From IMG/VR virus record IMGVR_UViG_3300021376_000124, positions 1 to 42,555 of that record: a stretch of 42,555 bases of DNA. One strand, given 5' to 3'. Positions 1-42,555 of this stretch are shown here, piece after piece; position 1 is the stretch's first letter; each line of letters opens with the position of its first letter. The stretch is from a virus. The position numbers and the translations under genes were made by a program. A model generated the notes under the pieces. The model saw only the letters and a program-made list of their open reading frames with translations. It searched no databases and was not told the origin of the DNA.

Positions 1-1
1 A

Positions 2-1141
2 TTCGAAATCTTCAAGTCCGTTATTGAATCCCTGAAATCAGCTCCGGCTGCCAACGATAACCTTAGGGGTCAGGCCACAGCACTCATCAATTCTCGTCTT
101 TCTGAGGATTCAATCGAAGACAGACAACTTCGGGATATTCTAATGAAAATTTTCACGAAGAGAATGAATTCGGGGATTGGTGCCAAGCTCATTAACAAGG
201 CCTTGGGCAAGGAATTAATTCCGGACCCCTCTTTAATGTTGGCCACCGACGATCAAAAAGAAGTTTTGGGTTGGGATAAGATCTACTGTGAGGAGAAATA
301 CGACGGTGTTAGGGTAATTGCTGTAGGAGACAAAGAAAAAGGTTTTCAATTTTACACCAGGGCCTTTAACGAGCTGGACAAAACCAGACTTTCCTCTATA
401 GAGCGAGACCTAGTTCAGATTCTCCACAATTCCAACATTGTAGAAGAAGTATTTTTTGACGGTGAACTAACAGATCTCAACCGAAAGTCTGTTTCTGGAA
501 AGGTAACCCAAATTCTGAAGGGTACAGCTCCTAAGGGAATCGACAAGGAATTTATGTTCAATGTTTTCGATTTGGAAAAGTCTTCGGTTCTGAAGGTTGG
601 ACACGGAACCACTCCATTCATTGAAAGAAGAAAAGAACTAGAGGTTTTGACCTCGTTCTTGCCTTCAAACTCCCAAGTTAAACTAGCCCGCCAATGGGTG
701 GTAGATTCCATGGAAGAAACCCAAAAGATTTATGGACTAATTATTTCTCTGGGAGGAGAGGGGGTAATTCTCAAACCAGGGCACCACGTGTACGAGTGTA
801 AACGCAGTAAAAGTTGGGTCAAATTGAAGCAGGTTCAAGATTGTGATTTGGAAATCACTGGATGGTATCCAGGCGAGGGTAAGAGAGAAGGATTCATAGG
901 GGGTTTCATTTGTACTGATGCCTCTAGAACTTTGGAAGTGAAGATAGGATCTGGATTTACAGATGCCGATCTGAAAACTCTTAGTGCCAATCCTGATCAG
1001 TGGATTGGTCAGGTAGCTGCCGTTCAATTTAACGAGCCTATCACTGACAAATTCGGAAATAGAAGCCTATTTCTTCCCCGCTTCATTGAGGTTAGGTCGG
1101 ACAAAAATCAGGCAGACGACATGACCTCTTTTTTCAAGTAA
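2..1141 (+). CDS. ATP-dependent DNA ligase (5' end outside window)
   Basis: Seals nicks in duplex DNA through a lysine-AMP intermediate, in replication and repair. The frame is open from base 2, with no stop before the ATG at 143. The residues around that ATG align with the middle of T4 ligase (the region before IPEQPQMLAS; here IPDPSLMLA), so the ATG is internal and the N-terminal domain lies upstream of the window. Counting from the ATG at 143, motif I is EKYDGVR with catalytic Lys52. EGVILKPG is motif IV and WVKLKQV is motif V. The C-terminal half looks like the OB-fold domain (GGFI, VKIGSGF, ending in LPRFIEVRSDK). It opens the replication block and is followed 45 bases later by the clamp loader ATPase. 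The family call is firm; only the true start is unknown. Confidence 0.93.
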   Translation, partial: FEIFKSVIESLKSAPAANDNLRGQATALINSRLSEDSIEDRQLRDILMKIFTKRMNSGIGAKLINKALGKELIPDPSLMLATDDQKEVLGWDKIYCEEKYDGVRVIAVGDKEKGFQFYTRAFNELDKTRLSSIERDLVQILHNSNIVEEVFFDGELTDLNRKSVSGKVTQILKGTAPKGIDKEFMFNVFDLEKSSVLKVGHGTTPFIERRKELEVLTSFLPSNSQVKLARQWVVDSMEETQKIYGLIISLGGEGVILKPGHHVYECKRSKSWVKLKQVQDCDLEITGWYPGEGKREGFIGGFICTDASRTLEVKIGSGFTDADLKTLSANPDQWIGQVAAVQFNEPITDKFGNRSLFLPRFIEVRSDKNQADDMTSFFK

Positions 1142-1186
1142 GGGGAAACCTTTATTTGAATTTTCATAAAATTTGAAAGAGGAATT

Positions 1187-2137
1187 ATGGTTAATCAATT
1201 GTTGACTGAAAAGCTTAGGCCCCGGGATCTAAAACATATGATTTTGCCGGATCGTATACGGAATCTCTTTGACGGCAAGCCATTGGCACAGAATGTTTTG
1301 TTGGCAGGATCACCCGGTTGTGGCAAAACAACCCTAGCAAAAATTTTAGCCACTGGTTCTCCCCACCTGTTTATCAATGTTTCAGATGAAAGCTCGGTTG
1401 ATGTTATTCGAACAAAGATTAACGATTTCTGTTCAACATTAAGCATTATGGATGGTAAATCTGCCTTGAAGGTGGTAATATTAGACGAGTTTGACGGTGC
1501 TTCGGATCAATTTTACAAGGCTTTAAGGGGAACAATTGAGAAATTCGCTAGAAATGCCAGATTTGTAGCAACGTGTAATTGGATTGCCAAGGTGCCAGAG
1601 GCAATTCAGTCCAGATTTGAAGTTATCAATTTCGACCCAGTAAATTACGAAGAAGAACAGGAATTGAAGGAAGAATGGAGAAGAAGGATCACTTTGATTT
1701 TGGGAAAACTTTCCATCTCAATAGATTCTGAAGCTTTGGATGTTTTCGAAAGGGATTTTTTTCCAGATTTAAGATCTGCTTTGAACAAAATCCAAGCATG
1801 GTCAATTGAGGGAATTCAAAATGTAGACGCCAAAAAAGTTAAAGATTCCTCTTATTCCCACGAGGATCTTTACCTTTTAATCTGTGACGGAAAAAATCCC
1901 GTTGAAAATTATCAGTTTGTCGTGTCACAATATGCCGGTAAAGTTGACAGCGTGATGTTGGCTATGGGTGATGAATTTGTAAGTTGGATCCAGCACAACC
2001 GACCAGAACTCGCCAAAATAATTCCCGGAATAATCGTGATGGTTGCCGAACACCAGGCACAGAGAATGTTGGTCATAGATCCCATAGTTTCTTTGCTCGC
2101 CCTTGTATTTAAAATTCAAAAACAAATTCAAGCCTAA
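1187..2137 (+). CDS. gp44: Sliding clamp loader ATPase subunit (T4 gp44-like)
   Basis: AAA+ ATPase that opens the sliding clamp and loads it onto primer-template junctions. Walker A is GSPGCGKTT (residues 41-49), Walker B is VVILDEFDGA (Asp100, Glu101), sensor 1 is the Asn of ATCNW (Asn131), and SRF near residue 143 supplies the arginine finger expected of RFC/gp44 proteins. The length (316 aa) matches T4 gp44 (319 aa). GAGG sits before the ATG, one of few Shine-Dalgarno-like sites in the window. The stop overlaps the next ATG by one base (TAATG), indicating translational coupling. The T4 partner gp62 would follow directly; here a candidate lies four genes downstream (position 4196). Confidence 0.93.
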   Translation: MVNQLLTEKLRPRDLKHMILPDRIRNLFDGKPLAQNVLLAGSPGCGKTTLAKILATGSPHLFINVSDESSVDVIRTKINDFCSTLSIMDGKSALKVVILDEFDGASDQFYKALRGTIEKFARNARFVATCNWIAKVPEAIQSRFEVINFDPVNYEEEQELKEEWRRRITLILGKLSISIDSEALDVFERDFFPDLRSALNKIQAWSIEGIQNVDAKKVKDSSYSHEDLYLLICDGKNPVENYQFVVSQYAGKVDSVMLAMGDEFVSWIQHNRPELAKIIPGIIVMVAEHQAQRMLVIDPIVSLLALVFKIQKQIQA

Positions 2138-2448
2138 TGGATCTTTTGCCTAATGAAATAAAAAAGAACACCTTTATCTACCGACTTGTTAAGAGGGGAG
2201 AAAGGGCTATGATGTATGAACAATTTTGTACGGATGCCGAAAGGGTAATCGCCTGGGAAGTGTTCAAAAGAAAAATTGACCCACCAAAAGAGGTTTTCGG
2301 GGTTAAATTAGGAGAAAGAGAAATCTTTCCTGGAAATGAGGATTTTGGTAAATGGGCATGGGCTCCTTCCAGTCAGGAAAAGGCAGAATTTATTTTCAAC
2401 CAATTAGAACAAGGTTTAAATCACAGGGGTTACGAAGATGGAGAATAG
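2137..2448 (+). CDS. Small conserved phage protein, unknown function
   Basis: A 103-residue charged protein with no signal peptide or membrane segment. The first half reads like a small beta-rich domain (TFIYRLVKRGERAMMYEQ, then RVIAWEVFKRKI). It is followed by FPGNEDFGKWAWAP and a helical tail, which may be a conserved signature. I recall similar small proteins in other large phages but cannot name a function. It is coupled on both sides: its start overlaps the stop of the clamp loader ATPase by one base, and its last 11 bases overlap the start of the kinase gene. It takes the place held by gp62 in T4, but it lacks the features of that family seen in the protein at 4196. Confidence 0.72.
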   Translation: MDLLPNEIKKNTFIYRLVKRGERAMMYEQFCTDAERVIAWEVFKRKIDPPKEVFGVKLGEREIFPGNEDFGKWAWAPSSQEKAEFIFNQLEQGLNHRGYEDGE

Positions 2449-3067
2449 AAATCCAGATCCAAAAATCCATATAGATTTCAACCCCAACCGATCTGATGGG
2501 TGGCTGTATGCCAGTAGTTTGTTTTACTCCAAAAAAATAAAAAGAATAATCCTGTGTGGTAAGGGTGGAGCGGGAAAGGATCACCTCCGTCAACTTTTAG
2601 AAGAAAAAGGTTTCAAGTACTGTGTGTCTCACACAACACGACCTCGTCGAACCAAAGAACAGGAAGGCAAAGACTACTTCTTCGTTAAAAATTTGGAAGA
2701 TTTTGAAATTCTCAAAGGAATGTTCGAAAGGAAAGAATTTTACGAGGTGAATCTTTTCGCCGGATGGATTTATGGTACTTCTATTCAGGAATTCAATTCG
2801 AGCGATTTAATGATTCTAACACCTTCTGGTATTGCTAACCTTAAACCGGACGACAGAGAAGAGTCTTTCATTATTTTCTTAGATATAGACCCAAAAACTA
2901 GAAAATCCAGATTGTCTTTAAGAAAAGATGCGGATTCTGTGGACAGAAGACTTCGAACAGACGAGGAAGATTTTTCTAATTTCACTGATTTTGATTTCAA
3001 AATAACCGATCCCAATTTTGTTGTGGGTTCAGAAATTTGGTTTGATTTAAAGTATTACCATGATTAA
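2438..3067 (+). CDS. Guanylate kinase-like nucleotide kinase
   Basis: Predicted to phosphorylate a (d)NMP, probably (d)GMP, feeding dNTP synthesis. The P-loop is GKGGAGKD (residues 41-48). The stretch SHTTRPRRTKEQEGKDYFFV matches the GMP-binding region of guanylate kinases, where two Arg and a Tyr contact the base and phosphate (typically TTRxPRxGExxGxDYxFV). A lid-like Arg-rich segment (KTRKSRLSLRKD, then DRRLRTD) follows. At 209 aa it is close to the usual 190-210. About 34 residues precede the first strand, more than in cellular enzymes, so a later start is possible, but the ATG at 2438 overlaps the previous gene in the usual coupled manner. Its last 8 bases overlap the nuclease gene. T4 gp1 (dNMP kinase) would be the functional analogue. 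Confidence 0.82.
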   Translation: MENRNPDPKIHIDFNPNRSDGWLYASSLFYSKKIKRIILCGKGGAGKDHLRQLLEEKGFKYCVSHTTRPRRTKEQEGKDYFFVKNLEDFEILKGMFERKEFYEVNLFAGWIYGTSIQEFNSSDLMILTPSGIANLKPDDREESFIIFLDIDPKTRKSRLSLRKDADSVDRRLRTDEEDFSNFTDFDFKITDPNFVVGSEIWFDLKYYHD

Positions 3068-4193
3068 CATTCTCATCGACGGAAATTATATTTTCCACAA
3101 AACTTTTGGAATCTTCGGAGGTTATGGATCAAAAGATCCAGGAGAAGTGCTAAAAACTAAAAATGAGCAGGCCATGTTTATTCGGAAGATAGCCACTGAT
3201 CTTTGTGCCGCCCTTAGGGAGCTTCCTACCGGAGGAAGATTAATTTTCACGGCTGACTCAAGAAGCTGGAGAAAGGACGTGGTTATTGAAGGCGGAGGTT
3301 ACAAGTCTAACCGTATTAAAGACGAATCTGTAGACTGGTCAATTTTTTTTAATTTACTTGACTCTTTTGGAAAACAACTTGAAAAAATGGGATTCGTGCA
3401 CTCTCGGGCTGACGGGGCCGAGGGAGATGATTTGTTGTATTTTTGGGCAGACTATTTCACAGCCAAATCCCAAGATTGTATCATCGTTTCCGGCGACAAA
3501 GATCTACATCAGCTTTCAAGATGGAAGGGAGACAATTGGACTTTAGTTTGGTCAAATAATTCCAAAAACAATGTTGTTTCATGTCCAGTTGGATGGAAAG
3601 AAAGGTGGCTAGACCACCAACCACAAGTTTCAATTTTTGATATGCCGGATTTGAATCAAACCGACAAAGAAAAATTAAAAAAATGGATACAAAATCTAAC
3701 CGTAAATGAAATCAAACCAGAAAGTTTCATTTTCACAAAAATGCTGATTGGAGACGAAGGGGATGCTGTTCCGGGGGTCTGGAACTTTGAGGCAACCCCT
3801 GGTAAGATGTCAAGAATGACTCCAAAAAAGGCAGAACAACTTTTGGAATCACTTCAGCAATCTAAATGGTCAGGAAGTTCTTTTGGTGATTTACTACAGG
3901 ACACAGAATTTCTTGATTGGGCCGGAGGTTACATTTTGAGATTAATGAAAGACATAGATTCCAAAGAAAATAGGCAGAAGGCATCCGAAAATTTAAAAAG
4001 AAATTATCAACTGATGTGGTTGGATAAAATGGTTATGCCCTCTTGGGTAATTACGAATTCTGTGGCAGAAATTAGAAGAGGAATTAATCTTGAAAGAAGG
4101 TCAATCACCCTCGATAGAATTAAAATTTTAGAGGGTACAGAGTGGGTAACATCTACTGCTGTACCTAAGATGTACAATCCTTTTTCCGAATAG
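3060..4193 (+). CDS. rnh: RNase H / flap-endonuclease-type 5'-3' nuclease
   Basis: Removes RNA primers and 5' flaps during lagging-strand synthesis. The FEN/PIN acidic residues are in order: Asp7 in ILIDGNY, Asp66 in FTADSR, Glu121/Asp123/Asp124 in GAEGDDLLYFW, and Asp146/Asp148 in VSGDKDLHQL. The segment GDEGDAVPGV near residue 230 matches the H3TH DNA-binding region (GDxxDNxPGV). The Arg/Lys-rich stretch around residues 70-88 fits the helical arch. At 377 aa it is longer than T4 RNase H (305 aa), mainly through inserts after residue 150. It overlaps the kinase gene by 8 bases and is followed after 2 bases by the probable clamp loader small subunit, so replication proteins are co-translated. 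Confidence 0.9.
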   Translation: MINILIDGNYIFHKTFGIFGGYGSKDPGEVLKTKNEQAMFIRKIATDLCAALRELPTGGRLIFTADSRSWRKDVVIEGGGYKSNRIKDESVDWSIFFNLLDSFGKQLEKMGFVHSRADGAEGDDLLYFWADYFTAKSQDCIIVSGDKDLHQLSRWKGDNWTLVWSNNSKNNVVSCPVGWKERWLDHQPQVSIFDMPDLNQTDKEKLKKWIQNLTVNEIKPESFIFTKMLIGDEGDAVPGVWNFEATPGKMSRMTPKKAEQLLESLQQSKWSGSSFGDLLQDTEFLDWAGGYILRLMKDIDSKENRQKASENLKRNYQLMWLDKMVMPSWVITNSVAEIRRGINLERRSITLDRIKILEGTEWVTSTAVPKMYNPFSE

Positions 4194-4195
4194 AA

Positions 4196-4621
4196 ATGGA
4201 ACTTTTCGATGTTGTAAATTCTCTTTTTGGATCAGATAAAAAGTGGGAATCTGTGGGCAAGGCAGACAAGTCTCGAAATTTTTTCATGGTCAATAGGTTC
4301 ATGTCCATCCAATTCCCGGTTCAGGCCCACGAGTTCAACCACACTAAGGTCGTCCCGAATTTGGTTTTGGATTGGTGGCATTCTGCCTTGGGCCCAAAAT
4401 TTGCAAAAACACCAAAGTGGGTTTTCACTTCCACTGGAAAAAAAGAACAAAATAAATCGAACCAAAAGATTCCAAATTTCCAGGAGGTAGAAGATTTCAT
4501 CAGGGAAAGAAATCAACTTAGCAAAAGACAACTTCTAGAATTGAAACAATTTTTTCCTACGTCATATCATGATTGGATGAAATCCCTATCCCAGCAGATG
4601 GGCAAGGAAAATCAGAAATAG
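4196..4621 (+). CDS. Probable clamp loader small subunit (T4 gp62-like)
   Basis: A 141-residue protein whose first half (a short helix, then RNFFMVNRFMSIQFPVQAHE, then a WWH-type helical segment ending in KTPKWVFT) resembles the small clamp loader subunit of distant T4-like phages, which carries a PFMVNRWLSM-type motif. That subunit lacks ATPase motifs and bridges the four gp44 subunits in the loader. The match is from memory and rests mainly on the FMVNRF motif and the neighbouring replication genes. The rest is polar and helical (residues 80-141). It is shorter than T4 gp62 (187 aa). The gene starts 2 bases after the nuclease stop; a candidate late promoter begins one base past its own stop. 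Confidence 0.6.
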   Translation: MELFDVVNSLFGSDKKWESVGKADKSRNFFMVNRFMSIQFPVQAHEFNHTKVVPNLVLDWWHSALGPKFAKTPKWVFTSTGKKEQNKSNQKIPNFQEVEDFIRERNQLSKRQLLELKQFFPTSYHDWMKSLSQQMGKENQK

Positions 4622-4630
4622 GATATATAA
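4622..4630 (+). promoter_or_regulatory. Candidate late promoter element GATATATAA
   Basis: GATATATAA begins 31 bases before the ATG at 4653. The same element lies 24-32 bases upstream of several other transcription-unit starts in the window. It resembles T4-type late promoter boxes (TATAAATA) but differs in sequence. Function is inferred from recurrence and spacing only. Confidence 0.5.
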
Positions 4631-4652
4631 GACAGAAAATAATTTTAAAGTC

Positions 4653-5189
4653 ATGGAGAAAGGTATTCAAAAAATTGTTGATAAGTTAGTTCAGAGTTTG
4701 GATTGGAATTCTATCCTTCTAATTCACCAGGCATTTAAACATGGTACCGGTCAGGGTAGCGAGGTAATACCCGGTTTAAAAAGAAAAAATTACGATCAAA
4801 ACCTAAGTGTGAAGGATTTGAAACACGAATTGAAAATAATTTTGAAGTATGTAGTGGAAAACGATTACCAATCTTTCACCTATGGCAATTGGATCGTCAC
4901 GTGGTACAATCAACAATGGAACGATGAAACCGTGATTGAAACACTGAGCCAAGACGACGAGGAAACAGAATTTGAAATTGAAATGCCCAACACCAAGCTT
5001 GAGGTGATTTATGCTCCACAAAGAATTTGTATTACGATGGATACGGGCGAAGGATCTAATCCAGCAACTACTTCAGATACCGATACCCTAAAGATGATGT
5101 TGGAAAATGCCTTGGCCGAGGAAAATTACGAGATGGCACAAAAGATCCAGGACATTCTAAAGATGTCCCAAAAACCGGAAGAGATTTAA
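4653..5189 (+). CDS. Unknown protein with a C-terminal UVR-like helical hairpin
   Basis: Function not recognised. Residues 1-110 are mixed helix and strand with an aromatic patch (YGNWIVTWYNQQWN). A central acidic strand (TEFEIEMPNTKLEVIY) precedes a Gly/Ser/Thr linker. Near the C-terminus, LENALAEENYEMAQKIQDIL has the spacing of the UVR motif (L-x3-A-x2-E-x-YE-x-A-x-x-IxD-x-I), the short helical hairpin found in UvrB, UvrC and ClpC that mediates protein-protein contacts. It is preceded by a GATATATAA element and an A/T-rich leader with no Shine-Dalgarno sequence. A link to DNA repair is only suggested by this motif and by the repair genes downstream. Confidence 0.65.
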   Translation: MEKGIQKIVDKLVQSLDWNSILLIHQAFKHGTGQGSEVIPGLKRKNYDQNLSVKDLKHELKIILKYVVENDYQSFTYGNWIVTWYNQQWNDETVIETLSQDDEETEFEIEMPNTKLEVIYAPQRICITMDTGEGSNPATTSDTDTLKMMLENALAEENYEMAQKIQDILKMSQKPEEI

Positions 5190-5200
5190 GATACATATAA
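5190..5200 (+). promoter_or_regulatory. Possible variant of the GATATATAA element
   Basis: GATACATATAA begins 24 bases before the TTG start at 5214. It differs from the main motif by an extra CA step, so it is a weaker candidate than the sites at 4622, 15545 or 38992. Confidence 0.28.
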
Positions 5201-5213
5201 AAAAAGTTGTCTC

Positions 5214-5696
5214 TTGAAGTACATCCTTACTTTGAATGAATTTTTCGACACCGGGGTTTTCGGTGACACCTATGGATATGGCGGGGCAAACGGAATTTTC
5301 AAGGTCCAATATAAGCCATACAAGGATCTTTCTGTTTCCGTTGGACCTGATCCCAGAGTTCCTAGAAACATTCCTGGTTCTAAATTTCAGGTTGGTGATA
5401 TTGTTATTGGAGAACCCATCAATGATGATAAGAAGGTGGCAGGTATGGTTGTTAAAAATATCCTGGCCCCAGATCACAAATCATATCGTTTTTTTGTTCA
5501 GATCCATACCAAAGGTAAAAAGGATCAAAAAGTTCTAGAACTTAAGCCTGACACGGTTGAGTTTGTAGACATGGGGGACAAAGGCCACCGTCAGGTTGTT
5601 TCTCAGTACAAATTCAATGATATTACGGGTGATGCCTACAATTCTAAAACTGTTTATAACAATCCTGGTTTAGGGATCGAAGCAGTCGGAGGTTGA
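5214..5696 (+). CDS. Unknown protein with a capsid-targeting-like N-terminus
   Basis: The only start upstream of the conserved-looking body is TTG at 5214, giving MKYILTLNEFFD. This is short, aromatic and contains LNE at residues 7-9, like the (L/I)-x-E-ended N-termini of other proteins here. After a Gly-rich stretch (YGYGGANG), a beta-rich domain follows: FQVGDIVIGEP with later strands resembles a small barrel, and VLELKPDTVEFVDMGDKG another sheet. It ends in GLGIEAVGG. No enzyme motif is visible. If the N-terminus is a real packaging tag this would be a virion protein, although it sits among replication and repair genes. Low certainty on function; coding status is supported by length and by tight packing with its neighbours. 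Confidence 0.6.
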   Translation: MKYILTLNEFFDTGVFGDTYGYGGANGIFKVQYKPYKDLSVSVGPDPRVPRNIPGSKFQVGDIVIGEPINDDKKVAGMVVKNILAPDHKSYRFFVQIHTKGKKDQKVLELKPDTVEFVDMGDKGHRQVVSQYKFNDITGDAYNSKTVYNNPGLGIEAVGG

Positions 5697-5730
5697 GAAA
5701 CTTTTACCTGTTCTTCCTGTAAAGCACAGG

Positions 5731-6612
5731 ATGATTTTAAGCAAAACCCCACACAAATTAGGTTCTATTGCTTCCAGCATGAATTTTCCAAAATCTGGAG
5801 AAATTCATGCCGATGAATTCATAAAATACATCTCAAAAACGGTTGAAACACACGTGAAGAATGGAATAGATGTTACCTGTTTTCAATTGTCAGAATCCGA
5901 TTTGAATTTTCCGGATTTTTCCTCCTTAGAAGAGGAACATCCGGATCTCGTTTCTCTGGACGAATTGAGTCAATCAATTAGAATTAAAGGACATAGGATT
6001 TTATTTTTCCTGTCATCGTATTTCTTCTTGGGATCAAGATTACCAGATTCGGTCCAACAAACACACACGATGATTGGCAAGCTGGCTTCTCTGGTTGAAG
6101 GTCTTGGCATTGCCGAACCTTGTATTTTGCTCCGGGTTGGAAGCGCCTATGGAAACCGAAGGGAAACCGCCCAAAGATTTTGTGAGGAGATTTTCAAATT
6201 TCCAATCACAATCCGAAACATGTTGGCCGTGACGAATGATGATAAGCCAAGTTTATTTTCGGTTACAGATTTGCTATCTGGAGTTTTTTATCCGGCAAAA
6301 ATTCCAATTTGTTTTCGATCTTTGCCACATCAGTTCAATACGGGTGGTTTGAATTTTAGAGAGGCTTTATTTTTATCCTGTTCTACCTGGGAATCCCCAC
6401 ACAAACCAATTTATTTTCACGGTGAAAGTTCGATGATAGACGAGAAGGGGATTTCACTTTCATCTTCTCCAACTTCACGTTTAACCCACAGGATTCCAAC
6501 CTTCGGGTTAGACGTAGATGTGGTTATAGAATCTTCCGATTCATTCAAAACTTGTGTCCAATATTTATCGGAACATAAATCATTAATCCCATTAGTAATA
6601 CCGAAAATTTGA
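5731..6612 (+). CDS. Degenerate UV damage endonuclease (UvdE)-like TIM-barrel protein
   Basis: The order and spacing of landmarks follow UvdE, which nicks 5' of UV lesions using a metal cluster in a TIM barrel: CILLRVGSAYGNR (family LHLGGAYG), RNMLAVTNDDKPSLFSV (LENDxxxxxV), PICFRSLPHQFNTG (PVVxDTLHHxxNPG), EALFLSCSTW, then FHGES and VVIES. Most metal ligands I recall for the family are replaced: the His of LHLGG is Arg, the Glu of LENDD is Thr, the Asp of the DxLHH motif is Arg, and its first His is Pro. His in FHGES, His in LTHRIP and Glu in VVIES remain. At 293 aa it has normal family length and an intact frame. It may be a catalytically dead or repurposed relative. The next gene is a DNA glycosylase, suggesting a repair pair. 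Confidence 0.62.
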   Translation: MILSKTPHKLGSIASSMNFPKSGEIHADEFIKYISKTVETHVKNGIDVTCFQLSESDLNFPDFSSLEEEHPDLVSLDELSQSIRIKGHRILFFLSSYFFLGSRLPDSVQQTHTMIGKLASLVEGLGIAEPCILLRVGSAYGNRRETAQRFCEEIFKFPITIRNMLAVTNDDKPSLFSVTDLLSGVFYPAKIPICFRSLPHQFNTGGLNFREALFLSCSTWESPHKPIYFHGESSMIDEKGISLSSSPTSRLTHRIPTFGLDVDVVIESSDSFKTCVQYLSEHKSLIPLVIPKI

Positions 6613-6645
6613 TTTATAAAGGAATATTTTCATTATTTTTACATT

Positions 6646-7443
6646 ATGCCAGAACTAGCCGAGGTAAGATTAACTTCCGAATATGTCCACAGAGTTTGTG
6701 AAAAAAAAACTTTTCACTCCGTTTGGAAAAACCCAAATCACAAGGGTAATTCCTTTGAAATTCCATATTCTTACAATTTGAGCTCGGTGGCGAGAGGCAA
6801 AGAAATGATGTTGATTTTCAAACCCGCCCAAAATTCTTTTACTGACTCTTTCGGGATAAATGAAACAATGCATCTTATGATGACTATGGGAATGTCTGGT
6901 CATTTTAGGTGGATAGGAAAGGAGGACGAAAAACCAAAACATACACATTTGAGTTTTATCTCTAACTTAGGACAACTCTGTTTTGTGGATGTAAGAAGAT
7001 TTGGAAGATGGGCGTTTGGTACCTGGAATCCTAAAAGAGGTCCAGATCCGACTCAAGAGCACGAATCCTTTTTGGCTCACGTTTATTCCAATTTAAAATC
7101 TAAATCATTCGAACGTCCTATCCACGAGGTTTTAATGAATCAAGATTATTTCAATGGGATTGGCAATTATTTGAGGGCTGAAATTTTATATAGAATTGAC
7201 TGCAGCCCTTTCTTACCAGCCAGAGAATTCATTCTTCGACATCCGGAAGTTTTGTTGCTCTGTCGAGATTTACCAATTGTAGCATATGGGTTAGGTGGGG
7301 GTAGATTTAAAGATTGGAAAAATCCAGACGGGCAAACTCCCACAAACTGGGATGAATTTATGTTGTGCTACGGAAATAGATCTATGTCTAAAATAACCGA
7401 TAAAAACGGGAGAACTTTTTGGTTCGACCCTAAATGGATTTAA
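6646..7443 (+). CDS. Fpg/Nei-family DNA glycosylase, NEIL1-like zincless type
   Basis: A bifunctional base-excision glycosylase/AP lyase for oxidised bases. The N-terminus MPELAEVR supplies Pro2, the Schiff-base nucleophile after Met removal, and Glu3. MTMGMSGHF and VDVRRFGRW are family core motifs. The H2TH region is NQDYFNGIGNYLRAEILYR near residues 165-184. The C-terminus has no Cys4 zinc finger; instead MSKITDKNGRTFWF resembles the zincless finger of NEIL1 and mimivirus-type enzymes, where the Arg of GRT takes the finger's catalytic role. At 265 aa it has normal bacterial Fpg length. It lies between the UvdE-like gene and an exonuclease, forming a repair cluster. Confidence 0.88.
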   Translation: MPELAEVRLTSEYVHRVCEKKTFHSVWKNPNHKGNSFEIPYSYNLSSVARGKEMMLIFKPAQNSFTDSFGINETMHLMMTMGMSGHFRWIGKEDEKPKHTHLSFISNLGQLCFVDVRRFGRWAFGTWNPKRGPDPTQEHESFLAHVYSNLKSKSFERPIHEVLMNQDYFNGIGNYLRAEILYRIDCSPFLPAREFILRHPEVLLLCRDLPIVAYGLGGGRFKDWKNPDGQTPTNWDEFMLCYGNRSMSKITDKNGRTFWFDPKWI

Positions 7444-7453
7444 AATCTAAACC

Positions 7454-8155
7454 ATGATTCCAATTAATACCTTGAAAAATTGTTTGTTTTTCGACGTCGA
7501 AACTGCTGGTTGGTGTCCAGATTTGGATTGTCTCCGTGAAGAAAATCCAAGATTGGCAAAACTATGGGAAAGGAGAGTTAAATACTATAGATCCTATCCT
7601 GAATTTCAAAATGCCACAAGCGATGAAATTTACTTACAGAAAGCGGGTCTTGAGCCAGAATATTCCAGAATTGTGTGTGTTTCTTTTGGTATGATTAACG
7701 AGGATGAAACACTAAAATTTGTATCTTTTTATGGCGAGGATGAAGTGGACATTTTAACCAAGACAAAAAAAGTTTTTGGTAACTCCTCGTCTAAAAACAT
7801 GAAATTGGCCGGACACAACATTAAGGGATTCGATGTTCCGTGTGTGGGTAAAAGAATGATGTACAATGGTATTCAGCCTCCGAGCAATTTGATAGTCTGG
7901 GATAAGAAGCCATGGGAAATTCCCTATCTCGACACTTCTGAAATTTTTGCCTTTGGAAGTTGGAGTCAACAAAAGTATTTGAGTCTAGATTTACTTTCTT
8001 GTTCTCTGGGTGTTGAATCCCCAAAGGAAGATATAGATGGATCACAGGTTCATTTCACATTCTGGCAAGAAAAGGATTATGAAAGAATTAAGATCTACTG
8101 TGAGAAGGATGTTGAAACTGTAATTCAGGTTTTACTCACAGCGAGTAAAATGTAA
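7454..8155 (+). CDS. DEDDy 3'-5' exonuclease (PolB-exonuclease-like)
   Basis: A DnaQ-fold exonuclease. Exo I is LFFDVETAG (Asp14, Glu16), Exo II is AGHNIKGFDVP near residue 120 and Exo III is IYCEKDVETV near residue 215, with a Tyr four residues before the Asp, which marks the DEDDy subclass. The arrangement resembles the stand-alone exonuclease related to the proofreading domain of family B polymerases. It has no polymerase domain (233 aa). A longer-than-usual insert follows Exo I (residues 20-60, rich in Arg and Tyr). It starts 10 bases after the glycosylase stop. Likely roles are repair-tract processing or trans proofreading; the substrate cannot be told from sequence. Confidence 0.87.
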   Translation: MIPINTLKNCLFFDVETAGWCPDLDCLREENPRLAKLWERRVKYYRSYPEFQNATSDEIYLQKAGLEPEYSRIVCVSFGMINEDETLKFVSFYGEDEVDILTKTKKVFGNSSSKNMKLAGHNIKGFDVPCVGKRMMYNGIQPPSNLIVWDKKPWEIPYLDTSEIFAFGSWSQQKYLSLDLLSCSLGVESPKEDIDGSQVHFTFWQEKDYERIKIYCEKDVETVIQVLLTASKM

Positions 8156-8176
8156 AGTTTGTTCGGGATTTATTTG

Positions 8177-8185
8177 GATATATAC
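8177..8185 (+). promoter_or_regulatory. Candidate late promoter element GATATATAC
   Basis: GATATATAC begins 29 bases upstream of the TTG at 8206, matching the spacing of the other copies. This supports the TTG as the start, because the only nearby ATG (8195) is in another frame and stops after 15 codons. Confidence 0.48.
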
Positions 8186-8205
8186 TCCAAATAAATGTCC
8201 GGATT

Positions 8206-8985
8206 TTGGGATTTCCTGTTTCTAATTTTGATGACTTTTTAGGCGAGAATGATTTAGGACATTCCTTGAATTCCCCCGTACTGTGTCCAAAATTTTGGGA
8301 TAAATACAAAAATACGGAAGGTAAAATCAAATGGGAATTAGATCCCATAATTAGGAAAAAGTTAATTCGTATCTCTGAAGGATTCATCCAAAACATAGAG
8401 GATTCAACCGGACATAAATGTGATGTTTCTGATATTCGTTTGGTTGGCCCAATGTGTGGACCGAAATACACTGAGGATTCTCCTTTAGAAATTGAGATTG
8501 TTTTTGATTTGGATTCACATGGTGAATCTAAAGGATTGATGGCAGAAAAAATAAACCATCATGCTTTCTTGTGGCATTCGAAACCTGATACTACTATGAG
8601 AGGTCACGAGGTTGAACTCGAAGTTTTAGGCGAGGGTGAATCCCGTTCTAAATCTGGTGTTTATTCTTTGAGTGAATCCAAATGGAGAAAGTTACCAAAC
8701 TTAGAAGAGAAATACGATCTAGACCTGGACGAAAAAAGCGCCATCAATGTGTGTTATTTGATCGAAAAGTTGGAAAGAATTCAAGAATCTGAATTTTCTA
8801 ACCCAAAGTCAATCAAACAAATTATAAAAAAAATACAATCTAAAATTGGAAAACTAAGAAAAAAATCTTTTAATTCTTCATCTAAATCTCTCAAAGAGTC
8901 ATCGTCTTATAGAAAGTTATTAGAAGGTGGATATATAAAAAAGATGGTTAAAATTTTAGAACAAAAAATAAACAATAAAAAATGA
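8206..8985 (+). CDS. Nucleotidyltransferase-fold-like protein with a tag-like N-terminus
   Basis: Begins with TTG. Residues 1-14 (ending NFDDFLGE) are aromatic/acidic and end in LGE, similar to the tag-like N-termini of other proteins here. The body matches a pattern I recall from phage nucleotidyltransferase-fold proteins: CPKFWD, then a helix LDPIIRKKLIRISEGFI, then DIRLVGPMCGPKYTEDSPLEIEIVFD, followed by GHEVELEVLGEG and SGVYSLSESKW. In active enzymes the G-x-y motif is followed by D-x-D; here the equivalent is LEIEIV, so one or both metal-binding Asp are Glu or missing. Residues 180-259 form a Lys/Ser-rich helical tail. It overlaps the next gene by 4 bases (ATGA). Its substrate is unknown and it may be inactive. 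Confidence 0.55.
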   Translation: MGFPVSNFDDFLGENDLGHSLNSPVLCPKFWDKYKNTEGKIKWELDPIIRKKLIRISEGFIQNIEDSTGHKCDVSDIRLVGPMCGPKYTEDSPLEIEIVFDLDSHGESKGLMAEKINHHAFLWHSKPDTTMRGHEVELEVLGEGESRSKSGVYSLSESKWRKLPNLEEKYDLDLDEKSAINVCYLIEKLERIQESEFSNPKSIKQIIKKIQSKIGKLRKKSFNSSSKSLKESSSYRKLLEGGYIKKMVKILEQKINNKK

Positions 8986-11612
8986 TTTTACTTTTCAAGA
9001 GTGGTTCAGTATTTTCTCGTTCTTCTGAGGATGGAGAGGCTGGTTCTATTTTTCCTTTGATTTCAATACCAACAGACGTCGAAGGTAAACCTACAGAACT
9101 TAACGATTTTCAGTGGTGGGCATACACAGATGAGTGGGAACGATGGTTGAAGAAAAACCCTAGAGAATGGCAAGCCGAGGCTGTAGATTATTTCAACAAT
9201 TTTGAAACTTGGGTTGATGAATTGTATGAAACAGAGGATTTTTACAGGCAGTTCTTCAATTTTCAAGCGAAATCTTTATTGACTAAAGGAAAAATTAGCA
9301 GTTTCGACGATTTCCTACAAATTTATGAAGCAGAAGAAGAATCTGCAAACTCAGACACCGCCAGGAAATTAACCAAATTCATTTATGCTGTTGAGTCGCT
9401 TGTTAAATCTGGTGTTTTGAAACCCAAAATGGAAATGGATTCTTTAGACACCGAAACCCCATACGCAGTTGTTGTGGATTTATTGGACGAGAAAACTAAA
9501 AAACCAAATCCGATGGCTAGACAAGCTTTCAGAATGAAGTTAATTGCAAAAACAAAAACTTTAAATGTTGCAGAAATTGATTACGTTTTACCGCAAGAAG
9601 AGGAAGTAGGCCAGGGTATGGAAGGGTATTTGAAAAATGTCTCAGAATTTGTATCACAGGCGATGGTTGCCGGGGTTTCAGTAGCTGGTGTATATATGGC
9701 TGCAAATACCGCACTGGGACTTGCTGGGGTTTGGGGTTTTAAAAACCTTGCAAGAAAGGTTTTTCCCGGTGCTTATGGTAAAGCATCTGGTACGGTTGGA
9801 GGTTGGTTAAGGGGTGGGGCAAAAGCTACTGGAGCAGCTTTTACGAGTGCTTTTAATACTGTGAAGGGTTGGTTTGGGGCAGGCACTGCATCAGCAGCTA
9901 CTAAAGGTGGTCAAATCCTGTCACAATATACTGCTGGAACAACGATAGGGGCTGGTGGAGCAGGGGCTGGCGCAGCAGGCGTAGCAGGCGGAGGTGCACT
10001 AGCAACTGCCGGTATTGTCGCAGCTGTCGTCGCAACTGTAGGAGTAATCCAAAGGTCTATCAACTGGTTTTCTTCTAATCAAGCTCCGACTTACTCCAAG
10101 GTAGATGATTTTGCTAGAGGGGATTTTAAACCCGGGGAAATTGAAATTGGAAAACCTATAACAATATGTTGGACCCAAAGTTCAGGATCAGGATGGTTGG
10201 CTTCTGTGGGAGGTTTATTTGGTACGGACACAAGAACAACTATGGACTTAATCAAAATTGTAGATGTAGAAGAGAAATCATTCTTCCTGATGACAAATGT
10301 TAATTCTAAAGCCCTGGGAAAAGTCTTGAAAGACAATGAGCTAGTGATGTTGACATTCAACAACGATGATAATTTCGAGAGAGGCTTCTTTGATAATGAT
10401 GATTTAGAATTCGAATTTATAGCTATGAAGTCCATGGATGATTTGGCTGTTGCAACTTCTTTTTATGGTTATTGTGATTGGTCGGAAATGGAATCTGCTT
10501 TGGGCGAAGCTCCAGAAAGAGCCTGGTATGTACCAGAAAATGCTCCAGCTTCTTATGAATTTAATTATCAAAATCAAAAAAGCGAAAAAATTAATGTCAC
10601 TGGAAAATTGATGACGGAATCAGATTTAGAGTCCAGTGGTGTAGAGAAATTTCTTCCCGATATATCCGGAGCCTTGAAAGAATCTGGGGTAAAAGAAAAC
10701 TTCGATTATTCCTCATATGACAAATTCCAAGAAACAAGATTGGTAAATTTTTCTGAATTTTCATTCCTTTATGAGGAAAATAAAGGGAATCAAACCAAAA
10801 AAGATAAAAAGGGGATTCCTGATGCAGAATCTCTAGAAAAACAATGGGCAAAAGATTATAAGGATGATTCAAGAACACAAAACGCCACATCAGAGTTTGA
10901 AAAACAACACGAAGATTCGAAGTTTAAAAGATGTATGATGTCAATTTATCGTGTAAACTCAATAGAATGGGTGGATCCAAATGTGAGATCTCAGGTTCCA
11001 ACAATTCAATATTTTGTTGTTGCCCCACAAAGCTTTGATCCAAAGATTGGAGATGCAGTTGCAGTTGAACTTACTTCTGAAGATAAACTTTACAATCCAA
11101 GATTCGGATTGGCAACATACACACCTCCAAAACCGCCAAAAGAAGAAACAACACCAGAAAAAACAACACCAGGCAAAACCAATACGGGCAAAGAAAAAGG
11201 TGAAGAAATTCCACCTTTGACCCCGGGTTTGACTCCGGGTTCAACTGGTCCTGAAAAAAAGATAAAAGTTGATCGAGATGATATTTCAATAAGAGATGTT
11301 TCACACAGCACCATAGGAGGAAGAAGAAGGCTGGTGATCAAAGATGACCCAGATCCAAAGGGGGAAAATGTTAGCATAGCAGATTTTTTAACTCCTGATG
11401 ACAGAAAGGAATTGGGCATTGAAAATTGGAAGAATGTAACCAAAGTACAATTGGTTTATGATAGAGGGGGGGAACCAACAAAGGTTGTTTTGAAAAATAG
11501 AAAACCTGGTCTTTTAAACGACGAGGTTAGGAGAATTAGAAAAGGACAAGCTGGATTTGATGCAGCTGTAGCCTATGCCAAAAGAGTAAAGGCTGGAATA
11601 GAATATGATTAA
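8982..11612 (+). CDS. Large probable virion protein with Gly/Ala-rich hydrophobic core
   Basis: An 876-residue protein of unrecognised family. Residues 1-150 are acidic and Trp/Tyr-rich. Residues about 222-360 are strikingly hydrophobic and rich in Gly and Ala, with at least two membrane-like stretches (SQAMVAGVSVAGVYMAANTA; ALATAGIVAAVVATVGVI) separated by an amphipathic Gly-rich region. Residues 375-690 look globular, and a Pro/Thr/Lys linker near 705-755 leads to a basic C-terminal domain. Such a core would suit a protein that inserts into a membrane during DNA entry, but this is inference. It overlaps the preceding gene by 4 bases and lies directly upstream of the prohead protease, where T4 carries portal and core genes. 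It does not look like a portal. Confidence 0.6.
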   Translation: MILLFKSGSVFSRSSEDGEAGSIFPLISIPTDVEGKPTELNDFQWWAYTDEWERWLKKNPREWQAEAVDYFNNFETWVDELYETEDFYRQFFNFQAKSLLTKGKISSFDDFLQIYEAEEESANSDTARKLTKFIYAVESLVKSGVLKPKMEMDSLDTETPYAVVVDLLDEKTKKPNPMARQAFRMKLIAKTKTLNVAEIDYVLPQEEEVGQGMEGYLKNVSEFVSQAMVAGVSVAGVYMAANTALGLAGVWGFKNLARKVFPGAYGKASGTVGGWLRGGAKATGAAFTSAFNTVKGWFGAGTASAATKGGQILSQYTAGTTIGAGGAGAGAAGVAGGGALATAGIVAAVVATVGVIQRSINWFSSNQAPTYSKVDDFARGDFKPGEIEIGKPITICWTQSSGSGWLASVGGLFGTDTRTTMDLIKIVDVEEKSFFLMTNVNSKALGKVLKDNELVMLTFNNDDNFERGFFDNDDLEFEFIAMKSMDDLAVATSFYGYCDWSEMESALGEAPERAWYVPENAPASYEFNYQNQKSEKINVTGKLMTESDLESSGVEKFLPDISGALKESGVKENFDYSSYDKFQETRLVNFSEFSFLYEENKGNQTKKDKKGIPDAESLEKQWAKDYKDDSRTQNATSEFEKQHEDSKFKRCMMSIYRVNSIEWVDPNVRSQVPTIQYFVVAPQSFDPKIGDAVAVELTSEDKLYNPRFGLATYTPPKPPKEETTPEKTTPGKTNTGKEKGEEIPPLTPGLTPGSTGPEKKIKVDRDDISIRDVSHSTIGGRRRLVIKDDPDPKGENVSIADFLTPDDRKELGIENWKNVTKVQLVYDRGGEPTKVVLKNRKPGLLNDEVRRIRKGQAGFDAAVAYAKRVKAGIEYD

Positions 11613-11654
11613 TAAATAAAAACAAAAAAGAATAAAATTTGACAAAGTCATTTT

Positions 11655-11663
11655 GATATATAA
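11655..11663 (+). promoter_or_regulatory. Candidate late promoter element GATATATAA
   Basis: GATATATAA lies upstream of the protease-scaffold gene; three consecutive ATG codons follow 24, 27 and 30 bases after its first base. This would be the promoter for protease-scaffold and major capsid protein, whose own upstream region has no such element. Confidence 0.52.
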
Positions 11664-11678
11664 GAGATAAAAAAAAGA

Positions 11679-13712
11679 ATGATGATGGAAGATCTACCTT
11701 TTATGAACGAGAATTTAGTGTTTATCTTAGAGAAGCAAGGTCATCATGTCCAGGCTTCTAAAGACTCTGACGGATACACTTTGAAGGGTATTGCAGCACA
11801 GTTTGGAAAAGAAAACAATAACAACAGAATTTATGAAGAAACTGAATATCTTCCACACTTAGATTATTTAAACGAGAAAATCAAACAAAAGAGATTGGTT
11901 GGCGAGTTAGATCACCCTGAAAAATTTGATGTTTCTTTGAAAAATATCTCACACATCGTCGAAGATCTACAATACGACAAAAACGGAAGAGTACTAAAAA
12001 TTAAGGTAAAATTGCTCGACACACCAGCAGGTCAAATTGCCAAGAAATTGGTAGATGCAGGTATTCCTCTTTCAATATCTTCTCGTGCAGCAGGAAATGT
12101 AGGTCCAGATAAAAAAGTCCAAATAAAAAAAATCTTCACGTACGATCTTGTAGCAGATCCTGGTTTTCAAGATGCTCAATTAGAAAGAGTGTACGAAAGT
12201 GCCGGTTTTTCTTTCTCTGAGTTTTCTGACAGGCAAAAAAATTCTATCGTTAACGAGCTAAAATGTGTCAACGAGTCATTAGGTATCAAAAATGATTCGG
12301 GAGTGATGATATATAAGGTCGACGATAACGAAGAATTCAAAAAAATAATCAAACAAGATAAAAATAAAAATTACACCATGGAGTCCAGAAAAGAATATGT
12401 AACGAGTGAAGAACTCAACAATTATTCCATTTTCTTAAAGAAAAAAATGGATGAGCTCGAGTCACAAATCCGTGAGGCTAAGAATACACAGAATTTGGTA
12501 GAAAGCTCAGATTCTTACACAGCAGAATTAGAAGAAAGAGTAGATCGTCTGGAAAAATATTGTGAATATCTCGCAGAAAACCTTGAGGCTTCGATCAAAT
12601 ATGGAGAATACGTTGCGGAGAATTTGGACAACTCTATTACTTACAGCAAATATCTTGCAGAAAATTTGGACAAGAATATTTCCTATTCTAAATATCTGGC
12701 AGAGAACGTCGACAAGTCAATTTTGTATTCCGAGTATGTTGCCGAGAATGTTGACAAAGGTATCAACTACTCTAAATATCTCGCAGAGAAGTTGGATGAC
12801 AGCATTCAATATTCAGAGTACCTGGCAGAAAATGTGGATCACACTATCGCCTATTCAGAGTATTTGGCGGAGAATGTGGACAGAAATATTTCTTATTCCG
12901 AATATCTAGCAGAGAAGTTGGATAGAAACATTTCCTATGCGGAATATCTTGCTGAGAATTTGGATAAAGGCATTGCCTATTCCGAATACCTTGGTGAGAA
13001 TCTCGATAAAGGTATTGCCTACTCGGAATATCTTGGTGAAAAATTAGAACAAGGAATTTCCTATTCCGAATATCTGGCAGAAAATGTAAACAGAACGATT
13101 TCTTATTCTGAATACATCGCCGAAAAATTAAATGGCACGATTTCGTATACAGAGACTTTGTCAGAAAGCGTAGGTTATCAACCGGTGGTTGAAAGAGACG
13201 CTAGGAGACAGGCAGAAGTCGCCTCAAGAACTGAATTAGCGGAGTCTGGTTTTGCTGGAGATTATACTAATCTCGGCAAACAGATTGATTTCCTAATTGA
13301 GTCGGTCCAAACCCAAAAGACCGAAACAAATCAAAGAAAGGCTGAGAGTAATTGGCAGCCTACTGCTGGAACCAAAAAAGCAGATCAAGTTCTCAACGAG
13401 AATTCAAACGCCATCTTTTCAACTGGCCACAAGTTCATCGACGAGATGCCAACAGAGTATGCTCCGATTTGGGAGTCGTTGAACGAAGGACACAAGCAAT
13501 CAATTATTGCCCAGTCTGCCTTCCACAATCTCAATACCCCTTATCAGATCAGAAATTTCTGGTCAACCCGTCAGTTTGGACCTAAGCCAATGGCTATGCA
13601 AAAATTGGAAGAGAACCAAAATATATCAGAGTCTTCAAACACTCAGAAACCCGGTGCCTACAACAACGATTATCTGAGCTGGGTGGCTAAGTCACTAGAA
13701 GGCAAATTCTAA
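11679..13712 (+). CDS. gp21: Fused prohead protease (gp21-like) and scaffold with 14-residue repeats
   Basis: Residues 1-175 are a herpes-protease-like prohead protease. GELDHP supplies the catalytic His79, SISSRAAG the nucleophile (Ser134/135) and TYDLVADPGF a conserved acidic motif (Asp156/160). Residues 190-290 are charged helix and coiled coil. Residues 294-489 are fourteen tandem 14-residue units of the form YSEYLAENLDKGIA, plus one degenerate copy to about 503. The last part (residues 505-677) is polar, with GHKFIDEMPTEYAPIW and a helical end. T4 encodes protease and scaffold separately (gp21, gp22); here one frame seems to hold both. Each repeat carries L/V/I-(A/G)-E, close to the gp21 cleavage consensus, so the scaffold may be cut repeatedly. 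Three adjacent ATG codons leave the exact start open. The capsid gene follows 26 bases later. Confidence 0.85.
   Translation: MMMEDLPFMNENLVFILEKQGHHVQASKDSDGYTLKGIAAQFGKENNNNRIYEETEYLPHLDYLNEKIKQKRLVGELDHPEKFDVSLKNISHIVEDLQYDKNGRVLKIKVKLLDTPAGQIAKKLVDAGIPLSISSRAAGNVGPDKKVQIKKIFTYDLVADPGFQDAQLERVYESAGFSFSEFSDRQKNSIVNELKCVNESLGIKNDSGVMIYKVDDNEEFKKIIKQDKNKNYTMESRKEYVTSEELNNYSIFLKKKMDELESQIREAKNTQNLVESSDSYTAELEERVDRLEKYCEYLAENLEASIKYGEYVAENLDNSITYSKYLAENLDKNISYSKYLAENVDKSILYSEYVAENVDKGINYSKYLAEKLDDSIQYSEYLAENVDHTIAYSEYLAENVDRNISYSEYLAEKLDRNISYAEYLAENLDKGIAYSEYLGENLDKGIAYSEYLGEKLEQGISYSEYLAENVNRTISYSEYIAEKLNGTISYTETLSESVGYQPVVERDARRQAEVASRTELAESGFAGDYTNLGKQIDFLIESVQTQKTETNQRKAESNWQPTAGTKKADQVLNENSNAIFSTGHKFIDEMPTEYAPIWESLNEGHKQSIIAQSAFHNLNTPYQIRNFWSTRQFGPKPMAMQKLEENQNISESSNTQKPGAYNNDYLSWVAKSLEGKF
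12558..13187 (+). repeat. Tandem 42-bp coding repeat (14-residue scaffold repeat)
   Basis: Fourteen in-frame units of exactly 42 bases (12558-13145) plus a degenerate fifteenth (13146-13187). The protein consensus is Y-S-E-Y-L-A-E-(N/K)-(L/V)-D-x-x-I-x, with Y, Y, E and I nearly invariant. The DNA copies differ at many third positions, so the protein pattern, not the DNA, has been kept under selection. No spacer separates the units. Confidence 0.95.
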
Positions 13713-13738
13713 AAAAAACAAAAAAAATCTCTCAAAAA

Positions 13739-15481
13739 ATGAAACTAATTAATGAAGCTGAGATCTTCGATACCTGGTCGCCTATCATCGAACAGAAAGC
13801 TGGTATCACTGATCCTTCGAAAAAAGCGTGGTTGTCTAAGTACTGCCACTATCACTCCCTCAACGAGTCTGCCGGCGCATACCAGTCGTTGAACGTCGTC
13901 AACGGTATGGGAGCCGTTGCACCTCCTGTTTTCCCAGCAGCAACACTAGCCGGTTCACTTAACGGTTATGGCCCTAACCAAGGATTCTACAGCAATACTT
14001 GGCAAGGATCTGGCGATAAGTTCCCTTCACTTCTTCCTTTGGCTATTCAGGTAGCTGCGAAGACTGTAGGTTTCGACATCGTTCCAGTAATCCCAATGTC
14101 CGGTCCTTCCGGCGTTTTGTCTTATCTAGACTACGTGTATGCCGGCGGTAAACTCAACCCTGGTAATATAACTGCAAACTCAAGTTCAGCTGAAGCTTTG
14201 GCAAATGCTCCTACTATGATTAAGCTGCAGATCACTGATCCAGGAGCTGATTACTCAAATTTCAGCTTATCGGCAACTGTAGGTGCACCTGTCGTAATTA
14301 CTAGTGGTACTTCACCTCTTGCTTTTATCACCACTCAATTTGTAGGTCTATCTAGAATCGACGGTTTCCCAATTTTCAAAATCACTGGCATGACCGAAGG
14401 TGAGACTGTTGCATCTGTTGTTAATGGGACTAATGACAACCCAACTAAAGTAGGTACAGCTGCAACTCAAAGTAACTACGGTACTACTACAGGAACCGCT
14501 TCTTTGGTGAAAGCGCTTGAAGATCACATTCAGGGTTTCTCTGGTGCTGGTTTCTATGACGACAATAATTGGCAGGGTCCTTTCGTAGATGGTACGAAGA
14601 CTTACAACCCAATGCTCAGAAGCGTAGGTGAAGAAAACTACTACGAGATGATGGGTCTTTCGACCTTCACCAAGTTTGTAGAAGCCGACACCTTCCAGGT
14701 AGCTGCTTCCGTTACCACGGAGCAAATCCAGGACCTTAACAAGCAGTTCGGTATCGATGTAATTTCTATGATCGAGAATGCTCTGGTTAACGAGGTTTCT
14801 CAGGCGATTAACAAGCACATTCTGGCTAGAGCTTTTGCACTAGGCTGGTCTAACTGCTTTGATTTCAACGCAGTTGAAGGACAAAATCTGAACCTGAATT
14901 TGGTTATTGGTGGTACTGCTGGTTCTTACACCATTCCTTCCTATGTTGGAAAAACAGACGTGGCTTTGACTATGACTGGTACCGCAGGACCTGCATCTGG
15001 TACATATGAGAACTTGTCAACTCTTCAGAGAAGACTTTTCTCCCGTATTCTTGCAGCCGCCAACGTGGTAGCAAACAGAGGAAGAAGAGGTCCTGCTAAC
15101 TTCATCATCACCAATGCAAACTTGGCTTCGGCGATGCAAGATATCAGCCAATTCACCTTTGCTCCTTTCACCAATACTTTGACTCAGAACAACGGTACTT
15201 TGTACCCAGTTGGATCTTTGGCCGGTATGACCGTGTATGTGGACCAAAACATGAAGTACAACGACACCAGAATCCTCGTTGGAAGAAAAGGTGGTGATGA
15301 TGAGCCAGGTCTCAAATTCATGCCTTACATGATGGCAGAATCAATTCAGACAATCTCTGAAGGTACAATGTCACCTAAAATCGCAGTTAAGTCTCGTTAC
15401 GCTCTAGTAGAAGCTGGTTTCCATCCAGAAACCATGTATCTCTGCTTTAACGTTAACGTGCCTACTGGCGGTCTGGTTTAA
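13739..15481 (+). CDS. gp23: Major capsid protein (T4 gp23-like)
   Basis: Forms the capsid hexamers. The start resembles the gp23 propeptide (AEIFDTWSPIIEQK compared with AELLNKWKPLLE in T4). FDIVPVIPMSGPSGVLSYLD matches the AFDICGVQPMNSPTGQVFAL region of gp23, and RRGPANFIITNANLASAM and YRVYID-like segments follow in order. It is 580 aa against 521 in T4. The propeptide probably ends at SLNE (residues 40-43), before Ser44, fitting the (L/I)-x-E rule; a mature chain of 537 residues is predicted. Codon choice is visibly richer in C and G at third positions than in neighbouring genes, as expected for the most abundant virion protein. A strong terminator lies 22 bases after the stop. Confidence 0.93.
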   Translation: MKLINEAEIFDTWSPIIEQKAGITDPSKKAWLSKYCHYHSLNESAGAYQSLNVVNGMGAVAPPVFPAATLAGSLNGYGPNQGFYSNTWQGSGDKFPSLLPLAIQVAAKTVGFDIVPVIPMSGPSGVLSYLDYVYAGGKLNPGNITANSSSAEALANAPTMIKLQITDPGADYSNFSLSATVGAPVVITSGTSPLAFITTQFVGLSRIDGFPIFKITGMTEGETVASVVNGTNDNPTKVGTAATQSNYGTTTGTASLVKALEDHIQGFSGAGFYDDNNWQGPFVDGTKTYNPMLRSVGEENYYEMMGLSTFTKFVEADTFQVAASVTTEQIQDLNKQFGIDVISMIENALVNEVSQAINKHILARAFALGWSNCFDFNAVEGQNLNLNLVIGGTAGSYTIPSYVGKTDVALTMTGTAGPASGTYENLSTLQRRLFSRILAAANVVANRGRRGPANFIITNANLASAMQDISQFTFAPFTNTLTQNNGTLYPVGSLAGMTVYVDQNMKYNDTRILVGRKGGDDEPGLKFMPYMMAESIQTISEGTMSPKIAVKSRYALVEAGFHPETMYLCFNVNVPTGGLV

Positions 15482-15502
15482 TCCTAACCAGATAACAACA
15501 AG

Positions 15503-15530
15503 AACCCCAGGCTTTGGCCTGGGGTTTTTT
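15503..15530 (+). terminator. Intrinsic terminator after the major capsid gene
   Basis: CCCCAGGC (15505-15512), a TTTG loop and GCCTGGGG (15517-15524) form a perfect 8-bp GC-rich stem, extended by AA/TT, followed by six T. It separates capsid transcription from the internal-protein genes. Confidence 0.92.
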
Positions 15531-15544
15531 GTTTGGGAAGAAAA

Positions 15545-15553
15545 GATATATAG
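15545..15553 (+). promoter_or_regulatory. Candidate late promoter element GATATATAG
   Basis: GATATATAG begins 29 bases before the ATG at 15574 and just after the capsid terminator, so a new transcription unit is expected here. It fixes the start of the following gene at 15574. Confidence 0.55.
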
Positions 15554-15573
15554 ATAAAAATAAAACCCCAGTC

Positions 15574-16155
15574 ATGGCGAAAGTACAAGATTTCAATACC
15601 TATGTCGATTCACAGTTCGGATCAAAATCCAATAATTCACATATCAAAGAAGGATTGATGGATTCCCTAGCTAATGCGATTGACTCAATTATGCCATTTT
15701 CTAAAACCAAAACAGTCAATTTCATTGTAGACAATATTTTGGAATACGAAAAAGAAATGTTACAGGCTAAATATGATCACATGAAGGATTTAGAAGCAAA
15801 AAGAAGAAAGATGAAAGAGTTAGACAGAATTGATCCTAATTATGATGATGCTGTCAAAGCTATAAAAAATGAGTTAGAATCGAAAGAAAAACAGTACAAA
15901 GCAATGATCAAATCAAAAACAGTGGCAATTGAAAGGGGAAGAGAATTAATGAGGAAAGAGGCAATTAAGTCACCTAGATTGAAAGAAATCATCAAAGCAA
16001 AAGAAGCTGAGATGGAGATCCTATTGGCAGAATTCGAATACGATCTTGCTAAAAAAATATCAGCTGAAGCAGAAGAAATTCAAAATTTGAAAGATGCTAT
16101 TCAGAAAGCAAAGGATGATGCCAAACAAATGTTGGATAAATTGAGAAATCCTTAA
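15574..16155 (+). CDS. Coiled-coil probable internal head (core) protein
   Basis: The start was placed at 15574 because the frame continues upstream through the terminator and promoter. The 193-residue protein begins MAKVQDFNTYVDSQF, with HIKE|G near residues 27-31 as a possible protease site. Residues 60-193 are almost pure charged helix (Lys/Glu-rich, heptad-like), for example KDLEAKRRKMKELDRID and AEEIQNLKDAIQKAKDDAKQ. No enzyme motif is seen. Its place directly after the major capsid gene, with two more helical proteins following, suggests a prohead core or co-packaged internal protein such as T4 gp67, gp68 or the IP proteins. The assignment is from context. Confidence 0.65.
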   Translation: MAKVQDFNTYVDSQFGSKSNNSHIKEGLMDSLANAIDSIMPFSKTKTVNFIVDNILEYEKEMLQAKYDHMKDLEAKRRKMKELDRIDPNYDDAVKAIKNELESKEKQYKAMIKSKTVAIERGRELMRKEAIKSPRLKEIIKAKEAEMEILLAEFEYDLAKKISAEAEEIQNLKDAIQKAKDDAKQMLDKLRNP

Positions 16156-16168
16156 AAAAAATTTTCAT

Positions 16169-17080
16169 ATGGTTTACAATTTTCGGCAGTGGGATAAATT
16201 TACTTCTTTGAACGAAGCTAATGCTCTTGAAAAAATTTTCGGGTGGTTTGGTTCTATCTTCGGCGGAACTGTTTCTAAAATTGATTCTTACTTAGAAGAT
16301 ATTATTGATTTAGAAGAGGTTTATGCTAAAGAGTGGGACAATATCGTAACAGAGATTGATTCACTAGAGGTCCAGAAGGCCCAAATTTCTAACGATCCTG
16401 CGGAATCTAGAAAATTAGATAGGATGATTGATAGAAACGAAAAATTACTACAATCTGCATTGAGGAAAAAAAATTCTTCTATTAATGATATACAAGATAA
16501 AGTTATAAAATTAACAGAAAAAGATCCTAAATTAGTCTCATATTGGAATCTGAAAAAAACCCAGGCAGAAAAGGATGTTGCTGAAAGATTGTATGATATT
16601 TCGAAAAAACTTACAAATACTGATTTAGGAGAAGAATTATACGACAAATACAAACAAGCTGCTTTATCTGCCAAACAAAAAGACGAGGATTTCAGAAAAA
16701 AATATGGGGATATGAAATTGCCACCTTCTGAAAATTTTAAATCTTCGACTTCTATGAAATCACCTAAAATTTATGGACCTTCTAAAATTTCAAAGTCTAC
16801 ACTTACTAGAATTTTGGGGGATTCTGGGATTGAATTTGAAAAATATGCCTCCAATTTGTCTGTAGAAGATGCGAAAGACTTGATCAGAGAACTAACCAGA
16901 GTGAAAAATGAAATGTGTGCTCTTCGGGATTTAGACATTGAGAGATTTGAAAGTGAAGCAAAAAGAAAAGGAATGAGTGATGCCCAAATTAGAAAAGAAA
17001 TTAAAGCCATCAAAGACTATCATACTGACAAAATAGGAGATGTCAGAACTAAAATAACTATAGCTAGGAGATATGACTAA
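16169..17080 (+). CDS. Probable internal head protein with capsid-targeting-like leader
   Basis: The N-terminus MVYNFRQWDKFTSLNE ends in LNE at residues 14-16, followed by Ala. This is like the T4 capsid targeting sequence MKTYQEFIAE|A, which is cut by gp21. The next residues (ALEKIFGWFGSIFGG) are amphipathic. The rest of the 303 residues is mainly charged helix with long coiled-coil stretches (VEDAKDLIRELTRVKNEMCA; KRKGMSDAQIRKEIKAIKDY). No catalytic motif was found. It overlaps the next gene by 8 bases. Predicted to be packaged with the scaffold core and possibly injected; the packaging role is inference. Confidence 0.67.
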   Translation: MVYNFRQWDKFTSLNEANALEKIFGWFGSIFGGTVSKIDSYLEDIIDLEEVYAKEWDNIVTEIDSLEVQKAQISNDPAESRKLDRMIDRNEKLLQSALRKKNSSINDIQDKVIKLTEKDPKLVSYWNLKKTQAEKDVAERLYDISKKLTNTDLGEELYDKYKQAALSAKQKDEDFRKKYGDMKLPPSENFKSSTSMKSPKIYGPSKISKSTLTRILGDSGIEFEKYASNLSVEDAKDLIRELTRVKNEMCALRDLDIERFESEAKRKGMSDAQIRKEIKAIKDYHTDKIGDVRTKITIARRYD

Positions 17081-17342
17081 AATTATTTTAAATCTTGGTG
17101 ATTTTTCTTTAAATGAGGATGTAAATTCGGATTTAGTAAATGCCAAAAAGGCTGTAAACGACCAACTTCAAGCAATTAGAGATGAGATTCAAAACGAGAA
17201 AACCCAAACAGAGGTGGCTCAAAAATCTGCCAGTTTAAAAAAGCAGGCAACACTTTATGCCGCACTACCCGCTATGTTGAACAAACTGGCGACAGCAATG
17301 GAAGCTAAAGAAAAGTCAGGAGATAAAACAAACATATACTAA
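17073..17342 (+). CDS. Small helical protein with capsid-targeting-like leader
   Basis: An 89-residue protein starting MTKIILNLGDFSLNE, with LNE at residues 13-15 followed by Asp. The remaining 74 residues are a single long charged helix (DVNSDLVNAKKAVNDQLQAI, then a Lys/Ala-rich end), which suits a small core or internal protein like T4 gp67, gp68 or IP proteins. Translation is probably coupled: the start overlaps the previous gene by 8 bases, and the next ATG follows the stop by two bases. Confidence 0.66.
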   Translation: MTKIILNLGDFSLNEDVNSDLVNAKKAVNDQLQAIRDEIQNEKTQTEVAQKSASLKKQATLYAALPAMLNKLATAMEAKEKSGDKTNIY

Positions 17343-17344
17343 AG

Positions 17345-19813
17345 ATGCATAATTATTTCACACACAATCCGGCTGCAAGGGCCATCATTTCGGATTACAT
17401 GAAACTGAATGAGAACTCTTCTGTGGATAATCTCCTAAAGAGAGCCACCGAAATTTGTCTTGATACATTCAAAAAAATTGTATTTGATTTGGCTTCACAT
17501 GAAAATCGTAACCCTGATGTGCTAAGAGCCATGTTAACGGATGTCGCATCTGCCAAAACTGTTAGAAGTTTAATTGCAAAAATTAAAGATTATTCTTCGG
17601 AAGCGGATCTCGGGGATTCTAGGTTTTCTAAAGTTAAAAACATGTACATGAATGCATTGAATTCTATGGGAGATGCTCTTAAAAGGCTTGTCGAAATAGA
17701 TTCTAAATTGGAAGATTCTATAATTGACACCTACAAAAACTCGGCTGATAGATTGATTCTTTCCTTGGATTCAATTGCATTGAGTTATTCTAAAAAGAAA
17801 TCAGCTAACGAATCTATGAATTACAATTTTAATCTAGATTCATTGAACGAGTCCATATTTATTGGATTTAGGGGTAGAATCGAAAAATTGAGAAAAAAGT
17901 TGGTTAATTTGATTTCAGATTCCAAAGGAAAGGATGCAAAAAATGGATATGGTAGAGATTGGCAAAGACTTTTCACCGCTCTAGAACAGAAATTAGATGC
18001 AATCGAAGATTCAAAGGATCTAACGGGAGAAAAGGATAAAAAAACATTGTCTGAATTAGAAAAACAAACAGATTCTCTTTCTGAGGAATATTACAGTTAC
18101 AAAATCAAAACTGCAGAGATGAGCATGAAAAAGATCATCGATGACGATGAACTTGTGACAAAATATTCGGATGTAAACCAAATTATTACAGATGCCTTAG
18201 ATATCATAGCCAAAGCAAACACTCAAGAGTTATTGATCGATAAATCCATAAGAGAGGAAATGGATGATATGGAGCAGAAGATAATCCAAAAAGTTTTCCC
18301 GATCAAAATTGGGGCAAAGGACACAGACCTCAAATTTAAGAAGTCTGGTATCATCGCTGCTGTACAAAAATCCCTTATGGCAGCTTTCCCCCCGTTCAAA
18401 ACTTTCCTTCAAAAACACGGAGGGGCAGACGGTAAATACGGAAGGGCAACTTCTATTGCAATTAAATCCATTCAATCTTTGTTGGGAAATAAAAATGCAA
18501 ATGGAGAATTGGACAAACCCTTGTTCGATTCTTTATTGAAAATGGAACAGATATCTGCAGATAATAAGAAAATGCTGATAAAGGCTTTGGGAATTTTGAA
18601 GAAAACATACGCCATGTCAGAATCACAAGTTCTTGATTTGGAAAAATTTTCGAAATTGTTTGAAGCTATTTTCATAGATGATGACGATTTAGAAAGAGAA
18701 ATCGAGAAGAATTCTGCTGATTTATCAAATTTTACGGACACAAAAACACCACAAAGTAAGGAAGAAAAACCATTTTTAATAGAAGATTCAAATCTGGCAA
18801 AAAAATTGTCCAAATTACTTAGGAATGGCTACAACAAAAATGCAGAAGAGGAAGATTTCCTAAGAGAGGATGGTAGTTTGAAAAGTTCTTATCCAAATGA
18901 ATTTGTAGAAGCTTGGATCAAAACAATAGAGCAGAACAAAAATGAATCAGATAAACCTGCCTTTTTTTGGTTCCAAGAAGCTGATGAAAAAATAGGAGCT
19001 CTGTACTCCACCAAAAGATTGGCGGGGAATTACAAAAAACCTTACAATTGGGAAAAATGGAAGGTTTTTTCTGGGGGAGAAACCCCAGAAGATAAGGATT
19101 CTTTCGCTCGTTGGTACACAAGTTATTTTACTAGATTAGGTGGCTTGCAGGATGATCAAAGGGAAAAGGTAGCTTCTGAAATTCTGAATTTTTATTCTGA
19201 TCCGAAAAACTCAACAGAAGTTAATCCAAAGTTGGAAGAAGAATTTAAAGAATGTGCGAGTTTTTATGATGACATCAAAGATACTTTAAGGGGAGGAAAA
19301 TCTAACCCAGATTCTGATCCTTATGAATATTTCAAGCAAGGTTACTTGAATTCAGAAAGTTTGTCTAAAATATTGCAGGCAGCTTCTTCTGCAGCCCAGA
19401 TTGATGATGAAGATCCAGATTTAGGATTTTATGATTTTGTAATCTTATCTGTTTGTGTTTTCTTATGTTCTTCAACTGTAGCATGGAATTCCGAAAAGAA
19501 AAAATGGGATTCTGCAATGAATATTTTGAAAGAAAAAGTTCTGAAAGAAAGCACAATAAAAAAAATTCTGGACAATAAAATTATTGAAACCGATCCAAAA
19601 TCCCCAATTCCGTTGCTCAATAAAGAAGGAGTAGAGGTTTTAACAAAAGGATATGATGGTAATTCTAAAAAGATTTTCAGAGAAAATTTCGAGAGAGCTT
19701 CTAAAGTTCTATCCCCGATTGTTCAGAGACACACAGATAGAATGAATTATAAAGCTAAAGAAGACATCAAAACCTTTGATTCGAATAACGTTTTTGTTGT
19801 TGATCTGGACTAA
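17345..19813 (+). CDS. Large internal virion protein with peptidoglycan-binding-like domain
   Basis: An 822-residue protein. The N-terminus ends in KLNE at residues 20-23, and a second tag-like stretch MNYNFNLDSLNE lies at residues 158-169, followed by SIFIGFRGR, as if two internal proteins had fused. Residues about 322-400 resemble the helical peptidoglycan-binding domain type 1: KKSGIIAAVQKSL, then GGADGKYGRATSIAIKSIQS, then a final FDSLL. The C-terminal 400 residues are acidic and helical, with one Trp-rich patch (FFWFQEADEK; YNWEKWKVFSGG) and a hydrophobic stretch near 695-715 (FVILSVCVFLCSSTVAW). It closes the operon of probable internal proteins after the capsid gene. A role in passage of DNA or protein through the cell wall is possible but unproven. 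Confidence 0.66.
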   Translation: MHNYFTHNPAARAIISDYMKLNENSSVDNLLKRATEICLDTFKKIVFDLASHENRNPDVLRAMLTDVASAKTVRSLIAKIKDYSSEADLGDSRFSKVKNMYMNALNSMGDALKRLVEIDSKLEDSIIDTYKNSADRLILSLDSIALSYSKKKSANESMNYNFNLDSLNESIFIGFRGRIEKLRKKLVNLISDSKGKDAKNGYGRDWQRLFTALEQKLDAIEDSKDLTGEKDKKTLSELEKQTDSLSEEYYSYKIKTAEMSMKKIIDDDELVTKYSDVNQIITDALDIIAKANTQELLIDKSIREEMDDMEQKIIQKVFPIKIGAKDTDLKFKKSGIIAAVQKSLMAAFPPFKTFLQKHGGADGKYGRATSIAIKSIQSLLGNKNANGELDKPLFDSLLKMEQISADNKKMLIKALGILKKTYAMSESQVLDLEKFSKLFEAIFIDDDDLEREIEKNSADLSNFTDTKTPQSKEEKPFLIEDSNLAKKLSKLLRNGYNKNAEEEDFLREDGSLKSSYPNEFVEAWIKTIEQNKNESDKPAFFWFQEADEKIGALYSTKRLAGNYKKPYNWEKWKVFSGGETPEDKDSFARWYTSYFTRLGGLQDDQREKVASEILNFYSDPKNSTEVNPKLEEEFKECASFYDDIKDTLRGGKSNPDSDPYEYFKQGYLNSESLSKILQAASSAAQIDDEDPDLGFYDFVILSVCVFLCSSTVAWNSEKKKWDSAMNILKEKVLKESTIKKILDNKIIETDPKSPIPLLNKEGVEVLTKGYDGNSKKIFRENFERASKVLSPIVQRHTDRMNYKAKEDIKTFDSNNVFVVDLD

Positions 19814-19830
19814 CCGAATCAATTTTACCT

Positions 19831-19838
19831 TATATTTG
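19831..19838 (+). promoter_or_regulatory. Candidate host-type (Bacteroidota) promoter box TATATTTG
   Basis: TATATTTG fits the Bacteroidota -7 consensus TAnnTTTG and lies 17 bases before the ATG at 19855. No clear TTG box is visible at the usual upstream distance, so the call is tentative. It would let host RNA polymerase express the accessory cassette. Confidence 0.42.
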
Positions 19839-19854
19839 TTCCTATAATTTAAAT

Positions 19855-20211
19855 ATGAACAGAATTTTATTTTTCTTTTTTTTATTTTTCATTTCCTGCC
19901 GGGATGATTTGAATATTGTACCTATAGATCCATATATTTCAAAGCAATTTACTTCAAGAGAGCTTGTCTATCCCATTCAAAGTATGAAATCCCGTATGGA
20001 GGTTTATCCTTTATTTTTCGAGCTACAAAGATCTTTATCTGTATTCAAAATAGAGAGCCCAGGTGAATTTAGAAAATTCGAAAGTTTACAAAATGATTCT
20101 ACTCGTGCCAATTTCCTCAAGAGAAATAGAAAATTTATAAGAATCTGGGGAAGGTTAGGATATTCGAAAAAGGAACTTAATTCTATTAAACACATAGAAC
20201 CAATCAGATAA
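19855..20211 (+). CDS. Predicted lipoprotein, unknown function
   Basis: A 118-residue protein with a classic lipoprotein signal: MNR, a Phe/Leu-rich core, then FISC with Cys18 as the lipidated residue, followed by RDD, an acidic start of the kind seen after the Cys in Bacteroidota surface lipoproteins. The mature part is basic and mixed helix (KFIRIWGRLGYSKKELNSIK). No family was recognised. In phages such proteins can be outer-membrane spanin subunits, superinfection-exclusion lipoproteins or surface modifiers. No partner inner-membrane spanin was seen, so a choice is not possible. It is followed after 9 bases by the glycosyltransferase-like gene. Confidence 0.68.
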   Translation: MNRILFFFFLFFISCRDDLNIVPIDPYISKQFTSRELVYPIQSMKSRMEVYPLFFELQRSLSVFKIESPGEFRKFESLQNDSTRANFLKRNRKFIRIWGRLGYSKKELNSIKHIEPIR

Positions 20212-20220
20212 ATTATCTGA

Positions 20221-21063
20221 ATGGGTCAACAGCCTATTTATTTACTGGTCTTTTATACGGAGGGATTCCCCCATGACGAGGGATATGATTTATCAAAGAT
20301 CTCGAACGACATTAAAAGAGTTTTGAGTGGCGTTTTCACTGATATTTTTGATTTTACCCCCAGAAAATTAAAAAAAATTGCTGGATCTGAGAATTTTTGC
20401 AATTCTTTTGAATCCGAATTGTTGCTGAATCCAGGATTAGATAAAGTTGGAAACGGAGACTTCAAATCTTTTTTGATTCACCACTTTTTGAAGCAAATAC
20501 CAGAAAATAGTATTTTGATTTATCATGATTCGAACTTCGAAAAATACCCACAATATTGGCAAACTGATTGGATTAGAATTAGAGAGACTTGCAATTTTTT
20601 GATGGACAGTAATTCTTCAGATTTTTTCATCCCGTGGGAAGAAAGAAATTTCAAAAGTGGATTTCCTTTGGTTAAGCATTTTGGTAAAAGGTACACAACT
20701 GAATTTTTCTTTCCCGAATCAAAAATAAGGAATATCATAGAAGATAGTCCGATGCTCACCTCAAACAGAATTATCATCAGAAATACATCCGAATCTAGGA
20801 AATTTTTTCATGATTACAATCATATAAATGAAAATAAGGATTTACTTTCCAAATGGCCTAATCCATCCCCCCATCCAGAATTTATACACCATTGTCCAGA
20901 ACAACACACATTGAATTTACTTGTTTATAAATATATTTTAGATGGAAAATTGGAACCAACCTTTCCTAAATTTCGTTTTCTTCATCGAAAAATGAGGTTG
21001 GATGATTCTTTAGAAGAATACCAAAATCTTCCTCTATTAAATTACTTAAAATCAAAAAAATGA
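20221..21063 (+). CDS. Putative glycosyltransferase-like protein
   Basis: A 280-residue protein of a sugar-transferase type I recognise only loosely. ENSILIYHDSNFEKYPQYW has a strand ending in acidic/polar residues like the DxD region of GT-A enzymes, and IIIRNTSESRKFFHDY and HHCPEQHTLNLLVYKY resemble the NTxxSRxFxxxW and DQ-x-LN-x-L-x-YK segments of such transferases. No membrane segment was found. It overlaps the P-loop kinase gene by 4 bases (ATGA). Together with the next two genes it may modify a glycan or surface component. Alternative: an unrelated phage-specific family. Confidence 0.5.
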   Translation: MGQQPIYLLVFYTEGFPHDEGYDLSKISNDIKRVLSGVFTDIFDFTPRKLKKIAGSENFCNSFESELLLNPGLDKVGNGDFKSFLIHHFLKQIPENSILIYHDSNFEKYPQYWQTDWIRIRETCNFLMDSNSSDFFIPWEERNFKSGFPLVKHFGKRYTTEFFFPESKIRNIIEDSPMLTSNRIIIRNTSESRKFFHDYNHINENKDLLSKWPNPSPHPEFIHHCPEQHTLNLLVYKYILDGKLEPTFPKFRFLHRKMRLDDSLEEYQNLPLLNYLKSKK

Positions 21064-21596
21064 TCACAATATTTGAAGGTGCCAGAAATTCAGGAAAAAC
21101 TTTTTTAGCAAACAAATACTCACAACAAACTGGAATTCCAATTTTCAAGTTTGAATTTGCAGGGTGGTTTTCTGGGTTAGGGATTCCAGACGAAGATCCC
21201 AAGACACATTATTTTGCCTTGGGTAAGGAAGCTATGCTTCTCCAACTCAATAGGGATGGTCTTTTACCCCATTTCATTTTAGACCGAGGGTTTCTAACAG
21301 TTCTAACCTGGGGAATCATAAGTAAGAGAATAACTCAGAAAGATGCTTTACAACAACTAAACCTTTTTAGGGATAAAGGATTACTTGTAAATTTGAAAGT
21401 TGTGGTGGTAGAAGGGACCAATCCAGAATCTAGAACAAAGGACAATTGGGATTTTAGAGAAGGTACCACGGGGGAAAAAGAAACCTTGATTAATTTTATT
21501 TCCGTGATCAAATTGATTCAACCAGATATTGAAATTGTGAAACTTACCAACGATTTTACCCATATGACCACAAAAAATCTAATTCATTTGATTTGA
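21060..21596 (+). CDS. P-loop kinase, thymidylate kinase-like
   Basis: Walker A is FEGARNSGKT (residues 5-14) at the very N-terminus. FILDRGFLTVLTWG near residues 72-85 has the D-R motif of thymidylate and deoxynucleoside kinases, where Arg contacts the phosphates. A strand VVVVEG follows near residue 117, and a flexible Arg/Lys-rich region (ESRTKDNWDFREGTTGEKE) fits a lid. At 178 aa it is slightly short for a dTMP kinase (about 205). The substrate cannot be told: it could be dTMP, another NMP, or a metabolite used with the neighbouring glycosyltransferase and asparagine synthetase genes. One base separates its stop from the next ATG. Confidence 0.7.
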   Translation: MITIFEGARNSGKTFLANKYSQQTGIPIFKFEFAGWFSGLGIPDEDPKTHYFALGKEAMLLQLNRDGLLPHFILDRGFLTVLTWGIISKRITQKDALQQLNLFRDKGLLVNLKVVVVEGTNPESRTKDNWDFREGTTGEKETLINFISVIKLIQPDIEIVKLTNDFTHMTTKNLIHLI

Positions 21597-21597
21597 T

Positions 21598-23034
21598 ATG
21601 TGTGGTATTTTTATTAATGTAGACGGGGAAAGCTCAAGATTAAATTCTATTTCGCATAGGGGAATAGAATCAAATACTATCGAGAGAGAAGGTGTTTTCT
21701 TGTCCCATGTTAGGCTTCCTATTCAAACTCAAGAGGGGGATGGATGGAAACAACCCATTGAAATCTCATCTGGGATTTTCTTATTGTATAATGGAGAAGT
21801 CTTCAACTATGACAGAACTGTCTTTGGATCCGATATAGAATATCTCTGTCAAACATTCGCCACCTGGAAAGGAGGTTCGCTTCAAATGTTTTGCTCCATG
21901 TTTATTCCCAAAATCCAAACCTGGGACGGTTTTTGGTCCATAGCCATCTATGATTCCAAAACCAAAGATATAATTTGTTTTACGGATCCACTTGGAAAAA
22001 AATGTTTATATACAAACGATGACGGGGAACTTTCCTCAGAAATTAAGGCTGTTAAACATTGGTTCAGCCCACACGACTCACATTTCATTTCTACTGTCCG
22101 AAAATTTGGATATGTTACTGATGATTCAACACCTCATCGAGATGTGAAAAGAATTTTACCCAATACGATTTACCATTACAATTTGGAAGTTCCAAATTTC
22201 AAATCTACCTACCCAAATTATTATAGAAGTTTGAATTTTCCAATTCAAAATCTAACACCAGGAGATTATGAAGCTCATGTGGATTGGTTATGGACAAAAC
22301 TTTTCGAATCTGTTCGTAATAGATTGATTTCTAAAAATTATCCTATTTCTCTTTTGGTTTCTGGAGGTTTAGATTCATCGATTATTGCTGGGATTTTGAC
22401 ACAGATGGCACCAGAAGTAAAATGGTTTTCCATAGAAAATGGGGAATCGAAATTTGTCAACATTCTATCCGAATTTTATCAGAAACAAGTTAATTTTCTG
22501 GATTACAACATGGATGAGTCCAGATTAAAACAAATCTATCAAGAATGGAACGAAAGTCCCATAGATCTTGGTTCGGTCATTCCCCAATTTTTTCTATTCG
22601 AAGCGGTTAAAAATCAAGGAGATTCTAGAATTGTATTAAGTGGAGATGGGGCGGACGAACTTTTTGGTGGATATTCTAGAATTAATGAGTATGATTCACA
22701 ATTTTCTGATGTTTTCGATGAACTCAGATTTTATCATCTTCCTAGATTGGACAAGCTTTCTATGGCACACACTTTAGAACTCAGAAATCCATTTTTACAC
22801 CTAGACATTGTTCGTTTTGCCTTACATTTACCGAAAGAATGGAGAACAGATAAAAAAATTCTGAAGGATACTTTTGGCCCTTTACTCCCCCCTGAGATTG
22901 TAGATCGTCCAAAAGAGGCATTGAAAAATCCAAGAATTAAGGAAGACAAGTTGAAGTATCGTCAACAGGTTGTTGATCTTTTTTTAGAAACAGAACAAAC
23001 TAAATCATTTTCTGAAGCTGAAGTAGATATATAG
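21598..23034 (+). CDS. asnB: Asparagine synthase (glutamine-hydrolysing) family
   Basis: Transfers the amide nitrogen of glutamine to an ATP-activated carboxylate. MCGIF places the catalytic Cys at position 1 after Met removal (class II glutaminase); LLYNGEVFNY and DGFWSIAIYD are glutaminase-domain motifs. The synthetase domain has the PP-loop LVSGGLDSS near residue 255, LSGDGADELFGGY and ELRNPFLHLDIVRF. At 478 aa it is shorter than E. coli AsnB (554), with a brief C-terminus. Family members also amidate sugars, lipids or peptides, so free asparagine is not the only possible product. The last codons and stop lie inside a GATATATAG element that probably drives the next gene. A metabolic or surface-modifying role is inferred from neighbouring glycosyltransferases. 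Confidence 0.86.
   Translation: MCGIFINVDGESSRLNSISHRGIESNTIEREGVFLSHVRLPIQTQEGDGWKQPIEISSGIFLLYNGEVFNYDRTVFGSDIEYLCQTFATWKGGSLQMFCSMFIPKIQTWDGFWSIAIYDSKTKDIICFTDPLGKKCLYTNDDGELSSEIKAVKHWFSPHDSHFISTVRKFGYVTDDSTPHRDVKRILPNTIYHYNLEVPNFKSTYPNYYRSLNFPIQNLTPGDYEAHVDWLWTKLFESVRNRLISKNYPISLLVSGGLDSSIIAGILTQMAPEVKWFSIENGESKFVNILSEFYQKQVNFLDYNMDESRLKQIYQEWNESPIDLGSVIPQFFLFEAVKNQGDSRIVLSGDGADELFGGYSRINEYDSQFSDVFDELRFYHLPRLDKLSMAHTLELRNPFLHLDIVRFALHLPKEWRTDKKILKDTFGPLLPPEIVDRPKEALKNPRIKEDKLKYRQQVVDLFLETEQTKSFSEAEVDI
23026..23034 (+). promoter_or_regulatory. Candidate late promoter element GATATATAG overlapping a stop codon
   Basis: GATATATAG begins 28 bases before the ATG at 23054, and its final TAG is the stop codon of the asparagine synthase gene. 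Spacing matches the other copies. Confidence 0.5.
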
Positions 23035-23053
23035 AAAAAATTTACTCAGTAAA

Positions 23054-23788
23054 ATGAAAAATGTACAAAATTTCGATGAGTTTACTTCCTCTAAAGTTAA
23101 TGAAAACTTTCTTGGAAATTTTTTCTCTGGTACAACGAATTTTATAGGAAACCTTTTCACTAAAGGATGGGGAGCAGTCACAGATGTTCTAAAGAACAAG
23201 GTAACAGCTTATCTTCTTCAATACCTTGGAATTGGGGAAAACACGATTTTTTCCCAATTAGTTCAGCAAATGGTAGAACAATTCGATGTTAAAGATTATT
23301 GGGCCATATTATTCAATGGAAAGGCAGATGCAAAGTACTTGGCACCAAAAGCGGCTAAGGCAACACAAGAATTTTTGATCAAAGAAGGTTTAGATGGAAT
23401 AGCGGAAAAATTGGGGGTAACCGACAAAAACGGGTATTTATTCAAAACTATATCTGAATATATTCAAAACGAAACAACAACAGGAAATTTTTCGAAAACC
23501 CTGGAAAATTTCTATATGCAATTATTCGGATCGGCTCCAACGAACTCAGCACAAGATTTTGTTAGTAAATTAAGCCCTTCAGAAAAAAGTCAAATCAAAA
23601 ATGAAGTTGTGACAAAGGCTAAATCTCAAGGTGTGGAAGTGAAAACAAGAGAGGAAGAAGACAATATGGTAAATAATTTATTTTCAAATTTAGGTTCATT
23701 AAATCAATCCAATCAAGGACAAATTGCTACAACTTCTGGGGAAGATTTATTTGGTAAACTATTAGGTCCTATGTTGCCCAAAAAATAA
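23054..23788 (+). CDS. Unknown protein with capsid-targeting-like leader
   Basis: A 244-residue protein starting MKNVQNFDEFTSSKVNE, with VNE at residues 15-17, the same style as the internal-protein candidates after the capsid gene. An amphipathic Phe/Gly-rich segment follows (FLGNFFSGTTNFIGNLFTKG), then mixed helix with hydrophobic patches and a Gln/Asn/Ser-rich C-terminal region ending DLFGKLLGPMLPKK. No enzyme motif was seen. A GATATATAG element 28 bases upstream suggests late expression, consistent with a virion protein. The next small gene follows after 10 bases. Confidence 0.62.
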   Translation: MKNVQNFDEFTSSKVNENFLGNFFSGTTNFIGNLFTKGWGAVTDVLKNKVTAYLLQYLGIGENTIFSQLVQQMVEQFDVKDYWAILFNGKADAKYLAPKAAKATQEFLIKEGLDGIAEKLGVTDKNGYLFKTISEYIQNETTTGNFSKTLENFYMQLFGSAPTNSAQDFVSKLSPSEKSQIKNEVVTKAKSQGVEVKTREEEDNMVNNLFSNLGSLNQSNQGQIATTSGEDLFGKLLGPMLPKK

Positions 23789-23798
23789 AAAACAAAAC

Positions 23799-24134
23799 AT
23801 GAATATAAATGACGTCTCGAAAAGAGAAATTTTAGATTTCAAAGATTTTCTAGGAAAAGTAATGGACAATACATTCAAACCTTTAGCTGCAGAAAATCAA
23901 AAAAATTCTTATGATAGAACAGGATTTCATAAGATCAAAAGAGAACCCGCTTATGATTTTGTTGGATATGCCGATGCTGTATTTTCTCCAAATAAAGCCG
24001 GTATTGGTTTGCCTGGTTACAACGCCGGTAAAGACAGACAGTACATTAATGCAATTGGTGGACCTGGATTAGCTCCTACCAACGAATCGGAAGTCATAGA
24101 TTATAGTAAAATTAAAAGGTTGAAGGATTTCTAA
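23799..24134 (+). CDS. Small unknown protein, possible virion component
   Basis: A 111-residue protein. The N-terminus (MNINDVSKREILDFKDFLGK) has the F-x-x-F spacing of the tag-like leaders but no clear L-x-E end. The centre is rich in Gly, Pro, Tyr and Asn (GIGLPGYNAGKDRQYINAIG), suggesting an extended or loop-rich structure. It ends in SKIKRLKDF. It shares a transcript with the preceding protein and is followed by a strong terminator. Function not recognised. Confidence 0.6.
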   Translation: MNINDVSKREILDFKDFLGKVMDNTFKPLAAENQKNSYDRTGFHKIKREPAYDFVGYADAVFSPNKAGIGLPGYNAGKDRQYINAIGGPGLAPTNESEVIDYSKIKRLKDF

Positions 24135-24153
24135 AAATACAAATTCAAGGTTC

Positions 24154-24185
24154 AAGGACGGGTTTGAAACTCGTCCTTTTTTTTT
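24154..24185 (+). terminator. Intrinsic terminator
   Basis: AAGGACG and CGTCCTT pair around an extended stem (GGTTTG/AAACT with one G-T wobble), followed by a run of T ending at 24185. It ends the 23054-24134 unit, and a promoter-like GATATAAGA follows at once. Confidence 0.87.
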
Positions 24186-24194
24186 GATATAAGA
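24186..24194 (+). promoter_or_regulatory. Possible short variant of the late promoter element (GATATAAGA)
   Basis: GATATAAGA, one TA step shorter than the main motif, begins 24 bases before the ATG at 24210 and right after a terminator, where a new promoter is needed. Confidence 0.4.
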
Positions 24195-24209
24195 ATCAAA
24201 TTTTATTTC

Positions 24210-24881
24210 ATGTCTAAAATTCGATTGGTTCACATATTGACCGAAACAGATACGCCAAGGGAACAAGCATCCATTGCTTCTTTATCCCCCCTTTCAAATT
24301 TTGGATTAGAATATGTACAACAAATAAACCAAAGATACGTTGGTGACGACTGGAAATCAACTAAGGCTTTGTGTCAAAATGAATTTACAAATCATGGACC
24401 TGGACATTATGGAGCTTTCCAATCTTTTAAAAAGGCTATGCTGGAAAATTTCAACGACGATCTAGATGCCTTAATTCTTTGCGAATGTGATTGTGTTCTA
24501 GAGGTAACCCCGGAGGATTTCATGAAAACAGTATCAAGGGCTATTGGATTTTGTAACAAACACGAGATACGTTATTTTTCCCTAGGATCTAGGTTCGTTA
24601 ACGGAATTTTACAGTCCCCAGTTTCAGAAGTAGATTCAGATTTTACAGAATTTTATATCACACCAAAAATTATTTTGGCACATTGTGTTATCTTACCCCG
24701 CTGTGGTAGAGAATTTTATTTGGATCGTTTAGGCGAAAACAATTGGGATTCTCCTGATCTTTGGTTCAATGAAATCAATTGGTTACATGGTAACTTTAGA
24801 TTCGGTATCTCCTTTGAGAGATCTGCTTTTCAACACGAGGGACATTCTTTGATTGATAATTGTTGGAAAGATTCACAATAA
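24210..24881 (+). CDS. Putative GT-A-type glycosyltransferase
   Basis: A 223-residue soluble protein. The start KIRLVHILTE with REQASIASL, followed by GHYGAFQSFKKAM and then DALILCECDCVLEV, follows the order seen in small phage and capsule glycosyltransferases. The acidic CECDC strand end would be the DxD-like site binding the nucleotide sugar and metal. Later ILPRCGREFYLDRL and an EINWLHG segment could hold acceptor residues. It could glycosylate phage DNA, virion or host surface; nothing here decides. Its last bases overlap the end of the convergent minus-strand gene by 9 bases. Confidence 0.55.
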   Translation: MSKIRLVHILTETDTPREQASIASLSPLSNFGLEYVQQINQRYVGDDWKSTKALCQNEFTNHGPGHYGAFQSFKKAMLENFNDDLDALILCECDCVLEVTPEDFMKTVSRAIGFCNKHEIRYFSLGSRFVNGILQSPVSEVDSDFTEFYITPKIILAHCVILPRCGREFYLDRLGENNWDSPDLWFNEINWLHGNFRFGISFERSAFQHEGHSLIDNCWKDSQ

Positions 24882-25580
24882 AGCAAGTTGGTTTTCCAGA
24901 TCTTTGATAAAAAGTTCTTTGGCAATTTTCAAAATGTTAGATTCCTCGTTGAAATCCTCGTGAATTTCAATCACGGTGACTTTTGGAGTTATATATTGAA
25001 CTCCTACGTTAACCAAAATTTCATTTACTAGATAATCATAAGATATTGAAAAAAAATTGTTGTAAATTCTAACCCTTTTCATCATAATTCCAAAAGAAGA
25101 GGCATTAGAATATCTCGACCACCAGTATGAATAAATTTCATCGGTGGCAAGATTTCTAACCAATAAAATCCCATAATCTGATTTTTTATCTGGCGTTAGA
25201 TTGTAGACTGAAATTCTTTTTTCCAATTTCTTCCAAATACTCGTTCCTAAATCGGCATACTTGTACAAACAATCCAAAGACAAATCAACTATTGACCGAA
25301 GTTCTTCTTTTTGCTCTTCTGTAAATTTTGATTTTATAAATTTTTCGAAAATTTGAATTTCTTCTTGGTCCATTTTTTGGATATCCAATTTTTCGTTTGC
25401 CAAAATTTTTTCTGAAAATTTCAAACCCTTGATGGAAGAAAAAATTTGTTGGATTGGATGATAGATATTGTCCCTTCGAATTTCTTCATTTACTTCTTGT
25501 AGAAAGTCTAACAAAATGTACTGTTTGTGTTCGGTATCTATGGGTGACTGTAGAAACCAGGTGGACTCGAGATTTTTCAT
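24873..25580 (-). CDS. Unknown protein, only minus-strand gene
   Basis: A 235-residue protein with no signal peptide or membrane segment. It opens with ESTWFLQSPIDTEHKQYILLDFLQEV, long helices follow (residues 30-130, Lys/Glu-rich), and it ends in a mixed domain with DEIYSYWWSRY and KVTVIEIHEDF. I have a vague recollection of related proteins with the same opening in other large phages but no function. It is transcribed against all its neighbours and overlaps the end of the glycosyltransferase-like gene by 9 bases, so it needs its own promoter, possibly the AT-rich element at 25609-25620. Opposite orientation suggests early or differently timed expression. Confidence 0.72.
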   Translation of the reverse strand: MKNLESTWFLQSPIDTEHKQYILLDFLQEVNEEIRRDNIYHPIQQIFSSIKGLKFSEKILANEKLDIQKMDQEEIQIFEKFIKSKFTEEQKEELRSIVDLSLDCLYKYADLGTSIWKKLEKRISVYNLTPDKKSDYGILLVRNLATDEIYSYWWSRYSNASSFGIMMKRVRIYNNFFSISYDYLVNEILVNVGVQYITPKVTVIEIHEDFNEESNILKIAKELFIKDLENQLALL

Positions 25581-25608
25581 GGCCGTTGGTTTAAATTTTT
25601 GAAATTCA

Positions 25609-25620
25609 TCATATATATTC
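25609..25620 (-). promoter_or_regulatory. Possible promoter element of the minus-strand gene
   Basis: On the minus strand the sequence reads GAATATATATGA, about 40 bases before the ATG. It resembles the GATATATAA family but is farther from its start and on the other strand. Confidence 0.3.
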
Positions 25621-25654
25621 TTGGGTCGGCCCTAAAAAGGAAAATAGAGTTGAC

Positions 25655-25663
25655 GATATATAA
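25655..25663 (+). promoter_or_regulatory. Candidate late promoter element GATATATAA
   Basis: GATATATAA begins 27 bases before the ATG at 25682. The spacing supports that ATG over the in-frame TTG at 25673, which would leave only 18. Confidence 0.5.
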
Positions 25664-25681
25664 ACAAAGTAATTGTCATAC

Positions 25682-26116
25682 ATGAGGATTCAAGATTTTA
25701 GTTCGTATTCGGTTCAAAAGAAAAAAAGGTTCACTTCGGAGCACACTTTCACGGCATCTTTGGATTATGTGGATGTCAAATTGACAAACCGCCCCCCTGA
25801 ATTATCCGATGTAGATGATTTAAAATGTGATATTGAATATGAAATTTCTATTGAAAGACAAAAACGAGGAGTTCAGGATATATCATTCAAAATTAACCAA
25901 ATTGAGTTAGAAGTGAAAGTTGACGACCATCCAGATGATCCGAAAGAATTTGAATTTGAAATTGTTCCAGGAGAAAATATCGATTCTAATCTGGTCATCA
26001 TTCGGAAAGGGGAATCCCTAATTCCAACCGATCCAACCTTCTTACATATAGATATGAAAAAATCTGCCAAGGTAGCAGATTTCCAAGTCACAGTTTTGTT
26101 CGGAAAAAATGAATAA
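25682..26116 (+). CDS. Unknown beta-rich small protein
   Basis: A 144-residue protein. The start was placed at ATG 25682 from promoter spacing; a TTG three codons upstream is possible. It opens MRIQDFSSYSVQKKKRF, with the F-x-x-Y pattern of the leaders seen in internal-protein candidates but no L-x-E. The body alternates hydrophobic and charged residues, predicting beta strands (DISFKINQIELEVKVDD; EFEFEIVPGENI; DFQVTVLFG). No motif recognised. It overlaps the next gene by 8 bases and shares its transcript. Confidence 0.6.
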   Translation: MRIQDFSSYSVQKKKRFTSEHTFTASLDYVDVKLTNRPPELSDVDDLKCDIEYEISIERQKRGVQDISFKINQIELEVKVDDHPDDPKEFEFEIVPGENIDSNLVIIRKGESLIPTDPTFLHIDMKKSAKVADFQVTVLFGKNE

Positions 26117-26999
26117 TTTAGTTCCCAATTTCGAAAATTTCTTTTCTTTGAATGAGTCTAAATTTTCCAGCAAAAAAAATTTAGGAATCATAGGACCTTT
26201 GGCGAATTGGTCTCTCAAAATTCAGGTTTATCCTGAACCCAATCAGGGTATGATTGGCTATGCCTTGGATGAAAATTGGATTGAACTGAAACACCAGGAC
26301 AAGAAGGTGAGATTTCCTAAATCTTGTTGTGAAATGAAGTCCAGCCCAAAATCTGCTATTATTCACATAAGGCCTTACACCAAGTGGTTCTCGAAATTGA
26401 AGAATAGAGAAGAGATGGATGATTTCATCGAGAATTTTGTAGAATCTCACGCGGTTAAAAAAGAAAGTGGTCTAGAAGGAATAGCAGAAAACACCCAAAT
26501 CATTTTGGACTTATTTGGCATACATTCACAAGTAGAAAATACCGAAAGTAGATTTCCCGGTCTGTATGAAATGAAATTGGACAACGGGATGGAGATTGAG
26601 ATGGAAAAAAATGAAGAATCTGAGCTTTTTTCACAAATGAAAATTTACAAATCCCGTGATGAAAAATTCCCAGACGTGAGGATAAAAAGAAAGAACGATG
26701 AATTTGTGATGGAATTCAGGGGTAGATCTGGTAAATTTGTGCAGTCGGAAGAATCTTTAGTTAATCTTTTTGAAAATAAAATTTGCACATATCTAACTAA
26801 ATGTGTTTTGGAGATGGACTGTTCTGAAGAAGAATCACATTTGATCGGAAAGTTAAAAGAAGCTTTGTCCGAAAAAGTGGATCTCAAAAATTCAGACAGA
26901 ATAGAAAAGAAGAAAAAAACAATAGAAAATTTGAGGGGGGTCCTGAGTAATTCCATAGAAAATTCACTTCTCGAAGATATTTTACAGAAGGAAGATTAG
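26109..26999 (+). CDS. Unknown protein with capsid-targeting-like leader
   Basis: A 296-residue protein starting MNNLVPNFENFFSLNE, with LNE at residues 14-16 followed by Ser: the same position and motif as the protein at 16169, although the bodies are unrelated. The body has a beta-rich segment (WSLKIQVYPEPNQGMIGYAL), a Lys/Arg-rich middle and a long C-terminal helical region (residues 215-296, ending in coiled coil). No catalytic motif. Predicted as a packaged protein if the leader is functional; otherwise unknown. Confidence 0.63.
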   Translation: MNNLVPNFENFFSLNESKFSSKKNLGIIGPLANWSLKIQVYPEPNQGMIGYALDENWIELKHQDKKVRFPKSCCEMKSSPKSAIIHIRPYTKWFSKLKNREEMDDFIENFVESHAVKKESGLEGIAENTQIILDLFGIHSQVENTESRFPGLYEMKLDNGMEIEMEKNEESELFSQMKIYKSRDEKFPDVRIKRKNDEFVMEFRGRSGKFVQSEESLVNLFENKICTYLTKCVLEMDCSEEESHLIGKLKEALSEKVDLKNSDRIEKKKKTIENLRGVLSNSIENSLLEDILQKED

Positions 27000-27007
27000 T
27001 TTGTAGA

Positions 27008-27042
27008 AGGAACTTTATTTGTGTTCCTCATATAAACAGGAA
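27008..27042 (+). promoter_or_regulatory. Leader with two mutually exclusive short hairpins
   Basis: AGGAAC (27008-27013) can pair with GTTCCT (27023-27028), and TTCCT (27024-27028) can instead pair with AGGAA (27038-27042). The two stems compete for the same strand, as in attenuator-like leaders. Stems are short and no T-run follows, so function is uncertain. Confidence 0.22.
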
Positions 27043-27100
27043 TCAAGTTGTTAATCGTTTTGTGTTTATTATTTTAATTCTGATCTTAAATTAATTGGAC

Positions 27101-27745
27101 ATGGGATGGCTACAACGTTTATTCAGTAAATCGAAAAAAATGAATTGGAAAGATAAAAGTCTGGAGGAAATACAAAATTTCTTTCAAAGTAAGGATTTTC
27201 AGTGGCTCAAGGGAGACCAGATGGGCAACATCGAAAAATTCAAATCCATAGAAAAAGATGATTCAACTGGTTTAATTTTCATATCTTTCAAGTCAGGGGG
27301 AAGAATGAATGTGGAATTGGTTCAAGAATATATGGACGTTTTCCCTTCACAAAATATAGATTTCAGTGCTGTTGCTACGTCCAATCCGCAGCCTTCTCCC
27401 CAATCCAAACCGGATAGTTCAACTCAGACCATTAAGAAAAGTAACTCAGTTTCATCCGTACAACTTTCTGAATCTCCGATATATAGTTTGTTGAAGAAAC
27501 AAAAAACAAATTGGGTTAACGTGAACATCACCTTAAAATTGAATCTTCCTTCCAAAAATTTGTATGGGGTTCTTACCACTTCTTTCGAGGAAGCTGATCG
27601 TGAGATTGTTAACTTCGTGACAGAAGGAATAGATATAGATGATATAAAATCAGCATTGGGTGATTCTATTTTGTCCTATTACGACAAGAAAAAAAATTTA
27701 GTTTCTTCCGATAAATCTTTAGACCAAGTAGAAGATGGACAGTAA
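27101..27745 (+). CDS. Unknown two-domain protein
   Basis: The start was placed at ATG 27101; an in-frame TTG two codons earlier is less likely. Residues 1-85 form a basic Trp/Lys-rich domain (MGWLQRLFSKSKKMNW; then a beta-like segment STGLIFISFKSGGRMNVEL). A Ser/Pro/Gln/Thr-rich linker (roughly residues 88-130) leads to a second domain with NWVNVNITLKLNLPSKNLYG, which reads like a beta sheet plus helix. No known motif. The last 11 bases overlap the Nudix gene. The preceding leader of about 100 bases has no clear GATATATAA element. Confidence 0.62.
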   Translation: MGWLQRLFSKSKKMNWKDKSLEEIQNFFQSKDFQWLKGDQMGNIEKFKSIEKDDSTGLIFISFKSGGRMNVELVQEYMDVFPSQNIDFSAVATSNPQPSPQSKPDSSTQTIKKSNSVSSVQLSESPIYSLLKKQKTNWVNVNITLKLNLPSKNLYGVLTTSFEEADREIVNFVTEGIDIDDIKSALGDSILSYYDKKKNLVSSDKSLDQVEDGQ

Positions 27746-28310
27746 TATTCTTTTTGAAAATAATCTTTTCCGTGTTGAAGAAAGAAACGGATCGACCGGA
27801 ATGATTCCCCTTTTCACCAATGTGGTGATTATGCCATTCATCTCTGATGAACAGGGATTGCCTTTATCTATAGGAGTTTTAAAAGAGCCAAACCCTTTCA
27901 GAGAAGGTGGTATGTCTATTTCCCTAATATCGGGAACTTCTGAAGAGGAAGATCCAGATTTACTTGCTACAGCCAAGAGAGAACTAAAAGAAGAAAGTGG
28001 ATATGACGTACAAGACAATAAAAAGTGGTTCTATTTGGGATCGGTCACCTCTTCTAAATTTGTAGACCACGAACAACCGTGTTTTGCAGTGGATGTTACG
28101 GATGTTCCTAAAGGTGATCCAGATCCAGATGAAACAGAAAAAGAAAATGGAATGGAGTTCAAATTTATTTCTGCCAACGACGTGGTAAAACACAAAGATA
28201 TTTTTATCCCGGGCCTTTTTCTGAAGCTTTTCAAGTTCGTACTGGGATTCGATGTTCAGAACAAACCAGATGGACTAGAAAAAAGTAAAGGTTTTAAATT
28301 TTCAATTTAA
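27735..28310 (+). CDS. Nudix hydrolase
   Basis: Hydrolyses a nucleoside diphosphate linked to another group; the substrate is unknown. The core RELKEESGYDV (residues 87-97) is the RExxEExG part of the Nudix box that carries the metal-binding Glu residues. The upstream half is SGTSEEEDPDLLATAK: the Gly and an acidic patch are there, but spacing to RE is about two residues longer than the strict G-x5-E-x7-RE. Strands before the box (TNVVIMPFI; PLSIGVLKE) and an acidic loop (DPDPDETEKENGMEF) fit the fold. At 191 aa it is close to ADP-sugar pyrophosphatases. It overlaps the previous gene by 11 bases. Confidence 0.83.
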   Translation: MDSNILFENNLFRVEERNGSTGMIPLFTNVVIMPFISDEQGLPLSIGVLKEPNPFREGGMSISLISGTSEEEDPDLLATAKRELKEESGYDVQDNKKWFYLGSVTSSKFVDHEQPCFAVDVTDVPKGDPDPDETEKENGMEFKFISANDVVKHKDIFIPGLFLKLFKFVLGFDVQNKPDGLEKSKGFKFSI

Positions 28311-28315
28311 ATTAT

Positions 28316-28639
28316 ATGAGTCAAGCTAGAAAAGCAAGAAGAGAACTTGCAAAATCTTTGGGTTATTTGAAAAAGGATGAATCAATGCAATCTTTCATGG
28401 AAAGGGTGAAAAGATCACACGAGATGGGAAAACATTTTCATACTCTTCATCTTCAAAATGTCATGAATCAACAATTAGAAGCAGAAAAAATTAAAAGTGA
28501 GAAAGAATTAGAAAATTTCATAAAAGAAAAAAACCAAACCGAAGAAAATTTTGGAATCAATTTAAAAACTAATGAATTTTTGAATGAACTAAAACCCCAA
28601 GAATCGTCATACGATGACATTCTAGACAATCCAAAATAG
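28316..28639 (+). CDS. Small charged helical protein, unknown
   Basis: A 107-residue hydrophilic protein, nearly all helix by composition (ARKARRELAKSLGYLKKDES; EAEKIKSEKELENFIKEKNQ), with an acidic unstructured tail. It lies 5 bases after the Nudix gene and 1 base before the next small gene, at the upstream edge of the tail module. T4 tail modules also contain small chaperones and assembly factors, but nothing here identifies one. Confidence 0.6.
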   Translation: MSQARKARRELAKSLGYLKKDESMQSFMERVKRSHEMGKHFHTLHLQNVMNQQLEAEKIKSEKELENFIKEKNQTEENFGINLKTNEFLNELKPQESSYDDILDNPK

Positions 28640-28640
28640 C

Positions 28641-28973
28641 ATGATTGTTTGTTTGGCAGAGATTAAGATTTTTCTAGCTAAATGTTCGGCTAAAGAGGCC
28701 AAAAAAAAATTTGATGGGGGAATTGACCTTCCCATCATAGATATTGGTAAGATTATACGGGATTTAGGTTATGACAATTTAAATCTCAGCAAAGAATCGG
28801 AATTTATAATCAATTATACCATTCAAAGAAAAATAGACCAGGGGATATATAATACAAAGAACAACACCATAATGATCGTAAACAAAAATCTCTCAAATGA
28901 TTTTATTTCGAATTTGAATTCTTTTTTATTAGAATATGAAAATGAATTTGAATTTTCGATCGAGATGTTGTAA
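28641..28973 (+). CDS. Small protein, unknown
   Basis: A 110-residue protein, start MIVCLAEIKIFLAKCSAKEA, then LPIIDIGKIIRDLGYDNLNL and an Ile/Asn-rich second half. No motif recognised. A GATATATAA copy inside it (28844) sits 28 bases before an internal in-frame ATG (28872); this may be chance. It ends 17 bases before the first tail gene, so it could be the last gene of the preceding unit. Confidence 0.6.
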   Translation: MIVCLAEIKIFLAKCSAKEAKKKFDGGIDLPIIDIGKIIRDLGYDNLNLSKESEFIINYTIQRKIDQGIYNTKNNTIMIVNKNLSNDFISNLNSFLLEYENEFEFSIEML

Positions 28974-28990
28974 AAATTTGTATAAATTGA

Positions 28991-30943
28991 ATGCCTACTT
29001 TTCAAGGAACTAACAAATTAACACCCGGAAACGTTTTTTCTTTAGCCGACCGATATTTGAACAAGACTCTCAAAGAAGGGTTGTTCGGAACAAACGAAGC
29101 TTTATCACAAAATCAATCCCAAGATATTGTAGGAAGAATGTCTAATATGGGATCGGTCAATCCAAACAAAGGACCAACTGCAAAATCTCTCTTTTATAAC
29201 GCAGCTTTTTATGGAAGAGATAATAAATATGGGCAATTTTTATTTTACTCTTTTTCTAACAATTCGAACAATTTCAATGAACAATATTATCAATCGGAGC
29301 AGACCCAATTTAATTCATCAATTTCTGCAATAGAATCCAAAAATCCATCAGCGGGTGCGATAATCAGAGCTTCGAATGAAATCCTGGCTGCGTCCAATAA
29401 AAATTCAAATTCAAACGTCAACACCGGAAATAATACCAAAGGTCCCCCGGGAAAGATTATAGGCGGTGGTAGTGCTCCTTATTTTTGGAAGGATTTTCTT
29501 TATTGTAAATATTACGGAACGATCCCAAATAATTACATGATTACTTTAAGAAGATTTCCTGCCCCTATGAGGGATAATTTGTCTTTACCTGATCCAGTGA
29601 AACAAAGCGATAAGTACAATAAGGAAGGAGCTGGAAAACCAGTAGCTCAGGCTATAACATGGTGGGGTGGACAAACTGGAAACACCCTGAATGATCTAAT
29701 CTCATTTTCAACCGGAATGGTGTGGGAAAATAAGTCTCAATCTGAACTGAAAGAGGTGAAAGGTTTTGATCAAGGATTTTTCAAAAGTGTTTTGGGTAGA
29801 TTTTTAGGTTCTGCTGCCAATACTGTTGGACTTGGAGATTTGTTCGGTGCAGGTGTGGATTTAACTACACTAGCGGTTGCTGCATCTGATGGCGGAAAAC
29901 AACAACTGGTGACTGACAAAATCAATTATGCTCTGAGAGACAAAATGCAAAACACTCCAAGCGGACCATTATCGGATTTTATTTTCAATCCAGTAGATAC
30001 AGTGTCGAACACATATATCAGGGGGAGAGGTTTAACTTTTTCTGGGGGTCAAATGTCTTTGAAATTTCACTATGAATTGACTTCTGTGGGTCAGGTGAAT
30101 ACCAAGGCAGCATTGATCGATATTTTGGGAAACCTATTGGCTCTAGGAACAAATTATGGGAATTTTTTAACTCCAGATATTCGCTATGATAATGGTTTCA
30201 AGGATGCTATAGGATTTCCTGGGGGTAACGATGGTCTATTCAATTTTTATACTGATCCTTTAAAATGGACCAAGGATCTTATAAAATATTTAGCAGATCC
30301 ATCTGGAACAACCTCATCGAATCCAATGGTACAACAATTTGCCAAATTTTCTTCAGATATCCAACAAAAAACACAACAGCTGGAAAGTATACTTTCACAG
30401 GCTACGGCCGGGGACGCGGACATTAAGAGTATAGCTGCAGAAATAGATGGACCTTTAGGAAATATTCTAGCTTATGCTTTATCTGATGATCTTATCGAAA
30501 AAGCAGTTTTTCCTTTGTCTCTATTGACCGGAGCACCTGTTGGAGAATGGCATCTTGTGGTAGGTAATCCAATGAATCCAGTAGCTATGATTGGAAATTT
30601 GATTTGTTCGAATGTTGAAATAGAATTTAGCGAGGTTTTGGGTCCTGACGATTTTCCGACCGAAATCATAGCAACATTCACTCTGGAACACGGAAGAGAT
30701 AGAGAAAGGGGTGAAATTGAATCTATGTTCAATAGAGGGGATGGGAGGTTATATCAATCCACGCTGGATACTAGTTCTAGCACACAATCTTTGGATTCTT
30801 TTGCACAAACAGATGGACGAGCTTTGCCTGCAACTAAAGACAATTCTACCACACCAAATCCAGCACTGTTGTATTCGGATAATTTCAATTTCACCCCCGA
30901 GGTCACCCAGAATAATAAAGTCTTAAATCCTATAAATCTATAG
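28991..30943 (+). CDS. Probable baseplate / tail-tube-junction structural protein
   Basis: A 650-residue soluble protein opening the tail module. Segments such as YFWKDFLYCKYYGTIPNNYM and TLRRFPAPM are aromatic, and RGRGLTFSGGQMSLKFHYEL followed late by GEWHLVVGNPMNPVAMIGNL, then GPDDFPTEI and TFTLEHGR, have the look of the tube-like beta domains of baseplate proteins that start tail tube growth (T4 gp48/gp54 role). Exact family not recognised. The middle (residues 200-330) has Gly/Ser-rich hydrophobic stretches. Next are LysM-type wedge, hub and spike genes, spaced by 4-16 bases. Placement supports a baseplate role better than the sequence does. Confidence 0.58.
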   Translation: MPTFQGTNKLTPGNVFSLADRYLNKTLKEGLFGTNEALSQNQSQDIVGRMSNMGSVNPNKGPTAKSLFYNAAFYGRDNKYGQFLFYSFSNNSNNFNEQYYQSEQTQFNSSISAIESKNPSAGAIIRASNEILAASNKNSNSNVNTGNNTKGPPGKIIGGGSAPYFWKDFLYCKYYGTIPNNYMITLRRFPAPMRDNLSLPDPVKQSDKYNKEGAGKPVAQAITWWGGQTGNTLNDLISFSTGMVWENKSQSELKEVKGFDQGFFKSVLGRFLGSAANTVGLGDLFGAGVDLTTLAVAASDGGKQQLVTDKINYALRDKMQNTPSGPLSDFIFNPVDTVSNTYIRGRGLTFSGGQMSLKFHYELTSVGQVNTKAALIDILGNLLALGTNYGNFLTPDIRYDNGFKDAIGFPGGNDGLFNFYTDPLKWTKDLIKYLADPSGTTSSNPMVQQFAKFSSDIQQKTQQLESILSQATAGDADIKSIAAEIDGPLGNILAYALSDDLIEKAVFPLSLLTGAPVGEWHLVVGNPMNPVAMIGNLICSNVEIEFSEVLGPDDFPTEIIATFTLEHGRDRERGEIESMFNRGDGRLYQSTLDTSSSTQSLDSFAQTDGRALPATKDNSTTPNPALLYSDNFNFTPEVTQNNKVLNPINL

Positions 30944-30947
30944 AATT

Positions 30948-31535
30948 ATGTTAGAAATAGATGTTTTATTTCGTAATAAGGGTATATTCAATCCAAATCG
31001 AGAACTTCAATCAAACAGTATTGGGATTTGGGATTTGACCTCTGGATCTTTGGATTTTCGTAGTATTGACATGAGGATTGAAAGATATTTTATGGTAAGA
31101 GAAGAATTCCAAATGAGACCAGATCAATTGGCGTTTCAGGCTTTCGGGGATCTTTCTTATACTGGATCCTTGATGAAAATAAATTCTATTTCAAATCCGT
31201 TCGCTGTGATGGAGGGTAATTTAATTTTCATTCCCAAGAAAGATAAAATTGATGCGGCTTTCACTGCAAAGCAAACAGCAATTTTACAATCAAACACAAC
31301 CAATAATCCAAATAAACAATTTCAGGACGCACAGGAACAAAAGAAATTTAAAATATCAGATTCCAGGCAGAAATTTTTGGAGCAAAGATCAAAGGCAAAA
31401 AATGCTCCAGAGAAAATTTTACCTCCTAATTTCACTCAACCTGAAGAAAGACAGACTGTGAGAACAAATGTTGTTATTGGTTTGGCTCCAGATGTTAGCA
31501 GCGCCCCGGCAAATCCGGCAGGAAATTTGAATTAA
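30948..31535 (+). CDS. Baseplate wedge protein with LysM-like domain (T4 gp53-like role)
   Basis: A 195-residue protein. Residues 45-100 match the LysM-like fold used in baseplate wedges: FQMRPDQLAFQAFGDLSYTG, then NSISNPFAVMEGNLIFIP, the usual order of x-D-x-L-A-x-x-x-Y/F-G, N-P-F and G-x-x-L-x-I-P. The end is a Lys/Gln/Asn-rich region (residues 105-165) and a Pro/Ala tail, probably extended. In T4, gp53 joins wedges to the hub. The next gene is hub-like, supporting the role. It starts 4 bases after the preceding gene. Confidence 0.62.
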   Translation: MLEIDVLFRNKGIFNPNRELQSNSIGIWDLTSGSLDFRSIDMRIERYFMVREEFQMRPDQLAFQAFGDLSYTGSLMKINSISNPFAVMEGNLIFIPKKDKIDAAFTAKQTAILQSNTTNNPNKQFQDAQEQKKFKISDSRQKFLEQRSKAKNAPEKILPPNFTQPEERQTVRTNVVIGLAPDVSSAPANPAGNLN

Positions 31536-31550
31536 TGTCTCGAATAAATT

Positions 31551-33053
31551 ATGGCTGCTGATCAAATCATCATCAACAATTTGGCCAGAACCACGATTCA
31601 GTTGGATGAATTAACTGTTCCAAATCGAAGTGGTTCACAAACACCAAGCCAGAATCAGCAATTGTCTGATACAGATGATAAATCCTTCGGTGCATATAGT
31701 CCTGTTGTTTTTATTAATGGTTATTATGTTCAAAATTACCTTTCCTATTTCGAATTTGATATGACAGGATTTATTCCAGAAATAAGATTCCAATTCAAAA
31801 TGGTAAATCCAATGTTTATAAACATTAACTACCCTAAAGATGGAGATATAGTTTCCGTTTATTTCAGAAGCTGGAATACAGTTTATAGACCTTTGAGAAT
31901 GGATTTCAACATTTTAACTGTGAAATCTGGTGTTTCTGAAACTTCGGAAGGTTCTGGATTGACCTTTCACATTTTAGGGGAATGCAGAATACCAGCTCTG
32001 TACAACGAAGTTTCAAAAGCTTTCAGGAATTCAACTTCTTATGACGTTCTGTTTCAGGTTTCACAGCAGTTAGATTTGGGATTTTCTTCTAATGAAACAG
32101 AGGTTGTTGATTCAATGACCTGGATATGCCCTAATATTTCCTACTATGATTTTATCAGAGAAGTAACATCTAGATCTTATAAAGACGATCGAAGTTTTTT
32201 TACAACGTTTATAGATTGTTATTACAATCTTAATTTTGTAAATTTGAATAATCAATTAACGACAACTGATGTTGTCCAGGTTGGCAGAGTTCTTAGGGGT
32301 GCTGCTGATGGGTCTGCAGATGATACCGCATTCATTGACACGGAATTGTCCGAGGAACTCATGCCGATCGTTCTGACAAACGAGAAAGGAAATTCTGATT
32401 TACCCACCTTCATTCAAGGCTACACTTTAATTTCAAATGCGGGTAATATTACCAATCGGCAGGGTTATATCCACGAGGTACAATTTTGGGATGAAGGGCT
32501 AATAACTGAGAATGAAATCGAAAAATATGTGAAGTACACTGTTGAAACGATTACAACAGAAAACGTCGGGGAGAACATGATTCTTCAGAGGGGAAGAGCC
32601 AAAGAAAAAATTTACCAGAACGAGTACAGGAAAAATTGGTATGGAATGTTGAATAACTTCAAAAATGGAGGAGTACATGAAAATTTCATCCAAGCCTTGG
32701 TACAAAATGAAATTAACAATGACGAAATTAGAAAATTCACTTTGAAAATCGAAACTGCATCTTATTTTGGTGGATTCTATAGGGGAATGGCCATACCGGT
32801 TTCGATTTACGTAAATGAACAGGGTAAAAGAATGGAGAACACCGGTGCGAACAACAATCAAAATCCAGAACAAGAAATTAATCCAGTTCTGGATAGATTT
32901 CTTTCTGGAATTTATATCTTAATGGGAATGAAGGTAAATTATGAATCTACAAGAGGAATTTACATGCAGCTGGATTTATGCAAGAGAGAATGGATTTTGA
33001 ACAGTGCGGGTCCTTTCCCGAAGACATTCCCTTTAAATCTGATTAGTGGATAA
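31551..33053 (+). CDS. Probable baseplate hub protein (gp27/gpD-like)
   Basis: A 500-residue protein. Early strands (SPVVFINGYYVQNYLSYFEF; PEIRFQFKMVN; GDIVSVYFRSW) and then DVLFQVSQQLDLGF, SMTWICPNISYYDFIREVTS, SFFTTFIDCYYNLNFVN follow the pattern of hub proteins: a tube-like barrel, then helix and sheet with the signature where a substrate-like sample region is read. It is followed by a structural protein and the spike, the usual order hub then spike. The C-terminal part has a second barrel-like section (FTLKIETASYFGGFYRGMAI). The call rests on fold pattern and neighbours. Confidence 0.6.
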   Translation: MAADQIIINNLARTTIQLDELTVPNRSGSQTPSQNQQLSDTDDKSFGAYSPVVFINGYYVQNYLSYFEFDMTGFIPEIRFQFKMVNPMFININYPKDGDIVSVYFRSWNTVYRPLRMDFNILTVKSGVSETSEGSGLTFHILGECRIPALYNEVSKAFRNSTSYDVLFQVSQQLDLGFSSNETEVVDSMTWICPNISYYDFIREVTSRSYKDDRSFFTTFIDCYYNLNFVNLNNQLTTTDVVQVGRVLRGAADGSADDTAFIDTELSEELMPIVLTNEKGNSDLPTFIQGYTLISNAGNITNRQGYIHEVQFWDEGLITENEIEKYVKYTVETITTENVGENMILQRGRAKEKIYQNEYRKNWYGMLNNFKNGGVHENFIQALVQNEINNDEIRKFTLKIETASYFGGFYRGMAIPVSIYVNEQGKRMENTGANNNQNPEQEINPVLDRFLSGIYILMGMKVNYESTRGIYMQLDLCKREWILNSAGPFPKTFPLNLISG

Positions 33054-33061
33054 ATACAAAC

Positions 33062-35524
33062 ATGGGAATCCGCGCAACAGACAGAAATAGAAATTTATTC
33101 CTAAAAGGGTTCAGACTTTCTGACCAGGGTAGTAATGAAGACCCTACATATTTGGGTTTTAAATTTGTTTTTGATTTTGGAGTATTACCCGTGAATGATG
33201 AATATGGGTGGGCTCCAAGTCCCCTACTTAGAGTGCCAAACTACACCAATGAAGGAATTGCAACTGGTTTGGGTAATCCATTTTACCAACCTCAATATTC
33301 AAATTTCAACAATATAGCTTATTATTCGGCCTACCACTATTTGCTGCAAAGAGAAGGCGGTTTTGTGGCAGAAGCTAACCGGACAAAAAGAGCAAATGCT
33401 TTAAGACAGTTTCAAGTTTTGCTTCAAAATATTAACAATAATTCTCCTTGGTTTTTTCAGTCCATTGAAGGACTTGACAAATTAGAAAAAATTGCCAGAA
33501 CCGGATTTCAAGACGAGGATGGGGCAGACAATTTCAGCCCACAAAAAACGGACGGAAAAACTTTAAAAATAAACTGCCTGGAATCACTAAATCTCAGAAT
33601 TACCGCCTTGAGTAATTTGTATGAGACGGCAATGTTCGATGCCGATAATATGAGATGGTTGGTTCCTAGAAATTTGAGAAAATTCACGATGTTCATTTTC
33701 GTGACAGAAATTAGAAATTTTTTCAAGAATTCTAGATTATCTGGATCTTCTACGGCTTTAGCTGCTTTGGATAATCTATCCAATACTTTAACAACGAATA
33801 GAAATCCTGGTACAAATATTCAAAATTTTCCAGCTGAGGACGGGGGGGGTTTTTCTGTAGATGGCTTTAACATGACTAGATCACTTGATAACATATCAGG
33901 AAATCCCGGAAACTCGTTCACTTCTTTTGTGTCAAATGTTTTCGGACAATCTGGGTTGCAAAGCGATGCCCAGGCTTTTCGAAACCAGCAGGACCAAACT
34001 GGCATAAAACCCGTTTTCATTTATGAATGTCACCAGTGTGAATTTGATTTTAGCGAAAGTACACCTTTGCCTTCATCGATAGACATGGGGAGCTCCTCTG
34101 CAGACTCCCTTATGGCAAAACAAAGCTTCAAAATCCATATAGGAAAGGTCAGAATGAAAAACCAATATCCCAACATTAGAACCGATAAAAAACCTTTGAT
34201 TTTAGCGGATGGAGATCAACAAGATAGGACATCGGTTCAAACCCAATCTCTAACTTTTGATGCAATTGCCAGTCAGGCCAACGAATTGATTACAAATTTT
34301 ACATCTGCCGCTGTCAATGATCTTGTAAATGAAGGCATTAATCAATTTGTTAATCCAGCACTCAGTGGATTAAACCAAACTTTGCTAGGAAACATTTATT
34401 CTTTCAATCCATCACAAATTGGCCGAATGGTCACTCCAAATGGATTCAATTTCAATGATGCCCAGAATTTTTTGAATGGAGCTGCTTCTACCGGGATTGA
34501 TAATATCTTTAAGGGAAATTTACCCAATCCACAAAAGGTAGGACTTGGAGGTCCACCAGAAAGGGCATATCCTCCAATTTCTCCCCCCCAAGATGTTTAC
34601 CCCAGAGTACCTGGTACAGATTTGGGAACTCCCTCCAGAGTTTATCCGCCACCAACAGGAGATGTATATGGAAATGTACCAGGTTCCGATTTAGGACCTC
34701 CTGATCGGGTTTACCCTGTGACGACTGGAGATGTCTATGACACATCACCTGGAACTGCTTTAGGTCCACCAGACAGGGTTTATCCAGCTCCTGGCGGAGA
34801 CGTTTATACCAATGTTCCTGGTTCAGATCTTGGCGTACCAGATCGTGTCTACCCAAATCCGGTCGGAGACGTGTATGATCGTGTTCCCGGATCAGACCTA
34901 GGTGCCCCCGATCGGGTCTACCCGATCCCAGGGGGTGACGTGTATGATCGTGTTCCTGGATCAGACCTAGGTGCCCCCGATCGGGTGTACCCGATCCCGG
35001 GCGGAGACGCGTACGAGAATGTTCCGGGATCAGACCTAGGTGCCCCCGATCGGGTGTACCCGATCCCGGGCGGAGACGCGTACGAGAATGTTCCGGGGCG
35101 CGATTTGGGAGTACCTGATCGGGTTTACCCCTCCGATCCAATCGGAGACATTTATTCGGGGGTACCAGGACCAGATTTGGGTGTTCCTGATCGGGTCTAT
35201 CCTATAACCCGTGGCGATGTGTACACCGAAGATTCTATTTTTGGAACACTACCCAGAGAACAAGTTTATACCCCAAGTACTCTGGCAAACGTGGCAGGAG
35301 AACTCAGGTCCAGAGAAAATTCATTCACAGAACCACCCAAATCTGTTTATGAACCGGTTGTATTTAAACCACCCCAGGGAGGTCTTGGTGATGTTTATCC
35401 TCCAACCGTTGGTGATTTCATTATAGAGCCTCCGCTAAATTTAGGTAACATGAAACCCCCTAGCAAATTCAATCCTAGTTTAGGAACATTCAATCCTACC
35501 GAAGAGATAGAAGACGAACAGTAA
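33062..35524 (+). CDS. Tail/baseplate structural protein with 23-residue Pro/Gly/Asp repeats
   Basis: An 820-residue protein. Residues 1-350 are structural: PWFFQSIEGLDKLEKIAR, NLYETAMFDADNMRWLVPRN and LRKFTMFIFVTEIRNFF, then FIYECHQCEFDFSES and KIHIGKVRMKNQYP, which read like a tail-tube-associated domain. A helical and Asn/Gln-rich segment (residues 380-480) follows. Residues about 511-718 are nine tandem units of the type DVYDRVPGSDLGAPDRVYPI plus PGG, then a degenerate unit and a Pro-rich C-terminus. The stop codon overlaps the spike ATG by one base. The repeat could be a flexible arm or fibre attached to the baseplate. Function of both parts is not known. Confidence 0.65.
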   Translation: MGIRATDRNRNLFLKGFRLSDQGSNEDPTYLGFKFVFDFGVLPVNDEYGWAPSPLLRVPNYTNEGIATGLGNPFYQPQYSNFNNIAYYSAYHYLLQREGGFVAEANRTKRANALRQFQVLLQNINNNSPWFFQSIEGLDKLEKIARTGFQDEDGADNFSPQKTDGKTLKINCLESLNLRITALSNLYETAMFDADNMRWLVPRNLRKFTMFIFVTEIRNFFKNSRLSGSSTALAALDNLSNTLTTNRNPGTNIQNFPAEDGGGFSVDGFNMTRSLDNISGNPGNSFTSFVSNVFGQSGLQSDAQAFRNQQDQTGIKPVFIYECHQCEFDFSESTPLPSSIDMGSSSADSLMAKQSFKIHIGKVRMKNQYPNIRTDKKPLILADGDQQDRTSVQTQSLTFDAIASQANELITNFTSAAVNDLVNEGINQFVNPALSGLNQTLLGNIYSFNPSQIGRMVTPNGFNFNDAQNFLNGAASTGIDNIFKGNLPNPQKVGLGGPPERAYPPISPPQDVYPRVPGTDLGTPSRVYPPPTGDVYGNVPGSDLGPPDRVYPVTTGDVYDTSPGTALGPPDRVYPAPGGDVYTNVPGSDLGVPDRVYPNPVGDVYDRVPGSDLGAPDRVYPIPGGDVYDRVPGSDLGAPDRVYPIPGGDAYENVPGSDLGAPDRVYPIPGGDAYENVPGRDLGVPDRVYPSDPIGDIYSGVPGPDLGVPDRVYPITRGDVYTEDSIFGTLPREQVYTPSTLANVAGELRSRENSFTEPPKSVYEPVVFKPPQGGLGDVYPPTVGDFIIEPPLNLGNMKPPSKFNPSLGTFNPTEEIEDEQ
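34592..35215 (+). repeat. Tandem 69-bp coding repeat (23-residue Pro/Gly/Asp units)
   Basis: Nine in-frame units: eight of 69 bases and one of 72. Consensus D-V-Y-x-x-V-P-G-S-D-L-G-x-P-D-R-V-Y-P-x-x-x-G. Units 6-8 are nearly identical in DNA (34958-35028 equals 35027-35097 at a 69-base offset), pointing to recent duplication by slippage or unequal exchange. This part is visibly richer in G and C than its surroundings. Confidence 0.93.
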
Positions 35525-36192
35525 TGGCAAATCCGCGTTTTTATTTAGGACAGGTCGTCGATATCAACGATCCAAACAAATCAGGCAGAGCCAGAATAAG
35601 GGTTTTTGGTCTCTTTGATGGACTAGAACAAGAAGATATTCCATGGGCTAGCCAATTAAGTGGTCTTTCTTTTGGAAAAGGTGGGGCTGGAACCATTTCT
35701 ATTCCAAAAATGGGAGCAATCGTGGTGGTCCAGTTCGACGGACAGAATTACTACAAAATGAACTATTACGCGGAGAAGGACTATTCCGAGGACATGTTGG
35801 CCGAGATAGCAGATTCCTATGAGGGAGCACAGGTCATCATGTACGATACGGAAGCCGAGCCTGGTCCCTTGACTTTATTTTACACGAAAAAGAAAGGTGC
35901 TGTTTTCTCTTTGGGCAACGCCAAAATCCAATTTGATACACAGGATGGGGGTCAGCTCAGAGTGGTCATCGAAATGGGTCAAGATCAAATTAGAATGGAA
36001 AATAACAAGGTGATCATTAACTCCAATAACATCGAACTGGGCGAAGCTGCCATTGAGGCAGTAATCAAAGGTAATACTTTCCAAACCTACTTTAATTCAC
36101 ACACCCATATTGGTAATTTGGGTGCACCCACCTCTCCCCCAGTCGTACCTTCCACTCCTAATCATTTGTCTACGGTCAGCAAAACCAGATAA
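35524..36192 (+). CDS. Baseplate central spike protein (gp5/gpV OB-fold, no lysozyme domain)
   Basis: The membrane-piercing spike base. The N-terminal OB-fold reads RFYLGQVVDINDPNKSGRAR, then IRVFGLFDGLEQEDIPWASQ, then GTISIPKMGAIVVVQFDG, the standard gp5/gpV/VgrG order. A connecting segment leads to beta-helix-like strands (QIRMENNKVIINSNNIELG) and the end FNSHTHIGNLG with APTSPPVVPSTP, like spike ends that hold the tip protein. At 222 aa it lacks the lysozyme domain found in T4 gp5. It overlaps the preceding stop by one base, and the next gene starts after 2 bases. Confidence 0.86.
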   Translation: MANPRFYLGQVVDINDPNKSGRARIRVFGLFDGLEQEDIPWASQLSGLSFGKGGAGTISIPKMGAIVVVQFDGQNYYKMNYYAEKDYSEDMLAEIADSYEGAQVIMYDTEAEPGPLTLFYTKKKGAVFSLGNAKIQFDTQDGGQLRVVIEMGQDQIRMENNKVIINSNNIELGEAAIEAVIKGNTFQTYFNSHTHIGNLGAPTSPPVVPSTPNHLSTVSKTR

Positions 36193-36194
36193 TT

Positions 36195-38957
36195 ATGTCA
36201 ATTCCAAAATGTTTGAAAGATAATCAGATTGCGAATTTTGTTGAAAATGTTAATCAAACTGCAGACAAAATCTTAGGTGAAAGTAAATTCAAAATACCAA
36301 ACCCGGCACTACCCGGTCTTGGTTTATTAATAAAGTTACAAATAAGAATATTTGAAAAATCAATTCTGTTTATTTTTCTACCAATTATACAAGGAAAGGA
36401 AGTAGTGACAAATGCTTTCAAAACTTTTCGAGTTTTAAAAAACATCAGGAAAGGTTTAAATCAAATTATAGATACAGTAAGAAATCCAATTCAAGAACTT
36501 CTTAATCAAGCTATTAATGACCCGTTGGCAGAGGAATTTCCATTTCCGGTATTTTTTCGGTATGGAATAAACCCCCGGGGTAACATACAGAGTTTAATCG
36601 ATGAAATAGATAGGGCTGGTACCGATGTCAGCTCTGAAAATTTACTGTTGAATTACAAAATAGAATTCAATTCTATTTTAGATCCAACCCCTGGATTGAT
36701 CACATCCCCAAATGATTCCCCAAACAATTTACGACAGATGAAAGTTAATTTCACGAGTGAAGCTGGGGAAACAGATTCCCCTTTGGTTTTTTTGAAACCT
36801 GGTGATTATTTTTCTCTTGATTTCCAAAACTCCACAAACACTTATCGTGTTTCCTCTATCGATTTACAAAACAATTTTGTTGAGCTTTTTTTTCAAATAC
36901 AGGCAGCTTCTAATTCTGGTTCTGGGATAACAGAAGAAAAAGTTTTCTCTCCTGGATTTTCTTCGGCATCTCTTAGAATTTCAAGAAAAATTACGCTGAG
37001 ACAATTTTTAACAGAAGGGGGTTTTTTATTAATTCCATTTTCTGCTTTAGGAATTGATCTTCCAATTTCTTTAGAATTAGGTAATTTCGATCGATTGAAA
37101 GAAAACAATCCAACTTACAAATTCGTGAAGGGATTGGAGGCTATATCCAATTTGAATTTTTCAAAAGTTTTAGGCGATATGATCGATGGGATTTTTCCGG
37201 TTATCGATTGGGAAGAAATTCAGAAAGATGTTAGATTTAGAAGTACAAAAGAGGTTGCAAAGTTAGAAATAGTAAATTTGGCTCGTTTCCTCCAAATTGG
37301 AATCGAAAATCCTTTCTTTTTAATCAAAATCATTTTAAATTATTTGAAGCTTCTTCTCCTGCCAATACAGGTAGTTGTTTCTATATTTGAAACAATACTT
37401 TCACAAATTCGTTCTCCGGTAGGTCTAATCAGAACTGTGTTTCGAATTATTGCCAGCCCATTGAGATTTTTATGCGACATTATTTCTGATGCTTTTTTAA
37501 AATTCCTGAGAGGATATTTAGAACCCCCCTTGGCCCCATTGATTCCTTGGAACGATCTAGTGCAAGATCCTGATGCTCAAGGTAGGGGGTTGAAACCCCT
37601 ATTTTCCGATTTGATTTGTGGATCTTTCAAAAGAAAATTAGGAAATTATAAACCTAATTCTAATTTTTTTGTTCGGGAGTCATCCAAATTAAAAACACCG
37701 ACGGGAGAAAATCCAATCGTTCAATTAAGTTATAATTTAACACAAAATCTCATTCCTGATCTAGGCGAGGTAAGTTTGTCATCTCCTATATTGATTCAAA
37801 ATTCCTCAATGAGATTCAGCACAATTACAGACACTGTTGAAAATGGTCTTGCTTATTTGGCTTCTCTTCAATACGGAGACACCTTTTATCTCAGTTCTGG
37901 TAATCAATTTCAAAATTTTAGGGTAACCGGGAAGAGACTTCTTCAGGAAAAAAATGGAAATTATTTCGAATATTTAGTACAACCGGTAGATGTGGCCGAA
38001 GTGTATCCCACACAGGAAGATCAACAACTTCAATCTTCCTACAATGGGATAGTCTCCGAACAATTTAAAGCATCGATCAGTATAAACAATCCAAATAAAA
38101 CTTTTTTGTTTATTTTGGAAAAATATTTGCCTCTGAAGGCCATAGCCGCATGGGAAAGCATCAAAGGAATTTTTGCTATTGTAGTTGCTATCGCTGCAGA
38201 AATTCCATCTATTCTTCCCATTTGTTTTTCATGTATATTTTCTGGCGGAAATAAAAGCAATCCTGAAACATCATCATCCCTAACACAAGGCGGGATTTCA
38301 GATTACATTGAAGGATTCATTAAATCTTTAGACATCGAATTAGATCCAACCAAATTTGACTGGGGAGAATATGATTCAGGAGAAGCAAGAGAAATTTCAC
38401 AGGAATTTTTCAGGGATATCCAAGAAAGAGAAATATATCCAGGGAGTGGAGGTGGATCTGAAAAAACACCAAACACGGAAGGTGGAATTCAAGAACTTTT
38501 TATAGAATTACAAAAAGCCAGGGCAGCAGAAGGTAAACCTACCGTAATAAGAAGACAAGATCTTCCTTCACAGGTCCAGAAAAATTTCAGATGGGATTCC
38601 TTGACGTTGAACCAAATTGGGGAGAATTTGAAAGTTTTGTCTAGAGTTGCCTTTGAGCTTTCCTTCAGGGCAACAGATAAAAGTCAAAGCGAATTGGTTT
38701 CAAAGTCAATACCAATCACAGTTTGGGCTTTAACAGAAGATGGAGAAGGAGAATTCAAAATAATTAACAATGGTCAACTTTTTCAATCGTTCGTAGATTA
38801 CTCTTTTTTCAAATTATATTTTGATACACCTTCTAAAGAAGAAAAAAACCCGATCAGAACCACAGAATATAGATTTCGAGCTTCTGATGTTCGATATTAC
38901 GTTCATCTGAATTTCAGATTTGCGAAAGAATATTTGTTACCTTCACTCAAAAGTTAA
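36195..38957 (+). CDS. Large unknown tail-module protein with hydrophobic segments
   Basis: A 920-residue protein not recognised. Hydrophobic stretches lie near residues 44-66 (LLIKLQIRIFEKSILFIFLP), 372-402 (FFLIKIILNYLKLLLLPIQV) and 655-680 (GIFAIVVAIAAEIPSILPIC). The remainder alternates beta-like segments with acidic loops. It has no signal peptide. Position directly after the spike suggests a baseplate or wedge component, or a tail protein that touches the membrane during infection. Its C-terminal 250 residues (after a Gly/Ser-rich break near residue 755) look like a separate domain. 18 bases separate its stop from an in-frame upstream ATG of the next gene that I judged not to be used. 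Confidence 0.6.
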   Translation: MSIPKCLKDNQIANFVENVNQTADKILGESKFKIPNPALPGLGLLIKLQIRIFEKSILFIFLPIIQGKEVVTNAFKTFRVLKNIRKGLNQIIDTVRNPIQELLNQAINDPLAEEFPFPVFFRYGINPRGNIQSLIDEIDRAGTDVSSENLLLNYKIEFNSILDPTPGLITSPNDSPNNLRQMKVNFTSEAGETDSPLVFLKPGDYFSLDFQNSTNTYRVSSIDLQNNFVELFFQIQAASNSGSGITEEKVFSPGFSSASLRISRKITLRQFLTEGGFLLIPFSALGIDLPISLELGNFDRLKENNPTYKFVKGLEAISNLNFSKVLGDMIDGIFPVIDWEEIQKDVRFRSTKEVAKLEIVNLARFLQIGIENPFFLIKIILNYLKLLLLPIQVVVSIFETILSQIRSPVGLIRTVFRIIASPLRFLCDIISDAFLKFLRGYLEPPLAPLIPWNDLVQDPDAQGRGLKPLFSDLICGSFKRKLGNYKPNSNFFVRESSKLKTPTGENPIVQLSYNLTQNLIPDLGEVSLSSPILIQNSSMRFSTITDTVENGLAYLASLQYGDTFYLSSGNQFQNFRVTGKRLLQEKNGNYFEYLVQPVDVAEVYPTQEDQQLQSSYNGIVSEQFKASISINNPNKTFLFILEKYLPLKAIAAWESIKGIFAIVVAIAAEIPSILPICFSCIFSGGNKSNPETSSSLTQGGISDYIEGFIKSLDIELDPTKFDWGEYDSGEAREISQEFFRDIQEREIYPGSGGGSEKTPNTEGGIQELFIELQKARAAEGKPTVIRRQDLPSQVQKNFRWDSLTLNQIGENLKVLSRVAFELSFRATDKSQSELVSKSIPITVWALTEDGEGEFKIINNGQLFQSFVDYSFFKLYFDTPSKEEKNPIRTTEYRFRASDVRYYVHLNFRFAKEYLLPSLKS

Positions 38958-38991
38958 ACCCTAATTTGAGTTTGGATGTTGGTTTTGAAAA

Positions 38992-39000
38992 GATATATAG
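38992..39000 (+). promoter_or_regulatory. Candidate late promoter element GATATATAG
   Basis: GATATATAG begins 32 bases before the ATG at 39024. It lies inside the possible 16-codon upstream extension of that gene (ATG 38976), which argues against that extension. Confidence 0.52.
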
Positions 39001-39023
39001 ATCGTCTTTTTAAACCAAAAAAA

Positions 39024-40187
39024 ATGAAATCATCCAAAAAAATTTCCGTAGAGACTTCTAGTTTCAACTGGGACATTCCCAACAACTTCACGGTGAATAC
39101 AAAATTCAAAACCGCCGAGAAGACCAAAGTTTACTGTCATGAAAGTTATGCTTTGGAATTGTATAATCTAATGACTGGCAATTTGAGCGGCATTAGAACT
39201 TCGAAGGATTTATCCGCCGGGGGATCTTATTCGTGTGTTATTTCTGCTTCTGATTCCACCCACGCCTTGGCTCAAACAGATTCTGGACAGACGATTTATA
39301 TCGATCTAAAAAAAGAATCTAAAGATGCTGCCAGACTTGGTCTAATAGATGCCATCAACTTTGAAGTTGGCTCCGAAATTAAAGCAGCAGTTCGACAAAT
39401 TTCTGGAACTTATTTTGGTTCTGTTGTAGATTGTTACATTCAAAATCTAAAGGCTGAATTTTTCGATCAAATCAAAAAGCAAAGCCTGGCCTACGAGGCA
39501 AGGGTAAAATCCATCAATAAAGGTGGATATCTTGTTGATGTTAATGGAATTGAGTGTTTTCTTCCTGGATCTTTGGCAGCGGCTAATAAGATTACCGATT
39601 TTGATTCCTACATCGGAAAGAAATTTTATGTCATGATCGATGGTTATGTTGCTGCCAAAGACATCTTTGTTGTTTCTTACAAGAAGTATTTACACAAAAT
39701 CATGGATCACAAAATCCAGGAATTAGATTTAACCAAAAAATACAAAGGTCACGTAACTGGAACTTCTGCCTTTGGTGTATTTGTAGAATGGGAGGAAATT
39801 TTCACCGGGCTAATTCACAAAACAGAATTTGAAAATCAAGTCATCGAAGGATTCAATCCTGGTGATGAAATCGAATTTTACATCAAGGAAATTAAGGACG
39901 ACAATCGTCTTACCTTAACTTTCGGTGAACCATTGGAGAAAAATAAGTGGATGTACGAATTGAAGAAGGCTGTGGAAGATGGAACTTCAGAACCTATGAA
40001 TGCCACTGTCAAACACAAAAGGAAAAATGGTGCCCTAATCGAAATTGGGGATTCGGGTCAGATGGCTCTCGTGCCACAGGAAAAACTTGGAAAGAATTCC
40101 AAAAATCTTCAGGCGGGAGACACCATCCGGGTTCAGATTTATCAGGTAGATCCATTGGCCGGAAAAATATTCGCCAGTCAGGTATAA
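39024..40187 (+). CDS. S1-domain RNA-binding protein (ribosomal protein S1-like)
   Basis: The start was placed at 39024, downstream of a GATATATAG element; an in-frame ATG at 38976 would include the promoter. The 387-residue protein has at least three S1-type OB domains: near residues 152-215 (YEARVKSINKGGYLVDVNGI; ECFLPGSLAA), 236-305 (KYKGHVTGTSAFGVFVEWEE; FTGLIHKTEF; then FNPGDEIEFYI) and 322-387 (ATVKHKRKNGALIEIGDSGQ). The G-x-(F/Y)-x-V-x-(V/I), then P-x-S or GL-x-H, then G-x-x-(I/V) pattern repeats in each. The N-terminal 150 residues may hold a degenerate fourth. S1 recruits mRNA to ribosomes; this may redirect translation or process RNA. Its stop overlaps the next ATG by one base. Confidence 0.82.
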   Translation: MKSSKKISVETSSFNWDIPNNFTVNTKFKTAEKTKVYCHESYALELYNLMTGNLSGIRTSKDLSAGGSYSCVISASDSTHALAQTDSGQTIYIDLKKESKDAARLGLIDAINFEVGSEIKAAVRQISGTYFGSVVDCYIQNLKAEFFDQIKKQSLAYEARVKSINKGGYLVDVNGIECFLPGSLAAANKITDFDSYIGKKFYVMIDGYVAAKDIFVVSYKKYLHKIMDHKIQELDLTKKYKGHVTGTSAFGVFVEWEEIFTGLIHKTEFENQVIEGFNPGDEIEFYIKEIKDDNRLTLTFGEPLEKNKWMYELKKAVEDGTSEPMNATVKHKRKNGALIEIGDSGQMALVPQEKLGKNSKNLQAGDTIRVQIYQVDPLAGKIFASQV

Positions 40188-41578
40188 TGAATTCACACTT
40201 CGACAAATACCAGGCCCTATCATCATCCGTTCTAGGATTTGAATTTGAATTCTTTTCCGAAATGGTGAGGGGCCGAATTGTCGAATCACTTTCTAAGATG
40301 CTTGGGAAAAAAGTGGTTTTGTCCGACAAATACCATTCCAAAATTCCGGTTTCCGCCGACAGCTTCAAGTTGGAACCGGACTATTCTGGTGGAAGCAAGA
40401 TGAACGAATTGATCACTGGTCCTATGCCATATGGAGAAGCAATTCCAGTTTTAATCAAAGTTTTAAAATGGATTGAGGCAAACGGATGGACAACAGATCG
40501 GTGTGCTTTTCAATTTTCAATTTCTTTTGATCCTCACGACAGAAAATTGGAAAAAATGGAACGTTTGGATCGGATGAAATTCATTTTGGGAATCGATGAA
40601 GGAATCGTTTATTCGTCATTCGGAAATCGAACCAATAATGTTTATGCCAAATCTCTAAAGAAGATCGTACCGGTGAACAAATTTTCGATTTTAGAAAATA
40701 TAACCACCATCGATCCGAGGCTATTTAAGCTACCTGGGGAAAAATACTACGGGGCAAACTTCACCAAGTTACAGGATGGATATGTTGAGATACGCTATTT
40801 AGGAGGAAAGGATTACCAAAAGAAAATTAATCCCATTTTAGAAGTTACAGATTATGTTACTTTGCTGTTACATGATATTCTTTCTGGAAAAAAAGTTTAT
40901 GAAAAAGAGGATGTTCAAAAATTACAGGAGATGATGAGACAGCACACGAAGGTCGTGAGAAGTTTTTCGAATCCAGATTCATTCTTTATGAACTATCCAG
41001 ATTTTCACGTGTTGGTTGATTTAAAGGGTTACGAGGAAAATATCAAAACTTATTGGTCACATATTCGGGAAAAGATTTTTGATCTAATTGTCGAAGGTGG
41101 AATACAGGCATGTTTTTTCAATTATGACACCTCCATTGGAAGATTTCAAATCAAGGATGCCAAAAGCAAAAATGGATTGATTTTAAAGGACGTAGACATT
41201 TTCGACAGTGTGGTGAAAAATGGAAAATTGGAGAACTGTAATTTATATGGAACACAGGTAAAAAATTCGGAGCTTTACGATTGTAAGTTAGTTTTCGGTA
41301 ACAAGTTGTTCGACAGCAAATTTCAAAACTCAATAGCAGATTATGGGAATTTGCTAGAAAATTGTTATATTGATTGTCCACAACAGATGGTTGACTGTGA
41401 GGTCAAAGGCGGCGTATTGAGAAAGGCGGATCTAGGGAGAAACTCCCTCATTTCCGAACAGACCGAGAAAGTCAAAGATTTCAACGAAATTCGTACCACA
41501 CGTTTTATAGCGGATTCTAGGTTGAAAAATTTGAACGATCCGATTACCAAGATCAAATTCAAAAATATCAATTACTAA
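40187..41578 (+). CDS. Amidoligase-like protein with C-terminal pentapeptide/beta-helix-like repeats
   Basis: The start was placed at ATG 40187, one base overlapping the previous stop; the frame extends further upstream only as a shadow of the S1 gene. Residues 1-300 follow the phage amidoligase pattern (glutamine-synthetase-like peptide ligase fold): GFEFEF (Glu19, Glu21), EPDYSGGSKMNELITGP around residues 63-79, then IKVLKWIEANGWTTDR and FQFSISFD, where family members usually have HxNxS. Here His is replaced by Gln. Residues about 345-425 contain short repeats around NG/NC/DC (GKLENCNLYGTQVKNSELYD), like a pentapeptide beta-helix. At 464 aa it is longer than plain amidoligases. ATP-dependent amide bond formation is predicted; the substrate is unknown. 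Confidence 0.58.
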   Translation: MNSHFDKYQALSSSVLGFEFEFFSEMVRGRIVESLSKMLGKKVVLSDKYHSKIPVSADSFKLEPDYSGGSKMNELITGPMPYGEAIPVLIKVLKWIEANGWTTDRCAFQFSISFDPHDRKLEKMERLDRMKFILGIDEGIVYSSFGNRTNNVYAKSLKKIVPVNKFSILENITTIDPRLFKLPGEKYYGANFTKLQDGYVEIRYLGGKDYQKKINPILEVTDYVTLLLHDILSGKKVYEKEDVQKLQEMMRQHTKVVRSFSNPDSFFMNYPDFHVLVDLKGYEENIKTYWSHIREKIFDLIVEGGIQACFFNYDTSIGRFQIKDAKSKNGLILKDVDIFDSVVKNGKLENCNLYGTQVKNSELYDCKLVFGNKLFDSKFQNSIADYGNLLENCYIDCPQQMVDCEVKGGVLRKADLGRNSLISEQTEKVKDFNEIRTTRFIADSRLKNLNDPITKIKFKNINY

Positions 41579-41579
41579 C

Positions 41580-42362
41580 ATGACTTTAGAAGAATTGGTT
41601 CAGGAAATCAAAGATGATTTATCCGCCAGCTGCGCCCTTCCTTATAACCTAAACGATCAAGAAATCATCAGGATCATCACCAGGGCAAAGGCGTGGATGT
41701 ACGATAACTACCAGTATGCTGTGGAAAAAAGGTACTTCGTTCTGGGTGGAGCTTTTTTCCAAACGCCACAATTCAGAAACACCCGTCAGGTTCAGCTTCC
41801 GGATAAAATCGTAACTGTGTTTGACGTCAGAGAAACTAACGGTAACGGTATTTCTGGGAATCCGGACAGAGACTTCGGTGATTCGAAATTGATCGGATCT
41901 GAACTTCTTCTTTCCCCGTTTACTGGAGATAATCTTGTGTACAGAACAGTTATGTATTCTTATTTTGACCTGGCCCAGGCATATATTTTACCAACATATG
42001 CCTTTAGCTGGAACAAAAACACGAAGAAGTTAACAATCCTAGGTAGGGATCCAGTGAGACCAGCAACTCAGTCAACTACCCAAAATGAAAACGGTTACAA
42101 TTTGACCCAAGCGGTGGTTGTAAGTTGTTACGTAGCGATTGAAGACTATGAATTGTATAACGACGAATTATTTATTAGATATTGTTTTGCCAAAGCTAAA
42201 CAATCTTTGGTTAAGGTTCTTAGCGCTTTTGATTATAACCTTCCGGGTGGGGTTAGAGTTAACACCTCGACTTTGAGTCAAGAGGCTTCAACAGAGCTAC
42301 AAGAGGTAATGGCCATGATAAATGGGGAAAATACTCCATCTTATTTTTTACAGTGGAATTGA
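41580..42362 (+). CDS. Probable virion structural (neck/connector-type) protein
   Basis: A 260-residue protein. It begins with helices (LEELVQEIKDDLSASCALPY; DQEIIRIITRAKAWMYDNYQ) and beta-rich middle segments (RQVQLPDKIVTVFDVRE; AVVVSCYVAIEDYELYNDEL), ending in a helix-rich C-terminus (KQSLVKVLSAFDYNLPGGVR). The helix-then-beta layout and the CALPYNLNDQEI opening suggest a head-tail joining protein such as T4 gp13, gp14 or gp15, but I cannot name the homologue with certainty. It lies between the S1/amidoligase pair and another partial gene that has its own promoter-like element. Confidence 0.55.
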   Translation: MTLEELVQEIKDDLSASCALPYNLNDQEIIRIITRAKAWMYDNYQYAVEKRYFVLGGAFFQTPQFRNTRQVQLPDKIVTVFDVRETNGNGISGNPDRDFGDSKLIGSELLLSPFTGDNLVYRTVMYSYFDLAQAYILPTYAFSWNKNTKKLTILGRDPVRPATQSTTQNENGYNLTQAVVVSCYVAIEDYELYNDELFIRYCFAKAKQSLVKVLSAFDYNLPGGVRVNTSTLSQEASTELQEVMAMINGENTPSYFLQWN

Positions 42363-42381
42363 AAAATATACACCAAATTGT

Positions 42382-42390
42382 CATATATAT
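42382..42390 (+). promoter_or_regulatory. Possible late promoter variant CATATATAT
   Basis: CATATATAT begins 27 bases before the ATG at 42409, in the same spacing class as the GATATATAA sites but with C in place of the first G. Confidence 0.32.
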
Positions 42391-42408
42391 GTCAATTAAT
42401 TTTGTTGT

Positions 42409-42555
42409 ATGGAAATTCTTCAAAAAATCGAATCTTGGAGGGGCAAGCCCGGACAAGCTTTTGGCTCTTATCTTTTTTCGATAAAGTCCAATTCCATTTA
42501 TGTCTCCGATTTGGAATCGTTGACTAGCTTTTTAGATTCATATTATCCCAAGGAA
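42409..42555 (+). CDS. Start of an unknown gene (3' end outside window)
   Basis: Forty-nine codons from ATG 42409 are open to the window edge. The encoded start is MEILQKIESWRGKPGQAFGS, followed by a short hydrophobic/aromatic stretch and SLTSFLDSYYPKE. A promoter-like CATATATAT lies 27 bases upstream. Too little sequence to identify. Confidence 0.55.
   Translation, partial: MEILQKIESWRGKPGQAFGSYLFSIKSNSIYVSDLESLTSFLDSYYPKE

What the first reader, a model, noticed from the sequence alone, without database searches (positions are those of the whole stretch)
13739..26160. A family of capsid-targeting-like N-termini ending in (L/V)-x-E on otherwise unrelated proteins
Unrelated proteins share short N-termini of aromatic/Asn-rich character ending in x-N-E: residues 14-16 LNE (gene at 16169), 14-16 LNE (26109), 13-15 LNE (17073), 15-17 VNE (23054), 21-23 LNE (17345); looser matches are LGE at 12-14 (8206) and LNE at 7-9 (5214). 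The major capsid protein has SLNE at 40-43, in its propeptide region. Established: T4 internal proteins carry a capsid targeting sequence (MKTYQEFIAE followed by Ala) cut by gp21 after (L/I)-x-E. Inference: this phage uses the same system on many proteins, some encoded away from the head module, which would be packaged and perhaps injected.
Basis: partly seen in the sequence, partly recalled or inferred. Interest (0 to 1): 0.85.

Follow-up and report, generated by a model that had tools for sequence, protein, structure and literature searches.

The report
Capsid-targeting tags on huge-phage proteins
A family of very large bacterial viruses seems to mark many unrelated proteins with a short removable front-end label that would send them into the virus head during assembly, so that the virus's hidden cargo could be predicted from its genome.

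Summary
The leaders are real. [LV]NE lies in residues 7-25 of 6 of 41 window genes (internal expectation 0.58). In relatives, the leaders of 8206, 16169, 17073 and 26109 keep an aromatic pair (F/Y/W/L-x-x-F/Y/W) followed by [LIVF]xE in 55 of 58 distinct N-termini. Seven leader families give 72 of 106; fourteen control families 2 of 169. 5214 fails; 15574 was missed.

In the T4 capsid-targeting sequence the corresponding residues (4, 7; 8, 10) target and direct cleavage (PMC9026906). The window encodes a gp21-like protease fused to 14 YxEYLAE repeats.

A 230-kb relative carries such leaders on unrelated proteins 70-180 kb from the capsid gene, one an adenylate kinase. By patterns written after inspection, LR756500, PAU, Lak-A2 and MA9V-2 have tags of their own on 35, 20, 15 and 5 proteins. 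In PAU, 4 of 5 proteins its record calls "internal capsid protein" are tagged (P = 8e-5). PTm1, MaF61 and RaK2 show little or nothing.

Best reading: lineage-specific capsid-targeting propeptides cut by the prohead protease. Packaging, cleavage and injection are not shown here.

The parts
8206..8247 (+). Leader of gene 8206-8985 (MGFPVSNFDDFLGE|N; TTG start). The body is a nucleotidyltransferase-like protein, degenerate in the window.
   Evidence: 15 of 15 distinct ortholog N-termini keep the motif; M1, F8, L12 and E14 are invariant in a 10-sequence alignment at 28-95% identity to the window protein; residues 1-25 have pLDDT under 50 in a model of mean pLDDT 65; an ortholog matches Pfam NTP_transf_2 at E 0.0019, below the curated cut-off; best Foldseek hit is the nucleotidyltransferase 2rff, E 5.6e-3
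11727..12347 (+). Prohead protease domain (S77/S80, gp21 type) of gene 11679-13712
   Evidence: phrog_207 3e-38; PF03420 Peptidase_S77 4.3e-9; H79 and S134/S135 invariant in alignment A4 (their catalytic role is from recall)
12558..13145 (+). 14 tandem 14-residue repeats, consensus YSEYLAENLDKSIS, in the protease/scaffold fusion (residues 294-489); each holds Y-x-x-Y-[LIV]-x-E
   Evidence: 13-15 copies in 20 of 20 relatives with at least 566 aa of this ORF; the 4 shorter fragments have 0-11
13739..13867 (+). [quoted passage not shown]
   Evidence: PF07068 3.2e-37; LNESAGAY in 28 of 30 relatives, the matches of the other two beginning beyond it
15574..15651 (+).
   Evidence: close relatives start at the same ATG, and distant ones keep LxE just before the same body start; LxE in 16 of 18, full motif in only 3 of 18
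16169..16216 (+). Leader MVYNFRQWDKFTSLNE|A of gene 16169-17080
   Evidence: 17 of 19 (12 of 14 with body under 50% identity)
17073..17117 (+). Leader MTKIILNLGDFSLNE|D of gene 17073-17342
   Evidence: 17 of 18, with Leu allowed as first residue of the pair
17345..17413 (+). Leader of gene 17345-19813 (NYFTHNPAAR...MKLNE|N); LxE conserved, aromatic pair mostly not in register
   Evidence: LxE in 16 of 16, full motif in 6 of 16
23054..23104 (+). Leader MKNVQNFDEFTSSKVNE|N of gene 23054-23788
   Evidence: 8 of 14 full motif (4 of 10 with body under 50% identity); some of the others have FSEF or FSDF with a shifted NE
26109..26156 (+). Leader MNNLVPNFENFFSLNE|S of gene 26109-26999
   Evidence: 6 of 6; degenerate in one further relative, G003

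Best explanation
The shared N-termini are capsid-targeting propeptides of the T4 type. During head assembly the aromatic pair (F/Y/W-x-x-F/Y/W) binds the protein to the inner scaffold core, so that bodies of unrelated kinds are carried into the prohead. The phage's own gp21-type protease, fused here to a scaffold-like stretch of 14 tandem YxEYLAE repeats, then cuts after [LIV]-x-E. This frees the cargo, matures the capsid protein at the same kind of site (LNE|S) and chops up the scaffold. Most likely the cargo is ejected with the DNA. Shown here: the motif, its conservation on diverging bodies, its presence on unrelated proteins in the clade, the protease family match and the matching site in the capsid protein. 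Inferred: binding to the scaffold, cleavage, packaging and ejection.
For: Motif conserved in 72 of 106 leader-family N-termini against 2 of 169 controls. A profile trained on five window families finds 13 of 234 held-out genes in the 230-kb relative G001 at a score of 12 or more, with 0.5 expected, and 30 of 563 in LR756500, with 3.1 expected. A search given no motif finds N-terminal similarity between unrelated bodies in LR756500 (470 pairs; 43 internal, 62-85 shuffled), PAU (92; 3; 2-6) and Lak-A2 (153; 39; 55-57). The adenylate kinase in G001 has the tag as an extra piece of about 21 residues: residue 23 aligns with residue 2 of solved adenylate kinases. Related bodies carry a Lak tag in Lak-A2 and an [LV]FE|[AS] start in G001 and G003, the latter outside my tag counts. 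In PAU 4 of 5 'internal capsid protein' labels fall on my 20 tagged genes, P = 8e-5. In T4, CTS residues 4 and 7 target and 8 and 10 direct processing (PMC9026906). MA9V-2's capsid protein itself carries WSEFINE|AA, and its protease fusion holds 12 of the 40 [LI]NE[SA] sites of the proteome in 1,207 of 67,397 residues.
Against: No virion protein data for this clade. In the window itself and ten shorter relatives the profile finds few or no further tagged genes outside the training families: window 0 of 32, G002 0/64, G003 3/107, G004 0/81, G005 0/62, G006 1/62, G007 0/57, G008 0/41, G009 1/37, G010 1/41, G011 1/34. The motif-free test shows no clear excess in G001 (11 pairs; 9 internal; 3-5 shuffled). 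The profile scores T4's own two internal-protein leaders only 6.2, below the thresholds used. PTm1 and MaF61, with related capsids, show no clear tag family, and RaK2 little. PAU gp70 is labelled internal capsid protein but is untagged, as are two 'internal capsid vertex' proteins (4 of 7 if these count, P = 5e-4), and the record does not state what its labels rest on. Of the 17 tagged G001 genes three look false on inspection: 9969 (an HxGH-type enzyme motif, from recall), 45151 (the 5214 ortholog) and 146129 (no Glu). Three of the 35 in LR756500 lack LxE in register. Strict YxxYLxE repeats are specific to the window clade; LR756500's scaffold has 2, MA9V-2's none.
Confidence: 0.85

Rival explanations
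1. The leaders are propeptides cut by the prohead protease, but the proteins are structural parts of the head or inner body that stay there. Nothing is ejected and the aromatic pair has no targeting role of its own.
For: The proteins at 15574, 16169 and 17073 have no family match over a cut-off and look rich in charged, helix-prone sequence by eye, next to the capsid gene, which fits core or inner-body proteins. In SPN3US, gp53 and gp54 share an N-terminus and are head proteins, gp54 highly abundant (PMC5694885 and PMC10052503, passages).
Against: Tagged bodies elsewhere in the group include an adenylate kinase, a RimK-type ATP-grasp protein, a polynucleotide phosphatase domain, a metallopeptidase and leucine-rich-repeat proteins, which are not typical scaffold parts. 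The aromatic pair is as well conserved as the LxE site in four families.
Confidence: 0.3
2. The shared N-termini come from recombination: gene starts (upstream region plus first codons) were copied between genes, with no function at the protein level.
For: Tagged genes are partly clustered in LR756500 and PAU. PAU tags (17 genes) share codons more than expected (0.71 against 0.51), and upstream 30-mers of 6 Lak-A2 tagged genes are more alike than those of other genes (0.54 against 0.41).
Against: In LR756500 (20 genes) the synonymous codons of the tag are more varied than codon usage predicts (0.67 against 0.77), and upstream 30-mers are no more alike than between other genes (0.40 and 0.40). 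In the window families the motif persists where bodies have diverged below 50% identity.
Confidence: 0.05
3. The N-termini address some other site, for example a phage-made compartment, the membrane or a chaperone, and the LxE is coincidental.
For: Amphipathic aromatic N-termini can bind membranes or chaperones (recall); the N-terminus of T4's head protein directs proteins to GroEL (title of a reference seen in the passages of PMC10052503).
Against: LxE before a small or polar residue is kept in the leaders, and the same kind of site is present in the capsid propeptide of every relative that covers it. In MA9V-2 the tag, the capsid site and the protease fusion share [LI]NE[SA].
Confidence: 0.08
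4. Coincidence or compositional bias of N-termini in AT-rich phages.
For: PTm1 shows no excess, and MK- or N-rich starts are common.
Against: Internal windows, shuffled N-termini and control families give far fewer matches.
Confidence: 0.02

Closest known systems
T4 capsid-targeting sequence (CTS) of the internal proteins, with the gp21 protease
   Same: Short N-terminal propeptide; aromatics three residues apart (T4 residues 4 and 7) followed by L/I-x-E; gp21-family protease; gp23-type capsid protein with the same kind of site; unrelated bodies share the leader
   Different: Gap between aromatic pair and LxE is 0-7 residues in the window families, 0 in T4; the next residue is mostly S, A, G, D or N, sometimes K or E; many more tagged proteins, among them metabolic enzymes; the protease is fused to a repeat stretch; the consensus is lineage-specific (FxxF...LNE, YxxFLxE, LYE...LNE, LLESLFDD)
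phiKZ / SPN3US prohead protease substrates and ejection proteins
   Same: Gp21-related protease cuts many head proteins after Glu; SPN3US gp53 and gp54 share an identical 15-residue N-terminus that its authors liken to T4 CTSs (PMC5694885, passages)
   Different: Motif is S/A-x-E; in SPN3US two propeptides are 20 and 24 residues and the other N-terminal ones 111-254 (PMC10052503, passages); no tag family of tens of proteins in the passages I saw
Phage P1 DarB capsid-targeting signal
   Same: N-terminal 30 residues suffice to send a reporter into the capsid (PMC9024508, abstract and passages)
   Different: Not compared by sequence here; no scaffolding protein has been identified in P1 (same paper)
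Head-packaged effectors fused to MuF, portal and the like
   Same: Aim of delivering enzymes with the virion (PMC9503650, passages)
   Different: Delivery there is argued from fusion to structural domains or gene context, not from a cleavable N-terminal tag

Membership tests
T4-type capsid-targeting sequence | Short N-terminal stretch ending in L/I-x-E before a small residue | tested here: met
   [LIVF]xE mostly followed by Ser, Ala, Gly, Asp or Asn
T4-type capsid-targeting sequence | Targeting residues at T4 positions 4 and 7 (aromatic pair, spacing 3) | tested here: met
   Met for 8206, 16169, 26109, for 17073 with Leu in the first place in many, and for 8 of 14 of 23054; not met for most of 17345 and 15574; T4 role from PMC9026906
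T4-type capsid-targeting sequence | Shared by proteins with unrelated bodies | tested here: met
   Window 5 tagged in 5 body families; G001 17 (3 doubtful) in 17; LR756500 35 in 26, or 32 in 23 with LxE required; PAU 20 in 20; Lak-A2 15 in 14
T4-type capsid-targeting sequence | Leader removed from the protein in mature virions | not testable with these tools
   No virion mass spectrometry at hand for this clade
T4-type capsid-targeting sequence | Leader sufficient to package a foreign protein | not testable with these tools
   Needs a reporter assay
gp21 / S77 prohead protease | Sequence match to the family | tested here: met
   PF03420 E 4.3e-9, over the curated cut-off; phrog_207 3e-38
gp21 / S77 prohead protease | Cleavage activity and specificity | not testable with these tools
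   Specificity inferred only from the shared LxE sites
gp23-type capsid with cleaved propeptide | Family match and LxE site at the presumed propeptide end | tested here: met
   PF07068 3.2e-37; LNESAGAY in 28 of 28 relatives that cover it; cleavage itself not testable
Tag as mimic of the scaffold repeat | Scaffold repeats and leaders share Y/F-x-x-Y/F-L-x-E in the same phage | tested here: inconclusive
   14 of 14 repeats in the window, strict match in one window leader (8206), looser in others; LR756500's fusion is degenerate (2 strict), no protein of Lak-A2, PTm1, PAU or T4 has more than 2, MA9V-2's fusion has none

The most novel reading that the evidence does not exclude
Huge phages with T4-type capsids run a lineage-specific address code. 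The tag imitates the phage's own scaffold unit (YxEYLAE repeats here), any gene that gains the tag becomes virion cargo, and tag and scaffold change together. Each phage would then deliver tens of different proteins, many of them enzymes, all readable from its genome.
Probability: 0.35. Interest if true: 0.85.

Novelty: new variant of a known kind. Interest (0 to 1): 0.72.

Why it matters
What large phages carry into the cell in their heads is mostly unknown, because most of these phages have never been grown. If the tag is a capsid address, the packaged proteome of uncultured huge phages can be listed from sequence alone. That list already names enzymes (an adenylate kinase, a RimK-type ATP-grasp protein, a polynucleotide phosphatase domain, a metallopeptidase) as candidates for host takeover or counter-defence at the moment of infection. 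It also gives T4's long-known targeting sequence a natural set of variants in which to study how tag, scaffold and protease change together.

Tried and rejected
5214 as a leader gene: rejected, 0 of 13. Genes 23799 and 25682 keep an aromatic pair near the N-terminus but have no LxE (0 of 10, 0 of 7); left out. A loose regular expression on whole genomes was too noisy in short genes and was replaced by a leave-one-family-out profile and a search without any motif. The tag patterns for LR756500, PAU, Lak-A2 and MA9V-2 were written after seeing that search, so their counts are descriptive, not tests; the PAU pattern also takes in one doubtful gene (177156). Profile hits judged false on inspection: G001 9969, 45151, 146129. 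Structure of the protease/scaffold fusion: mean pLDDT 37.9, repeats drawn as helices, not usable as evidence. The N-terminal extensions of huge-phage ribosomal protein S21 (PMC7162821, passages) might be tags: no S21 in 14 records searched, so not tested. Pfam was run on 9 of the 17 tagged G001 proteins and 17 of the 35 tagged LR756500 proteins: 4 of 9 and 8 of 17 reach a curated cut-off; one of each is a doubtful tag (146129 lysozyme; 254763 ATP-grasp, no Glu in register). RaK2 annotation was fetched for its first 50 kb only, and the supplement with its virion proteins could not be read, so RaK2's virion list was no test. Literature searches, in an open-licence library lacking most subscription papers, showed no paper describing such tags in these phages; eight papers were opened for passages and one section read whole (PMC9026906, section 2.6).
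Full report
What the window is. The window is a whole IMG/VR virus record of 42,555 bases, probably a fragment. Its head genes are of the T4 type: 11679-13712 starts with a gp21/S77 protease domain (phrog_207 3e-38, PF03420 4.3e-9) and 13739-15481 is a gp23-type capsid protein (PF07068 3.2e-37). The capsid protein has 30 relatives in IMG/VR found by pattern search, and 56 phage records match it by protein search, led by the 462-kb LR756500, Lak megaphages and other huge phages. So the window most likely comes from a huge phage of that group (inference).

The observation. [LV]NE in residues 7-25 occurs in 6 of 41 window genes, with 0.58 expected from internal stretches and no random draw of 5,000 reaching 6. 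The leaders are better described by two elements: an aromatic pair spaced by three, then [LIV]-x-E, mostly before Ser, Ala, Gly, Asp or Asn, with 0-7 residues between them. Preferred residues around the pair are I/V and K/N/R before it and D/E just before the second aromatic.

Conservation apart from the body. In 8-26 relatives per gene the leaders keep this motif while bodies diverge. Counting distinct N-termini, the full motif ([FYWL]xx[FYW], gap 0-9, [LIVF]xE, residues 2-30) is present in 15/15 (8206), 17/19 (16169), 17/18 (17073), 6/6 (26109), 8/14 (23054), 6/16 (17345) and 3/18 (15574), 72 of 106 in all. LxE alone is in 16/16 (17345) and 16/18 (15574). Fourteen control families give 2 of 169. 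In the alignment of 8206 at 28-95% identity, M1, F8, L12 and E14 are invariant, and residues 1-25 have pLDDT under 50 ahead of a better modelled domain (mean pLDDT 65). The relatives of 8206 show a nucleotidyltransferase-like motif (Pfam match below cut-off; Foldseek 2rff E 5.6e-3). The gene listed at 15514 most likely starts at ATG 15574, where its close relatives start, and has a leader too.

Beyond the window. A profile trained on five window families was run on genes outside those families. In the 230-kb relative G001 it finds 13 of 234 at a score of 12 or more (internal expectation 0.5, shuffled 0.3); I judge three of these false on inspection. In LR756500 it finds 30 of 563 (3.1, 2.7). 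The window (0 of 32) and the ten shorter relatives (0 to 3 each; G003 3 of 107) add little, and Lak-A2 (3 of 510), PAU (1 of 262), T4 (1 of 211) and PTm1 (0 of 254) show no clear excess. A comparison of N-termini that used no motif, and ignored pairs with related bodies, then showed that some of these phages have tags of their own: LR756500 MKYIKEYEEFLLEA-like (470 pairs; 43 internal; 62-85 shuffled), PAU MKT[LI]SKLYEAKLNEA-like (92; 3; 2-6), Lak-A2 two types (153; 39; 55-57), MA9V-2 MKTFxxFINEA-like (11; 9; 3-5, so only suggestive as a count). The same test gives 11, 9, 3-5 in G001, 13, 7, 1-5 in T4 and 10, 6, 7-13 in PTm1, 40, 26, 11-19 in RaK2 (its largest group being mostly long proteins with a QPKGS start, apparently tail spikes) and 5, 1, 1-2 in MaF61; G001 and PTm1 thus show no clear excess, and the other three little. 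By patterns written afterwards, or by profile, the tagged genes number 35 (LR756500, 26 body families; 32 in 23 when LxE is required), 20 (PAU, 20), 15 (Lak-A2, 14), 17 (G001, 17; three doubtful) and 5 (MA9V-2, 5). They are spread along the genomes; in G001 they reach 70-180 kb from the capsid gene.

What the tags sit on. In G001, an adenylate kinase (PF00406 1.9e-36) begins right behind the tag: residue 23 of the tagged protein aligns with residue 2 of solved adenylate kinases, so the tag is an added piece. Others are a RimK-type ATP-grasp protein (7e-33) and a protein with a peptidoglycan-binding domain (2.6e-12). In LR756500, tags sit on leucine-rich-repeat proteins, a polynucleotide kinase 3'-phosphatase domain (2.4e-21) and a DUF2201 metallopeptidase with VWA-like domain; an ATP-grasp protein (254763) has a tag-like start without the Glu. 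Related bodies can carry different starts in different phages: LakA2_547/548 (LLENLFDD type) against G001_129/131 (MKHLQSFSLFEA) and G003_0 (MRIKTFKVFES), the last three outside my tag counts, and the 8206 family has an untagged relative in Lak-A2. In LR756500 the tags differ at synonymous positions more than codon usage predicts and do not share upstream DNA, so protein sequence, not recent copying of DNA, keeps them alike; PAU tags share codons more than expected, and upstream DNA of six Lak-A2 genes is more alike than elsewhere.

A link to virions. The PAU record, read whole in pieces, labels five proteins 'internal capsid protein': gp70, gp142, gp154, gp199, gp270. Four of them are among my 20 tagged genes out of 290 called (hypergeometric P = 8e-5); gp70 is not. 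Two more, labelled 'internal capsid vertex protein', are untagged; counting them gives 4 of 7 (P = 5e-4). The protein labelled 'scaffolding' (gp152) is tagged, the decoration protein is not. The record does not say what the labels rest on, and my searches showed no paper on it. Sixteen of the 20 tagged proteins lack the label, so it was probably not assigned from the tag itself (inference).

The scaffold. The protease gene continues into 14 repeats of exactly 14 residues, YSEYLAENLDKSIS. The same strict pattern occurs only three times elsewhere in 12,859 window residues, one of them the 8206 leader. This suggests that the tag imitates a scaffold unit. Against generality: LR756500 has a degenerate 14-residue period with 2 strict matches, no protein of Lak-A2, PTm1, PAU or T4 has more than 2, and MA9V-2's fusion has none, though it holds 12 of the proteome's 40 [LI]NE[SA] sites. 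The predicted structure of the window fusion is too poor to use.

Comparison with what is known. In T4 the first 10 residues of IPIII suffice for entry into the head; residues 4 and 7 matter for targeting and 8 and 10 for processing; gp21 cuts after L/I-x-E; the reviewers suggest that the CTS may be how T4-like phages incorporate various proteins (PMC9026906, section 2.6 whole, other passages). SPN3US gp53 and gp54 share an N-terminus likened to T4 CTSs (PMC5694885, passages). DarB of P1 has an N-terminal capsid signal (PMC9024508, passages). So the kind of system is known. New here, as far as my searches go (open-licence library only), are its presence in this clade, the lineage-specific tags on tens of unrelated proteins including enzymes, and the tag-like repeats in the protease fusion.

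Verdict. The reading as capsid-targeting propeptides is well supported by sequence (confidence 0.85). Packaging, cleavage and ejection remain to be shown. The recount changed figures and wording, not the main odds; the recombination rival went from 0.04 to 0.05 because of the Lak-A2 upstream result.

Noticed in passing
L221 467-631 (T4, NC_000866 18966-19130): T4 gp61.1, a 54-residue hypothetical protein, starts MKTFKEFIKED, like a capsid-targeting sequence; profile score 11.5.
   Followed up: no
window 33062-35524: The 820-aa protein holds a run of about eight tandem repeats of the form RVYPxPxGDVYxxVPGSDLGxPD, counted by eye.
   Followed up: no
window 23799-24134 and 25682-26116: Two conserved proteins keep an aromatic pair near the N-terminus (LDFKDF, QDFSSY) but lack the LxE in the relatives examined.
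   Followed up: partly
LR756500 11706, 13446, 14298, 15077, 180975, 198761, 313385, 331859, 461001: The largest tagged body family in this 462-kb phage; five of the six members scanned match leucine-rich-repeat families.
   Followed up: no
window 19855-20211: Small protein with a lipoprotein-like start (MNRILFFFFLFFISC) downstream of the head genes.
   Followed up: no
PTm1 208831 and 224211: Two genes start MRKLYSVISEN and MKKLYDHISEN, a possible tag too rare to test.
   Followed up: no

Follow-up and report, generated by a model that had tools for sequence, protein, structure and literature searches.

What does a phage do with a protein built of S1 domains, and is that protein a relative of ribosomal protein bS1? 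The window, a 42,555-nt stretch covering positions 1 to 42,555 of IMG/VR virus record IMGVR_UViG_3300021376_000124, encodes such a protein, P0001. A sequence-only reading of the window described it as a 387-residue protein with at least three S1/OB repeats, and suggested that it could be an S1 mimic. We confirmed the size and the repeats, and the number of domains is four, based on Pfam matches and an AlphaFold2 model. The gene and its parts, with the basis for each, are as follows.

39024..40187, + strand: P0001, bS1-like four-OB-domain protein, 387 aa (ORF, Pfam, PDB matches, model, Foldseek)
39063..39071, + strand: codons for F14-N15-W16, the F[DN]W peptide common to Bacteroidia bS1 and Lak phages (sequence comparison)
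39141..39179, + strand: predicted N-terminal helix, residues 40-52 (model); counterpart of the uS2-docking bS1 helix by inspection of alignments
39225..39422, + strand: OB1, residues 68-133, closest to bS1 D1 (model, profile comparison)
39492..39677, + strand: OB2, residues 157-218, bS1 D2 with KGG(Y/F)...FLPGS (model, profiles, pocket residues)
39738..39920, + strand: OB3, residues 239-299, closest to bS1 D5 (model, profile comparison)
39996..40181, + strand: OB4, residues 325-386, D6-like, missing in the shorter Lak proteins (model, profiles, alignment)

Gene start and predicted structure

Comparison of the upstream regions of relatives identified 39024 as the conserved, true start codon of the S1 gene. 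An earlier start at 38976, which would give 403 aa, was rejected: this ATG is not conserved, being absent in L005-L009, and the extension would contain the GATATATA element described below.

The Pfam S1 family (PF00575) matched three stretches of P0001 with 71 bits against a cut-off of 22 (E = 1e-19), and S1_2 (PF13509) matched the last domain. The AlphaFold2 model, built from a 19-row alignment of window and IMG/VR rows only, has four OB barrels following the N-terminal helix at residues 40-52. It has a pLDDT of 75 and a pTM of 0.46, with residues 1-17 below 50 and low confidence over residues 1-34. Because this pTM makes the relative placement of the domains unreliable, we did not read function from the model. 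The VIA-align rows test mainly residues 165-387 of P0001.

Relationship to ribosomal protein bS1

P0001 resembles bS1 in sequence and in predicted fold. Its best PDB sequence matches are bS1 proteins (9zcd, 6h4n, and others; E = 1e-14), and a Foldseek search of the PDB placed E. coli bS1 in the 30S mRNA delivery complex (9gut) at the top, with an E-value of 1.8e-21 over 362 columns. The leading NCBIfam matches are also bS1 models. The first of these, NF004953, scored 80.8 bits against a cut-off of 720, and P0001 falls below all bS1 equivalog cut-offs. Among genomes of the phylum Bacteroidota, 79 of 80 pass the NF004953 cut-off, against 1 of 14 control genomes, presumably the Bacteroides. Baseplate OB families did not match P0001, only S1-type families and bS1 folds matching well, and a PHROGs search returned no significant family. 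Generic S1 RNA-binding proteins (CvfD/GSP13, PNPase, RNase R) were dropped as an identification, their matches being weaker and single-domain. Structure comparison with host S1, proposed as a check in the sequence-only reading, gave no sign of another OB type: the fold was that of bS1, and so were the domain profiles. We take P0001 to be a shortened, strongly diverged bS1 homologue, by the curated cut-off not a bS1 orthologue, that probably works like bS1.

We split 31 host bS1 sequences into domains D1 to D6 and compared their profiles with each OB domain; the E-values given here are for single comparisons. OB2 matched D2 at 9e-16 (runner-up, 1.8e-7) and OB3 matched D5 at 6.7e-14 (runner-up, 2.4e-10). 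OB1 was closest to D1 at 1.6e-7, with D6 close at 4.8e-7. For OB4, D6 and D4 tied in hhalign, and HMMER gave 18.5 bits for D6 and 4.3 for D4. P0001 does not have the six-domain D1-D6 order of Bacteroidota bS1, as both the model and the profiles give four domains. The simplest reading would be a bS1 minus D3-D4, in the order D1-D2-D5-D6, in which D2 is unequivocal and the last domain ambiguous. In E. coli bS1, D3-D4 are part of the RNA-binding region. OB3 of P0001 is net acidic (-7).

The bS1-specific D2, with its KGG-F...FLPGS signature, is present among the tandem S1 domains of P0001. The mRNA pocket of E. coli D2 is formed by K117, F120, and F130 (PMC10123108), to which K166, Y169, and F179 of P0001 correspond. 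Both aromatic positions are conserved in all 26 family members.

A Bacteroidia peptide at the N terminus

The bS1 N terminus carries the F[DN]W peptide in all of the 80 named Bacteroidota genomes, which the query skewed to Flavobacteriia, and in 17 of 50 bS1 from a wider sample of the phylum. Among the phage proteins, 21 of 26 have F[DNS]W: all 19 rows of the window clade, both Lak rows, and none of the five rows from 462-735 kb phages. The chance rate of such a tripeptide, based on the window's own proteins, is about 0.9% per 40 residues. We found no function for this peptide of Bacteroidia bS1 in the literature. The loop-2 lysine of bS1 (K43 in E. coli) inserts in the zinc pocket of uS2; by eye in the alignment, the 462-735 kb members appear to have this lysine, whereas none could be made out in Lak or the window clade. 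Members bearing F[DN]W seem to be without the lysine and members lacking the peptide seem to have it, an observation made by eye that covers few independent lineages.

The E. coli bS1 N-terminal helix stacks on uS2 (PMC10123108). Since the peptide precedes this helix, it may have a role in docking. All three parts of the bS1 anchor, namely the F[DN]W peptide of Bacteroidia, the helix, and D1, are present at the N terminus of P0001, with low model confidence at residues 1-34.

Promoter and leader

The region before the start codon contains two features.

38992..38999, + strand: GATATATA, late-type promoter element, 32 nt before the start (strand bias, conservation)
39005..39023, + strand: A-rich leader without Shine-Dalgarno (SD) site, with a CTTTTTAAAC-then-A-run pattern recurring in relatives (upstream comparison, leader counts)

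The GATATATA element occurs 11 times on the + strand of the window and not at all on the - strand, where 0.5 would be expected on each. In 8 of the 11 cases it lies 24-52 nt ahead of a start codon, including that of the prohead protease gene. This strand bias and placement fit a late promoter. The element is upstream of the S1 gene in 23 of 23 window-clade regions compared, and is missing from the compared upstream regions of the S1 genes of Lak, LR756500, and LR756504. The late-type promoter called in the sequence-only reading is therefore supported, and from it we infer late expression of the S1 gene.

The A-rich, SD-less leaders that had been described for this phage also held up on counting. 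Leaders (positions -20 to -1) are 46% A versus 34% in coding sequence, and 24 of 36 window genes have A at position -3. SD-like 4-mers are at chance, with 3 of 36 genes against 2.7 expected in this 42.6 kb fragment. These leaders agree with the description of starts in Bacteroidetes as SD-less and Kozak-like (PMC6847099). The leader contains another conserved pattern at 39007-39023, in which CTTTTTAAAC precedes a run of A directly before the start; most of the clade has it, and it was not found as such ahead of other window genes.

Genome surroundings, distribution, and inheritance

The window covers part of the genome of a T4-like phage, whose Gp23 capsid is closest to those of LR756500 (462 kb) and the Lak megaphages. 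The S1 gene is flanked by the following genes.

36195..38957, + strand: upstream neighbour, 920 aa, no family match, tail/baseplate block (family searches, synteny)
40187..41578, + strand: downstream neighbour, 463 aa, no confident family, after the S1 gene in 41/41 loci (family searches, synteny)
41580..42362, + strand: head-tail adaptor, PHROG 211 (family search, synteny)

The order of S1 gene, 463-aa gene, and head-tail adaptor is the same in all 41 IMG/VR loci. A baseplate/tail block precedes the S1 gene in LR756500 and in those IMG/VR loci long enough to show it; in the window it includes a baseplate OB protein gene at 35524-36192. No tail/head block was found within 10 kb of the S1 gene in Lak or the 634-735 kb phages. 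The gene is thus kept there without this block, which argues against a purely structural role.

We found the S1 gene in 41 relatives from IMG/VR, in 15 records of Lak megaphages, and in huge phages of 462-735 kb, and P0001 is homologous to the Lak and 462-735 kb proteins over most of its length. The T4-like Bacteroidota phages PTm1 (225 kb) and MaF61 (168 kb) have the capsid and no member of the S1 family. The S1 family is shared by a giant-phage lineage linked to Bacteroidota. Identities of S1 and capsid proteins correlate across 15 phages (r = 0.95, Mantel p 0.0002). Because S1 divergence tracks that of the capsid, the S1 gene is old in the lineage and vertically inherited with the capsid. 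The tree places the phage S1 proteins in one clade, deep and separate from host bS1. Recent capture from a host is not supported by this deep separate branch, whose length leaves the exact origin uncertain.

Genes for bS21 were observed in four 634-735 kb records (L132-L135) and in one 348 kb window-clade IMG/VR contig (L138), all of which bear S1. Lak and the 462 kb record yielded none, so bS21 and S1 are not a fixed pair.

Comparison with known S1 proteins

Al-Shayeb et al. (2020) described S1-domain proteins in huge phages and noted that SD sites can seldom be identified in the carriers; they suggested that these proteins act in translation initiation, whether on the ribosome or away from it (PMC7162821). 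The idea of an S1 mimic in huge phages was thus already published in 2020 and is not new here; we found no functional test of it in the literature. Mizuno et al. (2019) left the S1 domain out of account because its function is ambiguous (PMC6375957). P0001 shares with the rpS1 of huge phages and Lak its homology to proteins of the 462-735 kb and Lak records, multiple S1 domains, SD-poor genomes, and the same proposed role in initiation. It goes beyond that description in its four domains, the D1-D2-D5-D6 reading, F[DN]W, the late-type promoter, and capsid-linked inheritance. Lak S1 proteins, unlike P0001, have no OB4. To this earlier picture our analysis adds a map of the domains, the peptide that the N terminus shares with Bacteroidia, a late-type promoter, conserved gene order, and inheritance in step with the capsid.

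Bacteroidia bS1 (e.g., Flavobacterium; PDB 9zcd) resembles P0001 in the F[DN]W peptide, docking helix, D1, D2 with KGG...FLPGS, and C-terminal OB domains. It differs in its length of about 590 aa versus 387, with two domains more, and the P0001 family forms a separate deep clade. Microcystis phage PhiMa05 likewise encodes a bS1, a separate case that its authors traced to a Vampirovibrio-like host (PMC13157829). The P0001 family is instead a long separate branch with the Bacteroidia signature; the two are set apart here by the published description of the PhiMa05 protein. The best matches among viral models in BFVD are phage proteins, aligned over the full length at 24-30% identity: A0A7S9STL2 (Virus NIOZ-UU157), A0A8D9CG03, and A0A6J5NIG6. 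Two are annotated as 30S ribosomal protein S1, by database annotation only, and we found no functional work on these three entries.

Proposed role and alternatives

We favor, as the probable role of P0001, a late, 30S-docking bS1 mimic that would present SD-less, A-rich phage leaders and so favor phage mRNA. The protein would be an internally shortened, phage-encoded bS1 homologue, made late, with a D1-D2 anchor module and two D5/D6-like OB domains. Docking on the Bacteroidia 30S subunit, close to uS2 and in the site of bS1 itself, would be the task of the F[DN]W peptide, the helix, and D1. Phage mRNAs would be contacted at their SD-less, A-rich 5' leaders by D2 and the C-terminal OB domains and so brought to the subunit, where P0001 would take over from the loosely bound host bS1 or work alongside it. 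Ribosome docking, RNA binding, and preference for phage mRNA are what we infer from homology, domain order, the late-type promoter, the SD-less, A-rich leaders, and conservation in huge phages, all of which support a mimic. In F. johnsoniae, bS1 is loosely bound and extra bS1 increases initiation on SD-less mRNA (PMC9976891). Counting against a mimic are the wide failure of the equivalog cut-offs, the apparent absence of D3-D4, the loop-2 lysine not being evident, and the acidic OB3. The core of the original proposal, an S1 mimic in a Bacteroidota phage with SD-less, A-rich leaders, is well supported, with D2, D1, F[DN]W, the late-type promoter, and conservation behind it. Selectivity for phage mRNA is so far unsupported: SD-less, A-rich leaders are the host phylum's own style too, so the leaders alone give none. 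Nothing points to the replicase-type cofactor also suggested at that stage.

The same domains could serve away from the ribosome, several OB domains binding A/U-rich phage RNA as an RNA chaperone or mRNA protector without docking. S1 domains are widespread in RNA-binding proteins of many functions (PMC6375957), and models of PNPase, RNase R, and the CvfD type match P0001 weakly. We nevertheless consider this unlikely, as generic S1 proteins have neither the D2 specific to bS1 nor the N-terminal peptide of Bacteroidia, both of which P0001 has, and Lak members lost OB4 yet kept the anchor end. The kept anchor and missing central domains, together with the loose, sub-stoichiometric binding of host bS1 in purified ribosomes (PMC9976891), would also suit a dominant-negative decoy. 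Here D1-D2 would fill the bS1 site, leaving structured host mRNAs unaided without D3-D4, so that host translation drops while unstructured, A-rich phage mRNAs still initiate. D1-D2 would suffice for a pure decoy, however, whereas two more OB domains are retained and conserved in most members, and a late promoter would be odd for host shut-off; this role seems quite unlikely.

Very improbable is a virion or assembly component, with OB domains that are structural or injected. In the window clade and LR756500 (462 kb), the S1 gene does have baseplate/tail genes on one side and the head-tail adaptor on the other, and it shares its late-type promoter with head genes. Yet Lak and the 634-735 kb phages keep it with no such block found within 10 kb, PTm1 and MaF61 have a capsid without such a protein, and the fold is that of bS1, not of a baseplate OB protein.

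A more far-reaching form of the bS1 mimic is one we offer only tentatively and would sooner doubt. As a core megaphage gene, a trimmed, anciently captured bS1 may replace host bS1 on the Bacteroidia 30S subunit late in infection, giving specialized ribosomes and switching mRNA choice where the host already disables SD pairing. If P0001 docks on host ribosomes, phages would have a direct route to control initiation in a phylum with blocked SD pairing, and the protein would be a tool for studying start-site choice by Bacteroidia ribosomes. That Lak and other huge phages have conserved it suggests importance to that lifestyle. P0001 is a short protein open to testing, and Flavobacterium johnsoniae is an established laboratory host system.

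Other features of the window

The prohead protease (S77/PHROG 207) encoded at 11679-13712 continues at its C terminus into a long series of repeats of about 15 residues (YSEYLAENLD...), which may be a fused scaffold. An 820-aa tail-block protein (33062-35524) has tandem ~20-residue repeats (GDVYDRVPGSDLGAPDRVYP). Inside the late region, an asparagine-synthase-like (glutamine amidotransferase) gene, judged from its translation only, lies at 21598-23034.
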